DNA of 63,996 nucleotides from Balneolales bacterium. GTDB lineage: Bacteria; Bacteroidota; Rhodothermia; Balneolales; Cyclonatronaceae. Each line of letters begins with the position of its first letter. Position 1 is the stretch's first letter. The notes below the pieces were generated by a model. That model worked only from the letters and a program-made list of their open reading frames with translations. It had not been told where the DNA came from and did not search any database. This document shows positions 1 to 63,996 of this stretch, piece by piece. The position numbers and the translations under genes were made by a program. The stretch is taken from assembly GCA_020832405.1 (NCBI GenBank), contig JAFIET010000012.1, positions 1 through 63,996 on the forward strand, read 5' to 3'.

Positions 1-308
1 GTGCATAAGGTAGCGGGAGATTTTGAAATGCCGAAAGGTCGGAAACGATCATAAGATAAGGTTCTGTAATGCCGGATTAATGGCAGATACGAGTATTGTA
101 AAAATTTAGTAGTCTTATTTTGTAATTTAGGAAAATTCAAACTTTAAAAACCTCTCCTTTCCAATTTATTTATTGGAAGTTCGGCCAACGTGGTGAAAGC
201 AGCATAACTGAAAAAGCAGCTGGTTAGAAAGCCGCAGAAGTGTTACGTTGTATGTGCGAAATACAGGATCCAAACCACATGTAGAATTTCCTTTAACTTT
301 ATATTTAC
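1..308. other. Left-edge non-coding stretch upstream of brnQ
   Basis: I see no convincing gene here on either strand. The region is AT-rich around 100-175 and more mixed near 180-260. It presumably carries the promoter and 5' untranslated region of the carrier gene that starts near 309. A TTnnTTTG-like element near 117-124 is close to, but does not match, the Bacteroidota -7 consensus TAnnTTTG. I could not match the 180-260 segment to any riboswitch class I know. Confidence 0.5.
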
Positions 309-1616
309 ATGATGTTTTCGAGGCAGACGCGTGATGCGTTTATTATAGGAGTTGCCTTATTTGCCATGTTTTTTGGGGCCGGAAACCTCATCTTTCCGCC
401 CTATATGGGTTTGTTAGGCGGAGAAAAATGGGGGTGGGCTTTTTTGGGCTTTGCTGCCACAGGTATTGGTCTTCCGTTGCTGGGTATTCTTGCGGCATCA
501 AGAGCAGGCGGCTCGGTTGAGCATCTGGGCGGGCGGGTTTCCGGCTGGTTTGGGGTTGGGCTGAGCATCATTGTAATTCTTGCGATAGGTCCGCTGCTTG
601 CCATTCCGCGAACCGGTGCTACGGCTTTTGAGCTTGGGGCCGGAGCTATTTGGCCCGATTTTTCGCCGGTGCTGTTTTCAGTGCTGTTTTTCGGGCTCAC
701 CCTCTGGTTTGCAATGAACCGCAACTCGGTGGTAAAAAAAATCGGCAAGTATCTTACACCGGTTCTCGTGCTTACCCTCGGCTGGATAATCATTCGGGGG
801 ATATTCTACCCGCTTGGTACCCCGGCTGAAGTAAGCCTGAAAGCACCCTTCGGCGACGGTTTCCGGGAAGGCTACCAAACGATGGATGCCCTTGCCTCGC
901 TCGTTTTCACCCAAATCGTGATTGCAGCTTTGGTGTATCAGGGGTATAAATCGCCCAAAGAGCAGACGCGGCTTACGCTTTTTGCAGCTTGTGTGGCTGT
1001 TGCCGGCCTGCTGATTTTTTATGGCGGGCTGATGTATCTTGGTGCGACAGCTGTAGAACTCTACGGGCCGGATGTTGAGCGTACGGTACTGTTAATCGGC
1101 ATCACACAGCAGCTGCTTGGTAATGGAGGTGCACTGGCTCTCGGTATAGCCGTTACCATCGCCTGCCTTACCACTGCTATCGGGCTCACAGCAACGGTTG
1201 CAGAGTATTTTAGCCGGTTAACAACGCAGCGCCTTAGTTACAAACTCGTGGCAGTAATCACGGTATTATTCAGCGGATTTTTTGCCACTCGCGGGGTCAC
1301 TGAAATTGTAAATATTGCTTATCCGCTGCTGGTGCTGGTTTACCCGGTGGCGATTGCACTCATTTTGCTTACCATGGCAGGAGGGCCGTTTGCTCACAGA
1401 TTCGTTTATACGGGTGCGGTTAGCGGCGCATTGATAGTCAGTATTCCCGAAGCTCTTCATATAGCCGGATTCAGCTCCTTGGTTTATGAAGCTTGGGTGC
1501 TGAAGATTCCGTTTGCGGAAGCCGGTTTCGCTTGGGCCGTATTCGGTATTATCGGCATGTTGTGCGGGTTTGCAACGGTCCGCAAATTAGAAGGAGCCTT
1601 TTGGATTAAAGGATGA
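309..1616 (+). CDS. brnQ: Branched-chain amino acid carrier, BrnQ/LIVCS family
   Basis: This is a cation-coupled inner-membrane carrier of the LIVCS family, which imports leucine, isoleucine and valine. The 435-residue length is normal for the family. The N-terminus carries the family hallmark FFGAGNLIFPP at residues 21-31, and about twelve hydrophobic segments fill the rest. Two adjacent ATG codons (309 and 312) can serve as start. The gene stands alone; the next gene is convergent. Substrate specificity is inferred from the family. No partner or regulator is adjacent. Confidence 0.9.
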   Translation: MMFSRQTRDAFIIGVALFAMFFGAGNLIFPPYMGLLGGEKWGWAFLGFAATGIGLPLLGILAASRAGGSVEHLGGRVSGWFGVGLSIIVILAIGPLLAIPRTGATAFELGAGAIWPDFSPVLFSVLFFGLTLWFAMNRNSVVKKIGKYLTPVLVLTLGWIIIRGIFYPLGTPAEVSLKAPFGDGFREGYQTMDALASLVFTQIVIAALVYQGYKSPKEQTRLTLFAACVAVAGLLIFYGGLMYLGATAVELYGPDVERTVLLIGITQQLLGNGGALALGIAVTIACLTTAIGLTATVAEYFSRLTTQRLSYKLVAVITVLFSGFFATRGVTEIVNIAYPLLVLVYPVAIALILLTMAGGPFAHRFVYTGAVSGALIVSIPEALHIAGFSSLVYEAWVLKIPFAEAGFAWAVFGIIGMLCGFATVRKLEGAFWIKG

Positions 1617-1639
1617 GCAGAGAGGAAAATAGTTGAAAT

Positions 1640-2197
1640 TTATTCCATCAGGTACACAACGAAGGTGAGCAGGGGTGCGCGGTAGAGCAGGAAACCAAAA
1701 TCTTCATCTGATACGGCATCAGAAAGAGACTGTAATAATTCCGGATTTCTGAAAGTGGCGTTTTCATCATCATAAAACTTTTCATAAACGGAGGAAAGCC
1801 TGCTTAGGCTACCGGCTTCATCTGCTATGCTGCCCGCTGAAACCTGCTGTGCGCATAGCGGAAATGCCCCAAAGGTAATCTCCTGCTGAAGCCCCCAAAA
1901 ATCACGCACCTGAGGAGCAGCGCTGCGCCAGCTGATGCTGCGGTTTTCAGTTGCAAGATCTTGCAGTAAAGCGGCATAGTCCGGGCGGTGAGGCTCGTTC
2001 AGGTACCCTTCGGCGAGCAGGAAATTTTCGAGCTCCGCATATGCTACCAGAAAGTCTTCACCTATTGTTGTGTTTTCCTGAAGGCAGCTGTTAAAAGCGA
2101 TGTAATGGCCCGGAAACTGCCGGCATCCCGCAATGAGCAGCAGCAGCAGTAAGTATATGAATGGTTTGATGCCGGTGAGGATGCGGTGTTTGCTCAT
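1640..2197 (-). CDS. Hypothetical lipoprotein, 185 aa
   Basis: I do not recognise this protein. The first 25 residues form a lipoprotein signal peptide: positive N-region, a run of leucines, and the lipobox LIAGC with Cys25 as the predicted lipidation site. The mature part is mostly helical-looking, acidic, and has no motif I can name. The gene follows pgm on the same strand. Its ATG lies directly after the T-tract of a strong hairpin, so no ribosome binding site is available outside that hairpin, which makes its expression unclear. A later start would lose the signal peptide, so the annotated start is probably right. Confidence 0.6.
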   Translation of the reverse strand: MSKHRILTGIKPFIYLLLLLLIAGCRQFPGHYIAFNSCLQENTTIGEDFLVAYAELENFLLAEGYLNEPHRPDYAALLQDLATENRSISWRSAAPQVRDFWGLQQEITFGAFPLCAQQVSAGSIADEAGSLSRLSSVYEKFYDDENATFRNPELLQSLSDAVSDEDFGFLLYRAPLLTFVVYLME

Positions 2198-2224
2198 AAA
2201 AAAAGCCGGCTCAGTTGAGCCGGC
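2198..2224 (-). terminator. Rho-independent terminator after pgm
   Basis: Read on the minus strand, a perfect 9-bp stem (2205-2213 with 2216-2224, GCCGGCTCA arms, 2-nt apparent loop that would open to about 4) is followed by seven T residues at 2204-2198. It lies 47 bp after the pgm stop codon. The T-tract touches the start codon of the next minus-strand gene at 2197. Confidence 0.85.
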
Positions 2225-2270
2225 GCGTTGGGTATGAAAAGGGTATCGATTTATAAATCCGATAAGCAGC

Positions 2271-3905
2271 TTAAAATAAGCTGCTTACAAGTTCCTGCGC
2301 TTCTTTTTGGATCAGGGCAAGATGCTCTTTCCCTTTGAAGCTCTCTGTATAGATTTTGTAGATATTTTCCGTGCCTGAAGGCCGCGCTGCAAACCAGCCG
2401 TTTTCGGTTACAACCTTAAGCCCGCCGATGGCAGCGCCGTTGCCGGGCGCGTGTGTAAGTTTCGCAATGATCTGTTCGCCGGCCAGCGTGTCTGATTTGA
2501 TGTCGTTTGCGTTCAGGTTGGAAAGGATAGCTTTTTGCTCCGGTGAGGCAGGGGCATCAAGCCGCTCATAAACGGGGGAGCCGAATTGTTTCTCGAATTC
2601 AGCATAGTGCTCGGATGGACTCTTTCCTGTTTTGGCCAGAATTTCAGCCGCAAGCAGGTTCATGATGATGCCGTCTTTATCGGTTGACCACGGCTTTCCG
2701 TCGAACTTCAGGAAGCTTGCGCCGGCACTTTCCTCTCCGCCGAAGCCGTATTCCCCGTTAAACAGCCCGTCAACAAACCATTTAAAGCCAACCGGTACCT
2801 CTGAAACTTCACGGTCGATGCTCGCGGCTACGCGGTCGATCATGGAGCTTGAAACCAGAGTCTTGCCGATTTTGAGCTCTTCAGACCACTGCGGCCTGTT
2901 CTGGAAAAGATACCAGATAGCAACGGCAAGATAATGATTCGGATTCATGAGCCCGGTTTTGGTTACGATACCATGCCGGTCATAGTCAGGGTCGTTTCCG
3001 AAAGCGATATCGAACTGATCTTTGTATTTTATAAGTCCGGCCATGGCGTAAGGGGAGGAGCAGTCCATGCGAATTTTGCCGTCTTTATCCACGTGCATAA
3101 ACCGGAAGGAAGCATCAACGTGATTATTGACGATCGTGAGATCCAAACCATAGCGCTCTGCAATCGCAGGCCAGTATTTGATGCCTGAGCCCCCAAGCGG
3201 ATCAACGCCGATTTTGATGCCGCTCTTGCTGATGGCCTCCATATCGATCACGTTTTTGAGGTCTTCCACATAGGGGGTAATGTAGTCGTAATCATGGATG
3301 TGCGGCCCCTCAAACGAATCTTCGAAATCCATTTTGAGCACGTCTTTGAGGCCGCTTTTAAGCATGTCGTTGGCGCGGTCCTCAATAATTTTAGTAGTTT
3401 TGGAATCGGCCGGTCCGCCGTGGGTCATGTTGTATTTTATGCCGCCGTCTTCCGGAGGGTTGTGAGACGGGGTGATGACGATACCGTCAGCCGGTGATTC
3501 AGGATTCTGACTGTTGTATGTGATGATCGCATGCGAGATAACCGGAGTTGGTGTATAACCGCCTCCGTTCTCAACCATTACATGTACGCCGTTAGCTGCG
3601 AAAACGCGGATTGCCGTCTGAAGCGCGGCTTCTGAAAGCGCGTGCGTATCCATGCCAATGTACAGCGGGCCGTGAATTTCCTTGCCCTTGCGGTACTCGG
3701 CTATGGCCTGACAAATCGCAAAAATATGATTCTGGTTAAAAGATAAATTTGTGGATGAGCCTCTGTGCCCTGATGTACCAAAACTTACAGCCTGAGCCGG
3801 ATCATGGGCGTCTGGTTTAAGCGTATAATATTTACTGACGAGGCGCGGAATGTTGGTTAAAATAGATTCTGGAGCCGGCTTACCTGCCAATTCGTGAATA
3901 GCCAA
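2271..3905 (-). CDS. pgm: Phosphoglucomutase, alpha-D-glucose specific
   Basis: The enzyme interconverts glucose 1-phosphate and glucose 6-phosphate, linking glycolysis to glycogen, nucleotide-sugar and cell-wall precursors. At 544 residues it has the length of the bacterial Pgm family. The phosphoserine loop TPSHNP places the catalytic serine at residue 147. The metal loop NDPDYDR (304-310) supplies three aspartates, the sugar-binding loop GEESAGAS is at 390-397, and the phosphate-binding motif RPSGTE is near the C-terminus. All four active-site loops are therefore intact. It is followed by a terminator and probably transcribed alone, with its promoter in the 268-bp gap before pdxH. Confidence 0.95.
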
Positions 3906-4173
3906 AATAAATTCCTCCGAATAAATAATGATTACAGTAAGGTTGATTGAGTGTCAAATAATCTCATAGCATTATACGAAATAGGACTTGTTCAAACCAA
4001 TACTTTTTTGGCGTATATGCTTTGTTTGTATGCCTTCATCTTCAAAAATCGGAAGCCGGTTGCTTTTTTTTAATATACTTATTCCGGTATTTAACCAGCA
4101 TTTGAATGGCGTTCAGCCGGTATTCGGGAATGTTTCGGTATAGCCTGAAGCGGATGCGGGTGGCTGCCGGTAT
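3906..4173. other. Intergenic gap between pgm and the pdxH remnant
   Basis: These 268 bp lie upstream of pgm and downstream of pdxH, both on the minus strand. No reading frame in it looks real. It is likely to hold the pgm promoter and the pdxH 3' end, but I found no clear terminator hairpin and no exact TAnnTTTG motif on the minus strand. Confidence 0.4.
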
Positions 4174-4826
4174 TCAGGGCGAAAGCCGGGTTAGCGACCA
4201 GCCGTTACCTTCGGTCTTCCGGTACTCAATCCGGTCGTGCAGCCGGCCGGGGCGGCCCTGCCAGAACTCGATAAGCAGCGGTCGCACCACATAACCGCCC
4301 CAGTTCTTCGGTCGTGGTACCGGCTTTCCCCCGAATTTCCTGAGCAGCCCTGCGTAGGTTTCTTCGAGCTGAGCCCGGGTTTCTACAGCAGTACTTTGCT
4401 TTGATGCAAGTGCCCCGATACGGCTTTCAAACGGGCGAGAAAGAAAATAGGCATCTGATTCGGTTTCCGGCAAGCGCTCGGTAATGCCTTCGATGCGTAC
4501 CTGCCGCTCAAGCTCCAGCCAGTTGAAGCAAAGCGAAGCTTTTGGGTTTTCGGAAAGCTGCCGGCCTTTTCGGCTGTCATAGTTGGTTTAAAAAGGAAGC
4601 CCCTGTCATCCAGTCCTTTCAGGAGTACAACGCGGGCGGAAGGCTGGCCTGTGCTGTCGGTAGTAGCAAGTACCATGGCGTTGGGTTCGGGCAGTTTTGA
4701 TGCAAGTGCTTCATCAAACCACTGCTGAAACTGTGCAAGCGGGTTTGCCTGCACATCTGAAATATCGAGGGAGTTTAGGGTGTAGTTTTTCCGTAAATCA
4801 GCAATTTCGGCGGATAAGCTGCTCAT
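4174..4826 (-). pseudogene. pdxH: Pyridoxamine 5'-phosphate oxidase with a frameshift
   Basis: PdxH is an FMN enzyme that makes pyridoxal 5'-phosphate. The 5' part (from 4826) reads normally up to the strand ending in GLDDRGFLF. After that the frame is lost, and the expected [19 protein letters not shown] continues in another frame from about 4586 down to the stop at 4174. The second part has the family features: [21 protein letters not shown], the PRPKNWGGY region, IEFWQG and the C-terminal RLHDRI...LTRLSP. One missing base in the homopolymers 4587-4589 (T) or 4590-4594 (A) explains everything. With it restored, the product would be about 217 residues, the usual length. It is either a real recent mutation or a sequencing error in a homopolymer. 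Confidence 0.85.
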
Positions 4827-4895
4827 GGATTCTCTTGATTGGATTTTTATAGTTCAGGGTGGGATGCCATCACCCGATAAACACCAAAAACGCTG

Positions 4896-5609
4896 CTAAA
4901 AATCCTGTTTCATGGGGTGAATGGTAACTTCATCCATGATCAGGTAAGGCGGGCGGGTGAGCATAAATTCAGCGATTTCGGCAAGGTCATCGGCGGCAAG
5001 GCCGTAGGGAGGGGGCACATCGCCGGCGGAGCGCCCTCCGAAGCCCGTATCGATGATGCCGGGGTTGAGCAGCATCACCCGTATGCCTTCTTTGGCGAGT
5101 TCGCGTGTGAGGCTCTGGGAGAAGCCGGCCATGGCGTGTTTGGCGGCTGTGTACACGCTCATGTTTGCAAGCGGCCGCCTTGCGAGGTCCGAAGCGATAT
5201 TCAGCACCTGCCCGTTTGCTGCGGCCCTGAGGTCGGGAAGAAGCCTTTTGGTGAGCATTAGCACGGCTTCAGCAGTAACCCTGAAGGTTGTGAGCAGTTC
5301 AGTTTCGGCCAGGTCATTCAGGGGCGTATAGCTGCCAATACCAGCATTGTTAACGAGGATTTCTACCGGGCCTTGTTTTCCCCTGAACCACGCAAGGGCT
5401 TTAGCCATAGCGGCATAGTCGCTAACATCAGCGGCATAAACGCGTACATGCTCTCCGAGTTCATCCCGGAGCTGTTCGAGCTCAGTGAGGTTGCGGGCGA
5501 TGAGGGAGAGTTTTGCGCCCCGCACAGCAAACAGCCGGGCCATGCTGCGGCCAACACCGCGTGTGGCCCCGCTTATCAGAATATGATGGTTTTTCAGGGT
5601 TTCAGCCAT
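4896..5609 (-). CDS. Short-chain dehydrogenase/reductase, 237 aa
   Basis: This is a classical SDR oxidoreductase of unknown substrate. The cofactor motif SGATRGVG lies at 13-20, NNAG at 87-90, and the catalytic set Ser140, Tyr153 and Lys157 (YTAAK) is complete. An arginine just after the glycine motif and ARN at 38-40 suggest NADP(H) preference, by analogy with the family. The C-terminus is short and lacks a signal, so the enzyme is cytosolic. It sits between pdxH and a universal-stress gene on the same strand, 9 bp after the latter's stop codon, so co-transcription with the stress genes is likely. Confidence 0.85.
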   Translation of the reverse strand: MAETLKNHHILISGATRGVGRSMARLFAVRGAKLSLIARNLTELEQLRDELGEHVRVYAADVSDYAAMAKALAWFRGKQGPVEILVNNAGIGSYTPLNDLAETELLTTFRVTAEAVLMLTKRLLPDLRAAANGQVLNIASDLARRPLANMSVYTAAKHAMAGFSQSLTRELAKEGIRVMLLNPGIIDTGFGGRSAGDVPPPYGLAADDLAEIAEFMLTRPPYLIMDEVTIHPMKQDF

Positions 5610-5618
5610 ATCGGGTTA

Positions 5619-6482
5619 TCAGGCGTGCTCCTGTGGATTCACAATGAAAACGGCGGTATCAACCATGCGGATAATGGTTGATGCCGTACTGCCGACCATG
5701 AGGTTGCGGATATTGGAGTGGCCGAGTGTAGCCATGAATACGAAATTGTAATCTCTGGAGTAGGTAAGGTTTGTGATGGCTTCACTGCCCGAAACGCTTG
5801 TAATTAGTACCTGCTCTTTCACTTTGTCGGATACTTCCTCAAAATAGGTTTCTTTAAGCTGACAAAGCTCTTTTCTGCCGCGCTCTACAATTGAACCTGA
5901 GCTGCCTGTAGTGAGCGGACCTACGTGCACGAAGTGAACAAGATCGGCGTTTATGCCTGTTTGGGCTACAAACTGACGTGCGTAGCTGAATACGCCGGTC
6001 GAGTTTTCAGACATATCAGTGAGGATCAGTACTTTTGTTAGCGGGCTAAGCCGGGATTCATCGGTTACAACAACGACCGGCTTTGGGCACACAGAAATTA
6101 TCTTGTTGGCAACCGAGCTGTGCATGAGCCGGTCGAGGCCGGTTCGTGAGTTTGTTGCTATAAAAACGAGGTCAAAATCTGCTGCGGCCCCCACAATCTG
6201 CATGGCGATATTTCCGGTAGCTACAATGGGTTCGTTTATCTGAGCACCACCAGCATATTCCCCCGCAATTTTTAGCAGCTTATTTTGGATGCGGCTGTGC
6301 AGCTCCTGTTTCATTTCTGCTACGTCATCTTCAATGATATCAGAGATGCCGTGCCGCGGTTCAAAAACATACATAGGGGTGATGCTGCCTTCAAAATAGG
6401 TGAGATAATCTGCGGCATCTTTGAAAGCCTTATTACCGGTATTCGTAAAATCAGTTGGTACGAGAATGCTAAGCTTTTTCAT
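5619..6482 (-). CDS. Tandem-domain universal stress protein (degenerate ATP site)
   Basis: The 287-residue protein consists of two UspA folds, roughly residues 1-145 and 146-287, each starting with a KxLxLTD-type beta strand. The usual ATP-binding signature G-2x-G-9x-G-S/T is degraded in both halves. The first has NSRTG followed by SS in place of GS, and the second has GHSNIRN followed by GS. ATP binding is therefore doubtful. It is the second of two tandem universal-stress genes on the minus strand. The upstream neighbour, which ends 62 bp away, has intact signatures. The two probably arose by duplication and may work as a heteromeric stress module. No DNA-binding domain is present. Confidence 0.85.
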   Translation of the reverse strand: MKKLSILVPTDFTNTGNKAFKDAADYLTYFEGSITPMYVFEPRHGISDIIEDDVAEMKQELHSRIQNKLLKIAGEYAGGAQINEPIVATGNIAMQIVGAAADFDLVFIATNSRTGLDRLMHSSVANKIISVCPKPVVVVTDESRLSPLTKVLILTDMSENSTGVFSYARQFVAQTGINADLVHFVHVGPLTTGSSGSIVERGRKELCQLKETYFEEVSDKVKEQVLITSVSGSEAITNLTYSRDYNFVFMATLGHSNIRNLMVGSTASTIIRMVDTAVFIVNPQEHA

Positions 6483-6544
6483 GATATGCTCCTTGTTATA
6501 TCAGTCGGATAAAAGTGAAATAAGCCGGATCAAACATTATTTTG

Positions 6545-7402
6545 TCAGGGTCTGACGGTAAGCACCGGAACCGGCGCGGTCTGAATAATATGGGCTGCGG
6601 TGCTTCCCAGCACCACATAATCCATACCTGTGCGGCCGGCTGTTGAGATAATGATGAGATCGTATTTATCTGCCGAAAGATGTTTGCTGATGGCACGGTG
6701 CACGCTGTTGCCCGAAACGATTACATGGGTTTGAACGCGTTCGGCAAAACCGGCAAAGTGTTCGTCGCGAAAGCGGTTAAGGCGATCAGCAACAGTTACA
6801 TAGAGTTCCTCCTTATCTGCCAGCCCGCCTGCGTACTCTATGCTGAGTACATGCAGCAGGGTAAAAACGGCGTCCGTATTTTGTAGCAGCCAATGTGCCT
6901 TGTCGAATGCCTTGCAGGATTCGTCAGAGAAATCAGTGGTTAGCAGAATGCGTTTGAAAGGCCGTGGGCTGTCTTCGGGGCTTGTAACCAAAACCGGCGC
7001 TTTGCTCATCCGGCATACTTTAGAGGCAACGGAGCCCATCACAAATTTGCGGAAACCGGTACGGCCGTGTGTGGACATCACCAGAATGTCGTAACCCGCT
7101 GAAACCCCGACGATTGTGCGGGCCGGATCGCCGTAACTGATGTAAGGCTGATCAACGAACTCAGCCGGGGTATGTTTTTCAGCCGCTTCCCTGCATTTGC
7201 GATATGAAAATTCCATGAGCTTTTTGGTGGCAGCATCATCAAGAGAGGGCAAGCGGATGCCTTCCGGCCAAACAGGCTCGTTTAAGGCATTTGCAGGCGT
7301 AATAACACCTCCGGCTATGTTGCGGTACTGCTCAGCTACTGCAAATGCGCGGTTCCCGTTTTCTGATAAATCGGTTGCAACCAGTATTTTTTGGTAATGC
7401 AT
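6545..7402 (-). CDS. Tandem-domain universal stress protein (canonical ATP motifs)
   Basis: This 285-residue protein has two UspA domains. Both carry the intact ATP-binding signature: THGRTG then GS in the first domain and TAGRTG then GS in the second. I place the start at 7402 (MHYQKILVATD) rather than at the longer frame opening at 7555. UspA domains begin with exactly such a strand, and the extra 51 residues look like non-coding sequence. AGGGG lies about 10 bp upstream. The gene is divergent from gdhA, with about 170 bp between the starts that must hold both promoters. The role is inferred from the family: survival under stress, ATP-linked signalling. Confidence 0.85.
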   Translation of the reverse strand: MHYQKILVATDLSENGNRAFAVAEQYRNIAGGVITPANALNEPVWPEGIRLPSLDDAATKKLMEFSYRKCREAAEKHTPAEFVDQPYISYGDPARTIVGVSAGYDILVMSTHGRTGFRKFVMGSVASKVCRMSKAPVLVTSPEDSPRPFKRILLTTDFSDESCKAFDKAHWLLQNTDAVFTLLHVLSIEYAGGLADKEELYVTVADRLNRFRDEHFAGFAERVQTHVIVSGNSVHRAISKHLSADKYDLIIISTAGRTGMDYVVLGSTAAHIIQTAPVPVLTVRP

Positions 7403-7576
7403 AGATGTTACCCCTGTAAATTGAAGCCTGTTGTTTATGATTACTAAATTAATATACAACTTAAAGAACAGTATTCTGAAGCCAATGAAGTGCACAGTAC
7501 TCTTTTTGTTTGATGATATTCGAATATTGAGCATTTTAATGGTGCTCTTATCCATTAATTTTCACTTAGCTGATTG

Positions 7577-8938
7577 ATGCCTATGTCCGAAAATTCAACC
7601 GAACTTAGTCTTGAACAGGTGCTTGAACGCGCCCGGATGCGTGACCCGCATCAGCCTGAATTTCATCAGGCGCTTCATGAAGTGCTTCAGTGGGTAGTGC
7701 CGTTTGCGGCTTCCCGGCCCGTGTACAACCATCCCGCTTTGTTCAGTAAGCTAACCGAGCCCGAGCGTATCATTCAGTTTCGTGTTCCCTGGACCGACGA
7801 CGACGGGCAGGAGCACATCAGCCGGGGGTATCGTGTACAGTTCAGCAGCGTTATCGGGCCCTGCAAGGGCGGGCTTCGGTTTCATCCGTCAGTTAATCTC
7901 AGTGTACTCAAATTTCTGGCTTTTGAACAGGTTTTCAAAAACAGCCTCACAGGCTTACCAATGGGGGGTGCCAAGGGTGGGGCTGATTTCAGCCCGAAGG
8001 GGCGCAGCGACGCTGAAATTATGCGGTTTTGCCAAAGCTTCATGACCGGACTTTACAATCATATTGGTCCGGAAACAGACATTCCGGCAGGCGATATCGG
8101 TGTGGGCAGCCGTGAGATCGGCTATCTCTTCGGGCAGTACCGGCGCATTACCGGCACCTTCAGCGGAGTGCTAACCGGGAAGGGGGAAGCCTTCGGCGGA
8201 AGCATCCTTCGCCCTGAAGCCACCGGCTACGGCCTGCTGTACTTCACGAAAGAAATGCTGGATGCCGCAGGGAAGCAGATGGATGGCATCCGTGTGCTGA
8301 TTTCTGGTTCCGGTAATGTGGCACAGTTTGCATGCCGGAAAGCCATTGAGATGGGCGCAAAAGTGCTCAGTATGTCAGATTCTGACGGGTATATTTTTAA
8401 GGAGGAGGGGCTCACAGACGAAGACCTGGATTTCATAATGGAACTGAAAAACGAAAAGCGCGGACGCATTAAAGCTTGTCAGGAGGCCTTCGCCTGCAGC
8501 TGGTACGAGGGCACCCCCTGGCGGCACGGTGCCAAAGCCGGCCTCGCGCTGCCCTGTGCTACCCAAAACGAGCTGGATGCGGATGATGCACGAACCCTAA
8601 TCGAAAACGGCCTGCTTGCGGTTGCCGAAGGAGCGAACATGCCCTGCACTGAAAAAGCCGTGAAGCTTTTCCATAAACATCAGATTCCTTTTGCGCCGGG
8701 TAAGGCAGCTAATGCCGGCGGTGTAAGCGTTTCGGGCCTGGAGATGAGTCAGAACAGCATCCGAATGAGCTGGAGCGCCGAACGCGTTGATGATGAACTG
8801 CATCGCATTATGCACGATATTCACGAAAAATGCCGCAGTTTTGGCGAAACCGACGGCAGTATTAACTATGAAAAAGGTGCTGCGATTGCCGGATTTATTA
8901 AAGTGGCCGATGCTATGATTGCGCAGGGGCATGTGTGA
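7577..8938 (+). CDS. gdhA: NADP-type glutamate dehydrogenase (hexameric, GdhA class)
   Basis: The enzyme aminates 2-oxoglutarate to glutamate, normally with NADPH, and assimilates ammonium. About 453 residues is the usual size for the hexameric GdhA class. The substrate motif GPCKGGLRFHP is near residue 95, and the catalytic-lysine loop PMGGAKGGADF near 128. DIPAGDIGVG follows, and the Rossmann motif SGSGNVAQ is near residue 247. The start could be ATG 7577 or ATG 7583; a TTG at 7574 also reads through. It is divergent from two universal-stress genes. A second, different glutamate dehydrogenase lies at 61013-62320, which suggests separate biosynthetic and catabolic roles. Confidence 0.92.
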   Translation: MPMSENSTELSLEQVLERARMRDPHQPEFHQALHEVLQWVVPFAASRPVYNHPALFSKLTEPERIIQFRVPWTDDDGQEHISRGYRVQFSSVIGPCKGGLRFHPSVNLSVLKFLAFEQVFKNSLTGLPMGGAKGGADFSPKGRSDAEIMRFCQSFMTGLYNHIGPETDIPAGDIGVGSREIGYLFGQYRRITGTFSGVLTGKGEAFGGSILRPEATGYGLLYFTKEMLDAAGKQMDGIRVLISGSGNVAQFACRKAIEMGAKVLSMSDSDGYIFKEEGLTDEDLDFIMELKNEKRGRIKACQEAFACSWYEGTPWRHGAKAGLALPCATQNELDADDARTLIENGLLAVAEGANMPCTEKAVKLFHKHQIPFAPGKAANAGGVSVSGLEMSQNSIRMSWSAERVDDELHRIMHDIHEKCRSFGETDGSINYEKGAAIAGFIKVADAMIAQGHV

Positions 8939-9001
8939 GTTCTCTCGAAGCACCGGCATTTCATAAACTCAAACTGCCTGTAGTGGTGCCCTAACCTTAA
9001 G

Positions 9002-10078
9002 TTAAGCCCTGCAGGCCGATTCGGTGATGCGGCAGCAGGCGTCATGATTCTTCGCCATGGCCTCCATCAGCTGGAATTGTGCCCGGCAACGCATGAGGTT
9101 TTGCTCGGGGTAATGCGTTGCGTAGTACAGGTCGCCGTTCAGGTAATCGGCAAGGAAACGTATGCCCATTATGTAGGCCATGTAGCGCGGGGCGAGGGGC
9201 ATCAGGTTTTTTTCTTCCGGGCTCAAAATAGTGGCCGTTTCCTTCAGGTATCCGCGGGTTATGGCCTCAAAGCAGGAAAGGCTGAACCCTGTTTCTGCAC
9301 TGTCTTCATTGTTGGTGGCAGCAGCGGTACGCACCAAATCCCCAAAATCATAAAGGGATAAACCGGGCATCACGGTATCAAGGTCAACAACGGCTCTGGC
9401 CTGCATCTGCGTATCAAAAAGCACATTGTTGAGTTTTGTGTCGTTGTGGGTTACCCGAAGGGGAAGCCTGCCGGCCTGCTGCTGCCGCGGAATGACGCTC
9501 ATTTCCGCAATGTGCTTTTTTGCGAATCTCAATTCCTGTGCTGCATGCACGAAGCGGCGAATAGGTTCAGGTTTTGCTGCGTCCAGGAGTTGCCTGTATC
9601 TGAGCGACACGCTGTGAAAACCGGGGATCACCTCATGGAGCTTGTCCGCCCGGAGTTCCTGCAGGGCTGCCAGAAACAGACCGTAAATTTTGCCGGCTTC
9701 AAAGGCGGCTGCCTCATCCGGTACCAAATCGTAGCTCAGGCCCGGGGCTATCCGCTGAAACAGGCGCCAGGCAGATCCGTCTTGTTGCCTTACCGCGTAG
9801 CCGCCGGCACTGCTGCTCAAAGGTGCGGCAATGCTGTATCTTTTCGAGTACTCCGGGTGCCGGTTCAGTAGCCCGGTAACAAGCAGCAGGTTTTCCGTCA
9901 CTTTGTCAAAATCAGGAAAAACGTGCGCGTTAAACTTTTGCATGATGAAGCCCGGCTCGTTTGGGTTTTCCGTGTGTATCAGCCAGGTTTTGTGGATGTG
10001 GCCCGAGCCGATTGGCACCGCGTATGCCATTCGGCTACCCGTGCTGAACGCACTGAAAATGTCGGAAAGAGCATCCAT
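9002..10078 (-). CDS. NahK-like N-acetylhexosamine 1-kinase (APH fold)
   Basis: This 358-residue protein is a phosphotransferase of the aminoglycoside-kinase fold. The catalytic loop THNDTKLNN lies at 210-218 and the metal motif VDLDTVMPG at 231-239, followed by YDFGD. This combination matches NahK, the kinase that makes GalNAc 1-phosphate or GlcNAc 1-phosphate in the bifidobacterial LNB/GNB pathway, better than antibiotic kinases. It is the last gene of a four-gene minus-strand set and starts 19 bp after the stop codon of a sugar-phosphate nucleotidyltransferase, which would use its product. I chose ATG 10078 over the TTG one codon earlier. Exact sugar specificity is inferred. Confidence 0.75.
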   Translation of the reverse strand: MDALSDIFSAFSTGSRMAYAVPIGSGHIHKTWLIHTENPNEPGFIMQKFNAHVFPDFDKVTENLLLVTGLLNRHPEYSKRYSIAAPLSSSAGGYAVRQQDGSAWRLFQRIAPGLSYDLVPDEAAAFEAGKIYGLFLAALQELRADKLHEVIPGFHSVSLRYRQLLDAAKPEPIRRFVHAAQELRFAKKHIAEMSVIPRQQQAGRLPLRVTHNDTKLNNVLFDTQMQARAVVDLDTVMPGLSLYDFGDLVRTAAATNNEDSAETGFSLSCFEAITRGYLKETATILSPEEKNLMPLAPRYMAYIMGIRFLADYLNGDLYYATHYPEQNLMRCRAQFQLMEAMAKNHDACCRITESACRA

Positions 10079-10097
10079 CAAAATAAAATCAGGAGGT

Positions 10098-11012
10098 TTA
10101 GTGTGTTTTGCGGGGCCAGAGGTTTTTGGGGTATTTCCCCGATTCGGTCATTTGCCGGATCCGGCTTCGGATGTGCTCCAAATCCGGCGGATAGGTGATG
10201 CCGAACCAATCAGAACCGGAATCCAGAACGGATACCTTCGCGCGCTGCTGCCGGATCATGCGGTCGATTACCGCAGGAAGATGAAACTCAGCTTCAGGCT
10301 GATTGATGCGCGTATCCAGAAAACGCACAAATCCGGACAGCAAATGGGTGAATACCGAAGGCGCAAATCCCCAGCAGTTCATCGAAACCAGCGTTTGGGG
10401 CGAAAGCGGGATTCCATCCGGAGCTTCACCCGATAAAATCAGCTCCGCTTTACGACTGATGTTTTTGTGTTCCTGCACTGACTTTAAAAATCCGTTTTCA
10501 TCGGTTTCACAAACACCCCTCGAAACACTCCCAAATGCTGACAAAGTTTTTTCCAGCCGGTAGGCCGCCATGGCATAATGGTTTGAGGTTGCATGCTGCC
10601 TGAGAAATTCGGCCATTTGCCGAAATGCGGCTTCTCCATAGAAATCATCGGCATTGATTACGCAAAAGGGCGTATGCACGGCTTTTTCGGCTGCAAGGAG
10701 AGCATGCCCTGTGCCCCATGGTTTCAGCCGCCCGGGCGGGGCTGTGAATCCGGCCGGTAACTCATCCGGCTCCTGAAAAACGAGTTCGGTTTCAAAGCGG
10801 TCTTCAAAAGGTTTCAGTACCTCATCACGGAAGATTACTTCGGTCTGTTTCCGGATCACAAAAACAATTTTTCCAAACCCGGCGCGCCGGGCATCATAAA
10901 CAGAATAATCTATAATACGCTGATTAAGGGGGCCTGCCGCTGCAAGCTGTTTGAGTCCGCCGAAACGGGAGCCTGTTCCGGCTGCCATAATTACGAGGGC
11001 AGGTTTGCTCAT
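10098..11012 (-). CDS. Sugar-1-phosphate nucleotidyltransferase
   Basis: The product (304 aa) has the nucleotidyltransferase fold that joins a sugar 1-phosphate to an NTP. The signature AAGTGSRFGGLKQ at residues 10-22 binds the nucleotide. TGHALLAA follows at 101-108 and the metal-binding NADDFYG at 120-126. No C-terminal acyltransferase hexapeptide repeat is present, so it is not a GlmU. It sits between a sodium:solute symporter and an NahK-like kinase. In that context it most likely makes UDP-GalNAc or UDP-GlcNAc from imported sugar, but the nucleotide and the sugar are not proven by sequence. Confidence 0.8.
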   Translation of the reverse strand: MSKPALVIMAAGTGSRFGGLKQLAAAGPLNQRIIDYSVYDARRAGFGKIVFVIRKQTEVIFRDEVLKPFEDRFETELVFQEPDELPAGFTAPPGRLKPWGTGHALLAAEKAVHTPFCVINADDFYGEAAFRQMAEFLRQHATSNHYAMAAYRLEKTLSAFGSVSRGVCETDENGFLKSVQEHKNISRKAELILSGEAPDGIPLSPQTLVSMNCWGFAPSVFTHLLSGFVRFLDTRINQPEAEFHLPAVIDRMIRQQRAKVSVLDSGSDWFGITYPPDLEHIRSRIRQMTESGKYPKNLWPRKTH

Positions 11013-11127
11013 TAAATATTTGTATGAGGGTGATGTGTCCCGTGCCGGAATGCTGCACCCCGGTCTCTCGGCTGCATAGTGTACCGGAAAAGCTGCGCTG
11101 TTGTGCGCTGATAAGCAGGTGGCTGCA

Positions 11128-12969
11128 TTACTCCATCCTCAGTTTGCTCCAGAATCGGGTAAGCAGGAAACCCGAGGCGGCGGCCATAGCGGCAAGTACA
11201 GCGGCGGGCATGAGGTTGCCGTACAAAATGTTGCCAATCATAAACAGCAGGCTGTAGATCATGGTAGTACCCAGAATCATGCAGAGAATTCCGGTCGGGA
11301 CATCCCACTTCAGGTTGTCTTCTTTTACGAGTGTAATCCCTTCACCCGTTGCCTCATCAACTACGGATTTCCATCCCGGTCCGCCGGGACGTATTCGGCT
11401 GTAGAAATTCCGCAGGGTTGCTTTATCAACCGGGGAGGTGAGCAGGGTTACGATGATCCAGGTGGCTGATGTGAGGAAGACCGTGCCAAGCAGCTTGATC
11501 ACATTCCAGTAGCTCATGCTTGTCTGAAACCCGAACACATCAACCATGCCGGTTTCGGGACGCTGCATCACGAAATTCTCAATCAGAATGAAAATCATCG
11601 AAAAAGTACCGGCGGCAATCATGGCGGAAATTTCGGACCAGGCGTTGATCCGCCACCAAAACCACCGCAGAATATAAATCAGGCCGGTGCCGGCTCCGAT
11701 CATGAGGATGTACTGAAACGCCTGAAGCGCATTTTGAAGCACGAGGGCCAGTAAAACGGAGGAGCCCATCAGGGCTGCGGTTGAGATTCGGCCGAAACGG
11801 ACGCGCTGCTTTTCAGTAGCGTCGGGTTTGTAGAAACGGCCGTAAAAGTCGTTCACCAGATAGGAGGAGCCCCAGTTGAGCTGTGAGGCCGTAGTTGACA
11901 TATAGGCCGCGATAAGGGAAGCAACCACCAAACCCAGCAGGCCGGCGGGAAGAAACTCACGCAGCATGGCAGGGTAGGCGAAGTCGTTCTGAATGTACTG
12001 AACGGGCACGTCGGGATATCTTTCCACCATGCTTGCGATATCAGGGAATACCACCAGCGAGGCAAGGCCCACGAGAATCCACGGCCAGGGGCGCAGGGCA
12101 TAGTGGAAGAAGTTGAAGAGCAGGGTTGCACCTACGGCATGCGATTCATTTTTGGCTGCCAGCATCCGCTGCGCCACATAACCGCCACCGCCCGGCTCAG
12201 CACCAGGGTACCACACAGCCCACCACTGTACGGCAATGGGAATCAGGAAGATGCTCACAAAAAGCTCGGGCTGTGAAACGGACGGCACAAGGCTGAGCTT
12301 ATCTGACACGTTCGGGTGTGACAGTAAATTCGACATCCCGCCGACTTCAGGCGAACCAATAATGTACACCGCTGCAATTACTGCGCCGAACATGGCAAAT
12401 GAAAACTGAAACAGATCGGTCCACAAGATGGATTTAAGCCCGCCCAGGCTGCTGTAAAACACCACAATTACCGAAGCAATGATGAGGGCAACCCCCGGTT
12501 GAAGCCCCAGCATAACGGCAGCAATTTTGATAAAGGCCAGGGAGACGGTCGCAATCACCATCACATTAAAGAAAAAGCCGAGGTACACGGCCCGGAATCC
12601 GCGCAGAAATGCAGCCATTTTGCCGGAGTAACGTAGCTCATAAAATTCCAGATCGGTTAAAACCTGCGAGCGGTTCCAGAGTTTGGCATAAACAAACACG
12701 GTGAGCATACCTGTAAGCAGAAACGCCCACCATAGCCAGTTGCTTGCCACGCCGCCGGTGCGCACCATATCCGTTACCAGGTTGGGCGTATCAGCCGAAA
12801 AGGTGGTCGCAACCATGGATACGCCCAGCAGCCACCAGGGCATGTTGCGGCCGGAAAGGAAAAAACTGGTCGTGTCGTTGCCCGCACGGTAGGAGGCCGC
12901 GTAGCCAATGGATAGCAGCACAAAGAAAAATGCGCCGATGATTACCCAGTCAAGTGGTGACAGAATCAA
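11128..12969 (-). CDS. Sodium:solute symporter (SSS family), 613 aa
   Basis: This inner-membrane protein has about fourteen hydrophobic segments and belongs to the SSS family, which imports sugars, amino acids and other solutes with sodium. The N-terminal part contains SFFLSGRNMPWWLLG and FSADTPNL, typical of the family. The start is a TTG at 12969; no in-frame ATG lies close by. It lies 138 bp downstream of the GH109-like gene and 115 bp upstream of the nucleotidyltransferase, all on the minus strand. The neighbours suggest it imports N-acetylgalactosamine or a related sugar. A G10 tract and a hairpin lie in the gap upstream. Confidence 0.85.
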   Translation of the reverse strand: MILSPLDWVIIGAFFFVLLSIGYAASYRAGNDTTSFFLSGRNMPWWLLGVSMVATTFSADTPNLVTDMVRTGGVASNWLWWAFLLTGMLTVFVYAKLWNRSQVLTDLEFYELRYSGKMAAFLRGFRAVYLGFFFNVMVIATVSLAFIKIAAVMLGLQPGVALIIASVIVVFYSSLGGLKSILWTDLFQFSFAMFGAVIAAVYIIGSPEVGGMSNLLSHPNVSDKLSLVPSVSQPELFVSIFLIPIAVQWWAVWYPGAEPGGGGYVAQRMLAAKNESHAVGATLLFNFFHYALRPWPWILVGLASLVVFPDIASMVERYPDVPVQYIQNDFAYPAMLREFLPAGLLGLVVASLIAAYMSTTASQLNWGSSYLVNDFYGRFYKPDATEKQRVRFGRISTAALMGSSVLLALVLQNALQAFQYILMIGAGTGLIYILRWFWWRINAWSEISAMIAAGTFSMIFILIENFVMQRPETGMVDVFGFQTSMSYWNVIKLLGTVFLTSATWIIVTLLTSPVDKATLRNFYSRIRPGGPGWKSVVDEATGEGITLVKEDNLKWDVPTGILCMILGTTMIYSLLFMIGNILYGNLMPAAVLAAMAAASGFLLTRFWSKLRME

Positions 12970-13017
12970 GTGAGGATACCGGTTTTGTAAAAAGGGTGGT
13001 CGATTTTCTTACTTTTT

Positions 13018-13049
13018 GGGGGGGGGGCGGCCGCACAAGCAGGTGCGGC
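13018..13049. repeat. G10 homopolymer and adjoining hairpin upstream of the symporter
   Basis: Ten consecutive G residues occupy 13018-13027. An inverted repeat follows, GCCGCAC at 13030-13036 with GTGCGGC at 13043-13049 (7 bp, 6-nt loop). The tract is 49 bp before the symporter start, on whose coding strand it reads as C10. Such tracts often change length by slipped-strand mispairing, but no variation can be seen in a single sequence. Confidence 0.7.
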
Positions 13050-13106
13050 TCCCGATTCGGCGCTGCTTAAACAAGAAAGGCGCTGCGCATTATTTCGGGG
13101 CGGAGT

Positions 13107-14513
13107 TTAAATTATTCGTGTTGTGCCTCCCTGCCTGAGTTCGATATCCATCACGGGCGTGTTGGTTTTCCAGGCGCCTCTGGTAAAATCAGGCACATCA
13201 ATTGACTGAGAGCGGTTCGCGACAGACTGCTCGCTCAGCGGGGCAATGGCGCTCCAAAGGGCAGCATCATACACGTCGATATCCATCGGAAGCCCGTTGC
13301 GCAGGCAGTCGATAAGGCGCCAGTCCATGATGGTATCCATACCCCCGTGCCCGCCCACTTCACGTGCGAGGTCGCCCACTTTCTTTGTGATTTCCGGCGT
13401 GTACAGTTCCTCCAGGGCTTTCATACTTTCCTGAGAAAGCCAGCCGGTGTGGTCTTTGGCGATGCGGGCCGGGCCCGGCCACTTTTGTGCTGTGCCGTCG
13501 GTACCGCTCACCAGGTAAATCCGGGAATAGGGTCGGGGAGAGCTTACGTCGTGCTGCACCATAATGGTGCGACCCCTGTGCGTGCGGATTGTAGTAGTAT
13601 TCATGTTACCTCTGAAATTGCGGCCGGCAAAAGGCTGCCACATCTCGTTTTCTTCCGCCAGTTCCCGGGCGCGGTCTGCCATCTGGAAATCGTTGCCGGA
13701 AACCGAAACCAGATAATCCATCTGATCCCCGCAGTTAAGGTTCATCAGTTTAGACATGGGCCCGATGGCATGCGGCGGGTAAAGCATACCGTTCCGGCTT
13801 GCGTTTTCTTCCAGCCGCCACAGATCGTGATAGTAGGTTTCGGAGAAATTCATCTCCATCAGATCGTGAATGTATGCGCCTTCGCCGTGTACGATTTCGC
13901 CGAAGTAGCCCTGCCGTGCCATATTAAGCACCATCATCTCAAAAAAATCGTAGCAGGTGTTGCTGAGCATCATACAGTGCTTTTTTGTTTTTTCGGAGAC
14001 CTCAACCAGCTGCCAGCATTCGTCAATGGTTTTGGCCGCGGGCAGTTCTACGGCAGCATGCTTGCCGTTTTCCATGGCGTACACACTTTGTGCGGCATGC
14101 TGATCCCAGGGCGTACAGATGTATATGAGGTCCACATCGTCGCTGTCGCACATGTCTTTCCAGGCGTCAGCCCGGCCGCTGTACTGTTTGGGATGCTGAT
14201 CATATCCCTCTAAAGCCGCAATGCCACGTTCTGCACGCTCAGGCTCGATGTCGCAAATACCTGTAATCTTAACCCCTTCAATTCGCTTCAGGCGGTTTAC
14301 GCCTCCGATGCCGCGGTTTCCAATGCCGATGATGCCAACCCGTACGGTTTCCAGTTTTGGGGCGCCGTATCCGCTCATATTAAACTGCTGAGGCCGCCGG
14401 GCTGCCCGCTGCTTTTCTGTGATGTCAGCATCGGAACAACCGATAAGCCCGGCACCTGCAAGGCCGAAGGCGGAAAGTTTCAGGAAGTCGCGACGGCCGA
14501 AGGAATTACTCAT
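13107..14513 (-). CDS. GH109-like Gfo/Idh/MocA lipoprotein with Tat signal
   Basis: The protein (468 aa from the chosen start) begins with a twin-arginine signal, GRRDFLKL at residues 6-13, ending in the lipobox LIGC with Cys26. It should be exported folded and lipid-anchored. An NAD-binding motif follows, GIIGIGNRG at 60-68, then the Gfo/Idh/MocA dehydrogenase fold. Segments such as RNGMLYPPHAIGP and GDQMDYLVS resemble GH109 alpha-N-acetylgalactosaminidases, which use tightly bound NAD. I moved the start from 14573 to 14513 so that the Tat motif sits at the N-terminus. It is first in a row with a symporter, nucleotidyltransferase and sugar kinase. The GH109 assignment is good, but other family members act on other sugars. 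Confidence 0.78.
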   Translation of the reverse strand: MSNSFGRRDFLKLSAFGLAGAGLIGCSDADITEKQRAARRPQQFNMSGYGAPKLETVRVGIIGIGNRGIGGVNRLKRIEGVKITGICDIEPERAERGIAALEGYDQHPKQYSGRADAWKDMCDSDDVDLIYICTPWDQHAAQSVYAMENGKHAAVELPAAKTIDECWQLVEVSEKTKKHCMMLSNTCYDFFEMMVLNMARQGYFGEIVHGEGAYIHDLMEMNFSETYYHDLWRLEENASRNGMLYPPHAIGPMSKLMNLNCGDQMDYLVSVSGNDFQMADRARELAEENEMWQPFAGRNFRGNMNTTTIRTHRGRTIMVQHDVSSPRPYSRIYLVSGTDGTAQKWPGPARIAKDHTGWLSQESMKALEELYTPEITKKVGDLAREVGGHGGMDTIMDWRLIDCLRNGLPMDIDVYDAALWSAIAPLSEQSVANRSQSIDVPDFTRGAWKTNTPVMDIELRQGGTTRII

Positions 14514-14654
14514 AAGTCTCAGTCCGGTTTTTAATTGAAAGGGGAGGGAGCCGAAAATATATTGAATCCCCAAAATTAAAATATCGGTAATTTTTTGGAT
14601 AATTTAAAAGCCCTGAACCGGGAAATAAATCAGCCATTTCGGTTGTGTTCACTG

Positions 14655-15686
14655 TTACTCCACATCACCCTCGAAATAATCCACGAATCTTTTTGGGCCG
14701 TTATTTCCGGTTTTGGTTTTCTGAGCGATGCGTGTTTTGATGCGTTCCTGAAAAGTGCGGGCAGCATCGTAGCCGTAATTATTGAGCAGATAATTCATAG
14801 CAACTACTTCAGCAATTACGGTGATGTTTTTGCCGGGTGTGATGGGCAGCTGAATTACCGGAACCTCCACATCCAGAATGGCTTCACGCTTTCTCTCCAG
14901 GCCTGTACGGTCAATTTCAGTGATTTCATCCCAAAGGTATAATTCAAGCAGCACTTCGAGCCTTTTCTGATAGCGAACAGCCCGGATGCCGAACATACTC
15001 ATGATGTCGATAATACCGAGCCCGCGCACTTCCATAAAATGCTTGTTGATGTCGGTTGCAGCAGCCATGAGTACATTGTTTTTCCTGGTGAGCGTAACTA
15101 CATCATCCGCAACAAGGCGGTGCCCGCGCTCTACGAGATCGAGGGCGACTTCGCTTTTACCGATGCCGGCCTTGCCGGTTATCAGAATGCCGATGCCGTA
15201 AACATCAACCATTGCTCCGTGTACAATGGTTTGCAGGGCAAACTGATCTTCCAGAAAATCCCGAAGTAAATACATGAATTTAATGGTTTCGGTGTGTGTC
15301 GTGAAAACCGGGATGCCGGCGGCTTCGGCCATTTCCAGCAGGTGCGGGCCGAGTTCGTTGCCATGGGTTACAAACATCACCGGAATTTCAAACTGTGTAA
15401 GGTTGCCGAAGGCTTCACGCTGCGCTACCGGAGGAAGGTTTTCCAGGTATTCGCATTCGGTGTTGCCCAGCACCTGAACGCGTTTCCAGGCGAACAGATG
15501 GGTGTAACCGGTGAGGGCCAAACCCGGCCGGTGCAGGTCGGCTTCTGTGAGGTAGCGCTGCATACAGGCCGATACAGAAGCGCAGGCCTGAACCTGCATA
15601 CGAATTTTATCGCGAAGCTGTGTAACCAAAAACTCTACCGAAATTCGTTTCGTTTTGGGTACGATGGGATTGGTTCCGAAGGGCAT
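14655..15686 (-). CDS. hprK: HPr kinase/phosphorylase
   Basis: HprK phosphorylates and dephosphorylates a serine of HPr-like proteins and in many bacteria links carbon status to gene control. The 343-residue length is normal. The N-terminal domain covers residues 1-130. His156, the Walker A loop GKAGIGKS at 171-178, VADD at 192-195 and the signature EVRGLGIIDIMS at 219-230 are all in place. The second residue of the P-loop region (KAG instead of the usual DSG) differs slightly. No ptsH or PTS permease gene is in the window, so the partner is unknown. It follows hpf on the same strand. Confidence 0.92.
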   Translation of the reverse strand: MPFGTNPIVPKTKRISVEFLVTQLRDKIRMQVQACASVSACMQRYLTEADLHRPGLALTGYTHLFAWKRVQVLGNTECEYLENLPPVAQREAFGNLTQFEIPVMFVTHGNELGPHLLEMAEAAGIPVFTTHTETIKFMYLLRDFLEDQFALQTIVHGAMVDVYGIGILITGKAGIGKSEVALDLVERGHRLVADDVVTLTRKNNVLMAAATDINKHFMEVRGLGIIDIMSMFGIRAVRYQKRLEVLLELYLWDEITEIDRTGLERKREAILDVEVPVIQLPITPGKNITVIAEVVAMNYLLNNYGYDAARTFQERIKTRIAQKTKTGNNGPKRFVDYFEGDVE

Positions 15687-15788
15687 AGGCTCAGAAATTA
15701 GGGCGGGAGGAAAGGTTTTCCGATATCAATATAAGGAAGCTTCCTAAAAGCTGTGGCGGCACCTTATTAAACAAGGCATTAAACAAGG

Positions 15789-15820
15789 CGGGCAGATGAA
15801 GCCAAAGCTGCATCTGCCCG
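15789..15820 (-). terminator. Possible terminator or processing hairpin between hpf and hprK
   Basis: A perfect 10-bp stem, CGGGCAGATG at 15789-15798 with CATCTGCCCG at 15811-15820, encloses a 12-nt loop. On the minus strand it is followed by a T-rich stretch containing a tandem duplication of the 12-mer ATTAAACAAGGC (plus-strand reading, about 15765-15788). The T-tract is weak, so this could be an attenuator or processing site rather than a full terminator. Confidence 0.5.
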
Positions 15821-15894
15821 AGAAAGATGTTCTGAAGGGGGCGCCGTGTCGGATCAGAGTTTGTGTCTGGCAGCCCGCCTGTTTAGTTAAATTC

Positions 15895-16188
15895 TTATTT
15901 CGATCGCTTGTCTTTGTATTTGCGAAGCTGACGCGTCATGTTGTCGATAGCTTTTCCCAATGCCTGCTCGTAGGTAGCAGCCTTTTCGTTGGCCTGCAGC
16001 AGGTCGCCTTTCACTTTAACCGTAAGCTCAGCCGACTGAGGTTCGTCGTGGTCCTGCGTGGGCTGCATAATAATGTCACAGTCGAGAATTCCGTCATAAA
16101 ATTTGGTCAGTTTTTGAACCGCTTCTACCGAATAATTGTGCAGCCTTTTGCTTGCTTCAAAATGTCTTGCGGTGAATGAAGTATTCAT
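15895..16188 (-). CDS. hpf: Ribosome hibernation promoting factor, short form
   Basis: This 97-residue protein belongs to the HPF/RaiA family, which binds the 30S decoding region and silences ribosomes in stationary phase. It has the family pattern: an N-terminal beta strand with FTARHFEAS, an acidic centre, and a C-terminal helix rich in lysine and arginine (RQLRKYKDKRSK). It lacks the extra C-terminal domain of the long form. AGAAGGA lies upstream of the ATG. Neighbours are xerC upstream and hprK downstream, all on the minus strand. The xerC-hpf order is common in Bacteroidota. Confidence 0.9.
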   Translation of the reverse strand: MNTSFTARHFEASKRLHNYSVEAVQKLTKFYDGILDCDIIMQPTQDHDEPQSAELTVKVKGDLLQANEKAATYEQALGKAIDNMTRQLRKYKDKRSK

Positions 16189-16312
16189 TGTAATCCTTCT
16201 GATTGGGTTTCGGTTTGGTTGAAATCAGAGCTCCGGGCCGGGTAAATTCCGGTGATTCCGGCAGCCCTCAAGGTTGAACTTTAAGTGGTTTTCTAATACT
16301 AATATAACATTT

Positions 16313-17224
16313 TTAATGGCCTCGTGGGTGTGCCTTTTCATGCACTTTTTTTAAGTGTTCCACGCTTGTTTGGGTATAAACCTGCGTGGAAGTAAGGGCT
16401 GCATGTCCCAGAAATTCCTTGATTACGCGTATATCTGCGCCCTTTGCGAGTAAATGCGTAGCAAAACTGTGGCGCAGCACGTGCGGGGATTTTTTGCTGA
16501 TTTCACTTACCCTGGAGATGTGTTTTTTCACAATGCGCTGAACGGCAACGGGATAGATACGGCGGCCCGATTTGCTCACAAAAAGGGCGCGGCGGTCAGC
16601 TTCGGGGGCCTGCGGATCGGCACAGCGCGGCCTGCGGCTCAGCCAGTCGTCGAGGGCAGCCCTTGCATGCTCTCCGTAGGGTACAATTCGCTCCTTTGAG
16701 CCCTTTCCTGTTACGCGCAGCAGCCTTGCACCGCTCTGCACATCCCGCACATCCACAGAAATCAGCTCCGCCAGCCGGATGCCCGTTGCGTATAGCAGCT
16801 CCATGATGGCCTTTTCCTGCGCATCCCAGTCAGTTTCGACCGGGAAACCGCTTAGCATTTCCAGGGCTTCGTCGGCCTGCAGGTTTACCGGCAGCTTTTT
16901 TTCTGTTTTGGGGATGGATACGAGCTCTGCCGGATTTTTGGTCGTGTAGCCCCGCGCAAGGGTGTATTTGAAAAAAGATTTGAGGCAGGATACCTTTCGC
17001 GCGATGCTGCTCCGGCTCAGGCCGTCGTCGCTAAGCTGACCCATCCATGCACGCAGATGAAACCGCGTGATGGCATCCGGGTTCTCCCGCACCTGTGCAT
17101 CGTAGCCCACCAGAAAAAGGGAAAAGCTTTCCAGATCTTTTCTGTAGGATGTGATGGTGTGAGGCGAAGCGTTTCGCTCAACCTTCAGGTAATTGATGAA
17201 GCGGGAGATGGTTGTATCGAGCAT
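16313..17224 (-). CDS. xerC: Site-specific tyrosine recombinase XerC/XerD
   Basis: The protein resolves chromosome dimers at dif, in complex with a second Xer recombinase. An N-terminal SAM-like core-binding domain (about 1-90) precedes the catalytic domain. All catalytic residues are seen: Arg in TGIRLAEL, Lys in GKGSKERIVPYG, His and Arg in HVLRHSFATHLL, His in LGHAALTSTQ, and the nucleophile Tyr in QVYTQTS. I place the start at 17224 (MLDTTISRF, about 303 aa). The longer frame from 17257 adds eleven residues encoded by what looks like a leader with GGAGG. No mobile-element context surrounds it, so it is a housekeeping recombinase. Confidence 0.9.
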   Translation of the reverse strand: MLDTTISRFINYLKVERNASPHTITSYRKDLESFSLFLVGYDAQVRENPDAITRFHLRAWMGQLSDDGLSRSSIARKVSCLKSFFKYTLARGYTTKNPAELVSIPKTEKKLPVNLQADEALEMLSGFPVETDWDAQEKAIMELLYATGIRLAELISVDVRDVQSGARLLRVTGKGSKERIVPYGEHARAALDDWLSRRPRCADPQAPEADRRALFVSKSGRRIYPVAVQRIVKKHISRVSEISKKSPHVLRHSFATHLLAKGADIRVIKEFLGHAALTSTQVYTQTSVEHLKKVHEKAHPRGH

Positions 17225-17458
17225 GGCAGGGATTTGGGTGAGATGCCTTCCTCCCAATATAATGCAAATAAACGGGGATTAAAGAGGGGAGACCGGTCCT
17301 GTTTTTCGGAAAGGGAGAGCTCTTTTCCGGCTCACCAAATTAATCAGCATCACACAATGTGGACCGGCCCTGTTTGGGCGGCTTAATTCGTGCACCGGGC
17401 CCGAACAAGCTGTGGGCACATCACCCGGAAAAATAAAAAAACTGCCCGGGCAAAAAGT

Positions 17459-18643
17459 TTATTTGGGGTGCACAATATCATCGCCCTTCCAGCTGATGCT
17501 GCGGCCGGTGAGGTAGTCGGTGAGGGTGATGACCCCGAGCTTCTGAAACCAGCCTACCCCGACCGGGTGGAGCAGGGCGAAGGAGGCATCCCAGTTCATC
17601 CAGCCGGCAAGCAGCAGGCGGTGCAGGGTAACGAGCCCTGCCATGAGCGCGGCAAGCGTTACGGCAGCTGCTGAAACCGGCAGGAAAACGGCGGCAAGCA
17701 GCACAAGCAGCGGCAGCAGGAAGCTGATGAAGTGCATCACGCCCATCACCACAAAAAGCGGGATGTTGTAATCGAAGCCGGCCAGAAAATTTTTCCGGAA
17801 GCCCTCAAACATCTCCCGCTCTGATTTGTACATGCGGCAGAAAAAGGCGTCGCGGCCATGGAACATCCGCATACGGAAGCCGTGATCGATCACTTCGCGG
17901 GCGAGCATCACATCCTCCACAATTTGCTGTTTAACGGCCTCATGACCCTCAACCTGCCGGTAGGTTTCGGTGCGGAAGGCCATGAACTGTCCGCAGGCGG
18001 CGGCGAACATGCTGCGGAATTTGTTGTGGAAGAAGGCGGGCATCCAGCGTGGTTTCCGTTCGGTGTACACGGCCGGCAGCAGCCCGAGCAGGGCGTAATA
18101 GACGAGCGGCACAACGGCCTTCTCCCAGAAAGTTTCCAGGCGCTGCTCGGGCCAGATGGTGATAAAATCGATGTTGCTGCTGTTGAACGCGCCCACGGTT
18201 TTGCTCACCACGTCGGGCTGCATCCAGGTATCGGCATCGATGAAAATGAGGAGGTCTTCGCTTACGAGCTTGCTCAGCTGATGGCAGGCATAGGGTTTGC
18301 CGAGCCAGCCTTCAGGGCGCTCCGTGCCCCTTTTGACGATAATTTTATCCGGGTAGAGCTCCTGATATTGCTTCAGGATCTGCGGGGTGCCGTCGGTTGA
18401 GCGGTCGTCGAGCACATAAACTTTGGTGTTGCGGTAGGTCTGGCTGAGCGCATGGTCGAGGCAGCTTCGGATTACGGCCTCTTCATTTCGTGCGGGGATG
18501 CACACGGCAACGCTCAACTCTGTATCAGTGGCGCGGTTCATATCCGCAATGCCTTTGAACTGAAAGCGGTTCCGGAGCAGGACTAAAGTGATGAACAGCA
18601 GAAAAAACAGTCCCGTTAAGAGTGCCCCTTCGAGAATTGACAT
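17459..18643 (-). CDS. Membrane glycosyltransferase family 2, CruC/CrtQ-like
   Basis: This 394-residue protein starts with a membrane helix (about 5-25). A GT-A domain follows with IPARNEE at 49-54, DDRSTDG at 79-85, GWLGKPYA at 112-119 and the metal motif DAD at 136-138, then VEDVMLAR. Several membrane helices lie near the C-terminus. The layout and the GWLGKP motif match carotenoid glycosyltransferases such as CruC and CrtQ. A carotenoid 1,2-hydratase-like gene is divergent from it 128 bp away, which supports a role in glycosylating a hydroxylated carotenoid. Another lipid acceptor cannot be excluded. Confidence 0.75.
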   Translation of the reverse strand: MSILEGALLTGLFFLLFITLVLLRNRFQFKGIADMNRATDTELSVAVCIPARNEEAVIRSCLDHALSQTYRNTKVYVLDDRSTDGTPQILKQYQELYPDKIIVKRGTERPEGWLGKPYACHQLSKLVSEDLLIFIDADTWMQPDVVSKTVGAFNSSNIDFITIWPEQRLETFWEKAVVPLVYYALLGLLPAVYTERKPRWMPAFFHNKFRSMFAAACGQFMAFRTETYRQVEGHEAVKQQIVEDVMLAREVIDHGFRMRMFHGRDAFFCRMYKSEREMFEGFRKNFLAGFDYNIPLFVVMGVMHFISFLLPLLVLLAAVFLPVSAAAVTLAALMAGLVTLHRLLLAGWMNWDASFALLHPVGVGWFQKLGVITLTDYLTGRSISWKGDDIVHPK

Positions 18644-18771
18644 GTAGTATTTGTTGATTACAAAAAATGATGCAAACGGCCTTAATAGTGCATTAACAGC
18701 CCTTTAAAGCCCGATTTGGCGGGCGGTATCTGTTTTGCATCAGACTGTCAGTCGGTAGTAAATTAAGGCCT

Positions 18772-19896
18772 ATGAAAATAACATCCGATTTTAAATTTGA
18801 TATGCCCGCTCCCAAAGATACGGCGGGAAGCTATGAGTGGTGGTACTTTGATGCCGCCGATGACAATCAGGAATGGCACATTGTGGTCATTTTTTACGAC
18901 GGCTGTCCTTTTTCGACCCGCTACAACAAAGCCTGGGCTGCAGCTGATCCTGAAGCCCTGCCTTGGAAACATCCGGCTATCACCATTTCGCTTTATTACA
19001 AAGGGCGGCCGGTATTTTACAGCATGAGCGAATATCCGCCAGATGAGGCTGTTTTTTCGGAGGATGAAGGCTACGGTAACAGCCTCCGCATACTGATCGG
19101 CCGGAACGAGCTGCTGCTTACTAAAACCGGAAGCACGCTGCGGCATGAGCTTCGGCTTGATGAAAGCCTGCCTTCAGGGGATGCGCTCCGCGGCAGCCTG
19201 CTGTTCGAGTCAGAAGTGCCGCCCCGCGACCTGTTCGGTGTACTGCCGGTTGATGTTGACGCTTACGCCGCTGACGAAGGGCCGGGGCACGGATGGAACC
19301 TCACGCAGCCAAGGGCTAAAGTAGAAGGCCGCCTCACCCATACCGATGCAATAACCGGCGAAAGTTCCCATTTCTGGAACGGCACGGGCTATCACGATCA
19401 CAACCTCGGCCGTGAACCTATGAAAATGGAGTTCCGCGACTGGTACTGGGGGCGCATCCATTTCCCAAAGCATACCCTGGTGTATTATCTGATGAACGCC
19501 GGCGGCTCGCTTTCCTATAAGGGATGGCTGCTCGATGGGAGTAACAGCCTGAAAAATACATTTGAAAGCGGCAGCCTCGGCAGTTTTGCAGCAAACGCCT
19601 TCCTGCTGCGGGCAGCCCGTACCATTGAACTGAATGCCGCTGACGGCTCCATGGTGATGCTTCAGCATTCGCAGTTGCTCGATTCCGGTCCGTTTTATTA
19701 CCGTTTCCTCACCGATGGCCTGCTGAACCTCGAAAGCGACAACAAATTGGTTAAGGCAACCGGCATAGGTGAGTACATTCGTCCCGAGCGCATCCATAAC
19801 AGCCTGTACTGGCCGCTGGTGCACATGCGCTACCGCTACACCGAAAGCCCGCACTGGGTACAACGCTCCCCAACTATGTACCGCTGGACCTGGTGA
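18772..19896 (+). CDS. crtC: Carotenoid 1,2-hydratase, CrtC family
   Basis: CrtC-type hydratases add water to the C-1,2 double bond of an acyclic carotenoid end, giving a tertiary hydroxyl. The 374-residue product carries the family hallmarks: YEWWYFD at 21-27, GTGYHDHNLG near 207-216 and DWYWGR near 226-231. There is no signal peptide. The AttH-like lipocalin family shares the first motif, but the YHDHN and WYWGR motifs favour CrtC. It is divergent from a CruC/CrtQ-like glycosyltransferase, so the two probably make a carotenoid glycoside. No other carotenoid gene is in the window. The next downstream gene is convergent. Confidence 0.75.
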   Translation: MKITSDFKFDMPAPKDTAGSYEWWYFDAADDNQEWHIVVIFYDGCPFSTRYNKAWAAADPEALPWKHPAITISLYYKGRPVFYSMSEYPPDEAVFSEDEGYGNSLRILIGRNELLLTKTGSTLRHELRLDESLPSGDALRGSLLFESEVPPRDLFGVLPVDVDAYAADEGPGHGWNLTQPRAKVEGRLTHTDAITGESSHFWNGTGYHDHNLGREPMKMEFRDWYWGRIHFPKHTLVYYLMNAGGSLSYKGWLLDGSNSLKNTFESGSLGSFAANAFLLRAARTIELNAADGSMVMLQHSQLLDSGPFYYRFLTDGLLNLESDNKLVKATGIGEYIRPERIHNSLYWPLVHMRYRYTESPHWVQRSPTMYRWTW

Positions 19897-20158
19897 GTTC
19901 ATTTTCCCATAGCCGGTTCACTGCCTGGTAAACTTCCGAGCTCTTCCGGCCTTCGGGATATTTAGCAGAACGATTCGGCCGGCTTGCGGGTCCGGACCTT
20001 TTTTTGAGCCTTCTTTTGGCTTACAGCTTCCTGAATGGCGTCTGGCAGGAGGTTTCGGGGGATGGGTTCTGAGTAGTTTTTCACCTTTCCCGCCCCGATC
20101 GCTGCTAAAGCTTTGTAGCAAAACCCCAGGCACTTGCCTTTTGCAGCCTATGCCAATG
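19897..20158. other. Unexplained intergenic region between crtC and the LptG-like gene
   Basis: These 262 bp separate two convergent genes. I found small GC-rich inverted repeats, such as CCGGCC near 19947 with GGCCGG near 19976 and AGGCA/TGCCT near 20130, but no stem followed by a clear T-tract. A 71-codon minus-strand frame (19918-20133) is unlike its neighbours in composition and I do not believe it is coding. Confidence 0.4.
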
Positions 20159-21241
20159 CTACTTCGGAGCGCGCCAGATTAGAATCAGGCTGATAAACAG
20201 AAACAGCAGGTGCGGGGCGGCGGCGGCCCAGAGAGGATCGAGCTGACCGCTTGCCCCGAAGGGTTCGATGATTTTCATGATGATGAGGTAGAAAAATATC
20301 ACAATCAGCCCGGTGCCGAGCAGAACGCCCCGGCCGCCTTTGCGGCGGTTGGAGGTTGAAATACCCAAGCCCACAAGCGTGATTACGATGGTGCCGAGCG
20401 GGTAAAACAGTTTGCCGAAAAACTGTACCTTTGGCAGGGAAACACCGCCTACCCCGCTTCGCTCCAGTGAGCGGATGTAGTCCACAATTTCGGGATAAGT
20501 GAGCCGGTAGATGTCGTTGGTGGAGCGCGCCATATCACGCGGAAGTACCGAGAGGGTTGTATCGGTCTGATGGTGTGAAAAGCGCTCAATACCATTTTCT
20601 GTGAAAACCCGCCTTTCCACACGGATCAGCCGCCATTGCCGGGTTTCTTCCTGCCATTCCATGCGGGCGGCATCCACAATTTCCTGCACGCGCTTGTCGT
20701 CAAACCGGAAGATGCGCACATGATAGCCCATAGCGGAGCGGTTGTCGAAGTAATTTACCGTGAGCAGGGTGCTTTCATTTTCCTGCCGGTACAGCCGGGA
20801 GCGGTCGATACGATCAGTGCCTCGGGCCAGGTACTGCCGCTCAAAATCGAAACGTTCGGTATTGGCGCCGGGTATCACGTAGCCGTCGAGATAGCTCAGC
20901 ACGCCGGTTACCAGGGTGGCAAACAGCAGGAAAGGCACCATAAACCGGTAAAAACTCACACCGGCACTTTTGATTGCGGTAAGCTCGAGGCGTTCACTCA
21001 TCTGCCCCGCTACGAGTAGCACAGCCACAAAAACGGCTACAGGACTCACCAGCCGTACCATTTCCGGGATGTAATTTAGATAGTAGCGCGACCAGATTTC
21101 GCTAAGCTCGGCGCCGCGGTCGGAGAAGGTGTCGCTGTTCTCCGAGAAATCAATCACAATGAAAATGAAAACCAGCACACCAAGCACCATGAGGGTAGCA
21201 AGTAGCAGGCGCACAAAAATGAAGCGGTCAATGCGTGTCAT
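20159..21241 (-). CDS. lptG: LptF/LptG-family permease (LptG-like)
   Basis: This YjgP/YjgQ-family inner-membrane protein forms, with its partner and LptB, the ABC transporter that extracts lipopolysaccharide from the inner membrane. The 360-residue length is normal. It has the family layout: one N-terminal helix (about 10-32), two more around 60-120, a periplasmic jelly-roll domain, and three helices at the C-terminus. The conserved GQMSERLELTAIKSAG segment is the coupling region. Its ATG overlaps the stop of the upstream permease by 4 bp (ATGA), so the two are translationally coupled. The choice between F and G is by order and length only. Confidence 0.85.
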   Translation of the reverse strand: MTRIDRFIFVRLLLATLMVLGVLVFIFIVIDFSENSDTFSDRGAELSEIWSRYYLNYIPEMVRLVSPVAVFVAVLLVAGQMSERLELTAIKSAGVSFYRFMVPFLLFATLVTGVLSYLDGYVIPGANTERFDFERQYLARGTDRIDRSRLYRQENESTLLTVNYFDNRSAMGYHVRIFRFDDKRVQEIVDAARMEWQEETRQWRLIRVERRVFTENGIERFSHHQTDTTLSVLPRDMARSTNDIYRLTYPEIVDYIRSLERSGVGGVSLPKVQFFGKLFYPLGTIVITLVGLGISTSNRRKGGRGVLLGTGLIVIFFYLIIMKIIEPFGASGQLDPLWAAAAPHLLFLFISLILIWRAPK

Positions 21242-22857
21242 TTATGCACATCCTCCTGAATAAATGGCCGTTGGGGCGTCGGTTTCTGTTCTGTTCCCTT
21301 CCAGAGGTCAGAAATCTGGAACTCGTACATTACCTTGGCCATAAGGTAAATGCCAAAAACCAGCAGGGTGATGTTTCCGAACCACATTCCGGTAAACGGG
21401 CTTACAACCAAACGGTCAGCAAGTTTTTCCCCCTGTATAATTGTGATCCAGTAGTAGGTGAACATCACGGTTGCAATGAGCGCATTGAAGCCCAGGTTGC
21501 CTTTTCGGGTTAGGATGCCCAGCGGTGCCCCAACCAGCACAAAGATAATGCAGCCAACGGGAATGGCTACTTTTTTGTGGACTTCCACCATGTATTGTGC
21601 GATACGCTCGGTTCGCCAGGTAGTGTTATTGGCATGTGAACTCAGCCGTGCTGCAGATCCCCGCAATCTGACAACTACGGCGTTGGCAGCGTCGAGCTGT
21701 CGGTCAAGACTTGTGAGCTGATTCAGTACAACAAAGTCCGTTTCGGCTATAGCCGGCGCACGAATGCTGTCTGCCGGTGCCGTCGTTTCCGATTCTGTAT
21801 TCGTTTCTTCCGGTTCGGTGTAAACGCTCAGGATGATGTGCTGATTCACCCGCTCTGTTGGCTGATAAACAGAAGCACCGTTTTCACCGGCAGCCGGGGA
21901 GCTGTGCCCCCGTACAGGAGTCCAGGCGTCGGGCCTGATGTTTTCCCCGTGCAGGCGCATTAGCCGGGTTGTACTTTGTTCGCTGCGGTAAGCCTCGAAA
22001 TCTTTTCGGGTGTTGGTGTTGAGTGAGTCAATAATAGCCAGCATCATCTGCGAGCTCATGGTGCGGTCGTCCCGGCGGCGCGAGTTGGGATCGCTGCGGC
22101 TGAAGGTGAGGTCGCCCATGTCAAAATTGATGCGGTAGGTATTGAAAAAGGTGCGTTCGTGCCGGCGTTTGCCGTCAGGGCCGGTAGAGAGGTCCCGGCT
22201 GATAGACCCTTCAAACAAAAACAAACTCAGGAAGTCTGTGTTGGGAACAGATTTTAGAAAACCTGATCGGGCGCGGATTACGGCCGCATCAACCTCATCA
22301 TTTCCTTCCCGGAAAAGAGTGACATCAAACAGGCTGTCGGTGCCGGCCGGGATCTGTCTCACCAGAAAATTGTAGCCTTCGATGCCGTCGTAAAAAACGT
22401 TCTCCTGTAAATCAAAGCCGGGCCGCTGAGTGCGGATATCAAGAAAGAGCGACCTTGCCTTGAAATTGGCGTCAGGAAGAATTTCGTTGGAAAAATAAAT
22501 CAGGAAAAGCGTAAGCCCGGTAGCAGCCATCAGCACCGGTGCGATGATGCTCAGCGGGTTGATGCCGGCTGCCCGTGCCGCTGTAAACTCGTTGAGTTCG
22601 GAGAATTTGCCGAAGGCCATCAGGCAGGCAACGAGCACCGACATCGGCATGGCGAGCACAACCATGAAGGCAAGGTTAGTGGCAATCAGCTCCAGAATGA
22701 TGGAAAGGGGAAGCCCGCGCCCGATCAGCTTGTCGATATGCAGTACGAGGAACTGCATGAGCAGCAGGAACATCACAATCAGGAAGCAGAACAAAAAAGG
22801 CCCGAAGTGCCTTTTCAGGATCTCTCTCTGCAGTTTTCGGATTCCGTTTGCGGACAT
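21238..22857 (-). CDS. lptF: LptF/LptG-family permease with enlarged periplasmic domain
   Basis: This is the partner permease of the lipopolysaccharide exporter. The N-terminal helix, the FSELNEFTAARAAG coupling motif and the C-terminal three-helix part (VAIPVGCIIFVLVGAPLG) are typical. At 539 residues it is about 180 longer than usual. The extra length is in the periplasmic region, roughly residues 260-420, which is polar, rich in Ser, Thr and Glu, and looks unstructured. Long LptF variants occur in Bacteroidota-type genomes, so this is a lineage feature rather than a fusion. It is the first gene of the pair, divergent from sprA. Confidence 0.85.
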   Translation of the reverse strand: MSANGIRKLQREILKRHFGPFLFCFLIVMFLLLMQFLVLHIDKLIGRGLPLSIILELIATNLAFMVVLAMPMSVLVACLMAFGKFSELNEFTAARAAGINPLSIIAPVLMAATGLTLFLIYFSNEILPDANFKARSLFLDIRTQRPGFDLQENVFYDGIEGYNFLVRQIPAGTDSLFDVTLFREGNDEVDAAVIRARSGFLKSVPNTDFLSLFLFEGSISRDLSTGPDGKRRHERTFFNTYRINFDMGDLTFSRSDPNSRRRDDRTMSSQMMLAIIDSLNTNTRKDFEAYRSEQSTTRLMRLHGENIRPDAWTPVRGHSSPAAGENGASVYQPTERVNQHIILSVYTEPEETNTESETTAPADSIRAPAIAETDFVVLNQLTSLDRQLDAANAVVVRLRGSAARLSSHANNTTWRTERIAQYMVEVHKKVAIPVGCIIFVLVGAPLGILTRKGNLGFNALIATVMFTYYWITIIQGEKLADRLVVSPFTGMWFGNITLLVFGIYLMAKVMYEFQISDLWKGTEQKPTPQRPFIQEDVHK

Positions 22858-23235
22858 ATTTATTATAAGGTAATGCGGCTTTTAAAAAGGGGAACAAGCA
22901 TTGAGATTTGGTATTTTCAAGCCCCCGTTAAAATAGGGTGATTTAACTTCGAACTGAAAAAAACATAACTACTGTGTTTTTCCCTTATTGCTTGCTTATA
23001 TTTGCTGATTCATTACGATGTACCGATTTTTAAAAGCTCAGCCTATTCGAAACATAGTTACGTATCCGCCGGAACAACCGGCTACTTATTGGGTTTACTT
23101 TCGCTAAGCTTTCGTTCCTGCAAACTGTAATCCGGCTAAAGCCTTTCCTTAACGGGTTTGTCTGGCTGGTATAATCAGGCGCTTAACGGGTAAACCAAAC
23201 TGAACACAGAAATCACAATCAGATTCTTTTCCTGC
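22858..23235. promoter_or_regulatory. Divergent control region between lptF and sprA
   Basis: No gene is visible in these 378 bp. TATATTTG at 22997-23004 fits the Bacteroidota -7 consensus TAnnTTTG and points toward sprA; no good TTTG -33 box lies at the usual distance. The resulting leader would be about 230 nt. It holds a 29-codon frame (23018-23107) and two direct repeats of CTTAACGGGT (23148-23157 and 23182-23191, 34 bp apart). A TATAAT at 23170-23175 is a second possible -10 element. Confidence 0.45.
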
Positions 23236-26200
23236 GTGCAGATTGCTGAGCACACATTAACACTGCTATTTATCGGGTTCTGGCTTGTAACGGCTTTTGC
23301 GCTTTTTCCGCATCATTCCGCTGCACAGTATTCCGGGCATTCAGTAACCGATTTTGTTACAGGTCCGGATTTATACCCCGAACGCCATCTTGTGCCGTTC
23401 AGCGGTACCCGGCAGTTCACGGCCGCTGCCGATACACTTCAGGTTCCCGAAGCTAACACAGAACCGGCCGATACAACCCTGCTTCCGGTTAGTCCGCCGC
23501 CTGCCCGTGATTCCGTGAACGTTTTCCCGCAGCCGCGCTCTTATTTCGCTACCCGCGCTTTCCCGCACAAACTGCCCCGCCTGCTTCAGATTCAGAACAG
23601 CGAAGACCGGATTCAGTTTGAGCGGGACAGCCTTTCCGGTGATATACATGTGAGGCGCAATTTGGGTGGTCTTCACATTCCGTACGATAACCGCTATACT
23701 TTTGAGCAGTTTGCGGCCGAGCACAAGGCCTATCATAAGCGCACACAGTTCCGGGAGCTTATACGAGAAGAACGTATCCGCCGTGAAAGGCGGAGGGGGG
23801 TACTCGATTTCCGAATTACGGTGCCCGGCGGGCAAAGCTCGGCTTTTACAACTATTTTCGGAAGGCCTGAGGTAAACCTGCGTGTAACCGGCTCGGCGAA
23901 TATGAACATCGGGGTTTCGATCTCTGACTCAGAAGACCCGCAGCTTCCGGCCGATCAGCAGCGAAGGGTTGATCCCAAGTTCGATCAGAATCTGAAGCTC
24001 AATATTGCCGGTACCATCGGGGATAAGCTCACTATTTCGACCGACTGGGATACGGAGCGGCAGTTTGAGTTCGAAAACCGCCTCAACATTTTATATACCG
24101 GCTATGAGGATGAAATTATCCAAAGTATTGAGCTGGGTAATGTTTCGATGGAAACGGGAAACCGCCTCATTCGTGGCGGCGGCTCGCTTTTCGGGATAAA
24201 AGCACGTGCTAAGCTGGGCGCACTTGATATCACTACCGTTATTTCGCAACAGGAGAGTGACTCCCAAACGCAGACTATTTCGGGCGGCTCACAGGAAACG
24301 GTGCTCAACATCGCGCCTAACGCCTACGACAACGACCGACACTTTTTCCTGGATTTCTTTTCACGTCAGGAGTTCGAAGGCATCATGGCGGATGTGCTCA
24401 ATCCCCGCCGTCTTTTTGATATTGTGAATATTGAGGTGTATGTGCTCGATATTTCTTCCAGCGATGTGGAAGGCCGGGTGCCTGCCATCGCACTGCTTGA
24501 TTTGGGTACAGTTGAGGGCGGGAACGGCTTCCTGCCGCCTAATGAGAATTTTGACCGCTTCAACCCCGGCGATCTTGAGCCTTACCGCGACCCGACGGTC
24601 GGTGTTTCGGCGGAAGACCTGGGCGTCGCTTCTGATGAATTTGAGGAAGGAATCTTCATTCCCCTTGTTGAAAATGTAGATTTTGAGATCAACCAAACCC
24701 TGGGTTATATCTCATTGCTGCGCACCCGCCTCGATAACCGTCAGGCCCTCGCCGTCTCCTTTTCGTACCGCGACCCAAGCGGCGAAATTGTGTACGTGGG
24801 TGATCCGAGTACAGGATCGAGTCAGCGCCTTTTCCTGAAGCTGCTTCGGCCGTCGAGTCAGAGTTCCAACAGCCGGGCATGGCCGCTCACGATGCGGAAC
24901 ATCTATTCGCTCAACACCTCCAACCTCACCCGCGACAACCTCGAGCTCGATATTTTCTTCACCGGGGGCACCACCGATCAGGTAAACATCCCAGGCCTGA
25001 ACACCGTGCTTCTGCAGGATCTGGGTCTCGACCGCGTGGATGCGCAGGGTAACCCGACCCCTGACAACCGGGTTGACTTCAACACGCTTACGCTCGATCC
25101 GCGCGCCGGCCGCGTCATTTTCCCGTACCTTGAGCCTTTTGGCCAGCGCATTGTGGATATCATCAACGCCTCAAACCTCCCCCCCGATGAGAAGGAGCAG
25201 GCGATTCAGCGGTTTGCGTTTACCGAGCTGTACACAACCCGACCCAACAATGCAGGTCAAAATTCCCGAAATGCCATCTATCGTCTGAAAGGTCTGGCAA
25301 GAGGCGGCGTTTCTGACAGCTTTATGCTGGGCTTTGGTCTTATTCCCGGTTCGGTTCGGGTACGGGCCAACGGCATTGAACTCACCGAAGGCGTAGATTA
25401 TGAGGTGGATTACATCCTCGGGAATATCGTAATTACGAACCGTACCTACCTGTCGGCCGGGCAAAATATTGAGGTTGAGTACGAAAGCAATCAGCTGCTG
25501 CAGATTCAGCAAACAACCTTTACCGGGGTGCGGGCGCAGTACAACTTCACCGACAACATCCGGCTTGGTGGTACCTTTTTCCGCCTGAACGAGCGCCCGA
25601 TTCAGGATAAGATTCCGGTAGGGGATGAGCCCATCAACAACACCATTATCGGTTTTGATGCTAACGCCCGTTTCGACGCTCCCTGGCTCACCCGCGCGCT
25701 CAACGCACTGCCGCTGCTGCAAACAAGAGCGCCATCATCTATAGATATTACCGGCGAATGGGCGCAGCTCCGGCCCGGCGTGGCGCAAACAAGTGCGGTA
25801 CAGCGGGCAATCAACCGCGGTGAGCTTTTCCCGGATGAAGAAAACGGCCTTGCTTTTATCGACGACTTCGAGGGCTCCCGCTCGACCATCAGCTTTCTCA
25901 ATCCCGGCCGCTGGTTTTTGGCTTCATCACCCTACGCGTTGCCGGCCCTCGACCCGGACATGACCAACGCCTCTCAGGCAACTTCCGTGAGAGCAATCCG
26001 GTCGGATTACCGCTCGCAGTTTTCCTGGTACATGATTCCCTCTACGATTTCAAGAGGCGGCCTTTCTTTCCCCGAAAGTGCAGAGGTTTTGGTTGAGGAT
26101 GTTTTCCCGAACCGGCAGATCAGCACGCAGGATCAGCGCACGCTGCAAACGCTCGATATCTATTTTAATCCCCGCGACCGCGGTCCGTACAACTACAATC

Positions 26201-29200
26201 CGGAGCTGCGCGACCTGATTGATAACCGCCCGGAAGAAACCTGGGGCGGCTTTACCGCGGTGCTTCCCGGAGGCCTCGGTGACTTCACCCAGCAAAACAT
26301 TGAATACCTTGAGTTTTGGGTGCAGCCGGTACTGCCCGACGGCCGGCCGCCTTCTTCCTTCAACCCCGCCGATTACGACGGTACCCTTTTCTTCGATATC
26401 GGATCCGTGAGTGAAGACGTGATCCCTAACAACACCCTCAACACCGAAGACGGCCTGTATGAGCGGGAAAACAACCTTCGGATTGATTCCGAGGGTCGTT
26501 CGTACGTGCTGAATTCTCCGGTCGAATTTAACGGGCAGTTTTCGGTTGCGAACATCAACCGTGAGGATGTAGGCCTCGACGGCATTCCGAGTTCAGGAAA
26601 CAACGGGCTTAACGAGCAAAGCCTGTTTGCTGATTTTATCGCGGCTATGGAGCAGGCTTTCAGCGATCAGCCGGACCGCTTGCAGGCCATCCGCAACGAC
26701 CCGAGCAACGACGAGTTTGTGTACTACGACAATGCCGATGTGCGCGGGCTTCCGCTCCATGAGCGTTTTTACCGCATGTACGGCTACCTTGAGGGCAACT
26801 CCATCAGCGAGGGCACGCAGCGGGCGGTAACCAACCGGCCGGATTCCGAGGGACTTATCAACCCGGCGGTGGTGAATACCGAAAACTCCTTCTTTCAGTT
26901 TGAATTCCGGCTCAATCCGGCTGACTCAACCTCGCTCGCAGTTGGTCAGAACTACGTGGTTGATCGTCAGGACGGCCCGGGGCTCGTGGCGCCCTGGTAT
27001 CAGGTTCGTATTCCGCTGCGCGATTTTGTGCGGGAAGTGGGCAACATTCAGGATTTGCAGCGGGTAACGCACATCCGCATGTGGATGAGCGGCTACCGCG
27101 AGCCCTTCACCCTGCGCTTCGCTACATTTGAATTTGTGGGTAACCTCTGGCGCAAAGCGAACATCGGAAATGTGGATGATGAGACTACCATTTTTGACAT
27201 TTCGACCATCAACTTTGAGGAAAATGCCTCGCGCACGCCGGTGCCCTACCGCATTCCGCCGGGCGCTATCCGTTCTACCATACGTGGGCAGCAGGAAACC
27301 ATTGTGGATAACGAGCAGTCGCTGGTACTGGAAGTACAGAACCTGAAGTCGCAGGATATCAGGATGATAAGCCGGGTGTACCCCGGTAACCTCAGCCTTG
27401 TGAACTACTCCAACATGCGGATGTTTGTGCACGGAGAAGGTTACGAAAACCGCAGTGATGTGGAGCTTGTACTGCGAATTGGCAGCAACCTGGAGAACAA
27501 CTACTACGAGTACCGTCAGCCCGTAACGCCCACCGATACAACTTTTGCTTTCAATCCTGTTGGCGGAGGCTCAGGCCGGGAAGCGGCCCTGCTGGAAGAC
27601 GCCCTTCGCGTGTGGATTCCCGAGGAAAACAGCATGAATATTGTGCTCGGTACCTTCAACGAACTCAAGCAGCTCCGGAATATTGACGGTATCGATCCCG
27701 ATACGAAATATGAGCGCGGGGATATTCTGCGCGATGCGGTACCCGGAGCGGTTGTGGCTATTGTAGGAAATCCCTCGCTCGACCGCATCACTGAAATCGG
27801 GATCGGAATCCGGAATCCGCACGAAAGCGGCATTGATACCGAAGGCCGCCCGCGTGTAAGGGGGGATGCTAATGTGGGAACGGCACAGCAACAGCAAAAC
27901 CGCAGCAACGGTGCCGGGGTACCAAACCTGGATGCACAGATCTGGGTGAATGAGCTGCGCGTTTCGGGCTTCGACAACCGCAGAGCCTGGGCAGGAAACC
28001 TTTCCGCACGCATTCAGATGGCCGATTTTGCGACCTTCAATGCCACGATGAGTCACCGACAGGATGGCTTCGGTGCAATCGATTCACGTATGGTTGACCG
28101 CAGCAAGAGCGATGAAACAAGCTACAACCTCAGCACAACCGTGAACCTGCACCGCTTTATCCCTGAGGCCTACGGGTGGAACATCCCCGTAAACCTGAGT
28201 ACCCGTAACACTGTCTCTACACCGCGCTTCCTGCCAAGAGAGGGCGACATCCGCTTCTCAGACTTCCGCCGGGCTATCGAAAATGATGTGGCTGATCCGG
28301 CAGAGCGCGACCGCATAATCAGTGACCGGCTTGCTGAAATTCAGACCCGCAGCGAAAGCTATTCCGTGAACGTAACCGGCCTCACCAAAAACAACTCGCG
28401 CTCATTTCTGCTGCGCAACCTCGTTGATCCCATCACGCTCAGCTATAACTACACAACTTCTGAAGCGAGCAACCCGAACAACGCTTTCGATAACCGCTGG
28501 AACTACAGCACAAGCCTCAACTATAACCTGCGTTTCCGCTCGGTTGAGACCCTGCGCCCGCTCTGGTTTCTGGAGGATGTGCCGGTAGCCAACCTGATTT
28601 CGGGCTTCCGCCTTGCTTACCTGCCGCGCAGCATATCAACCACCAACACGCTCGACCGCCGCTACTCCGAGCTGCAGCGGCGCTCCTTCGACGGGCAGGA
28701 TCCCTTCTCACTTCAGCAGCAGCATCAGTTCACCTACGTGAATACGTTTGCTATCGATTACGACATCACTCCGCCCATTAGCCTGCGCATGAACACCCGT
28801 ACGGAATTTAATTTTGATGACATCTCCCGGGTGTTTTCCGAGCAGGACTCCCTCATTTACAACATTCGGCCAAGCTTCGATGTTATCAGCGATGCCCTTT
28901 TCAATTCTGATGTTGATGTACGGCGGGAGTCGTACACTGAGAATTACACGGCAAGCTGGCGGCCGCGCTTTACACAGGTAAGATCGCTCAGCTGGATGAC
29001 GTATCAGGCCAACTATCGCGGTGGCTTTCAGTGGCGGAACTCACCGCAGGGCTCAGGTCTGGGTTCAACGGTGGGCAACACCTACGGCTTTGATCAGACT
29101 TTCGGCATTCGTCTGCAGGATTTGCTGCGGCGCATCCCGTTTTATGATGCGGCCGTGCGGGCTAACGAAGCCGAGTTCAGGCAGCGGGAAACCGAAGCGC

Positions 29201-30753
29201 GGCAGCGGCGGGAACGGCGCGAGCGCGAACGTGATCTCCGGCGGCATGAGCGCGCAGTGGAGCGTGCTCTTGAGCGCGGCGAAGATCCGCCGGAAATGCC
29301 GGCTAACCTCCGCAGGGCCGCCGGCCGGCAGCAGCAGCAGCCACAACAGGCGCAGGGCCGCGACTTCTCCGAAAACCTGACCTACCGCATCCGGCAGATT
29401 CTGCTTGCAACCGTGAGCATGCAAAACCTGGATGTAACCTACAACACAACCCGGACGGCGAGTCAGTCGGGGTATGCCGGCGGTCCAACCATTCTGGGTG
29501 CTTTCCGTGAGCCCGGCGACGGCGACTTCTCGCCCGGTTTCGGGTACCGCCTGGGTTTCACCAATCAGCTTCCGCTGGCTCAGCTGGTACGCCCGGAGGA
29601 TGAGACACAGGTGTTCAGTCTGTCAAGCAACCTGAATGAAAACAACGAACTGCGCGTGCGTACCCGTGTAACGCCCTTCCGTGATTTCAACATCGACCTC
29701 GACTGGAACATCCGCTGGCGGGAAAATCAGAGCAACTCCCTCACCGTGAGAATCGACTCGGTAGCCACGCAGTTTAACCTCAGCGGAGAGGTGGAAACCT
29801 CGGTCTGGACCTTTGGCGGCGGCTACGGATCGCTGTTCCGCCGTCAGCTGCAGGTCGGTTTCGATAACCTGCCGGAAAGCGGCAACATCATCGCGCGCCC
29901 GGAAGACGGCGGGCCAACCCTGCTCAACCCGAACACGGTCGGGCGTGATTTCCGGGCAGCCTACCTTAGCGGGCTGGGCGGCACCGTCGATGCCCGCGAC
30001 TACATGCCTTTCCCGATGCCTACCTGGCGCATCAACTGGGGCGGATGGGAGCGGCGCATCGGTTTCATGCGCACCTACATTAACCGCATGACCCTTACGC
30101 ACAACTACAGCTCAACCTACCGGCTGCAGTGGCGCTTTCTGCCCGATGAGGGGAACCCGGTAAACCGGCCCGTCGGGGACTTTCAGGCCGCTGACTTCCG
30201 CGATGAGTTCGAGCCCAACTCCATCAACCTCACCCGTGCCTTCCAGCCGCTGATCGGGGTGAACCTGACCTTCACCAGTGGTATCCGGAGTACGATTAAC
30301 TACAACCGCTCGCGCAATACCAGCCTCAGCCTCACCAACTACAACGTGGTTGAAAACGAATCGCAGGGGCTTTCGGTCTCCATGGGCTACAGCGCGCGCG
30401 GCTTCCGATTGCCGTTTATGCGGCGTTTCCAAAACACGCTCGACCTCAACCTGAACGTGAGCTACAATGAGGACATCCGCAAAACCTACGTGCTCAACAG
30501 CGACCTTTCGGATGTATTCCGCGGGCCTGCCGGGGAGATCGTCCGGGATGTAAACTTCTATGAGCCGGCAGAGCCGACCGAGCGCGGTGATGCCCGCCTC
30601 ACCATAACCCCGAGTATTGGCTACACCTTCTCACAGACCATCCGTGCGAACTTTGAATACCGCTATAACCAGCTGATTCCCCGCTCGAGTGGTGTTTTTC
30701 CGCGTACCGATCAGGACATTATGTTCAACATCGTGGTCACCATCCGCTCCTGA
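23236..30753 (+). CDS. sprA: T9SS outer-membrane translocon SprA (Sov)
   Basis: SprA is the giant beta-barrel through which type IX secretion exports proteins across the outer membrane. The 2505-residue length fits the family. It starts at a GTG with a signal peptide (hydrophobic residues about 8-30, ending near SAAQ). The rest is beta-rich, with many alternating Asn/Arg/aromatic strands and the family-typical stretch beginning FTGVRAQYNFTDNIRLGG near residue 760. A highly charged Arg/Glu- then Gln-rich insertion covers about residues 1976-2050. The C-terminus ends with an aromatic/hydrophobic beta strand (IMFNIVVTIRS), as expected of an outer-membrane barrel. No other T9SS gene is present here. 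Confidence 0.93.
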   Translation: MQIAEHTLTLLFIGFWLVTAFALFPHHSAAQYSGHSVTDFVTGPDLYPERHLVPFSGTRQFTAAADTLQVPEANTEPADTTLLPVSPPPARDSVNVFPQPRSYFATRAFPHKLPRLLQIQNSEDRIQFERDSLSGDIHVRRNLGGLHIPYDNRYTFEQFAAEHKAYHKRTQFRELIREERIRRERRRGVLDFRITVPGGQSSAFTTIFGRPEVNLRVTGSANMNIGVSISDSEDPQLPADQQRRVDPKFDQNLKLNIAGTIGDKLTISTDWDTERQFEFENRLNILYTGYEDEIIQSIELGNVSMETGNRLIRGGGSLFGIKARAKLGALDITTVISQQESDSQTQTISGGSQETVLNIAPNAYDNDRHFFLDFFSRQEFEGIMADVLNPRRLFDIVNIEVYVLDISSSDVEGRVPAIALLDLGTVEGGNGFLPPNENFDRFNPGDLEPYRDPTVGVSAEDLGVASDEFEEGIFIPLVENVDFEINQTLGYISLLRTRLDNRQALAVSFSYRDPSGEIVYVGDPSTGSSQRLFLKLLRPSSQSSNSRAWPLTMRNIYSLNTSNLTRDNLELDIFFTGGTTDQVNIPGLNTVLLQDLGLDRVDAQGNPTPDNRVDFNTLTLDPRAGRVIFPYLEPFGQRIVDIINASNLPPDEKEQAIQRFAFTELYTTRPNNAGQNSRNAIYRLKGLARGGVSDSFMLGFGLIPGSVRVRANGIELTEGVDYEVDYILGNIVITNRTYLSAGQNIEVEYESNQLLQIQQTTFTGVRAQYNFTDNIRLGGTFFRLNERPIQDKIPVGDEPINNTIIGFDANARFDAPWLTRALNALPLLQTRAPSSIDITGEWAQLRPGVAQTSAVQRAINRGELFPDEENGLAFIDDFEGSRSTISFLNPGRWFLASSPYALPALDPDMTNASQATSVRAIRSDYRSQFSWYMIPSTISRGGLSFPESAEVLVEDVFPNRQISTQDQRTLQTLDIYFNPRDRGPYNYNPELRDLIDNRPEETWGGFTAVLPGGLGDFTQQNIEYLEFWVQPVLPDGRPPSSFNPADYDGTLFFDIGSVSEDVIPNNTLNTEDGLYERENNLRIDSEGRSYVLNSPVEFNGQFSVANINREDVGLDGIPSSGNNGLNEQSLFADFIAAMEQAFSDQPDRLQAIRNDPSNDEFVYYDNADVRGLPLHERFYRMYGYLEGNSISEGTQRAVTNRPDSEGLINPAVVNTENSFFQFEFRLNPADSTSLAVGQNYVVDRQDGPGLVAPWYQVRIPLRDFVREVGNIQDLQRVTHIRMWMSGYREPFTLRFATFEFVGNLWRKANIGNVDDETTIFDISTINFEENASRTPVPYRIPPGAIRSTIRGQQETIVDNEQSLVLEVQNLKSQDIRMISRVYPGNLSLVNYSNMRMFVHGEGYENRSDVELVLRIGSNLENNYYEYRQPVTPTDTTFAFNPVGGGSGREAALLEDALRVWIPEENSMNIVLGTFNELKQLRNIDGIDPDTKYERGDILRDAVPGAVVAIVGNPSLDRITEIGIGIRNPHESGIDTEGRPRVRGDANVGTAQQQQNRSNGAGVPNLDAQIWVNELRVSGFDNRRAWAGNLSARIQMADFATFNATMSHRQDGFGAIDSRMVDRSKSDETSYNLSTTVNLHRFIPEAYGWNIPVNLSTRNTVSTPRFLPREGDIRFSDFRRAIENDVADPAERDRIISDRLAEIQTRSESYSVNVTGLTKNNSRSFLLRNLVDPITLSYNYTTSEASNPNNAFDNRWNYSTSLNYNLRFRSVETLRPLWFLEDVPVANLISGFRLAYLPRSISTTNTLDRRYSELQRRSFDGQDPFSLQQQHQFTYVNTFAIDYDITPPISLRMNTRTEFNFDDISRVFSEQDSLIYNIRPSFDVISDALFNSDVDVRRESYTENYTASWRPRFTQVRSLSWMTYQANYRGGFQWRNSPQGSGLGSTVGNTYGFDQTFGIRLQDLLRRIPFYDAAVRANEAEFRQRETEARQRRERRERERDLRRHERAVERALERGEDPPEMPANLRRAAGRQQQQPQQAQGRDFSENLTYRIRQILLATVSMQNLDVTYNTTRTASQSGYAGGPTILGAFREPGDGDFSPGFGYRLGFTNQLPLAQLVRPEDETQVFSLSSNLNENNELRVRTRVTPFRDFNIDLDWNIRWRENQSNSLTVRIDSVATQFNLSGEVETSVWTFGGGYGSLFRRQLQVGFDNLPESGNIIARPEDGGPTLLNPNTVGRDFRAAYLSGLGGTVDARDYMPFPMPTWRINWGGWERRIGFMRTYINRMTLTHNYSSTYRLQWRFLPDEGNPVNRPVGDFQAADFRDEFEPNSINLTRAFQPLIGVNLTFTSGIRSTINYNRSRNTSLSLTNYNVVENESQGLSVSMGYSARGFRLPFMRRFQNTLDLNLNVSYNEDIRKTYVLNSDLSDVFRGPAGEIVRDVNFYEPAEPTERGDARLTITPSIGYTFSQTIRANFEYRYNQLIPRSSGVFPRTDQDIMFNIVVTIRS

Positions 30754-30759
30754 TCAACT

Positions 30760-31623
30760 ATGGGAATTCTGCTGATTCTGATGAGTGTGAGCTGCTCCGT
30801 GCTGCTGGCCAACCTGCTCAAGTACGGCGAAGCCAACCGCCTTGCCATCCTGAACGTGCTTACGATCAACTACGTGGTTGCCTTTGGCAGCGCGCTGCTG
30901 CTCAACTTCCGCAGCGGGCTCCCGCTGCTGCCGGATTTCCCCCTGTGGTTCTGGCTGTTCTGCGCGTTCATCGGCTTCATCTTCATCGCAAACTTCTTCC
31001 TGTTCAGCCGCTCGGTGCATCAGAACGGTCTGGGCGTGAGCATAGCCGCCATGCGGATGTCGCTGCTCGTACCCGTTTTGCTCTCCATGGGTTTTTACGG
31101 GGAAGACCTCACACCGGCCAAAGCGGCTGGTATCCTGCTCGTTTTCGGAGCGCTCTACCTGCTCATTTCCGGTCGGGTGAAGCTCTCCCTCACACAAATC
31201 GGCAGCGCGGGACTGCTGCTGCTCATCTTCCTGTTTTCCGGTACAGCGGATGCTTCCCTCAAAATCTTCGAAGAAGAGATGAGCGCCGTGGCTAGTGAGG
31301 CACACCTGATGAGCGCCATCTTCTTTTTTGCCCTGCTTATCGGCATCGGCGTTTCCCTTCAGAAAGGCGACCTGCAGCGGCTCAGCCGCAGGGAAGTGAT
31401 GCTCGGTGCAGGGGTAGGTATCCCCAACCTGTTTTCATCGGTTTTCCTGATTCAGGCCTTCGCATATTTCGATGCAAGCGTGGTGTATGCCGTTGTGAAC
31501 ATGCTCGTAGTTGCGGGCGGGGCCCTTGCGGGATACTTTTACTGGAAAGACGACATCAGCCGGAAAGAACTTACGGGCATTGCCCTCGCCATTGTGGCTA
31601 TTCTGCTGCTGGTTGTATTTTGA
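30760..31623 (+). CDS. DMT-superfamily (EamA-like) transporter
   Basis: This 287-residue integral membrane protein has about ten hydrophobic helices arranged as two five-helix repeats, the plan of EamA-type drug/metabolite transporters. Substrate is unknown. The start codon lies 6 bp after the sprA stop, so the two genes are very probably on one transcript, although a functional link is not obvious. The second half contains GVGIPNLFSSVFLIQAF and a final helix rich in valine and leucine. There is no signal peptide beyond the first helix. Confidence 0.8.
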   Translation: MGILLILMSVSCSVLLANLLKYGEANRLAILNVLTINYVVAFGSALLLNFRSGLPLLPDFPLWFWLFCAFIGFIFIANFFLFSRSVHQNGLGVSIAAMRMSLLVPVLLSMGFYGEDLTPAKAAGILLVFGALYLLISGRVKLSLTQIGSAGLLLLIFLFSGTADASLKIFEEEMSAVASEAHLMSAIFFFALLIGIGVSLQKGDLQRLSRREVMLGAGVGIPNLFSSVFLIQAFAYFDASVVYAVVNMLVVAGGALAGYFYWKDDISRKELTGIALAIVAILLLVVF

Positions 31624-31709
31624 GGGATGTGTTTTTTTCGGGGGATGGCCTTCTGCGCCTGATCTTATTTTTTATTTAGCAAAAAGTTCAACTGATAATA
31701 TTCGATACT

Positions 31710-32708
31710 ATGACTGACCTACAGCAAAAACCGCTCACCGATATTCTTGAAAAAGCCTCGGCTCTTAAAAAACGGATTGCTTTGCCGGAAGCCACCGATC
31801 CGCGCGTGCTCAAAGCCGTGGCTGAGCTTCACGAACGGCAGATCTGCGTGCCGGTGCTCACCGGTGATGCCGGCGAAATCTCAAAGGCGGCCAAAGCGCA
31901 CGGCATAACCCTCAGCTCCGGCATCGAAATCGCTGAGCCTGGCAGTAGCGACCACACAGCGGCATTTGCCTCGAAACTTTATGAAGCCCGCAAACACAAG
32001 GGCCTCACCGAAGAAGCCGCGGCAGAACTCGCGGGTCAGCCGCTTTGGTTTGCAAACTTTATGCTTGATGCGGGCCTCACCGACGGCACCCTGGCCGGCT
32101 CGGTTCACACAACGGGCGACGTAATTCGCTCGGCCCTGCAAACCGTGGGCGTGCGCGAAAAAGGAGGGATGCTCTCCAGCTGCTTCCTGATGATTTTGCA
32201 GGACGGCAGCCGCGTGACCTACGCCGACTGCGGCGTGATTCCCTACCCCGATGAGCCGACCCTCGCCGGCATTGCGGTTGATGCCGCCCTTTCCCACCAA
32301 AAACTTACCGGCGAAGAGCCGAAGGTGGCGATGCTTTCTTTTTCAACCAAAGGCAGTGCGCGGCATGAGCGTGTGGCGCTTGTAACCGAAGCAACCCGGC
32401 TCGCCAAAGACCGCCGGCCTGACCTGCTAATCGACGGCGAGCTGCAATTCGATGCCGCCTTCGTGGCTGATATCGGCCTGCGCAAAGCCCCCGAATCCCC
32501 GCTGAAAGGCGCGGCCAATGTTTTCATCTTCCCCAACCTTGATGCCGGGAACATTGCCTACAAAATCACCGAGCGGGTGGGCGGTGCGGTCGCGCTGGGT
32601 CCCATTCTTCAGGGCCTTGCCAAGCCGGTAAACGACCTTTCCCGCGGCTGCTCGGTAAACGATATCGTGCTGATGTCGGCCGTTACAGCTCTGCTCTCCG
32701 AAGCCTGA
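31710..32708 (+). CDS. pta: Phosphate acetyltransferase
   Basis: Pta interconverts acetyl-CoA and acetyl phosphate. The 332 residues match the short, single-domain form. The family signature is present: KRIALPEATDPRVL at 21-34, the DAGLTDGTLAGSVH stretch near 117-130, and SFSTKGSARHE near 211-221. The C-terminal NVFIFPNLDAGNIAYK segment and the GPILQGLAKPVNDLSRG motif are also typical. No ackA follows; the gene ends at a bidirectional terminator. It lies 87 bp after the transporter gene. A phosphate butyryltransferase cannot be fully excluded but is less likely. Confidence 0.9.
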   Translation: MTDLQQKPLTDILEKASALKKRIALPEATDPRVLKAVAELHERQICVPVLTGDAGEISKAAKAHGITLSSGIEIAEPGSSDHTAAFASKLYEARKHKGLTEEAAAELAGQPLWFANFMLDAGLTDGTLAGSVHTTGDVIRSALQTVGVREKGGMLSSCFLMILQDGSRVTYADCGVIPYPDEPTLAGIAVDAALSHQKLTGEEPKVAMLSFSTKGSARHERVALVTEATRLAKDRRPDLLIDGELQFDAAFVADIGLRKAPESPLKGAANVFIFPNLDAGNIAYKITERVGGAVALGPILQGLAKPVNDLSRGCSVNDIVLMSAVTALLSEA

Positions 32709-32773
32709 TTTTTCAGACTTGCGAACCGCCCGGCACTTATTGAGGGCACAGGTCGCATCACCCGAAAGAAAAC

Positions 32774-32809
32774 AAAAAAAGCCCGCAGTTACGCACTGCG
32801 GGCTTTTTT
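32774..32809. terminator. Bidirectional terminator between pta and the GH13 gene
   Basis: A perfect 9-bp stem, GCCCGCAGT at 32781-32789 with ACTGCGGGC at 32795-32803, has a 5-nt loop. A7 lies on the left and T6 on the right, so it can stop transcripts from both convergent genes. Confidence 0.92.
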
Positions 32810-32825
32810 GCTAAAGGGGGCGCTT

Positions 32826-34193
32826 TTAGTTGGTACTCACAAAAACGCGGTAGCCCCAGGCCGGCAGGCTAAAAAAGGTGATCAGACCGTCTTCCTGACC
32901 AAAAAGCTCGATGTAGCTTCCGTGCGGAACTTCGCCTGTTATTTCGAAGAGCTGTTCCTGATCGGAAAAGTTAAGTACCACAACCACATGGTTATCATCA
33001 CGGCTTCTGCTGAATGCGTAGATAGCCTCATCAGCGGTGGTACTCATGCGGATCATTGGTCCGCCGGCTGTGCCGTTCTGCAGGGCGGGATGCTCACGCT
33101 TCAGGTGGAAGAGCGTGGAGTAGAAATCCACAAAAGGGCTGTCGAAATCCCAGTCGATGGGGTCTTTTTCGAAAAACTCGAGCATACGGTTAAAGCCGGT
33201 TTCCTGACCGTTGTAGATCAGCGGCATGCCTTCCATCAGGCTCATCATTACAGCAAAGGCCTCAACCCCATCACCCATTCGGTCGAACTCAGTGCCTGCC
33301 CATGAGTTTTCATCGTGGTTGGTAATGAAGTTCATCATAAAAGTATCTTCCGGGAAATCGCGGCGGAAATCTTCGATCAGGCCGTCGATTTCACTCAGCT
33401 CGCCCTCGCCGCGCGCGATGCGGTTCCACAGGTGGTGCATTTCCCACCAGTAGCCCATATCGAAGGCGGGGTGCAGCTCAGGGGTGTGGGCTTCGGCCAG
33501 CATAAAAACCGGCTTAATGCTGTCGAGCTCGCGGCGGGCGCGAACCCAGAACTCAGTTGGTACGAGATAAGCAACATCTGCCCGGTAGCCGTCGATGTTG
33601 AATTCCTCAACCCAGTAGCGCAGGGCGGAGATCATGTAATCGTGTACATCCGGGTTGTTGAAATTGAGCTGAATCACGTCGCTCCAGTCGGTTCCGTAAG
33701 GCGGCATGAAATTGCCTTCTTCATCGCGCTCGAAGAACTCCGGGTTGGTTTCGGTGAGCGGGTTGTCCCAGGCGGTGTGGTTGGCTACCCAATCGAGGAT
33801 CACGCGCATTTCGAGTTCATGTGCGGTTTCTACCAGCGAGCGGAAATCTTCTTTGGTCCCGAATTCGGGATTCACATCGAAATAGTCCTTCACAGAGTAA
33901 TAACTGCCGAGCGTACCTTTGCGCTCCACTTCTCCGATGGGATGTACGGGCATCAGCCATAAAATATCGATGCCAAGCTCCTTGAGCCGCGGCAGCTGTT
34001 CTTCCACTTTTGCGAAGGTGCCTTCTTCGGAAAACTGCCTCACGTTCACTTCATAAATGGTAGCACTGCGGCTCCACTCAACGGGTGTGAATGCGGGATC
34101 CTGGTAGGATTGCCGTTCTTCAGTGCTGCAGGCAAAGCTGAACAGAAAAAGGCCTGTAAATAAAAATAAGGGTAAAAACTTTGAGTAAGACAT
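32826..34193 (-). CDS. Alpha-amylase family (GH13) lipoprotein
   Basis: This 455-residue exported enzyme should hydrolyse alpha-glucans. It has a lipoprotein signal peptide with lipidation at Cys22 (SFACS). The catalytic barrel is complete: region I DWVANH at 134-139, nucleophile Asp206 in GYRADVAY, acid/base Glu234 in MLAEAH and Asp294 in NHDEN. A short C-terminal beta domain ends the protein. The linked carbohydrate genes typical of a SUS locus are missing; neighbours are pta (convergent) and a histidine kinase (divergent). Substrate and linkage cannot be told from sequence, but small maltodextrins are a fair guess. Confidence 0.88.
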   Translation of the reverse strand: MSYSKFLPLFLFTGLFLFSFACSTEERQSYQDPAFTPVEWSRSATIYEVNVRQFSEEGTFAKVEEQLPRLKELGIDILWLMPVHPIGEVERKGTLGSYYSVKDYFDVNPEFGTKEDFRSLVETAHELEMRVILDWVANHTAWDNPLTETNPEFFERDEEGNFMPPYGTDWSDVIQLNFNNPDVHDYMISALRYWVEEFNIDGYRADVAYLVPTEFWVRARRELDSIKPVFMLAEAHTPELHPAFDMGYWWEMHHLWNRIARGEGELSEIDGLIEDFRRDFPEDTFMMNFITNHDENSWAGTEFDRMGDGVEAFAVMMSLMEGMPLIYNGQETGFNRMLEFFEKDPIDWDFDSPFVDFYSTLFHLKREHPALQNGTAGGPMIRMSTTADEAIYAFSRSRDDNHVVVVLNFSDQEQLFEITGEVPHGSYIELFGQEDGLITFFSLPAWGYRVFVSTN

Positions 34194-34444
34194 ATTGAAG
34201 GTTTCTTAATTTAGTATATCATTTTAAGTAAAGCTCAGTAGCTGCTGATTGCGGCTTGCTGAAATATACTGATCCGGAATACCGCTTAAAATGGGGTATA
34301 ATTGTGAAAATTTGATTTATAAAACATTATATTGAGATTCGAAATAAATGTTAGCAATATACCCTTATATATATTCAACGTGCACCTTTGAATAAAGTTT
34401 CGGCATGGAAGTGCGGTCTAACCTGTAACAGCTAAAACTTTTCC

Positions 34445-36478
34445 TTGATTTCTTTACTACAAATTCAACTTCCGGCCTGTATCGGCTCGTTCAATCAGAT
34501 CGCAGCAGAAAGTAACTGCCAATTTGATGAGTTGAGGTATGCTCTTTGCGCAGAAGAACTGCAGCAGCTGGAAATCGGGCTTAAGTTTTGTTTGCTTACC
34601 AGGGTAACGCAGTTCATTGAATTACAGAAAAGCAGGTATGAAATCAGCGGAATACCCTTAATCTCTGGAGCTGAGGCACAAATTTTGTTTGTCGTAAAGG
34701 AGCTTGAGGAAAGCGAATTAGGTGTTAAGGGGAATTATTCAGGCCTAAACGCCTTATGGTGCATTGATGAAAACGCCAGGATTCTCTTTAGAAACGGCAT
34801 CGCTGCCGGTATTGAGCATGAACTTCCCGGTGGTCCGGATTATATCTCAGAGGTTTTCAGAAATACAGCGGATGCGGCAGCTCCAGGTTGTGATTCCGGT
34901 GCCCCGGCTTTAGTTGCAGGTTTTGAAATACGACCGACAGAACAGCCGGGAATTTTTGTCGCTCAGCTTGATGTAAAGGAAAAACCTCCGGCGAAACCGG
35001 AATTCGTTAATGATGAGCTGCTCAGAATACTAACTGAAATCGATGTGGGGATTTTTGTTACAGGTCAGGATGGAGATATTATTTTCGTGAATAAGGCCTT
35101 TGCCCGGTTCTTTGGTTATGAGGGCTTTACGGAATTGAGTGAGGAAGTCGCGAGTATTACGCAGCTTTATAAAAAGCCGAATGAGCGCGGTACCCTCCTA
35201 AAATTAATTAAAGACAAAGGCCAGGTTGATTCAGTTGACGGGCTGTTTAAACATCGTGACGGCAGCACCATTCGCCTGACCGGTATTGTTAAACGCGAGC
35301 TCAGAGAATCAGACGGACGTATATTTCTGCATGGTGCGGTACTTGCATCTGCGCCTCAGGCAGCAACTGATCGGATTATTACCCCATATATATCTTTATT
35401 TGAGAGCTTGCCCGACGGAGTTGCGGTTGCTGATCTGAGCGGCAAAATTGTTTATGTGAACCGTTCTTTTTCGAAAATGTTCGGGCCTGATATAAAGCCG
35501 TCGGGCATAAAATTATCAGACTCACTACTTGCGTATAACCAAAGCAGCGAAAACCAGCTTAAGGCGTTTAGCGATGATATTTTCAGGATAACCAGAGAGA
35601 AGGGAAGTCACAGCGGCAGGTACTATCATATTACCAAAACAGGGCGCAGGGTAGTGGTAGCTGTGAGCTGCTCACAGGTTAAATCAATTATTGGCATTTC
35701 CAGTGGTTTCGTAATGCTTGCCCGCGACATCACGAAAAAAGCAGAGGAACAGCGGCATTTGATGCTTGCTAAACAGCGCGCTGATGATGCTAACAAGCTG
35801 AAAGAATCTGTGCTCTCCAATCTGAGCCACGAAACCCGGACACCGCTAACCAGCATCATCGGGTTTTCATCAATCTTATGTGAATATCTTGGGGAAGCCG
35901 ACCAGGAGATCAGTGATTTTGCCCAAAACATTATGCGATCGGCAGAGCAGTTGCTTAAAGTGATCAATAATATGTTGCTGCTCGCAGAGCAGGAACTGAA
36001 TAAATCTAAATATCCCTTGTCGAAAGTGAATGTTTCAACGCTTATGCATGAGGTTTTGCCTGAAATAGAACAGGATACGATGAATTCAGGCCTTGAATTC
36101 CGGCACAATATTATGGATGACCTTTATGCTGAAACAAACCATACGGCTGTTGTTCAGATTTTGCAGATGCTTGGCGCAAATGCAGTTAAGTTTACGGAAA
36201 AAGGCTATGTGGCTGTTAGGGCAGGAAGGGTAAACGGCGCCTTCATCTACATTGAAATAGAAGATACCGGAGTTGGGATTGCAAGCGGAATGCTGGAGCA
36301 GATTTTTGACCCCTTCATTCAGGAAAGTTTCGGAACTACGCGGCATTTTCCGGGTGCAGGCCTTGGGCTGTCGGTTTGCAAAAAACTATCTGCTATCATA
36401 AATGCAGATATACTGGTGCAGAGCAAAAAAGGAATCGGCTCCGTGTTTCGGCTACTGATACCGGTAAAAGCACAATAA
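34445..36478 (+). CDS. PAS-domain sensor histidine kinase
   Basis: The 677-residue protein has a roughly 185-residue N-terminal region I cannot assign. Two PAS domains follow: near 190-300 (GIFVTGQDGDIIFVNKAFARF) and 320-430 (LPDGVAVADLSGKIVYVN). The HisKA helix has His462 in SHETRTPL, and the ATPase domain has the N box ANAVKFTEKG, EDTGVGI and GAGLGLSV. There are no obvious membrane helices, so it is cytosolic. The start is a TTG at 34445; there is no nearby in-frame ATG. No response regulator is adjacent. One orphan regulator is 16 kb away at 52115. What it senses is unknown. Confidence 0.82.
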   Translation: MISLLQIQLPACIGSFNQIAAESNCQFDELRYALCAEELQQLEIGLKFCLLTRVTQFIELQKSRYEISGIPLISGAEAQILFVVKELEESELGVKGNYSGLNALWCIDENARILFRNGIAAGIEHELPGGPDYISEVFRNTADAAAPGCDSGAPALVAGFEIRPTEQPGIFVAQLDVKEKPPAKPEFVNDELLRILTEIDVGIFVTGQDGDIIFVNKAFARFFGYEGFTELSEEVASITQLYKKPNERGTLLKLIKDKGQVDSVDGLFKHRDGSTIRLTGIVKRELRESDGRIFLHGAVLASAPQAATDRIITPYISLFESLPDGVAVADLSGKIVYVNRSFSKMFGPDIKPSGIKLSDSLLAYNQSSENQLKAFSDDIFRITREKGSHSGRYYHITKTGRRVVVAVSCSQVKSIIGISSGFVMLARDITKKAEEQRHLMLAKQRADDANKLKESVLSNLSHETRTPLTSIIGFSSILCEYLGEADQEISDFAQNIMRSAEQLLKVINNMLLLAEQELNKSKYPLSKVNVSTLMHEVLPEIEQDTMNSGLEFRHNIMDDLYAETNHTAVVQILQMLGANAVKFTEKGYVAVRAGRVNGAFIYIEIEDTGVGIASGMLEQIFDPFIQESFGTTRHFPGAGLGLSVCKKLSAIINADILVQSKKGIGSVFRLLIPVKAQ

Positions 36479-36532
36479 AAGGGTAAATTGTTGGAACGGA
36501 ACGGCTTTGCTATGCCGTTATGGTGCGCTGAA

Positions 36533-36564
36533 ATGTCTTAATCTTATTTAGACCGATTAGACAT
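36533..36564. promoter_or_regulatory. Imperfect palindrome upstream of sufB (possible operator)
   Basis: The arms ATGTCTTAATC (36533-36543) and GATTAGACAT (36555-36564) are complementary except for one extra T, and are separated by 11 nt. The palindrome overlaps the place expected for the -33 element of the suf promoter candidate. It matches neither the IscR nor the SufR consensus that I know. It may instead be a 3' structure of the preceding kinase transcript. Confidence 0.4.
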
Positions 36565-36580
36565 AATGACGTTATTTTTG
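36547..36580 (+). promoter_or_regulatory. Candidate Bacteroidota-type promoter of the suf operon
   Basis: TATTTTTG at 36573-36580 matches the -7 consensus TAnnTTTG exactly. TTTA at 36547-36550 is one base from the -33 box TTTG, with about 22 bp between them. The predicted leader to the sufB ATG is about 135 nt. Confidence 0.5.
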
Positions 36581-36721
36581 TATATTTAAACCTATTAAAA
36601 ATAATCGAGCGTACTAAACTATTGTTTTTCAAGGTCAGATGAAGCTGTTTTTTTTGAACGGCATGTTGAGCACTGACGTTTTGGAACATCACTACCTACT
36701 ATCATTAAAACTTAAGTCACT

Positions 36722-38173
36722 ATGTCGAGACTCACAGAAGCAGAAGCAGTAGAAACTGCTGCCTCCAGAAAGTATAAGTATGGCTTTACGACAAATATTG
36801 AATACGAAGAATTCCCAAGGGGCCTTAATGAAGATATTGTTAGGGAGATATCCCGTCGTAAGGATGAGCCTGAGTGGTTGCTTGAATTCCGCCTGAAGGC
36901 ATACCGTCAGTGGTGTGAAATGGAAGAGCCGGAATGGCCAAACCTGCACTACACCAAGCCTGATTATAATAACATCGTTTATTATTCCAGCCCCAAAGAA
37001 AAGCCTAAACTGAACAGCCTTGATGAAGTAGATCCTGATATTCTGGATACCTACAATAAGCTGGGTATTCCGCTTGAAGAGCAGAAGATGCTTGCAAATG
37101 TTGCCGTTGATGCTGTTTTCGACAGTGTTTCTGTAGCAACTACGTTTAAGGCAAAGCTCGCAGAGGCTGGTGTTATTTTCTGCAGCATCAGTGAAGCAGT
37201 GAAAGAATACCCTGAGCTGGTTAAGCAATATATGGGAAGTGTAATTCCTGCTAACGATAATTATTTCGCAGCGCTGAACTCAGCCGTTTTTTCTGACGGT
37301 TCTTTCTGTTTTGTGCCGAAAGGCGTGAAATGCCCGATGGAACTTTCCACTTATTTCCGCATTAACAACCCTGATTCGGGTCAGTTTGAGCGTACCCTCA
37401 TCATAGCAGAGGAAGGTGCCGAAGTAAGCTATCTGGAAGGCTGTACAGCACCGATGTTCGATACCAATCAGCTTCACGCGGCCGTTGTTGAGCTTGTAGC
37501 CCTTGATGATGCCAACATCAAATACTCTACCGTTCAAAACTGGTACCCCGGTGATGAAAATGGTAAAGGCGGTATTTACAATTTTGTTACCAAGCGCGGT
37601 ATCTGCAAAGGCGAACGTTCGAAAATTTCATGGACGCAGGTTGAAACCGGTTCTGCCATTACCTGGAAATACCCAAGTGTGATTCTTAAGGGTGATTACT
37701 CAACGGGTGAATTTTACTCTGTAGCCCTCACCAACGATTTTCAGCAGGCCGATACCGGCACCAAAATGATACATCTGGGCAAGAATACCCGCAGTACTAT
37801 TATCTCAAAAGGAATCTCTGCCGGAAAGTCTCAGAACAGCTATCGCGGACTCGTAAAGATTGGCAAGAAGGCCCACGGGTCGAGAAACTACTCCGTGTGT
37901 GACTCCATGCTGATTGGCAGCGAGTGCGGCGCGCATACTTTTCCGTTTATTGAGTCAGGCAACAGCACCTCCTCAGTTGAGCATGAGGCAACAACCAGCA
38001 AAATTGGTGAAGACCAGATTTTCTACCTGCAGCAGCGCGGTCTCGATGAGGAAGAGGCCATTTCACTCATCATTAACGGCTTTTGTAAAGAAGTATTCAA
38101 AGAGCTACCGCTGGAATTTGCAGTTGAAGCTACCAAGCTGCTGAGCATCAAGCTTGAAGGCAGTGTGGGCTGA
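36722..38173 (+). CDS. sufB: Fe-S cluster scaffold subunit SufB
   Basis: SufB is the scaffold subunit of the SufBC2D complex on which Fe-S clusters are assembled. The 483-residue protein has the family core and the usual C-terminal segment [19 protein letters not shown]. The beta-helix portion contains [15 protein letters not shown], a mark of SufB/SufD proteins. A cysteine occurs in NGFCKEVF and in CGAHTFPF. It opens an eight-gene cluster (sufBCDSU, nfu, sufA, DUF2480) and follows a promoter-like motif and palindrome. No iscR- or sufR-like regulator is nearby. Confidence 0.95.
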
Positions 38174-38201
38174 TCCACAACATAATCATTCCTGATTTTG
38201 A

Positions 38202-38226
38202 GGCCGGTAAAGTTGAGAGACCGGCC
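38202..38226 (+). promoter_or_regulatory. Hairpin between sufB and sufC
   Basis: A 7-bp perfect stem, GGCCGGT at 38202-38208 with ACCGGCC at 38220-38226, has an 11-nt loop and only a short run of four Ts downstream. It lies in the 94-bp gap, the longest in the operon. It could be an RNA stability or partial-termination element. Confidence 0.4.
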
Positions 38227-38267
38227 CCGATTTTCATCAAAATAACCATCATTAAATCATTATTACC

Positions 38268-39041
38268 GTGTTAAAAATTATTGACTTACACGCTAAAGTA
38301 GAGGGTGAGGATATTGAAATCCTCAAAGGTATCAATCTTGAAATTGGTAAGGGCGAAGTCCATGCTGTTATGGGGCCCAACGGGAGCGGAAAAAGTACGC
38401 TTGCAAAAGTTGTAGCCGGACATCCCGCCTACGAAGTTACATCCGGGCAGATCCTGTTCGACGGCGAGGATGTTCTCGAAATGGAACCCGAAGAGCGCGC
38501 TCTTGCCGGTCTGTTTCTGGCCTTTCAGTACCCTGTTGAAGTTCCCGGCGTAAGCAACGCAATGCTTATTCGTCAATCTGTTAACAATGTGCGCAAAGCC
38601 CGCGGTCAGGAAGAGTTCGACCCGCTGGAGTTCGAAGATTACATTGCTGACAAACTGAAGCTGGTTGAAATGGATAACAAATTCCTCGACAGAAGTGTTA
38701 ACGCAGGTTTTTCAGGCGGTGAGAAAAAACGTAATGAAATTCTTCAGCTCGCCGCAATGGAGCCCCGCCTTTCGCTTCTCGACGAAACGGATTCCGGTCT
38801 TGATATCGATGCTCTGCGTATTGTTTCAGAAGGTATTAATTCTCTGCGCGGTACAGAAAACTCCTTTATGGTTGTAACTCACTATCAGCGTATCCTGAAC
38901 TACATCAAGCCCGATTTTGTACATGTTCTCATGGGCGGCCGGATCGTTAAATCAGGTGGCAGCGAGCTGGCGCTTGAGCTTGAAAATCAGGGCTACGACT
39001 GGCTCGTAAAAGAAACCTTCGTAAACGGAGAAGCCAAATGA
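38268..39041 (+). CDS. sufC: Fe-S assembly ATPase SufC
   Basis: SufC is the ABC-type ATPase of the SufBC2D complex. The 257-residue protein has Walker [10 protein letters not shown] near residue 37, a Q-loop, the SufC-specific signature [11 protein letters not shown] and the Walker B/D-loop [10 protein letters not shown]. It begins with GTG and no alternative start is close. The stop overlaps the sufD start by 4 bp (ATGA), indicating translational coupling. It has no membrane partner, as expected of this soluble ABC protein. Confidence 0.95.
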
Positions 39042-40369
39042 GTACTGCCGTTCAGTTTGCACAAACAACCTATTTGAACGAGCTGCACTCTGGTTTTTCT
39101 GTTGAACCCACCGGTGTTGCACCTGTGGAAAGCGCCCGGGAGCAGGCTGCTCTCGATGTTAAGGAGTGGTCGTTTCCGACTCCGCGCGACGAAGACTGGC
39201 GTCAGCTATCCCTGAAACCCCTGTACCGGAATTCATTCTTACAGGCGGATTCAGCTGAAATTAGCCGTGATGAAATCTCGGAATACTTCCTGCCCGAAGC
39301 TGCACAATCTACAATTGTTGTGGTTAACGGCCGCATTAACACGGCTCTTTCAGATACAAGCGCATTACCGGAAGGCTGTTTTGCCGGATCGGTTAAAGAT
39401 GCCCCTGGTTTTGTGATTAAAGCTCTCGAAGCCCATTTTGGCAAAGTTGCCCGTTATGCCAAAGATGCCTTCACTGCTTTCAACACAGCTGTACTTGCGG
39501 ATATTTCGGTAGTATTTACGGCTAAAGATGTCAAAATTGAAGCCCCGGTTCACATCCTGCACATTACCGATGCCCGTACACAGGCAGTGGCTACAGCACC
39601 TCGCGTGTTTATATACGGTGAACTTTTCAGTGATGCTACTGTAGTGGAAGATTTTATCGGTGTGGGGTCGCAGATTTATTTCAATACGGCCGTTTCGGAA
39701 ACGGTGCTTGAAGATGAGGCACACGTTAACCACATCAAAGTTCAGCGTGAGCAAAAAAATGCGTTCCACATCAGCCGTGTAGCTTCCCTGCTTGGCCGGG
39801 GCAGTAATTATAATTCCTACACCGTTTCAAGCGGTGCACAGCTGTTCCGCAACGAACCGCTTTCACTCGTAGATGCCGAAAACGCGCATGCCACGCTTGA
39901 CGGACTTGTAATGGTTGATGGTAATCAGGTTTCTGATACGCACAGTACGCTTGATCACCTCAAGCCCAACTGTACGAGCCATCAGCTTCACAAAGTGATT
40001 GCCCTGGGAGAAGGAAAATCTGTTTTTAACGGAAAAATCTTTGTCCGTAAGGATTCGCAGCAGATTGATGCCTATCAGGAAAACCGCAACCTGCTGCTGT
40101 CAGAAAATGCAGATGTCTTCACCAAACCTCAGCTTGAAATTTTTGCTGATGATGTGAAGTGCAGTCACGGTGCAACCATTGGTCAGCTTAGCGATGAAGA
40201 GCTGTTTTACCTGCAAAGCCGCGGGTTGAGCAAAAAAACGGCCATGCAGATGCTCACCTACGGTTATGCTCTGGATGTAATCGAAAACATCCCGGTTGAA
40301 AGTTTGCGGGCACAGCTCACGCAACTCGTAGCCGATTTTACGGGCAATGAAGCAGTAGCGCAGGTATAA
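39038..40369 (+). CDS. sufD: Fe-S assembly protein SufD
   Basis: SufD is the second structural subunit of SufBC2D. At 443 residues it has the expected length. The C-terminal half holds the shared SufB/SufD beta-helix with [32 protein letters not shown] and the closing [17 protein letters not shown]. The N-terminal 120 residues are helical and divergent, which is usual. It is coupled to sufC by a 4-bp overlap and lies 34 bp before sufS. Confidence 0.95.
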
Positions 40370-40402
40370 TCCTGCAATTAACATCAGAAACAACATTCTT
40401 TC

Positions 40403-41665
40403 GTGAACGACTCCATCACAAAAAGCAAGGTAACTCCCGCCCGGATTCTCGAAATCCGGCGGGATTTCCCTGTTCTTGAACGAACCATTCAGGATAAACC
40501 TCTGGCTTACCTCGATAACGCCGCTTCAACACAAATGCCGCGGCAGGTAATCGAAACGGTTTCGGCTTATCACAGCTTCCACCATTCAAACGTGCACCGC
40601 GGTGTGCATCAGCTGAGTCAGGAAGCGACCGATTTGTATGAGGGAGCAAGAGAAAAACTCCGGTGTTTTGTTGGAGCTTCCTCACTGAAAGAAATCATTT
40701 TTACCAGCGGCACTACAGATGCAATTAATCTGATTGCCCACAGCTGGGGCGGTATGAATGTCGCTAAAGACGACGTCATCCTGATCTCAAACATGGAACA
40801 TCACGCGAACATTGTTCCCTGGTATATGCTTGCAAAGAGAACCGGCGCACAGATTCAGGTTATTCCGATTCTGGATGACGGTTCGCTGGATATGAATCGT
40901 TTTTCTGAATTGATTCAGCAGCCTAATGTTAAAGCTGTTTGCGTGAACCATGTTTCGAATGCACTTGGCTCGGTTAACCCGGTTGAGGAAGTCTGCCGTA
41001 TGAGCCGGGAAAAGGGTATTCGTACCGTAATTGACGGTGCTCAGGCTATAGGTCATTTTCCGGTTGACGTTCGCAGTATCGGCGCTGATTTCTACGCATT
41101 TTCCGGACACAAAATGCACGGCCCTACGGGCATTGGTGTGTTGTACGGCCGGCAGGAGCTGCTCGAAGAAATGGGCCCGTACAAGGGCGGCGGTGATATG
41201 ATTCTGAGCGTATCTTTCGATAACATTTCCTGGAATGAGCTGCCCTATAAATTTGAGGCAGGCACACCGCCCATCTCACAGGCAGTTGGTCTTGGCGCGG
41301 CGGTTGATTATCTGAATGGTCTCGACCGGCAGCTGCTCTCCTCCTATGAAGATGAGCTGCTCGCATACACAACAAGGCGGCTGATGGAAATACCGGGTAT
41401 GCAGCTCGTTGGAACAGCAGCAAAAAAAGTGTCACTCAATTCGTTTGTGATTAAGGGCGTGCATCCGCACGACATTGGCACTATTCTCGACGGGGAAGGC
41501 GTAGCGGTGCGTACCGGACAGCATTGTGCTGAGCCTGTAATGGACCGGTTCTGCATTCCCGCCACAACCCGTGCATCTATGGCCTTCTACAACACATTTG
41601 AAGAAATTGATCAGCTAACAGACGCCCTTTTAAAAGTAACGGAGTTATTTGATGTTACTGACTAA
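40403..41665 (+). CDS. sufS: Cysteine desulfurase SufS
   Basis: SufS takes sulfur from cysteine and leaves a persulfide on its own cysteine. The 420-residue protein is a class-V PLP enzyme. The PLP lysine is Lys237 in FSGHKMHGPTG and the catalytic cysteine is Cys375 in RTGQHCAEP, both conserved in group II desulfurases. It starts at GTG 40403. It overlaps sufU by about 14 bp; sufU encodes its sulfur acceptor here, since no sufE is present. Confidence 0.95.
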   Translation: MNDSITKSKVTPARILEIRRDFPVLERTIQDKPLAYLDNAASTQMPRQVIETVSAYHSFHHSNVHRGVHQLSQEATDLYEGAREKLRCFVGASSLKEIIFTSGTTDAINLIAHSWGGMNVAKDDVILISNMEHHANIVPWYMLAKRTGAQIQVIPILDDGSLDMNRFSELIQQPNVKAVCVNHVSNALGSVNPVEEVCRMSREKGIRTVIDGAQAIGHFPVDVRSIGADFYAFSGHKMHGPTGIGVLYGRQELLEEMGPYKGGGDMILSVSFDNISWNELPYKFEAGTPPISQAVGLGAAVDYLNGLDRQLLSSYEDELLAYTTRRLMEIPGMQLVGTAAKKVSLNSFVIKGVHPHDIGTILDGEGVAVRTGQHCAEPVMDRFCIPATTRASMAFYNTFEEIDQLTDALLKVTELFDVTD

Positions 41666-42110
41666 CCGGTCAAAAAATCTGTATCAGGAAGTAATCCTGG
41701 ATCATAACAAAAGCCCGCGGAATTACCGTGCAATTGAATTTCCGACCCATTTTGCCAAGGGCCATAACCCCCTTTGCGGCGACAAGCTGGACGTTTACCT
41801 GATTGTTGACGGTGAGGATGTAGTGCAGGATGTGAGTTTTGTCGGAGACGGCTGTGCTATTTCAAAAGCATCTGCCTCTATTATGACAACTATTGTGAAA
41901 GGTAAATCTGTGGATGAAGCCAAAGAACTGTTCACTGGGTTTCATGAGATGGCAACCGGAAAAATTGAACCGAGTGAAGATCCGAAACTGCGCCGGCTTC
42001 AGGTTTTTGCCGGCGTGAAAGACCTTCCCGCCCGTGTAAAGTGCGCAACCCTCGCATGGCACACGCTTGATGCCGCTCTGCGTAACAAACAAGAGATTTC
42101 AACTGAATAA
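41652..42110 (+). CDS. sufU: Sulfur-transfer protein SufU
   Basis: SufU accepts sulfur from SufS. The 152-residue protein is of the zinc-containing type. The four ligands used by Bacillus SufU are all present as Cys42 and Asp44 (NPLCGD), Cys68 (DGCAIS) and Cys131 (VKCATLAW). I use ATG 41652 rather than the TTG one codon earlier. The coding start lies inside the end of sufS, so the two are translationally coupled. The zinc site, rather than Fe-S scaffold residues, argues for a transferase role. Confidence 0.92.
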   Translation: MLLTNRSKNLYQEVILDHNKSPRNYRAIEFPTHFAKGHNPLCGDKLDVYLIVDGEDVVQDVSFVGDGCAISKASASIMTTIVKGKSVDEAKELFTGFHEMATGKIEPSEDPKLRRLQVFAGVKDLPARVKCATLAWHTLDAALRNKQEISTE

Positions 42111-42144
42111 ATATTTTATCCGAAAACCTTTTTGGAGGTTCATT

Positions 42145-42693
42145 ATGCCTAAAATTGCTGAAATTGAACGTACACCAAACCCAAATGCGATCCGGTTTGT
42201 ATTGAAAGATCCCATCTCGCAAGGCGTTACAAGATCTTATGAGTCAGCTGAACTCGCCGGGAAAGACCCGCTTGCAAGTGAGCTCTTCAAAATAGAAAAC
42301 GTCATAAATGTCTATTATGTAGATAAATACGTGACCGTTACTCAGGATGGCAAGGCCGACTGGAACGACCTGCTGCGCAAGCTTGCACCACCTATCCGTG
42401 AAGCTGAAGCCATTGGTGAGCTTGAAAGCGACGATGAAGAAGTGCACGTAAGCAAGGAAGCCATGAACGACCCGCGACTTGCCGAAATCAATCAGATGCT
42501 CGATGATCAGGTGCGGCCGTATCTGCTCGCAGACGGGGGCGGACTAAAAGTTCTTGGCCTTGAAGGTAACATTCTCAAGGTTCATTATCAGGGCGCCTGC
42601 GGAACCTGTCCTACCGCTACTACCGGAACCTTGTATGCGATTGAGAGTATGGTTCGTCGTATCCATCCTGAAATTGAAGTGAAAACGATCTGA
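42145..42693 (+). CDS. nfu: NifU-like Fe-S carrier Nfu
   Basis: Nfu proteins carry a Fe-S cluster to target enzymes. The 182-residue protein has an N-terminal Nfu domain (about 1-90) and a C-terminal NifU-like domain whose CxxC motif, GACGTCPTAT, binds the cluster at a dimer interface. The start at 42145 is well supported by GGAGG 8 bp upstream. The longer frame beginning at 42067 runs into sufU and is not credible. It is the sixth gene of the suf cluster. Confidence 0.9.
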   Translation: MPKIAEIERTPNPNAIRFVLKDPISQGVTRSYESAELAGKDPLASELFKIENVINVYYVDKYVTVTQDGKADWNDLLRKLAPPIREAEAIGELESDDEEVHVSKEAMNDPRLAEINQMLDDQVRPYLLADGGGLKVLGLEGNILKVHYQGACGTCPTATTGTLYAIESMVRRIHPEIEVKTI

Positions 42694-42742
42694 CACATTA
42701 CTTCAGCTTAAGGCAGTATTATTTCATAAATCGAGAAAAATA

Positions 42743-43081
42743 ATGGCGATAACCATCACTGAAAGAGCCGCACAACGCATTCTTGAAATCAAAGAGCAGG
42801 AAAAGCGCCCGGCAACTTCTGTTCTTAGAATCGGGGTTGCAGGTGGCGGATGTTCCGGGCTGAGCTATAAGATTGATTTTGACGATAACGGAGCTGCGGA
42901 AGGGTCAAAAGATCAGGTGTTTCAGAGCAAGGGCATTCCCATTGTGGTTGATATGCGCAGCTTCCTTTATCTGGCAGGTACCGAACTCGATTATACCGAC
43001 GGCCTGAAAGGTCAGGGTTTCCATTTTGTAAACCCCAATGCCAGCCGAACCTGCTCCTGCGGTGAATCTTTCGCGGTTTAG
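42743..43081 (+). CDS. sufA: A-type Fe-S carrier (SufA/IscA family)
   Basis: A-type carriers pass Fe-S clusters to apoproteins. The 112-residue protein has the three conserved cysteines of the HesB/IscA fold: one in GGGCSGLSY and two in the C-terminal CSCGESF motif. It is in line with nfu (49-bp gap) and DUF2480 (12-bp gap). Whether it acts in assembly or delivery cannot be told, so the symbol is by operon context. Confidence 0.9.
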   Translation: MAITITERAAQRILEIKEQEKRPATSVLRIGVAGGGCSGLSYKIDFDDNGAAEGSKDQVFQSKGIPIVVDMRSFLYLAGTELDYTDGLKGQGFHFVNPNASRTCSCGESFAV

Positions 43082-43093
43082 AAAATTCTTTTT

Positions 43094-43621
43094 ATGATGA
43101 TTGAAAATAAGGTAGCAAAATCAGGCCTCATAACGCTCGACCTGGAAATGTTCAGGGAAAAGAGAGCTGTTCACAGCTTCGACCTAAAAGAATTTCTCTA
43201 TATGGAGCTGATTCTCAGGGAGAAGGATTTTCGGGATGCGCTGCAAAACCTCGACTGGAGCCGCTTTTCCGGCAGTATCCTGGCGGTGCATTGCTCAACT
43301 GATGCCATAATTGCACACTGGGCTTACATGCTGGTTTGCAGCCATGCTGCTGAAGTAGGCGCAATTGTTGCCTATGGCAGCCCTGAGCAGGTAAAACTGG
43401 CTTCCATGCAGCAAAATGTGAGAATACACAACTGGCAGCAGTACGCGGGTAAAAAAGTGCTTCTTAAAGGCTGCAGCCACGAAGCACTGGATCCTTCGGT
43501 TTATACCCTTGCGACACAATGCCTGCTTCCTTTTGCTGATCGCCTGATGTACGGTGAAGCCTGCTCATTTGTGCCCGTTTACAGGAAACCAAAGGTTAAG
43601 CAGGCAGCTGAAGCGGAGTGA
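43094..43621 (+). CDS. DUF2480 family protein at the end of the suf operon
   Basis: This 175-residue protein has the DUF2480 pattern: an opening ENKVAKSGLITLDLE, REKDFRDAL, a central segment containing HCSTDAIIAHWAYML, and a closing LKGCSHEAL and MYGEACSFVP. Cysteines occur in the HCST, LKGC and EACS segments. The family has no known function but in Bacteroidota it is commonly beside suf genes, as here, where only 12 bp separate it from sufA. A role in Fe-S delivery or protection is an inference from context. A strong terminator follows. Confidence 0.85.
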   Translation: MMIENKVAKSGLITLDLEMFREKRAVHSFDLKEFLYMELILREKDFRDALQNLDWSRFSGSILAVHCSTDAIIAHWAYMLVCSHAAEVGAIVAYGSPEQVKLASMQQNVRIHNWQQYAGKKVLLKGCSHEALDPSVYTLATQCLLPFADRLMYGEACSFVPVYRKPKVKQAAEAE

Positions 43622-43658
43622 GCGTTTATCAGCGCTTCCCGGCCTGTTAAAGATTTAG

Positions 43659-43687
43659 GGCAAAGCTTTTCTGCTTTGCCTTTTTTT
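43659..43687 (+). terminator. Terminator of the suf operon
   Basis: An 8-bp stem, GGCAAAGC at 43659-43666 with GCTTTGCC at 43673-43680, has a 6-nt loop and is followed by seven Ts. Confidence 0.92.
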
Positions 43688-43713
43688 ATTCATTCAGTGA
43701 TTAGAATTCTCCG

Positions 43714-44721
43714 ATGTCGATACAAAACCGGAAAAAAGACCACGTGTCGCTTTGTGTAACCGGCGATGTAAACTATGCAAAGACAAACGGGTTCGGGCAG
43801 TATGACTTCATACACAATGCACTCCCTGAGCTCGCTCTTAATCAAATCGATGTTTCGGCTGAACTGTTAGGCCGGTCTTTTGCCTTCCCGTTGTTTATTT
43901 CATCCATGACCGGCGGTTACAGCGGTGCGGTTTCTGTAAATGAGATTATTGCTGAATTTTGTGAAGCACATCAGCTTCCCTTCGGGGTCGGGAGTCAGCG
44001 TGCGATGCTGGAACGGCCAGATGAACGGGCATCTTTCAGCATCGCCCGAAAAAAAGCGCCTACAGCTTTCATAGCGGCAAATATTGGCGGATGTCAGCTT
44101 CCGCAGCTTAGCCGCACAGATATCGACCTCATGTTGGATGTGATTGAGGCCGATGCCCTCATCATTCATCTTAACCCTCTGCAGGAACTGATGCAGCCGG
44201 AAGGTGACAGGGATTTTCGGGGAATTTTGGGAAGCATTGGCGAACTTTGTGCAAATCTGACTGTGCCTGTAATTGTGAAGGAAACAGGTGCAGGCATTTC
44301 CGCAACGGTTGCAGCAAAACTGCATCAGGCCGGCGTTCGTGTGATTGATATTGCAGGTGCCGGCGGCACAAGCTGGAGTAAAGTAGAAAACGCCCGCTCA
44401 GAAAAGCCGAACTCCCTTTTTGATGACTGGGGGATCCCAACGGCCGACGCCCTGCAAATGATACAGGCTTCCAAACCGGAAGGTCTCGAACTGATTGCGT
44501 CAGGCGGTATCAAAAACAGCCTCGACATGGCAAAAGCAATTTGCCTGGGCGCCGATTTTACAGCTGCCGCACAGCCGGTAATTCGCGCCGTTATTGAAGA
44601 AGGCCGTGATGGTCTGCAACGGTGGTTTCGCGAATGGGAGCGGGATTTCAGGTTTGTGCTCTGTCTGCTGGGGGTACAGAATATCCGGCAGCTTTCACAA
44701 CAGTACCTGCGGAAAAAATGA
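43714..44721 (+). CDS. fni: Isopentenyl-diphosphate isomerase type 2
   Basis: This FMN/NADPH-dependent enzyme interconverts IPP and DMAPP. The 335-residue protein is a TIM barrel with the type 2 signatures SSMTGGYSG near 68, GVGSQRAM near 92, VKETGAGIS near 188 and DIAGAGGTSW near 210. Type 2 differs from the unrelated Idi1. The downstream gene is a polyprenyl synthase, so the pair supplies isoprenoids for quinones, undecaprenyl carriers or carotenoids. The start follows the suf terminator by about 26 bp, so it has its own promoter. Confidence 0.92.
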   Translation: MSIQNRKKDHVSLCVTGDVNYAKTNGFGQYDFIHNALPELALNQIDVSAELLGRSFAFPLFISSMTGGYSGAVSVNEIIAEFCEAHQLPFGVGSQRAMLERPDERASFSIARKKAPTAFIAANIGGCQLPQLSRTDIDLMLDVIEADALIIHLNPLQELMQPEGDRDFRGILGSIGELCANLTVPVIVKETGAGISATVAAKLHQAGVRVIDIAGAGGTSWSKVENARSEKPNSLFDDWGIPTADALQMIQASKPEGLELIASGGIKNSLDMAKAICLGADFTAAAQPVIRAVIEEGRDGLQRWFREWERDFRFVLCLLGVQNIRQLSQQYLRKK

Positions 44722-44819
44722 AAGTTTGTTTATGCCGATTCAACTTAAGTTCGATTAACGCTTACCAAAGCCTTACCTTAAGAATAATTATTAACTGAAC
44801 CACACCGAAATCTTTTCAA

Positions 44820-45806
44820 GTGAACCACGAATTATCTCCGGCTGAACTGATAAAAAGGGCTTTAAACCGGCTTGAAATTCCGGAACGTCCAAAAAGCCTG
44901 TATGATCCTGTTAAATATACGCTTGCGCTTGGTGGTAAACGGATCAGACCGCAGCTTGTGTTGCTGGGTTGCGGCATGTGTAGCGGAAACCCAGAAGATG
45001 CCGTGAAGGCAGCACTCGCCGTCGAGCTGCTTCACAATTTCACCCTCATTCATGATGATATCATGGATCAGGCAAATTCACGCCGGGGTAAGCCGGCTGT
45101 ACACGTACGCTGGGATACAAGCACGGCTATTTTAAGCGGAGATGTTATGTTTAATCTTGCGTACCAGCAGCTCGAACACTACATCCCGGAAAACGGCTTC
45201 CCACCTGAGCTTTTCGCGCAGCTACACCGGGAATTTTCTGAAGCAACCCGGATCGTGTGCGAAGGTCAGGCCCTCGATATGGAATTTGAAACCGCGATAG
45301 AGGTTGAGCTGGATGCTTATATCCACATGATTACCTGCAAAACAGCGGCACTGTTGGACGCTTCACTAAAAATGGGTGCCCTAATTGCAGGAGCGGATTC
45401 AAAAACGGTTGAAACAATCGGTCGCCTCGGCCTTGAAGCAGGTATTGCCTTTCAGATTCAGGATGATCTGCTTGATGCTGTAGCTGATCCGGATAAATTC
45501 GGTAAGCGGGTAGGGGGTGATATTTATGAAGGCAAGAAAACATGGCTCAGCTTAGAGGCCTTAAAGCGGACAAGCGGTGATGAACGGAACAAAATTTCAG
45601 CCATCCTTCAGAACGCATTATGTACCGAAACAGATGTTCAGTACGTTATCGATGCTTATCAAAAACATGGTATTATTCGGGATTCTGAAGAAGCCATAAA
45701 AAATCATTATATTTCGTGCCTTTCAGCACTTGGTCAGTTTAAGGAGTCTCCTTATAAGGAGGCTGTTCTGAATCTGATCGAAACACTGAGCAAGCGCGAT
45801 AATTAA
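44820..45806 (+). CDS. Polyprenyl (isoprenyl) diphosphate synthase
   Basis: Polyprenyl synthases add IPP units to an allylic diphosphate. The 328-residue protein has both aspartate-rich motifs: DDIMD (in LIHDDIMDQANSRRGKPAVH) and DDLLD (in FQIQDDLLDAVAD). The start is GTG at 44820. The first motif has no two-residue insertion, and a Phe lies five residues before it. That feature affects chain length in the family, but I do not assign a product. It may make GGPP, FPP or a longer precursor; a carotenoid or quinone link is possible. Confidence 0.85.
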   Translation: MNHELSPAELIKRALNRLEIPERPKSLYDPVKYTLALGGKRIRPQLVLLGCGMCSGNPEDAVKAALAVELLHNFTLIHDDIMDQANSRRGKPAVHVRWDTSTAILSGDVMFNLAYQQLEHYIPENGFPPELFAQLHREFSEATRIVCEGQALDMEFETAIEVELDAYIHMITCKTAALLDASLKMGALIAGADSKTVETIGRLGLEAGIAFQIQDDLLDAVADPDKFGKRVGGDIYEGKKTWLSLEALKRTSGDERNKISAILQNALCTETDVQYVIDAYQKHGIIRDSEEAIKNHYISCLSALGQFKESPYKEAVLNLIETLSKRDN

Positions 45807-45853
45807 GAAAGTAAGTCCGGGATTCATTTTTTTTCACAAACAAACTGTAAGCT

Positions 45854-46693
45854 TTGAAGTTATCCTCTTTACCTGTTTTTTTTCTGCTCATTTTAAGCAG
45901 TCTCATTTTATTCAGCTGTGCCAACCAAAATCAGATTCGTCCGGGAGATTCGCTCGAAGTTGCTTTTGACAAAGCAATGGCCTTCTACGACCGCGGTCGT
46001 TTTGGGGATGCTGCACAGGCCTTTGAAACGGTCATAACTGTTGGCCGTGGTACTGAAATTGGCCAGGAAGCGCAGTTTTTCCTTGCTGAGAGCTATTACA
46101 AAAACCGTCAGTACCTGCTTGCAGCTTCTGAATATCAACGCTATCACGTGTTTTTTAACCGCTCTGACCGCTCGCCCGATGCTCAGTTTATGGAAGCTTA
46201 TTGCTACTATTTGCTGAGTCCGCGCTATGAACTCGATCAGACCGACACCTTTCGCTCAATCGAGCTCTTTCAGCTTTTTATAAGCCGCAACCGTTCGTCT
46301 GCACGCGTGGAAGAAGCCGTTACGTACATTGATGAAATGAGAGAAAAACTTGCAAGGAAAAACTTCTCAGCAGCCGAACAGTACATGCGGCTCGGCCGCC
46401 GGACAGCTGTGAATTTCCGTGCTGCAGCAATTTATTTTGGCCTTACCATTGATATGTATCCCGAAACAAGCTTTGCCGAAAAAGCACAGGCCAATCAGAT
46501 TCGTGCCTGGGTTTACTTTGCTGATAACAGTACTGTCAGCCGGCAGGAAGAGCGTTACAACAAGGCAATTGAAGCTTACGAAACCTATGTTCAGCTTTTT
46601 CCGCGGGGTGCAAACCGGTCTGTTGCAGAAAACTACTTTGACCGCGCAGTCGCAGGTCGTGATAGTGCAATCCGGCAGCTTGCAGGAAACTAA
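45854..46693 (+). CDS. bamD: Outer membrane assembly lipoprotein BamD
   Basis: BamD is the essential lipoprotein of the BAM complex, which folds outer-membrane barrels. The 279-residue product has a signal peptide ending in the lipobox LFSC with Cys22. TPR-like helical pairs follow, such as AMAFYDRGRFGDAAQAFETVI at 48-68 and EAQFFLAESYYKNRQYLLAASEYQRY near 77-102. The start is TTG at 45854, which gives a proper signal peptide. It lies 48 bp after the prenyl synthase gene. A hairpin terminator follows it. Confidence 0.88.
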   Translation: MKLSSLPVFFLLILSSLILFSCANQNQIRPGDSLEVAFDKAMAFYDRGRFGDAAQAFETVITVGRGTEIGQEAQFFLAESYYKNRQYLLAASEYQRYHVFFNRSDRSPDAQFMEAYCYYLLSPRYELDQTDTFRSIELFQLFISRNRSSARVEEAVTYIDEMREKLARKNFSAAEQYMRLGRRTAVNFRAAAIYFGLTIDMYPETSFAEKAQANQIRAWVYFADNSTVSRQEERYNKAIEAYETYVQLFPRGANRSVAENYFDRAVAGRDSAIRQLAGN

Positions 46694-46707
46694 GGTAATC
46701 TGATTAT

Positions 46708-46747
46708 AAAAAGCCGGATGTCTGAATCTTCAGATATCCGGCTTTTT
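46708..46747 (+). terminator. Terminator after bamD
   Basis: A long stem joins AAAAAGCCGGATGTCTGA (46708-46725) to TCAGATATCCGGCTTTTT (46730-46747), with one G-T wobble and a 4-nt loop. The T5 end supports termination on the plus strand. Confidence 0.9.
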
Positions 46748-46772
46748 CATTTAATGAAACCCTCTTCTTTAC

Positions 46773-47378
46773 ATGAAACCCAAAGCTATCGGTCTTTATG
46801 GCGGCACATTTGATCCGGTTCATTCCGGTCATCTTGCAGTGATTAAATCCTTTTTGAACAGTTCCGATTTCGCTGAACTTTGGGTTTTACCCTCACCGCT
46901 TTCACCCTTTAAACAGGGGGAAGCCGGTACACCCTACTGGCATCGTGCTGAAATGACACGGATTGCGATTAGAGGAATTCCAAAAGTTAAGGTTTGCACC
47001 ATAGAAGAAACACTGCCCAAACCGAGCTACACCATTCACACCCTTGAAGCCTTATGTAAGCAGCACCCCGGGTATGCTTTTACAGTATGCATCGGAGCAG
47101 ATAACCTCAGCGCTTTCTCCCGGTGGCATCGGTACCGGGATATTCTTGATATGGCTGATTTACTCGTGGCCGCGCGCCCGGAATTCAGTACGGAAGCCGT
47201 AGCGCCAGTGGTAATGCGGAAAGTCCGGTTTGCGGAACACGAACCCCTGAGCTGCTCCTCAACCAAGCTCAGAGAACGGCTTACACAGGGTGAGATACCA
47301 GCTGAAATTCCGGCAGATGTGTATTCTTACATCAGAGAACATAACCTCTATAGCCTCAACAATACATCGAAATCATAA
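46773..47378 (+). CDS. nadD: Nicotinate-nucleotide adenylyltransferase
   Basis: NadD adenylates nicotinate mononucleotide in NAD synthesis. The 201-residue protein has the nucleotidyl-transfer motif GGTFDPVHSGHL at 10-21, and the closing CSSTKLRERL segment that corresponds to the family ISSTxIR motif. The size is typical. It lies 25 bp after the bamD terminator. Its stop overlaps the stop of the convergent tadA by 6 bp. Confidence 0.92.
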   Translation: MKPKAIGLYGGTFDPVHSGHLAVIKSFLNSSDFAELWVLPSPLSPFKQGEAGTPYWHRAEMTRIAIRGIPKVKVCTIEETLPKPSYTIHTLEALCKQHPGYAFTVCIGADNLSAFSRWHRYRDILDMADLLVAARPEFSTEAVAPVVMRKVRFAEHEPLSCSSTKLRERLTQGEIPAEIPADVYSYIREHNLYSLNNTSKS

Positions 47379-47867
47379 ACGCTGCCGCTTGTTTCTGAAA
47401 AACCGCTGCAGTAACTCCCTGCATTCCTCTTCCAGAATGCTGTGAATGATCTCAACCTGATGATTGAGTTTCTGATTAGCTGCTACATTCAGAAGTGTGC
47501 CACAGGCCCCGGTTTTTGCGTCGAGTGTACCGATGCAGATGCGTTCAAGGCGGGCAAGAACAGCTGCACCCGCGCACATGGGGCAGGGTTCGAGGGTAAC
47601 ATAAAGGGTGCATTCCTGCAGAAACTTATCATCAAGGGTGCTGCATGCCGCAGTTATGGCCTGCATTTCGGCGTGAGCAGTAGGGTCTTTAAGTGTTTCT
47701 ACGAGATTGTGGCCCCGCCCAACAACTTTATTCTGGTGCACAACTACTGCACCGACAGGGATTTCATCTTTCTGACGGGCAAGTAATGCTTCTTCAAGCG
47801 CAAGCCGCATAAAGCGCTGGTGCGTATGCCAACCGCTGTATGCTGCAAAAGGGATATCAGGGTTCAA
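47373..47867 (-). CDS. tadA: tRNA-specific adenosine deaminase
   Basis: TadA makes inosine at position 34 of tRNA-Arg. The 164-residue protein has the zinc and catalytic site: HAE with His65 and Glu67, and PCPMC with Cys95 and Cys98. The start is TTG at 47867, giving a leader of about 19 residues before the first internal Met; a start at 47810 would remove part of the first helix, so I keep the longer form. It is convergent with nadD and divergent from apt. Confidence 0.88.
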   Translation of the reverse strand: MNPDIPFAAYSGWHTHQRFMRLALEEALLARQKDEIPVGAVVVHQNKVVGRGHNLVETLKDPTAHAEMQAITAACSTLDDKFLQECTLYVTLEPCPMCAGAAVLARLERICIGTLDAKTGACGTLLNVAANQKLNHQVEIIHSILEEECRELLQRFFRNKRQRL

Positions 47868-47977
47868 TTTTTTAAGTGATAATTAATTCAGTATTTTGTG
47901 TTACTCAGAAAACAACCAAATTAGTAAAATAAGCACATAAAATTCATCATCAACCTATCTATACATCGGTTTTAACT

Positions 47978-48520
47978 ATGAGTGCTGCTACGAGTGACGA
48001 GCTTGAACTCCTAATGCTACACATACGCGATATAAAAGATTACCCTAAGCAGGGCATCGTTTTTAAGGATATCACGCCTCTGCTGCAAAATGCAGACGCT
48101 CTTAAGCTTGCTGCTGATGTACTTACGAGGCCTTACAACGGTCATAATATTGATGTTGTAGTTGGTCTTGAATCAAGGGGGTTTTTATTCGGGCCAAGTA
48201 TTGCGCAAAATCTAAATGCGGGTTTTGTACCGGTGAGAAAACCAAATAAGTTACCCTACAAAAAAATTGCTGCAAGTTATGAACTCGAGTACGGTAAAGA
48301 TACGGTAGAAATGCACAACGATGCCATCAAAGCCGGCGACAGGGTACTTATTCACGACGATCTGATCGCAACAGGCGGAACGGCAGCTGCGGCTACCCGA
48401 CTGGTTACGCAGCTGGGGGGCATTGTAATCGGATATTCTTTTTTGATTGATCTTACTTTTTTGAACGGCCGTAAGAAACTCATAAATGATACGTTGTACA
48501 ATGCAGTAATTTCCGTCTGA
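47978..48520 (+). CDS. apt: Adenine phosphoribosyltransferase
   Basis: Apt salvages adenine by joining it to PRPP. The 180-residue protein has the PRPP-binding motif VLIHDDLIATGGT near 123-135, and the family segments DYPKQGIVFKDITPLL near the N-terminus and GLESRGFLFG near 63. All of the expected length is present. It is divergent from tadA, with a 110-bp gap that holds both promoters; next on the same strand is a lipoprotein gene. Confidence 0.93.
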   Translation: MSAATSDELELLMLHIRDIKDYPKQGIVFKDITPLLQNADALKLAADVLTRPYNGHNIDVVVGLESRGFLFGPSIAQNLNAGFVPVRKPNKLPYKKIAASYELEYGKDTVEMHNDAIKAGDRVLIHDDLIATGGTAAAATRLVTQLGGIVIGYSFLIDLTFLNGRKKLINDTLYNAVISV

Positions 48521-48605
48521 GCCGGGAATTGCCTTTCAGGATGAATGCCTGTGAACAATTGCTTGTAATTATTAATCTAATACACCCTAAATAAACAGGA
48601 AAAGT

Positions 48606-49061
48606 ATGATGACCAAGAACCTAATAAATTTCTCGCTGCTGTTGTTGTTGCTGATTTCAGTTTCAGCATGTGGCAGCAAGCTTGTAATCCAGAATGTGGA
48701 TTTCGCTAACCCGATTGAAATGGTTATGCCGGCAGATGCTCAGGCTAATGTAAGCGACACCCGTACCGGTTTAAGTTTTAATCTTAATGCCATTCTCGAA
48801 AAAGAGGGAATAACTCCGGCTGATTTTGAAGGTACAGCTGTACGAATGATCAGAAACACAGACGGATTGTTTTTCCTGACGGCTCCCGGATTTCGCCACG
48901 TATTTATTCTCGAAAGCGGGCAGCGCGAGCTTAAGGAATCGCAGGTAGTTAGCATACCGGGCGAAAGACTCCAAAATCCGGCTTTTAATCAGCGGTCACC
49001 GCTCATTCAGCTTGTTGACGGCGACAGAAGCTTCAACCTGAGCAGCAGTGGACTGAATTAA
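48606..49061 (+). CDS. Hypothetical lipoprotein, 151 aa
   Basis: I do not recognise this protein. It has a lipoprotein signal peptide ending in VSAC with Cys22. The mature domain is about 130 residues and begins with a beta-like segment KLVIQNVDFANPIEMVMP. Beta-rich stretches follow, with no known catalytic motif. It lies 68 bp before a coiled-coil membrane protein on the same strand. The two may be one transcription unit, since a terminator comes only after the second. Confidence 0.65.
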   Translation: MMTKNLINFSLLLLLLISVSACGSKLVIQNVDFANPIEMVMPADAQANVSDTRTGLSFNLNAILEKEGITPADFEGTAVRMIRNTDGLFFLTAPGFRHVFILESGQRELKESQVVSIPGERLQNPAFNQRSPLIQLVDGDRSFNLSSSGLN

Positions 49062-49129
49062 CAATAATTGTGGTGTGCAGCCATTTCGCATTTCAAAAAA
49101 CCGGAAACTAATTTTATAGAGTAATTATC

Positions 49130-50380
49130 ATGAATGAATATTATAGAAGCTTTGTGATGGCTGTTATGCTGTTATTCTTTTCAGGCCTGAGCCTGACTGT
49201 AACAGCCCAGCAGTCAGATTTTGAACGGGTTCGTTCTTATCAGAACGAGTATAACGTCATTCTCGGACAGGTTAAAGCCATTGAAACCATAAACGATGCC
49301 GAGGAAATAATCCTGCGCATTAATCAGCTTGAGCGTGAATTTGAAGAGTATGCAGGTCTGATTAACCGGTTTATTTTTCCGGATGAGTTTACGGTTCAGC
49401 TTACCAATTTGCGTGAAATTTCACGTGCAGCCCGTGAATACCTGATCCGAATTGGCGAACAGGATCAGACCATACAGGAGCTTACCGACCAAATCTCTGA
49501 GCTTACTTCTGAGCTTGAACGCTTCAGCGATGAAACCGAATCGCTTCGTTCACAGCTTCAGAACATGACACGCGACCGGAATGCAAACAGGGCTATGGCT
49601 CAAAACCTGCGCCGGGAACTTGATTCACGGGATGATTTTATTCTGAACCTGGTTGATTCTCTTTTTGTTGCCTACGACAATATGGATATTGGGAGCCTGA
49701 GTGCTGCTGAGCGTCAGGAAATGACGCTGCGCGCCGATCGTGAAAACGTAGTTGGCCACATTAAAGCCATCGTTGAAAGCAATATCAGCTTTGTTGACAC
49801 CCACAGCGACCTCTCAAGTGAAGATTTTTTGCGGCTGAGAACGGTTCAGCAGCGTTTTGCCGATTCATGGAATAACCTCGGTACGAGACTTGCCGGAATG
49901 TATGAATCTTCTGCTACGCAGCAGCAACAGTTAAGTGATGTTAACGATCTGATGACGACCTGGAACAACCGCATTGAGCAAAGCGTATGGCGTTCACTGG
50001 AAACGACATTCGCTAATGCGGGTATAAACCTTTCATCATTTAACAGTTCGTCTTCTTTTTATGCTGCTTTAAACACATATATAGACGGCGCCCTTCAGCG
50101 AACTGCCGTTGATGGTGGCAGTGATGAAGAACTTGCCCGTTACAATACATTTGCCGGTGTTTGGTTCAACGATGTAAAGCAGAGATGGAACCCATTCCTG
50201 ACGGAAGGCCGCATTCTTACTTTTGAGAATATTGCCACTATTGACCGGAAGCTCAGCGACTGGAATGTGAGTGCACAACCTCCGGGACCGAACTACCTTC
50301 TTTTTGTGATTTTGCTCGGTCTTGTAGTGCTTGCTTTACTTGTAGTAGTACTTACACGGGCTTCCAGGACAGAAAAATAA
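49130..50380 (+). CDS. Hypothetical secreted coiled-coil protein with C-terminal membrane helix
   Basis: I cannot name this 416-residue protein. It starts with a signal peptide (about 1-26, ending near TAQQ). An extracytoplasmic region follows, mainly helical. Coiled coil is likely at about 115-165, where Glu/Leu/Arg heptads such as ELTDQISELTSELERF occur. A single membrane helix lies near residues 388-410, followed by a short basic tail ending RASRTEK. The topology is periplasmic with a cytosolic tail. It follows a small lipoprotein gene and is followed by a terminator. A structural or signalling role in the envelope is possible but unproven. Confidence 0.65.
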   Translation: MNEYYRSFVMAVMLLFFSGLSLTVTAQQSDFERVRSYQNEYNVILGQVKAIETINDAEEIILRINQLEREFEEYAGLINRFIFPDEFTVQLTNLREISRAAREYLIRIGEQDQTIQELTDQISELTSELERFSDETESLRSQLQNMTRDRNANRAMAQNLRRELDSRDDFILNLVDSLFVAYDNMDIGSLSAAERQEMTLRADRENVVGHIKAIVESNISFVDTHSDLSSEDFLRLRTVQQRFADSWNNLGTRLAGMYESSATQQQQLSDVNDLMTTWNNRIEQSVWRSLETTFANAGINLSSFNSSSSFYAALNTYIDGALQRTAVDGGSDEELARYNTFAGVWFNDVKQRWNPFLTEGRILTFENIATIDRKLSDWNVSAQPPGPNYLLFVILLGLVVLALLVVVLTRASRTEK

Positions 50381-50423
50381 GTAATAGTTTAAAGTTCATC
50401 TGCATGTGAACATTCAGTCATCT

Positions 50424-50466
50424 AAAAAAGCCGCAATCAGTTCAATAGTGCTGTTGCGGCTTTTTT
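50424..50466 (+). terminator. Terminator after the coiled-coil protein gene
   Basis: GCCGCAA at 50430-50436 pairs with TTGCGGC at 50454-50460, and an inner CAG/CTG pair extends the stem past a one-base bulge. An A6 run lies to the left and T6 follows. Confidence 0.88.
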
Positions 50467-50617
50467 CGTTTTGAAAAGCTATGCTTACTTTACGAAATTA
50501 AAGCTGCTGAATCGGTGTTTCGCAATAGCGCAACCCAAACGGATAAACGCCAGAAAACCATTACTATTAGTTTGGAAATTCTGAATTAACTGCAAAACAC
50601 AATAAACTCACTACACT

Positions 50618-51127
50618 ATGCTAACTACACCAAACCTGACGCTAATCGATACGTTACGTGAAACTGCAAAGCGTCTTGAAGCCGGAGCAGATTATAACTG
50701 GTGCCACATGGGGCGCTGTAATTGCGGCCATTTGGCACAGACCATTACCCGGCTTTCACCAGCTGAAATCCATGAAATGGCACTGCTCAAAGCGGGTGAC
50801 TGGAGCACACAATCTGTTGAACATTGTACATCAACGGGATATACTATCGATCATATAATTGAAACAATGCTTGAGCTTGGGTTAACCCGGCAGGATATTG
50901 TGCATATCGAGCGTCTGTCGGATCAGCGTGTGCTTGTTCGGATTCCTCTGGAACGCAGGAAAGTTATGAATCATAAAAACCGTGAAGATGTCGTTCTGTA
51001 TATGCGCAGCTTCGCGGATATGCTTGAAGATGAGCTTTTAAGCACGGTGCCGAATGCAGAAACACTCCTTGGTAATATTGAATACCGGAAACATGAAGAA
51101 AAAGCCGGTCCCGTTCTGGCTTTATGA
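50618..51127 (+). CDS. Conserved-looking hypothetical protein with a Cys/His cluster
   Basis: The 169-residue protein is cytosolic, with no signal or membrane segment. The only striking feature is the cluster CHMGRCNCGH at residues 29-38, followed by LAQ; one more Cys lies in VEHCTSTG. Three Cys and two His so close together suggest a metal or Fe-S site, but this is inference. The rest is helical with charged segments (RMTDE-rich C-terminal half). It sits alone, preceded by a terminator 150 bp upstream and followed by a weak hairpin. Function is unknown to me. Confidence 0.6.
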   Translation: MLTTPNLTLIDTLRETAKRLEAGADYNWCHMGRCNCGHLAQTITRLSPAEIHEMALLKAGDWSTQSVEHCTSTGYTIDHIIETMLELGLTRQDIVHIERLSDQRVLVRIPLERRKVMNHKNREDVVLYMRSFADMLEDELLSTVPNAETLLGNIEYRKHEEKAGPVLAL

Positions 51128-51166
51128 GATTCTGATTTAAAATAAACTATTGATATTACAGAGAAT

Positions 51167-51198
51167 AAGCCTGGATTAAAATGCCGGGCTTTCTTTTT
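51167..51198 (+). terminator. Weak terminator after the Cys/His protein gene
   Basis: AAGCCTGG at 51167-51174 pairs with CCGGGCTT at 51184-51191 with one G-T wobble and a 9-nt loop. A T-rich tail (TTCTTTTT) follows. Confidence 0.55.
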
Positions 51199-51352
51199 AG
51201 GTTCAATTAAGCGTGCTTTTTAAGTTCAATCAGCATCATACAAGGCATTTATTCGCTTTAAGCAGTATATTATACCTTATAAGTATGATGAAGGAAAAGC
51301 AGAAGTGTTTTAATTCAAAAGCCACTAAAAGCCTGAAAAATTTAATTTTTGT

Positions 51353-52081
51353 ATGGAAGTTCTTAGCTCCGGGAAAACCTCGTTTAAGGTTGAAGTGCCT
51401 TATAAACTGTTTCATACAGGAGAAAACCGCCCAAAGCCACTAATTGTGTATCTGCATGGTTCAGGGCAAAATATTGAGTCTTTTGAGAAAAAAATGAAAG
51501 CCCTGCAGGCTGTTGAAGCCTATCATTTGTTTATTCAGGGTCCGTATCCGGATTTTCGGAAAATACAGCATCGCGGAAAGTGGGGATTTGGCTGGTATCT
51601 GTATAACGGAAAACAGGGTTCGTTTATAAAATCCCTTGAGTACACTTCAGAATTTATTCAGTCGATAATTGATACTGTTACGCTTCGGCTGCATGTGAAC
51701 AGACTTTGCATCATCGGGTACTCAATGGGTGCTTATCAGGCGGGATACTTTGCCTTAAGCAGGTGGAAGCATACCAACGATCTGATCATGATAGGCGGCC
51801 GCGTGAAGGCAGAATCCTTTTCCGAGAAAAGACTGCGGAAATGTATGCATATGAACGTTATTGCGCTTCACGGGAAAGATGATAAAACCGTACCGGTTGA
51901 TTCACAGCGTGAATCCTTGAAAATTTTAGAAGAGCAGGGGGTACCTACCCGGTTCCTTGAACTGGAAGGTGATCATAAGATGAATGATGACATAAACGAT
52001 GTCATTATCAGCATTCTTTCCGAAATAGGATATGATATTATTTCTGAGTTCAAAGCTGATGACCCGGCTTCTGTGCAGTGA
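51353..52081 (+). CDS. Alpha/beta-hydrolase (carboxylesterase/phospholipase type)
   Basis: The 242-residue protein is an alpha/beta-hydrolase with the oxyanion loop LHGSGQN at 34-40, the nucleophile elbow GYSMG with Ser124, a candidate acid Asp near 180 (HGKDDKTVP) and the catalytic His near 207 (EGDHKM). The layout resembles small bacterial carboxylesterases. There is no signal peptide. It ends 33 bp before an OmpR-type regulator on the same strand. Substrate is unknown. Confidence 0.8.
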   Translation: MEVLSSGKTSFKVEVPYKLFHTGENRPKPLIVYLHGSGQNIESFEKKMKALQAVEAYHLFIQGPYPDFRKIQHRGKWGFGWYLYNGKQGSFIKSLEYTSEFIQSIIDTVTLRLHVNRLCIIGYSMGAYQAGYFALSRWKHTNDLIMIGGRVKAESFSEKRLRKCMHMNVIALHGKDDKTVPVDSQRESLKILEEQGVPTRFLELEGDHKMNDDINDVIISILSEIGYDIISEFKADDPASVQ

Positions 52082-52114
52082 GTACAAACCTTAACCATTT
52101 GGAATTAAACAAAA

Positions 52115-52801
52115 ATGAAAATCTTAGTCGTTGAAGATGACAGAGATATCGCAAAGTTGGTTCGGCTTGTATTGCAAAAGCAAAATTTTGAGACTGATTT
52201 TGCTGAAACCGGAACACAGGGGCTTCAGCTCGCTCTGTCTAAAGAATATGATTGCATAATTCTTGATATAGGCCTGCCTGAAATTGATGGGCTTGAGGTA
52301 TGTCGCAGTGTCAGAAACCACAGAAATAACACTCCAATTCTTATTTTATCAGCATTTGGGGAGCTTGACACAAAAGTTTCAGGCCTGAATTACGGTGCTG
52401 ATGACTATATCGAAAAACCATTTCAGGTACAGGAGCTGCTTGCCAGAGTTAACGCTCTCATCCGCAGAAGCAAGCAGCAAAGCCCTGATCAAAGCTTCTC
52501 ATGCGGTGATCTCAGGCTCGATCTTGTTGCCAGAACATTCAGGGTGAAGGGGCAGGATGTTAGCCTTACCAACAACGAATTCGATATCATGGCATTCTTG
52601 TTCAAAAACTGTAATCGAATCGTGAGCTTTGATGAGTTGTCTGATTATGTATGGCCTGATGGCGACCGAAAAGAAACCAATCATGTTAATGTATATATCA
52701 GCTATATACGAAAAAAAATAAGTGCCATTGATCAGACGCCCTACATTGTAACGGTCCGAAATCAAGGATTTAAACTCATGGAACCCGACAGTTCCCAGTA
52801 A
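52115..52801 (+). CDS. OmpR-family response regulator
   Basis: The 228-residue protein has a receiver domain with acidic Asp8 and Asp9, the phospho-acceptor Asp51 in ILDIGLP, Ser79 and Lys101 (EKPFQ). A winged-helix OmpR-type DNA-binding domain fills the C-terminal 100 residues, containing LTNNEFDIMAFLF and YVWPDGD. No kinase gene is adjacent; the nearest histidine kinase is at 34445-36478. It starts 33 bp after the hydrolase gene and ends 3 bp before the trmH frame, so it is co-transcribed with both. The regulon is unknown. Confidence 0.88.
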   Translation: MKILVVEDDRDIAKLVRLVLQKQNFETDFAETGTQGLQLALSKEYDCIILDIGLPEIDGLEVCRSVRNHRNNTPILILSAFGELDTKVSGLNYGADDYIEKPFQVQELLARVNALIRRSKQQSPDQSFSCGDLRLDLVARTFRVKGQDVSLTNNEFDIMAFLFKNCNRIVSFDELSDYVWPDGDRKETNHVNVYISYIRKKISAIDQTPYIVTVRNQGFKLMEPDSSQ

Positions 52802-52813
52802 AACTTGCGGATA

Positions 52814-53509
52814 ATGGCGGGTATTTCCAACTTGCAGAAGCAGTTAAGTGAGCATTTAGAGCAGTTTGTCACCCCCGAAAGGGCTAAACGAATGCATGAA
52901 GTTCTTGACAAACGAACACGCTTTCTTACCGTTATTCTTGAGGATATCTATCAGCCGCAGAACGCATCTGCAGTTTTGCGCAGCTGCGATTGTTTTGGCG
53001 TACAGGACGTCTTTTATATTGAAGACCGCTATCAGTTTCAGATCAGAGCGGGGGTAACACGTAAGGCACATCAGTGGCTTACGATCAGCAATTATAACAG
53101 CGAGAATGGAGGTACAGATGCCTGTCTTGCTGAAGTAAAGCGAAGAGGGTATAAAATTGCTGTAATGACTCCGGACGCTGATACCTTGCTGTCAGAGCTT
53201 TCCCTTCGGGAGCCCGTTGCTTTTTTGTTCGGAACGGAAAAAGAAGGCGTTTCTGAAAAAGCATCGGCAATGGCCGACTACAAACTCAAAATTCCAATGT
53301 TTGGGTTTTCTGAAAGCCTGAACGTATCTGTATCAGTAGCCTTAACGCTTTACCATACTACATTAAGGCTGCATTCAGAAAAAACAATGCAGCAATTTGG
53401 CCTGAGTCCGTGTGAGAAAGAAGAGTTGTGGAATAACTGGCTGAAATTGACGGTAAAAAATGCTGACGTAATTGAAAAAAAGTTTCTGGAGTCTCGACTG
53501 TCTAAGTGA
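52814..53509 (+). CDS. trmH: tRNA (guanosine-2'-O-)-methyltransferase TrmH family
   Basis: SpoU-family enzymes methylate the 2'-hydroxyl of tRNA guanosine 18. The 231-residue product has the three SpoU motifs: NASAVLRS near 50 (motif 1), FLFGTEKEGVS near 137 (motif 2) and IPMFGFSESLNVSVSVAL near 160 (motif 3). A knotted SPOUT fold follows from these. I use ATG 52814; a TTG at 52805 also reads in frame. It is the last gene of a short run with the hydrolase and response regulator. A long shared terminator follows. Confidence 0.88.
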   Translation: MAGISNLQKQLSEHLEQFVTPERAKRMHEVLDKRTRFLTVILEDIYQPQNASAVLRSCDCFGVQDVFYIEDRYQFQIRAGVTRKAHQWLTISNYNSENGGTDACLAEVKRRGYKIAVMTPDADTLLSELSLREPVAFLFGTEKEGVSEKASAMADYKLKIPMFGFSESLNVSVSVALTLYHTTLRLHSEKTMQQFGLSPCEKEELWNNWLKLTVKNADVIEKKFLESRLSK

Positions 53510-53543
53510 AAAGGGGAAGAGGGAATGCCCTGTTTTGACGGAA

Positions 53544-53590
53544 AAATTAAAAAGGCGCTGTTTCTTTTAGAAACAGCGCCTTTTTAATTT
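53544..53590. terminator. Bidirectional terminator between trmH and the M23 gene
   Basis: A 21-bp perfect stem joins 53544-53564 with 53570-53590. The core is GGCGCTGTTTC with GAAACAGCGCC, with A5 and T5 flanks. It serves both convergent genes. Confidence 0.95.
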
Positions 53591-53621
53591 TATCCTATCG
53601 ATATAAATCGGTACAGAGACT

Positions 53622-54596
53622 TTATTCGAGTAAACCGCGTTGTTGTGCACGGTGTATTCGGGTAAACAGCTGATATTCCTGTGGTGTGAGATCAGCAAAC
53701 AGGTAATTTAAAGGATCAACGGGGCGGCCGTTTTTATGGATTTCATAATGAAGATGAGGGCCTGAAACGACGCCTGATCTGCCTGTGTATCCGATTCTTT
53801 CACCGCGCTGAACGCGGCGGCCTACACGGATTCCGTCTGCAATGGCAGATAAATGTGCGTATCTCGTTAAATATCCGTGCCCGTGATCAATATCTATCGT
53901 AAGGCCGTAGCCACCTGCGCGGTTTGCAGCGTATCTTATTACACCATCACCCGGGGCATAAATCGGTGTGCCGATACTCGCTCTGAAATCCAGACCCTCG
54001 TGCATACGCCGAACGCCCAAAACAGGATGGGTCCGCATACCGTATCCGCTGAGTATGATGCTGTCAATCGGCCGCAAAATGGGAAGATGACGCATTTTTT
54101 GACTGTTCCGATTATAGAACTCACGAACTTCGTCGAAGCTGTACTGCTGAATTTGCAGACGCTGTTCAATATTTTCAAGTTCAGACGATGTTTGCCTGAG
54201 AAGGGCAGTTGTTGAGGGAGCAAGGCCTTCAAAAGAAACAAACAAATCAGCACCACCGGCCCCGGCTCTGCGTTGCTGCTCATCTATGGGTTCCATACCC
54301 AAAACGGTGCGATAAACTTCATTATCACGGCGTGAGATGTCGTGGAGGCTTTCAGAAAGCTGTGAAATAAGGTTCTGATGCTGAAGATGCTGATTCAGTA
54401 ATACCCGATTTTCAGCTTTTAAGGCAAGCTCCGCAGGCGATCCGGAAAGATATACCAGTGAGGTTATAAAAAAACCCGCAACAACAATACCGATAAGCAG
54501 GCTTGTTGTTAAGGTGTGCAGGATTTTGTCTTTCTTTGAATACTCCACAACAACGAATTCACATTGTTGCGGGTCGTAATAATAAAGATTTTTCAA
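53622..54596 (-). CDS. M23-family peptidoglycan endopeptidase
   Basis: The 324-residue protein begins with a short cytosolic part and one membrane helix near 29-50, then a coiled-coil-like linker (60-170). It ends in an M23 (LytM) domain with the zinc-binding pattern MHEGLD and PHLHYE. The catalytic His lies in the TRYAH strand. This matches the membrane-anchored M23 proteins of Bacteroidota, whose N-terminus contains a YYYD-like motif as here. It cuts peptidoglycan cross-links, probably in growth or shape. It faces the trmH gene. Confidence 0.88.
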   Translation of the reverse strand: MKNLYYYDPQQCEFVVVEYSKKDKILHTLTTSLLIGIVVAGFFITSLVYLSGSPAELALKAENRVLLNQHLQHQNLISQLSESLHDISRRDNEVYRTVLGMEPIDEQQRRAGAGGADLFVSFEGLAPSTTALLRQTSSELENIEQRLQIQQYSFDEVREFYNRNSQKMRHLPILRPIDSIILSGYGMRTHPVLGVRRMHEGLDFRASIGTPIYAPGDGVIRYAANRAGGYGLTIDIDHGHGYLTRYAHLSAIADGIRVGRRVQRGERIGYTGRSGVVSGPHLHYEIHKNGRPVDPLNYLFADLTPQEYQLFTRIHRAQQRGLLE

Positions 54597-54725
54597 GGTG
54601 AATCAATCAGTTTATATACCCGCAGTCTAAAGCAGGTTTATGTCCACGGTTTTTTATTTAACCCCAAGCAATATAAGCCGGTACCTTTTAATTAACAAAT
54701 GAAGGTACGGCATCTGAAAGTGTGA

Positions 54726-56183
54726 TTATCGTTGCCCGGCATAGGTATGGTCAAGATCGGAATAGACCAACTCCTCAAGAATAGTAAATAAATCAACAGA
54801 AGGTCGGAAATCATTGTTCCGAAGGATCGTTCCGTCACGGCTGATGAGTACATAGAACGGGATTCCGCCTGCTCTGTAGCTGCGGAAAGTAGCCTGATTA
54901 AAACCGGTTCCGTCAAAGCTATGAATCCATGGCTTCTCAAAACGGTTAAGCATGTTTTGCCAGGCCTGAAAGTTTTCATCAAGCGATACGGAAACAATTT
55001 CAAAATCAGAGGCATCATAGGCCTCGTAAATTTCAGTCATGTATGGAATTTCCTGAATACACGGCTGACACCAACTCGCCCAAAAGTCAAGCAGTACGTA
55101 TCTGCCCTGCAGGTCTTCAAGTGTTACTGTTTTACCGTCTGCTGTTTGAAGCGTGAAGGGTATAGCGGGCATACCGGGCTGCGTTTTACTGATTTCATTT
55201 TTTAGTTCTGATAAAAACTCAAAATAAGCCGGTTCTTTTTTGAGTTCATATTCAAAGGTGCTGAGTAATGCTGCACCAGCTTCATAATCAAAATCACCCA
55301 TCTCTTCAGCAATGAGGTACATGAGTGCATGTCGCATTGCACGTTCGTCAGTTGTGTACTCCAGCAGCTGCCAGCGTGTGCGCCGCACTTCTTCAGCAAC
55401 CGTCAGTACCTGATTTTGTGCGTTTTCCGAACGTGTTTCCGGATTATCTCTGAAATCAAAAGTCTGTATCCATTCATTCGCAAAATCACGGATGCCCGCT
55501 CTTTGGGCGAGCTGACTTTCATAGCTAAAAAAACGCTGTATTCTGGCTTCTCTGATTACCGAAAGCCGCGCGAGCTCAAGGTTTATGCCGGGTTCATTTT
55601 TGCGAAGCCTTATTTCCTGAAGCCTTCCTACAAGGTATTCACCTGTATATCTGTGAATCAGATAGCTAAAAGGTGTTTCACCAAGGAATTCTTTTGCACT
55701 TGAAATTTTATTCCGGTGCGTATTCAGGTACTCGTTAGGCTGATTTCGCAGGAACTTTTGCCGCTCCCGCACTTTATGCCTTGATAGTGCTTCCGTTTCC
55801 GACAAAAAAGTGAGCAGAGACTGATAATGCTGCCTCGCGTAGCCGCTTACGCGAATGCTTCCCGGAAAATGAGCATGGTTGAAGGTCAGCTGCGTATGTT
55901 CGCCCGGTGCAAGATATACCGGAAATGTACCGTTGTTATATATGAGAAGGAAGTTTGCGGGTTCACTCAGCTGAACTTCAAAACGGAAAGAACCATTTTC
56001 ATGGACCGGAGTTTCAACAATTACAGGATCACTGAATTTATAATGAAGCCGCTCAATTTCAAGTGAAATAGTATCAGACCCCGGGTTGCTTACAGTTCCA
56101 CTGAGCACAGCGGTATGCTCGTTTCCCGTACAGGAAAGTAAAAATACTGATAATAATAGCTTTATGGAAAATGCCGTGTGCAT
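54726..56183 (-). CDS. TlpA-like thioredoxin-domain lipoprotein
   Basis: The 485-residue protein has a lipoprotein signal peptide (lipobox LLSC, Cys18). A beta domain of the DUF4369 type follows (about 25-120), then a long helical middle region. The C-terminal thioredoxin/TlpA domain has the redox motif CQPC in FWASWCQPCIQE. Such proteins act in the periplasm as disulfide reductases or in cytochrome c maturation; the role here is inferred. It follows no operon partner. The coding start at 56183 is 291 bp from tsaB. Confidence 0.85.
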   Translation of the reverse strand: MHTAFSIKLLLSVFLLSCTGNEHTAVLSGTVSNPGSDTISLEIERLHYKFSDPVIVETPVHENGSFRFEVQLSEPANFLLIYNNGTFPVYLAPGEHTQLTFNHAHFPGSIRVSGYARQHYQSLLTFLSETEALSRHKVRERQKFLRNQPNEYLNTHRNKISSAKEFLGETPFSYLIHRYTGEYLVGRLQEIRLRKNEPGINLELARLSVIREARIQRFFSYESQLAQRAGIRDFANEWIQTFDFRDNPETRSENAQNQVLTVAEEVRRTRWQLLEYTTDERAMRHALMYLIAEEMGDFDYEAGAALLSTFEYELKKEPAYFEFLSELKNEISKTQPGMPAIPFTLQTADGKTVTLEDLQGRYVLLDFWASWCQPCIQEIPYMTEIYEAYDASDFEIVSVSLDENFQAWQNMLNRFEKPWIHSFDGTGFNQATFRSYRAGGIPFYVLISRDGTILRNNDFRPSVDLFTILEELVYSDLDHTYAGQR

Positions 56184-56474
56184 GGATAAGAGATGTTTGC
56201 GTTCAGGCTTAAATAACTCATTTTCAGATGATTATTCATCATGTATAAGGCCGAGTTAACTGCATTTAACGTCTGATTACACAAGCTGCAGGCGGATGTA
56301 TTCTTTGAAGGCAGTGGTTCACAATAAAAGCTTTGTAATGATAAAAATAGCACAAAGGTGCTTGTTTTCATACATTTTAAGAGGTTCAGGGAACAGCGTT
56401 AAACAGACGTATTCCTATTTTGGAGGTTCCGGATTACGACACAGGATTGTATTTTAAGCCAAAAATTTAAATTC

Positions 56475-57155
56475 ATGCACGCTGTTTTAGCTTTAGAAAC
56501 CTCCACGCCGGTTTGCTCTGTTGCCCTGAAGACGGGCGACAAAATAACCAGCCGCTCTGCAGTTGGCACAGGCATTCATTCCGAACACACTTTTTTGTTT
56601 GTACAGGAACTGCTTGAGCATGCCGGACTGCAAGTTCATCAGCTTGATGCAATTGTTGTTTCGGGCGGGCCTGGCTCTTATACCGGGCTCCGAATTGCTT
56701 CAAGTGCAGTTAAGGGGATGCTTTTTTCAGGAAATACGCCGCTTTTCGCAGCTGATACACTGGCATCAATTGCAGTGAGCCGGCTGATGAGCCTAAAAGA
56801 CGGAAGAAGCAAGCGGCTGCACGCAGTTCTTAATGCAAGGAGAACGCACTTATACCATCAGACCTTCCTGCTAAATCCTCAGACCGGGCTGCAGCCGATA
56901 TGCAATGCATCGGTGCGCGGGCTTGCTTCTATTGAAGGTATGTTTGAGCAAGGAGATATCGTAGCAGGTACCGGCATCGGGCGCCTTTCAGCTGACGCAC
57001 TTGCCGGTTATAAAATTATACAGCTTGAGAATGAGGATGCGCTCCGGGCTGAGAGTTTAATCGAAATGGTGCTCAATCCTGTATATTCAGCCTGGGTTAA
57101 AACCGAAGACCCGCAGTTTTTTGAACCTCTTTACGGCCTGGAAGAGGAAGCCTGA
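56475..57155 (+). CDS. tsaB: tRNA threonylcarbamoyladenosine biosynthesis protein TsaB
   Basis: TsaB pairs with TsaD and TsaE to make t6A37 in ANN-decoding tRNAs. The 226-residue protein has the ASKHA-type opening ALETSTPVCSVAL at 6-18 and the family segment SGGPGSYTGLRI near 64-75. The length is normal. No other t6A gene lies in the window. A 125-bp gap separates it from accD. Confidence 0.9.
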   Translation: MHAVLALETSTPVCSVALKTGDKITSRSAVGTGIHSEHTFLFVQELLEHAGLQVHQLDAIVVSGGPGSYTGLRIASSAVKGMLFSGNTPLFAADTLASIAVSRLMSLKDGRSKRLHAVLNARRTHLYHQTFLLNPQTGLQPICNASVRGLASIEGMFEQGDIVAGTGIGRLSADALAGYKIIQLENEDALRAESLIEMVLNPVYSAWVKTEDPQFFEPLYGLEEEA

Positions 57156-57279
57156 TCTGCAGTTGCTTAAATTGTGGAAACCTGATTTCTTCTTTGTATT
57201 TTGGCAGGCTGATATTTATTCTGAATTCCGTGCCATTCCAAATATTTATTTTTATAACAGATCATTAAACTGAATACCT

Positions 57280-58143
57280 ATGAGTTGGTTTAAGCGTAAG
57301 GGATCCAATATTGTAACTGAAACTCCCAAGGATATGCCCGAAGGAGTTTGGGTTAAAGTGCCCGTTACCGGTGAAACGGTTCACCGAAGGGAGCTTGAGG
57401 AAAATGCCTGGGTATGCCCCGTAAGCGGTTATCATTTTTCGATGGATAGCAAAGGTTATTTCGACCTGCTTTTCGACAGTCAGGAGTACACAGAGTTGTT
57501 CTCGGGTATTGTTTCGGCTGATCCTTTGTCTTTTACCGACCGGAAACCGTACGCAGACCGCCTCAAAGAAATGCAGAAAAAAACAGGCCTTGAAGACGCT
57601 GCCAGGGTAGCTGTCGGAAAGTCGCGCCGTAACGATATGGTTGTTGCCTGTATGGATTTCCGCTTTATAGGTGGAAGTATGGGTTCGGTAGTAGGCGAAA
57701 AAATTGCCCGCGCCATTGATTATGCCCGCGAACACAAAATTCCGCTGCTTATTATTTCGCAGTCAGGCGGGGCACGTATGATGGAGGGCGTTCTCTCTCT
57801 GATGCAGCTTGCTAAAACCTCTGCTAAACTCGCTCAACTTTCAGAAGCCGGTGTTCCGTTTATCAGCCTGATGACCAACCCTACGACCGGCGGCGTAACC
57901 GCAAGCTATGCTATGCTTGGAGATTTTAACCTTGGTGAGCCCGGGGCCCTCATTGGGTTTGCCGGCCCGAGGGTAATTCGCCAAACCATTGGCCGCGACC
58001 TTCCAGAAGGCTTTCAGACTGCTGAGTATCTGCTCGAGCACGGCTTTCTGGATTTTATTGTACCCCGCACTCAGCTCAAAAGCAGGCTTGCCAAACTGCT
58101 GAATGTACTAAATAAAAAATACGAGCAGCCATTGCAGGATTAA
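57280..58143 (+). CDS. accD: Acetyl-CoA carboxylase beta subunit with degenerate zinc ribbon
   Basis: AccD is the carboxyltransferase beta subunit, which with AccA moves the carboxyl group from biotin to acetyl-CoA. The 287-residue protein is full length, with the crotonase core including SQSGGARMMEG near 162 and the RVIRQTIGRDLPEGFQ segment. The N-terminal zinc ribbon is damaged: the four positions that are normally Cys (CPxC then CPxC) are Val27, Thr30, Cys46 and Ser49. The neighbourhood (WVKVPVTGET, WVCPVSGYHF) is otherwise conserved. A terminator follows at 58167. AccA is not in this window. Confidence 0.92.
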   Translation: MSWFKRKGSNIVTETPKDMPEGVWVKVPVTGETVHRRELEENAWVCPVSGYHFSMDSKGYFDLLFDSQEYTELFSGIVSADPLSFTDRKPYADRLKEMQKKTGLEDAARVAVGKSRRNDMVVACMDFRFIGGSMGSVVGEKIARAIDYAREHKIPLLIISQSGGARMMEGVLSLMQLAKTSAKLAQLSEAGVPFISLMTNPTTGGVTASYAMLGDFNLGEPGALIGFAGPRVIRQTIGRDLPEGFQTAEYLLEHGFLDFIVPRTQLKSRLAKLLNVLNKKYEQPLQD

Positions 58144-58166
58144 TTACTCGTTTTTTGGTTTTTATC

Positions 58167-58200
58167 AGCCAATGTACCTGCTGCATTGGCTTTTCTTTTT
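58167..58200 (+). terminator. Terminator after accD
   Basis: AGCCAATG at 58167-58174 pairs with CATTGGCT at 58184-58191 (8 bp, 9-nt loop). A T-rich tail (TTTTCTTTTT) follows. Confidence 0.88.
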
Positions 58201-58259
58201 CAAATAACCGGCGGCACGCTTTTTCTTATTAAGTGTACGTCAGTTCAATCCGGATTACT

Positions 58260-59246
58260 ATGCGATTTGCGGACTACGCAAAAATTTACCTGAAGGCCGG
58301 AAACGGCGGTGCAGGATCGGCTCACTTCAGAAGAGAAAAATACATTCCCAAAGGCGGTCCTGACGGGGGAGACGGAGGCCGTGGCGCCCACATAATTCTC
58401 AAAGGCAATGCCAACATGAATACCCTGCTTGACCTGCGGTATAAAAAATTTATCAGAGCACCGCACGGAAACCCCGGTAGTAAGCAGCAAATGACTGGCA
58501 AAAGCGGGGAAGACCTCATTTTACCTGTTCCGCTTGGTACTATTGCCTATGAATCTGAAACCCGCCGGCTGCTCGGTGAGGTAACTGAAGACGGGCAGGA
58601 ACTGCTTGTCGCGCAGGGTGGCAAAGGCGGGCTCGGTAACACACATTTCAAAAGCTCTACCAACCAAAGTCCGCGGTATTCTCAGCCGGGTGAGCCTGGT
58701 GAAGAAATTGTAGTGGAAATTGAATTAAAACTTATTGCCGATGTAGGCCTTGTGGGTTTCCCAAATGCGGGTAAAAGCACGCTGCTTTCTGTTGTCTCAG
58801 CAGCACGGCCCAAGATTGCTGATTACCCTTTTACAACGCTCGAACCCAATTTGGGCGTGGTTCAGCTGCCGGATTATCGCAGTTTTGTGATGGCTGATAT
58901 TCCCGGGATTATTGAAGAAGCCCATCAGGGTAAGGGCCTGGGGCTTCGTTTCCTGCGGCATATAGAGCGTAACCGTGCACTGCTTTTTGTAGTAGCTGCC
59001 AACACTGATATTGAAGCCGAATACAACATTCTGCTCGAAGAACTACGGCAGTACCGGGCCGACCTGCTTGAGAAACCGCGGCTGCTGGCCATCACCAAAA
59101 TGGATCTCCATCCCGGGTTTGAACTGCCTGAAGAGCCGGATCTTGATATCCCCTACGTTTGTATTTCCGGTGCCGCAGGCCACAATCTTGATGTGCTCAA
59201 AGAGATGATCTGGAAACTCATGCCAAATGATTCAGGTGATGAATGA
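58260..59246 (+). CDS. obg: Obg/CgtA GTPase
   Basis: Obg is a GTPase in large ribosomal subunit assembly and stress control. The 328-residue protein has the glycine-rich Obg fold (1-158), the G domain with GFPNAGKST near 164, DIPG near 210 and TKMD near 280. No C-terminal extension is present. I start at ATG 58260 (MRFADYAK); the frame's GTG at 58233 is nine codons upstream and not needed. Its 3' end overlaps the dprA start by about 20 bp. Confidence 0.93.
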   Translation: MRFADYAKIYLKAGNGGAGSAHFRREKYIPKGGPDGGDGGRGAHIILKGNANMNTLLDLRYKKFIRAPHGNPGSKQQMTGKSGEDLILPVPLGTIAYESETRRLLGEVTEDGQELLVAQGGKGGLGNTHFKSSTNQSPRYSQPGEPGEEIVVEIELKLIADVGLVGFPNAGKSTLLSVVSAARPKIADYPFTTLEPNLGVVQLPDYRSFVMADIPGIIEEAHQGKGLGLRFLRHIERNRALLFVVAANTDIEAEYNILLEELRQYRADLLEKPRLLAITKMDLHPGFELPEEPDLDIPYVCISGAAGHNLDVLKEMIWKLMPNDSGDE

Positions 59247-60429
59247 GAAGCAGATTCGAAATCTGATTGGCCTGAGCCTGGTTCCGGGGCTGGGCGCTTC
59301 ACGAATTATGAGGCTGATGCAGGCCTTTCCGGATCTGGATGAGGTGTTCCGGGCCGATGCCGCTTCGCTGATGCAGATTCCCGGTCTGGGCAAGGCTACA
59401 GCCGCAGCTATCGGCCGTTTTAAGGCCTGGCAGGAAGTGGACCGCATCCTGAAAGTGACCGACAACACGGATGTTTGGCTGCTCTCCCTCGATGATGAGC
59501 GCTACCCGCACAGGCTGCGCCATATTTTCGACCCGCCGTTGCTGCTTTGGGGCAGGGGTGATGCAGCAGCTTTGTCGGTGCCTGGCATTGCGGTAATCGG
59601 CACGCGTAAGCCCGGCCCCTATGGCAGGGCGCGGGCACAGCAGTTCTCAGGAGATATTGCCCGTTCGGGTCTGAGTGTTATCAGCGGGCTCGCTTATGGA
59701 ATCGACACCCTGGCTCATGCTGCGGCCGTTGAGGCCGGCGGGCTTACGGTAGCCGTACTTGGCTCCGGTATCGACCGGATTTACCCCTCAGCAAACCGCG
59801 CACTCACTGAAAAGATTGTGGCCTCCGGCGGCGCTGTAATTTCGGAATTTGCCCCCGGCACCAAACCGGACCGGGAAAACTTTCCGGTGCGCAACCGCGT
59901 GGTGAGCGGGCTCAGTACCGGTGTGCTTGTGGTAGAGTCTGCAACAACCGGTGGCAGCATGATCACTGCCTATGCGGCCCTCGATCAGGGGCGTGAAGTA
60001 TTTGCGATTCCGCACGATATTACCAATGAAGCCGGCTCCGGCGGCAATACCCTCATCAAAAAAGGGCATGCTAAGCTCACCATGTGCCTCACTGATATTG
60101 TTGAAGAAATAAATCTTCCGGCAGGAATCATAAAAGCAAATACGGCACCACAAAATCAGCCGGGTCTGTTTCCGGTTGAAGAACCCAAACCGGCAGCAAT
60201 CCTGCCCCAAAAATCTCCGGCAACACCAAAATGGAGGACCCTAAAGGAAGTATCACAGCGGGATGACCTGAAAGCGGTTTGTGAGGTTCTTGAAACAGGC
60301 GAGCATCAGATTGATGACCTTGCCGAAAAGCTCGAAAAGCCCGGGCACATCCTGCTTGTTGCGCTGCTTGAGCTTGAAATGCTTGGCTGCGTGAAAGCCA
60401 AAAGCGGAAAACGGTTCGCCCTCAGCTGA
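59227..60429 (+). CDS. dprA: DNA processing protein DprA
   Basis: DprA loads RecA on single-stranded DNA taken up in transformation. The 400-residue protein has an N-terminal SAM-like domain (IRNLIGLSLVPGLG). A Rossmann-like core follows, with AVIGTRKPGPYGRARAQ near 122, SGLAYGIDTLAH and VLGSGIDRIYPSANRAL near 180. A winged-helix domain at the C-terminus covers about 330-400. A start at 59239 (MNEKQ) is also possible. It overlaps obg by 20 bp, so the two are translationally coupled. No other competence gene is here. Confidence 0.92.
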   Translation: MIQVMNEKQIRNLIGLSLVPGLGASRIMRLMQAFPDLDEVFRADAASLMQIPGLGKATAAAIGRFKAWQEVDRILKVTDNTDVWLLSLDDERYPHRLRHIFDPPLLLWGRGDAAALSVPGIAVIGTRKPGPYGRARAQQFSGDIARSGLSVISGLAYGIDTLAHAAAVEAGGLTVAVLGSGIDRIYPSANRALTEKIVASGGAVISEFAPGTKPDRENFPVRNRVVSGLSTGVLVVESATTGGSMITAYAALDQGREVFAIPHDITNEAGSGGNTLIKKGHAKLTMCLTDIVEEINLPAGIIKANTAPQNQPGLFPVEEPKPAAILPQKSPATPKWRTLKEVSQRDDLKAVCEVLETGEHQIDDLAEKLEKPGHILLVALLELEMLGCVKAKSGKRFALS

Positions 60430-60467
60430 AAAATTTATCTTTATAAATTACCGGCTTACTCAGCAGC

Positions 60468-60887
60468 CTACAGAGGCGATTTGCTTATGTCTAAGGTCAG
60501 TATCAGAATATTCCCCTTATCGTTGTAGCTAACATTTGCAGCCTGATTCATTAAATAAACGCCCCGCCCGCTGGGCTTAAGCAGGTTCTCCTCAGCAAGC
60601 GGGTCAGGAATGGTGTCAGGATTAAAACCGCTGCCTTCATCCTCAATTTTGATAATCAGCGTTCGGTTTTCCGTAATCTCACAGTGCATGTATGCTTTTT
60701 TGTTTCTGTCAAACTTGTTGCCGTGTTTGATAGCATTGGTAACCCCTTCAGAAACAGCAAGCATTAAGATTGCTTCAAAGTCCTCATTCACAGTAAAATG
60801 ACTTATGATAGCATTAATTACTTCCGGAAGGCGGTCAAGCTCTGCGAAATCAGATTCAAAGGTAAATGATAAACTGGAAGGGGCCAT
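60468..60887 (-). CDS. RsbW-like GHKL ATP-binding protein
   Basis: This 139-residue protein (from MAPSSLSF) is a GHKL ATPase of the anti-sigma-factor or serine-kinase kind. It has the N box EGVTNAIKHGNK, the G1 box DEGSGFNPDTI and the segment GRGVYLMNQAA. There is no dimerisation domain or sensor. The longer frame starting at 60992 adds 35 residues of unlikely sequence. The partner sigma factor or antagonist is not adjacent. Its stop codon faces dprA and it is downstream of the GDH gene, from which a terminator separates it. Confidence 0.8.
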   Translation of the reverse strand: MAPSSLSFTFESDFAELDRLPEVINAIISHFTVNEDFEAILMLAVSEGVTNAIKHGNKFDRNKKAYMHCEITENRTLIIKIEDEGSGFNPDTIPDPLAEENLLKPSGRGVYLMNQAANVSYNDKGNILILTLDISKSPL

Positions 60888-60948
60888 TGGAGACAGATAA
60901 ATTATTTGGCTGTTGTCTGTAAGCAGGTACTTGAAGCAGTTTAAAGCT

Positions 60949-60983
60949 AAAAAAAAGGGATGAATAAATTCATCCCTTTTTTT
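60949..60983 (-). terminator. Terminator after the second glutamate dehydrogenase gene
   Basis: AAAGGGATGAA (left) pairs with TTCATCCCTTT (right), with a 4-nt TAAA loop. On the minus strand it ends in seven or more Ts. It lies 30 bp after the stop codon of the dehydrogenase gene. Confidence 0.88.
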
Positions 60984-61012
60984 AATAAACAAAACCTGAT
61001 CAGAAAATATTA

Positions 61013-62320
61013 TCAGGCGTAAATTCCGCGCAGCTTTAGGGTATCGGCTACCTTCTTAATTGCATACACATAGGCCGCCTGACGCAGGGTGATGTTGTAC
61101 TCTTCCTTCACATCAAAAATGAGCTGGAAAGCATTGCGCATCATGCGGTTAAGGCGGCGGTTAACGCGCTCTTCCGTCCAGAAATAACCCTGACGGTCCT
61201 GTACCCACTCGAAGTACGATACGGTTACACCGCCCGCATTTGCAAGAATATCAGGAATTACCAGAACGCCTTTCTCCTCGAGTATGTCATCTGCGCTGGC
61301 AGTAATCGGCCCGTTTGCACCCTCAGCAATAATTTTTGCCTTGATGTTCGGAGCGTTCACCTTGCTGATCTGATCTTCCTTGGCAGCCGGGATCAGTACA
61401 TCGCACTCAAGTTCGAGCAGGGCTTCATTGCTGATGGGCTCAGCGCCGGCAAAACCTTCCAGGGAAAATTTGTTCGCAGCCGAATATTCGATGGCAGCCG
61501 GGATGTCGATGCCTTCCGGATTGAAGTAGCCGCCGCTTACGTCGGATATCCCGACCACACGAGCGCCCTGTTCGTACATCAGCTTGGCTGAGATGGAGCC
61601 AACGTTCCCGAAGCCCTGAACCACAACTTTGGAATTTACGGGCGAGATACCCAGCTTGCTCATGGCAGCGAGTGTTACGGTAACAACGCCGCGGCCGGTC
61701 GCTTCCCGGCGGCCAAGTGAACCGCCGATAATCGGTGGCTTACCGGTAACGACCGCCGTTACGGTTTTGCGGGCGTGCATGGAGTAGGTATCCATGATCC
61801 AGGCCATGGTGTGCTCGTTGGTACCCATGTCAGGGGCGGGGATGTCTTCATCCGGGCCGAAAACTTCCAGCATACTCGCGGTGAAACGGCGTGTAAGCCG
61901 CTCAAGCTCACGGGCACTCATCTCACGGGGGTTACAGCGTACGCCGCCTTTGGCACCGCCAAAAGGAACGTTCACAACCGCGCACTTCCAGGTCATCCAG
62001 GATGCAAGCGCCTTCACCTCATCAATGTTAACATCAGGCGCAAAACGCAGGCCGCCTTTGCTTGGGCCGAGTACGTTGTCGTGAATAACGCGGTAGCCTT
62101 CAAACACTTCAAGCTTACCGTTATCCATTTCCACAGGAATAGAGACAGTAACCTGCTTTACCGGGTTAGACAAATATTTGAAGGTACCTTCGTCAAGGTC
62201 CAGAAGCTCCGCTGCAAAGCGAAACCGCTCCATCATCGACTCAAAGGGACTTTCTTTATCCAGTTTGGGACCTGGTTCTTTGTAATACAGCGTGCTGTAT
62301 GTGTCTTTTTTATATGGCAT
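61013..62320 (-). CDS. gdhB: Glu/Leu/Phe/Val dehydrogenase, second glutamate dehydrogenase
   Basis: The 435-residue protein is a hexameric glutamate dehydrogenase of the class II type, shorter than the gdhA product at 7577. It has LGPSKGGLRF, the catalytic-lysine loop PFGGAKGGVRCNP and IPAPDMGTNE. The nucleotide site GFGNVGS is near residue 227. Coenzyme is uncertain, but NAD use with a catabolic role would complement GdhA. It is transcribed alone; the 5' region has overlapping hairpins at 62397-62423. The symbol is only a label, since family numbering varies. Confidence 0.9.
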   Translation of the reverse strand: MPYKKDTYSTLYYKEPGPKLDKESPFESMMERFRFAAELLDLDEGTFKYLSNPVKQVTVSIPVEMDNGKLEVFEGYRVIHDNVLGPSKGGLRFAPDVNIDEVKALASWMTWKCAVVNVPFGGAKGGVRCNPREMSARELERLTRRFTASMLEVFGPDEDIPAPDMGTNEHTMAWIMDTYSMHARKTVTAVVTGKPPIIGGSLGRREATGRGVVTVTLAAMSKLGISPVNSKVVVQGFGNVGSISAKLMYEQGARVVGISDVSGGYFNPEGIDIPAAIEYSAANKFSLEGFAGAEPISNEALLELECDVLIPAAKEDQISKVNAPNIKAKIIAEGANGPITASADDILEEKGVLVIPDILANAGGVTVSYFEWVQDRQGYFWTEERVNRRLNRMMRNAFQLIFDVKEEYNITLRQAAYVYAIKKVADTLKLRGIYA

Positions 62321-62787
62321 TTTTGTAAAGATAAATTGAGGAAGGAAAAAAATCGGGCCTCCAGAGGTTCGGAACAGGGTTTCGGCAGTCTCAAATAAAC
62401 GGAGAGTGCCGTTTTCCGAACGGTCTTAATTTTTGTTCGGACCTCCCGGAAACTCATAAATGAAGCCCGGTTGAAATATTCCGAATGGCCTTTTAACAGT
62501 TGAATCAGTCAAATATTGAATAAGAGCTGGTCTCAGAAATTTTTGTTTGGATACATTGCTGAACAGCATATAAAAATAAGAATTTTATCAGCCCAAATGA
62601 TAGTCCGAAACGGCATAAATTTATCAGAATCAGTTGTTCCCCTTTCCACTATAGTAACATGTTAGATGTATGGTTTAGTCGTGATCAGCATCCTAAGGAA
62701 AGAGGCGTTTTATCCGTATTTGGTTTTAAGGCTGTGGTTTGTTTAATTCAGTCAACCCGGAAAAGAAACTCATCACATATAAAAAAA
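62321..62787. promoter_or_regulatory. Divergent control region between gdhB and the NlpC/P60 gene
   Basis: These 467 bp contain no convincing gene. They hold the promoters of both divergent genes. The minus-strand leader of the dehydrogenase has mutually exclusive hairpins: AAACGG at 62397-62402 or AACGG at 62419-62423 can both pair with the intervening CCGTT at 62409-62413. The stretch 62500-62640 is very AT-rich. The 129-bp frame extension from 62659 to 62787 is probably non-coding. Confidence 0.45.
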
Positions 62788-63594
62788 ATGATAAACAGCC
62801 CGAACCTCCAAAACCTTGTAATCATATCCGCTGCAACGGCGCCTCAGCGGGCGGCAGCATCAGACGCTGCTGAAATGGTGAATGAGCTGCTGCTCGGGGA
62901 AAGGGCCGTTTTGCTGGAGCGTGACAAAAGCGGGCGCTGGCTTAAGGTGAGGGCCCTGCACGACGGCTACGAAGGCTGGGTGAGCGTGGCGCAGGCGTAT
63001 GTTTATCAGGATGATGAAGCCGGATTCAGCGGCTGGAAAAGAAGCCGCAGAGCCGGGATGCTGCTTGAGCAGGCAAACGGAAATCAGCTGCGCGTGCCCG
63101 TCGGGGCCTTGCTGCCGGCCGAAGAAAACGGGCGTCTCTGCTTTCCGTTTGGCAGCTATGAAATTATAAGGCAGGGGGCGGATTTGCCGCCGGACCTTTT
63201 GGGAGCAGCGAAGGGGTTTCTCGGCATCCCGTACCTGTGGGGCGGGCGGTCCGATTTCGGTATCGACTGCAGCGGACTCGTACAACAGCTTGGCTTTCTG
63301 TTCGGCATTCCGTTTCCCAGGGATGCTTCACAGCAGATTAAAGCGTACCCGGTTTTGAGCCGGAATCTTAAAGATGCCTTAACGGGCGACCTTATATATT
63401 TCAGCTTCGACGGGACCCGGATTGTGCACGTAGGCCTGTACCTCGGCGGCGGCGTTCTGCTGCATGCCTCGGGGGATGTGCGCATGGAGCTGATTGATCC
63501 CGATAAACGAAAAACGTCCGGCTTCGTGTTTAATGAGCGCCTGTCAGGCGCTGTTGCCGGTATTCAGCGCCCGGGCTTTACCGGAAGTACATAA
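62788..63594 (+). CDS. NlpC/P60 cysteine peptidase with SH3-like domain
   Basis: The 268-residue protein has an N-terminal SH3-like region (about 1-75, GRWLKVRALHDGYEGWVS) and a C-terminal NlpC/P60 domain. The catalytic Cys lies in DCSGLVQQL, His in VHVGLY, and a third polar residue in LLHASGD. Such enzymes cut the stem peptide of peptidoglycan, usually D-Glu to diamino acid. A signal peptide is not obvious from the start MINSPNLQ. I moved the start to 62788, because the upstream part is unlike coding sequence. It is 22 bp before an HNH gene. Confidence 0.82.
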   Translation: MINSPNLQNLVIISAATAPQRAAASDAAEMVNELLLGERAVLLERDKSGRWLKVRALHDGYEGWVSVAQAYVYQDDEAGFSGWKRSRRAGMLLEQANGNQLRVPVGALLPAEENGRLCFPFGSYEIIRQGADLPPDLLGAAKGFLGIPYLWGGRSDFGIDCSGLVQQLGFLFGIPFPRDASQQIKAYPVLSRNLKDALTGDLIYFSFDGTRIVHVGLYLGGGVLLHASGDVRMELIDPDKRKTSGFVFNERLSGAVAGIQRPGFTGST

Positions 63595-63616
63595 TTGCCA
63601 ACTAACTCAGCACAAA

Positions 63617-63996
63617 ATGTTTGACGTTAATGTGTTAATCCTGAATCAGGACTATCAGCCCCTGAATGTGGTTGATGTGCGGAAATCGCTCATGCTCCTT
63701 TTTTTGGATAAGGCTGAGCTGATCCATGACTACCCCGACCGCTCCATCCGCACGGTGATGTCCGATTATCAGTACCCTTCGGTAATCAGGCTCAAAAAGT
63801 ATGCGCGGGTGCCGTTTCGCTTTATCGTGCTTTCCCGTAAGAACGTGCTCAAGCGCGACGGCAACAAGTGTCAGTATTGCGGCAGTACCCGCGACCTCAC
63901 CATCGATCACATCATCCCGCGCAGCAGGGGAGGCGATGACTCCTGGGAAAACCTCGTAACCGCCTGCAACCGCTGCAACAACAAAAAAGGCAACCG
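63617..63996 (+). CDS. HNH endonuclease family protein (truncated at window edge)
   Basis: The frame begins at ATG 63617 and stays open to the right edge, giving at least 126 residues. The N-terminal part starts MFDVNVLILNQDYQPLN. The HNH domain has CQYCG, DHIIPRSRGG and CNRCNNKKGN, so the zinc cysteines and catalytic histidine are present. This family of stand-alone HNH proteins is widespread and often annotated near housekeeping genes. The C-terminus is outside the window, so length and function are open. Confidence 0.85.
   Translation, partial: MFDVNVLILNQDYQPLNVVDVRKSLMLLFLDKAELIHDYPDRSIRTVMSDYQYPSVIRLKKYARVPFRFIVLSRKNVLKRDGNKCQYCGSTRDLTIDHIIPRSRGGDDSWENLVTACNRCNNKKGN

Follow-up and report, generated by a model that had tools for sequence, protein, structure and literature searches.

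A conserved four-gene set in a Balneolales bacterium for the putative capture and activation of N-acetylgalactosamine

Structure and gene content of the locus

The window analyzed here is a stretch of 63,996 nucleotides from a Balneolales bacterium (positions 1 to 63,996 of contig JAFIET010000012.1, assembly GCA_020832405.1). On its minus strand, at positions 9002-14513, four open reading frames were confirmed, encoding a GH109 family enzyme, a sodium:solute symporter (SSS), a sugar-1-phosphate nucleotidyltransferase (NT) and a NahK-type kinase, and the Pfam scores of all four proteins were above cut-off. Reading frames and domains agree with the preliminary description of four consecutive genes on one strand, and its statement that a regulator and an outer-membrane SusC/D pair are missing holds true within the four-gene set, where neither was found. 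The genes are separated by gaps of about 137, 115 and 16 bases, which would be compatible with a single transcript; promoter-like and terminator-like matches in a scan around the set did not exceed the level of shuffled sequence, and no Rfam match was detected in the window. The next gene upstream of the set is hprK (HPr kinase/phosphorylase, 350 bits). A recent foreign island was considered and rejected, as the GC content of the set is about level with its surroundings.

Identity of the encoded proteins

The GH109 protein (13107..14513, minus strand, 468 aa), a putative alpha-N-acetylgalactosaminidase, starts with ATG at 14513, the mechanical reading frame extending back to TTG at 14573. Its N-terminus, MSNSFGRRDFLKLSAFGLAGAGLIGCSD, displays a twin-arginine motif and, behind it, LIGC, which resembles a lipobox; the protein is therefore possibly a Tat lipoprotein. 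Pfam assigned Glyco_hydro_109_C (PF21252, 136 bits) and the Rossmann NAD domain GFO_IDH_MocA (PF01408, 55 bits), and the top PDB matches were 6t2b, a GH109 enzyme of Akkermansia, and 2ixa, an alpha-GalNAcase. The acid-base of GH109 was located in a GGHGG loop according to the title of Teze (2020), as cited in PMC12269599; this loop is present here as VGGHGGMD, of which GHGGMD (G388-D393) is invariant across 13 GH109 proteins of the cluster. Some genomes of the order contain at least 12 GH109-like matches.

The oxidoreductase superfamily to which GH109 belongs acts on a wide range of sugars, which counts against a reading as a GalNAc enzyme. Activities among Gfo/Idh/MocA proteins vary and comprise NAD-dependent sulfoquinovosidases (PMC10755693) as well as glycoside 3-dehydrogenases, although matches to the NCBIfam models of the latter stayed far below cut-off. 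That the protein is an oxidoreductase or a glycosidase acting on another glycoside, with the set handling another amino sugar or a galactoside, is nevertheless improbable in view of the dedicated C-terminal domain, the catalytic loop and the adjoining HexNAc-type kinase, which accompanies GH109 in 16 genomes, even where the latter belongs to a clade of about 35% identity.

The SSS protein (11128..12969, minus strand, 613 aa) matched Pfam SSF with 111 bits and, among known structures, best the sodium/glucose cotransporters 2xq2/3dh4 and SGLT1/2; together with its clustering with NT and kinase in relatives this characterizes it as a probable sugar importer. Another genome of the same genus (G001) possesses an SSS protein of 89% identity, likewise beside hprK, while GH109, NT and kinase are absent and left no remnants detectable by sensitive tblastn; therefore, the transporter can serve some use without them.

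The NT (10098..11012, minus strand, 304 aa) was assigned by Pfam NTP_transferase (37 bits), by its fold and by its co-occurrence with the kinase. It carries the nucleotide-binding signature LAAGxGSRxGxxKQ and NADDxYG, in which A10, A11, G12, S15, R16, K21, Q22, N120-D123, Y125 and G126 are invariant. The closest fold is PDB 3pnn (TM 0.93, 46% identity over the fold alignment), a nucleotidyltransferase of P. gingivalis from structural genomics for which no function was found in the literature searched, followed by RmlA and GalU. Since the nearest folds mix dTTP- and UTP-using enzymes, the nucleotide specificity is not readable from the fold. The scores lay below the NCBIfam cut-offs for galU (21.8 of 326.8 bits) and Arch_glmU (34 of 292.1 bits). 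In other relatives the NT adjoins a galactokinase and an SSS gene, and the neighboring galactokinase supports a galacto-sugar-1-phosphate as its presumptive substrate.

The kinase (9002..10081, minus strand, 359 aa; Pfam APH, 61 bits) aligned with Bifidobacterium NahK over its full length, with 38% identity over 338 aligned residues, and all 30 of 30 invariant columns were identical, including the catalytic motifs HNDxKxNN and DLDTxMPG. Its AlphaFold model superposed on the NahK structures with GlcNAc, 4ocv/4ocj, with a TM of 0.92, and the next best fold match was a homoserine kinase of 17% identity.

AmgK and MurU consist of an APH-fold anomeric kinase and an NTP_transferase, the same enzyme classes as the kinase and NT of the window. 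A role in peptidoglycan MurNAc recycling, where such a kinase and a uridylyltransferase would lead to UDP-MurNAc, can be regarded as very improbable all the same: the kinase matches NahK specifically, the NT also adjoins galactokinase and had no MurU model reported among its matches, and GH109 is to our knowledge not a peptidoglycan enzyme family. The top-scoring other APH-family protein of the genome was tried as AmgK and rejected, being a fructosamine kinase.

Conservation and co-occurrence

In the order, 21 of 129 genomes bear the kinase, and in 16 of these 21 the complete set lies within 10 kb, its genes arranged in five different ways and in some cases including the distant GH109 clade. 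Of the remainder, four were interrupted by contig ends and one was without GH109. A lack of joint conservation in relatives had been named beforehand as what would refute the preliminary reading, and these genomes show the opposite; chance clustering was rejected on account of the order-wide conservation in five arrangements. Glycan enzymes, namely GH97, a GH29 fucosidase and a sulfatase, flank the set in relatives.

Within the genus of the window, kinase, NT and a close GH109 were present in one of six genomes, the window's own, and loss and transfer are indistinguishable as causes of this patchy presence. In genus g76 two genomes possess both kinase and NT, and the kinase is absent from seven others, whose NT-like matches are all weak. 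Among 392 Bacteroidota genomes the kinase occurred in 61, the NT in 70 and both in 60 (Fisher 6e-59, shared ancestry being ignored), the pair being non-adjacent, and often far apart, in 32 of the 60. Several genomes have the NT without the kinase, and no kinase was found in a named Bacteroides fragilis MAG bearing the NT.

Proposed route and fate of the sugar

The computed gene identities, the conserved catalytic residues, the order-wide clustering and the phylum-wide co-occurrence of kinase and NT lead us to regard the four genes as probably a set for GalNAc capture and activation. The sequence of release, import, phosphorylation at C1 and activation proposed earlier is supported as the best reading of these predicted functions, the four genes being conserved together. 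With GalNAc as substrate, UTP as nucleotide, the cargo of the transporter and the final fate of the sugar being what we infer, a Tat-exported GH109 enzyme with bound NAD cofactor would free terminal GalNAc outside the inner membrane, SSS would import the free sugar with sodium, the NahK-type kinase would convert it to GalNAc-1-phosphate, and the NT would form UDP-GalNAc from GalNAc-1-phosphate and UTP. GalE, encoded elsewhere in the genome (403 bits), could then yield UDP-GlcNAc for cell-wall and surface glycans; alternatively, UDP-GalNAc might pass on to catabolism.

It might be argued that the set serves GlcNAc, alone or together with GalNAc, the NT giving UDP-GlcNAc directly. NahK of B. longum handles GalNAc and GlcNAc about equally (PMC11992087), all its invariant residues are common to the kinase of the window, and in soda-lake Bacteroidales an SSS-NT-kinase trio lies behind a ROK regulator whose best model, below cut-off, is NagC (228 of 650 bits). 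However, the partner GH109 is from a family of GalNAcases, in the closest characterized operon the kinase favors GalNAc about 275-fold (PMC11992087), and the pairing of NT and galactokinase elsewhere points to galacto-sugars, so that we consider this rather unlikely.

The preliminary description also had the set skip the 6-phosphate/isomerase route. In the genome, rated 100% complete, nagB gave no match with a model that was positive in eight of 14 control genomes, and no nagA match exceeded the cut-off (best 27.5 of 225.65 bits); the claim thus stands in part, as far as these two genes reach. Because of these results, salvage into nucleotide sugars is at least as good an explanation as catabolism. 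The latter would run from GalNAc-1-P via UDP-GalNAc, UDP-GlcNAc, GlcNAc-1-P and GlcNAc-6-P to fructose-6-P and yield carbon and nitrogen, like the LNB/GNB route of Bifidobacterium, which reaches glycolysis via NahK, a uridylyltransferase and GalE (PMC8106489). It is favored by the GalNAc 1-kinase of B. thetaiotaomicron, which is essential for growth with GalNAc as sole carbon source (PMC11992087), and by the glycoside hydrolases adjoining the set in relatives, which suggest feeding; weighed against the nagB and nagA results, with the same scope, it appears somewhat unlikely, though the most credible of the alternatives.

Going beyond the locus, we tentatively suggest, as a possibility of slightly less than even standing, that across the whole of Bacteroidota, gut Bacteroides among them, GalNAc-1-phosphate is next converted by NTs of the 3pnn family. 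They would give UDP-GalNAc directly, by a pyrophosphorylase route of the Isselbacher type applied to an amino sugar, and would feed precursors of the cell wall and surface glycans, in this lineage without the 6-phosphate deaminase route.

Comparison with known systems

Mucins and chondroitin both contain GalNAc as a core sugar. The Aga pathway for the use of GalNAc (AgaPTS, AgaA, AgaS; Proteobacteria, Firmicutes, Actinobacteria) differs in its 6-phosphate, deacetylase and deaminase/isomerase route, and in a gut-genome survey of 2017 it was reported only from Actinobacteria, Firmicutes and Proteobacteria, not from Bacteroidetes (PMC5583593). The LNB/GNB cluster of Bifidobacterium longum (GLNBP, NahK, GalT, GalE) likewise leads via NahK and HexNAc-1-P to a UDP-sugar epimerized by GalE, but relies on ABC import of the disaccharide, internal cleavage by a phosphorylase and a UDP-glucose-hexose-1-P uridylyltransferase (PMC8106489), whereas the set of the window has a different nucleotidyltransferase family, a predicted exported GH109 and SSS.

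Closest is BT4240-BT4243 of B. thetaiotaomicron (PUL BT4240-50), whose kinase, transporter and GH109 were characterized biochemically and genetically in 2025 (PMC11992087). Both loci unite a NahK-type GalNAc 1-kinase, an inner-membrane sugar transporter and a GH109 alpha-GalNAcase, in the window as assigned at 9002-14513. However, BT4240-BT4243 includes GH2 and an MFS-type transporter, the deletion of which (BT4242) left growth unaffected (PMC11992087), and adjoins SusC/D and an M60-like peptidase, whereas the set of the window has no GH2 at 9002-14513, SSS instead of MFS, and no SusC/D. The study left the fate of GalNAc-1-phosphate open and did not mention a nucleotidyltransferase (PMC11992087), and nothing beyond it was found in a literature search for the four-gene set and bacterial UDP-GalNAc salvage. 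The earlier view of the set as an undescribed unit is thus to be narrowed: the steps of release, import and phosphorylation have already been described for this operon, while the NT inside the set and the SSS transporter differ. The new part would be the NT as the next step to UDP-GalNAc, followed by UDP-GlcNAc via GalE, and it is a good candidate for the step left unexplained in the gut bacterium. Its link with the kinase across the phylum offers one directly testable candidate for this step, an uncharacterized nucleotidyltransferase family, and the orphan solved structure 3pnn, a member of the same family, gains a possible function.

Gene content of the cluster

On the minus strand, four ORFs at 9002-14513 are transcribed in the order GH109 (putative alpha-N-acetylgalactosaminidase), sodium:solute symporter (SSS), sugar-1-phosphate nucleotidyltransferase (NT) and NahK-type N-acetylhexosamine 1-kinase; all exceed their Pfam cut-offs, which confirms the set as real. 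It is flanked upstream by an HPr kinase/phosphorylase gene (hprK) on the same strand and on the other side by an NADP-glutamate dehydrogenase gene on the opposite strand. The source genome comprises 3.96 Mb in 188 contigs (completeness rating 100%). Elsewhere the window holds a phosphoglucomutase gene (2271-3905; TIGR01132, 902 bits), about 5 kb beyond the kinase, and a large SprA-like gene of gliding motility/type IX secretion (23236-30753; PF14349).

Among solved structures, sequence search of the kinase matched only Bifidobacterium NahK (38% identity over 338 aligned residues), and a profile search added two marginal matches. NahK carries the identical residue in all 30 columns invariant among 25 kinase homologues. 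Superposed on GlcNAc-bound NahK, the AlphaFold model of the kinase (mean pLDDT 93) gives a TM of 0.92; after NahK the best fold match is a homoserine kinase, with 17% identity.

At its N-terminus the GH109 protein has a twin-arginine motif (RRDFLK) and a lipobox-like LIGC, of which the RR motif is conserved in close relatives and the cysteine in only some of them. Its nearest solved matches are the Akkermansia GH109 (6t2b) and the alpha-GalNAcase 2ixa, and it possesses the GGHGG loop, site of the catalytic acid-base according to the title of Teze (2020) as cited in PMC12269599. Some kinase-less Balneolales genomes (G061, G072, G074, G079 and others) present at least 12 GH109-like matches, several of them close together and 50-68% identical to the window protein; their substrates may differ.

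The top solved matches of the SSS are sodium/sugar cotransporters. In G001, a genome of the same genus, hprK is directly followed by an SSS 89% identical to that of the window (L121, 4837-7809), and GH109, NT and kinase are absent from this locus, where no remnants were found. In the window a 1.7 kb GH109 segment separates hprK and SSS, a clean presence/absence contrast inside a single genus. Since G001 has the SSS without the other three genes, the transporter's cargo may include more than GalNAc. Sugar transport may also be redundant, by analogy with Bacteroides, where deletion of the transporter had no effect (PMC11992087).

Conservation in Balneolales and Bacteroidales

Of 129 Balneolales genomes, 21 have the kinase and 23 the NT, 20 of them having both; in 16 of the 21 kinase-bearing genomes all four genes lie inside 10 kb. 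The four genes thus stay together in relatives, against the refuting case named in the preliminary description; the window's gene order recurs in G007 only, and there are four other arrangements. Nine genomes show SSS-GH109-NT-kinase, two SSS-NT-kinase with convergent GH109, two SSS-NT-GH109-kinase and one a divergent GH109 with SSS-NT-kinase. Of the remaining five, contig ends cut through the set in G047, G082, G098 and G099, while GH109 is missing from G110. The GH109s of these clusters form two clades, with 60-85% and about 35% identity to the window protein. Because membership is constant across both clades while order varies, these gene comparisons argue for a functional unit.

Neighbouring genes in relatives include a GH97 after the kinase (G007), a GH29-type alpha-L-fucosidase ahead of SSS (G127) and a sulfatase after the kinase (G116), consistent with degradation of fucosylated or sulfated GalNAc-bearing glycans. 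In soda-lake Bacteroidales an SSS (73-78% identical) lies with the NT, frequently joined by the kinase into the same trio, and in several a ROK-family regulator gene precedes them (L006 at 4829-6097, L009, L010, L011, L015); at L012, L013, L015 and L016 no kinase adjoins the pair.

Association of kinase and nucleotidyltransferase

In 392 genomes drawn evenly from Bacteroidota (completeness at least 90%; NT counted as strong matches), 61 had the kinase, 70 the NT and 60 both genes (p = 6e-59 by Fisher's exact test, uncorrected for ancestry). The two genes are adjacent in 28 genomes and apart in 32, so their co-occurrence is more than restated adjacency. In one genus (g76) both listed kinase-bearing genomes also carry the NT; in seven further genomes of the genus NT-like matches are weak only and the kinase is absent. 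The converse does not hold, as the NT is also found without the kinase. A named B. fragilis MAG carries the NT and no kinase was found in it; extension to gut Bacteroides therefore rests on the phylum sample and the published BT4240.

In three Balneolales genomes and named Balneolaceae MAGs (L134, L135, L133, L017, L044), NT and SSS are accompanied by a galactokinase (the one tested above the TIGR00131 cut-off) in place of the NahK-type kinase. As one NT family partners either kinase, an enzyme for galacto-configured sugar-1-phosphates would fit, and a GalT-free galactose route by way of galactokinase and the NT is possible in Balneolaceae. At L132 (G082, 1957-6332) an SSS and galactokinase pair adjoins a NahK-type kinase.

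The NT carries the usual nucleotidyltransferase signature and scores far under the GalU and archaeal GlmU cut-offs. It is of the same family as the P. gingivalis structure 3pnn, for which our literature search found no reported function. Since RmlA (dTTP) and GalU-type (UTP) enzymes are both close folds, the nucleotide of the NT cannot be read from the fold.

Proposed pathway and comparison with known systems

Gene identities, catalytic residues, clustering and co-occurrence constitute the computed support for the pathway originally proposed, i.e., release, import, C1 phosphorylation and activation. The NT would form UDP-GalNAc, which GalE would epimerise; a galE is present in the source genome (C39, 403 bits). 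A search of this genome limited to nagA and nagB gave no nagB match and no nagA above cut-off, which makes salvage into UDP-HexNAc pools no less likely than catabolism.

In the Bacteroides thetaiotaomicron operon BT4240-43, BT4240 is a GalNAc 1-kinase with an about 275-fold preference over GlcNAc and is required for growth on GalNAc, and BT4243 is a GH109 alpha-GalNAcase; on later steps the paper says no more than 'downstream metabolism' and leaves UDP-sugars unmentioned (PMC11992087). The set had not been known as a described unit in this group, and it appears to be undescribed as regards the NT step and the association of NT and kinase across the phylum, for which no description was found in open-access papers (not all journals being covered), whereas release, import and phosphorylation resemble this route reported in 2025.
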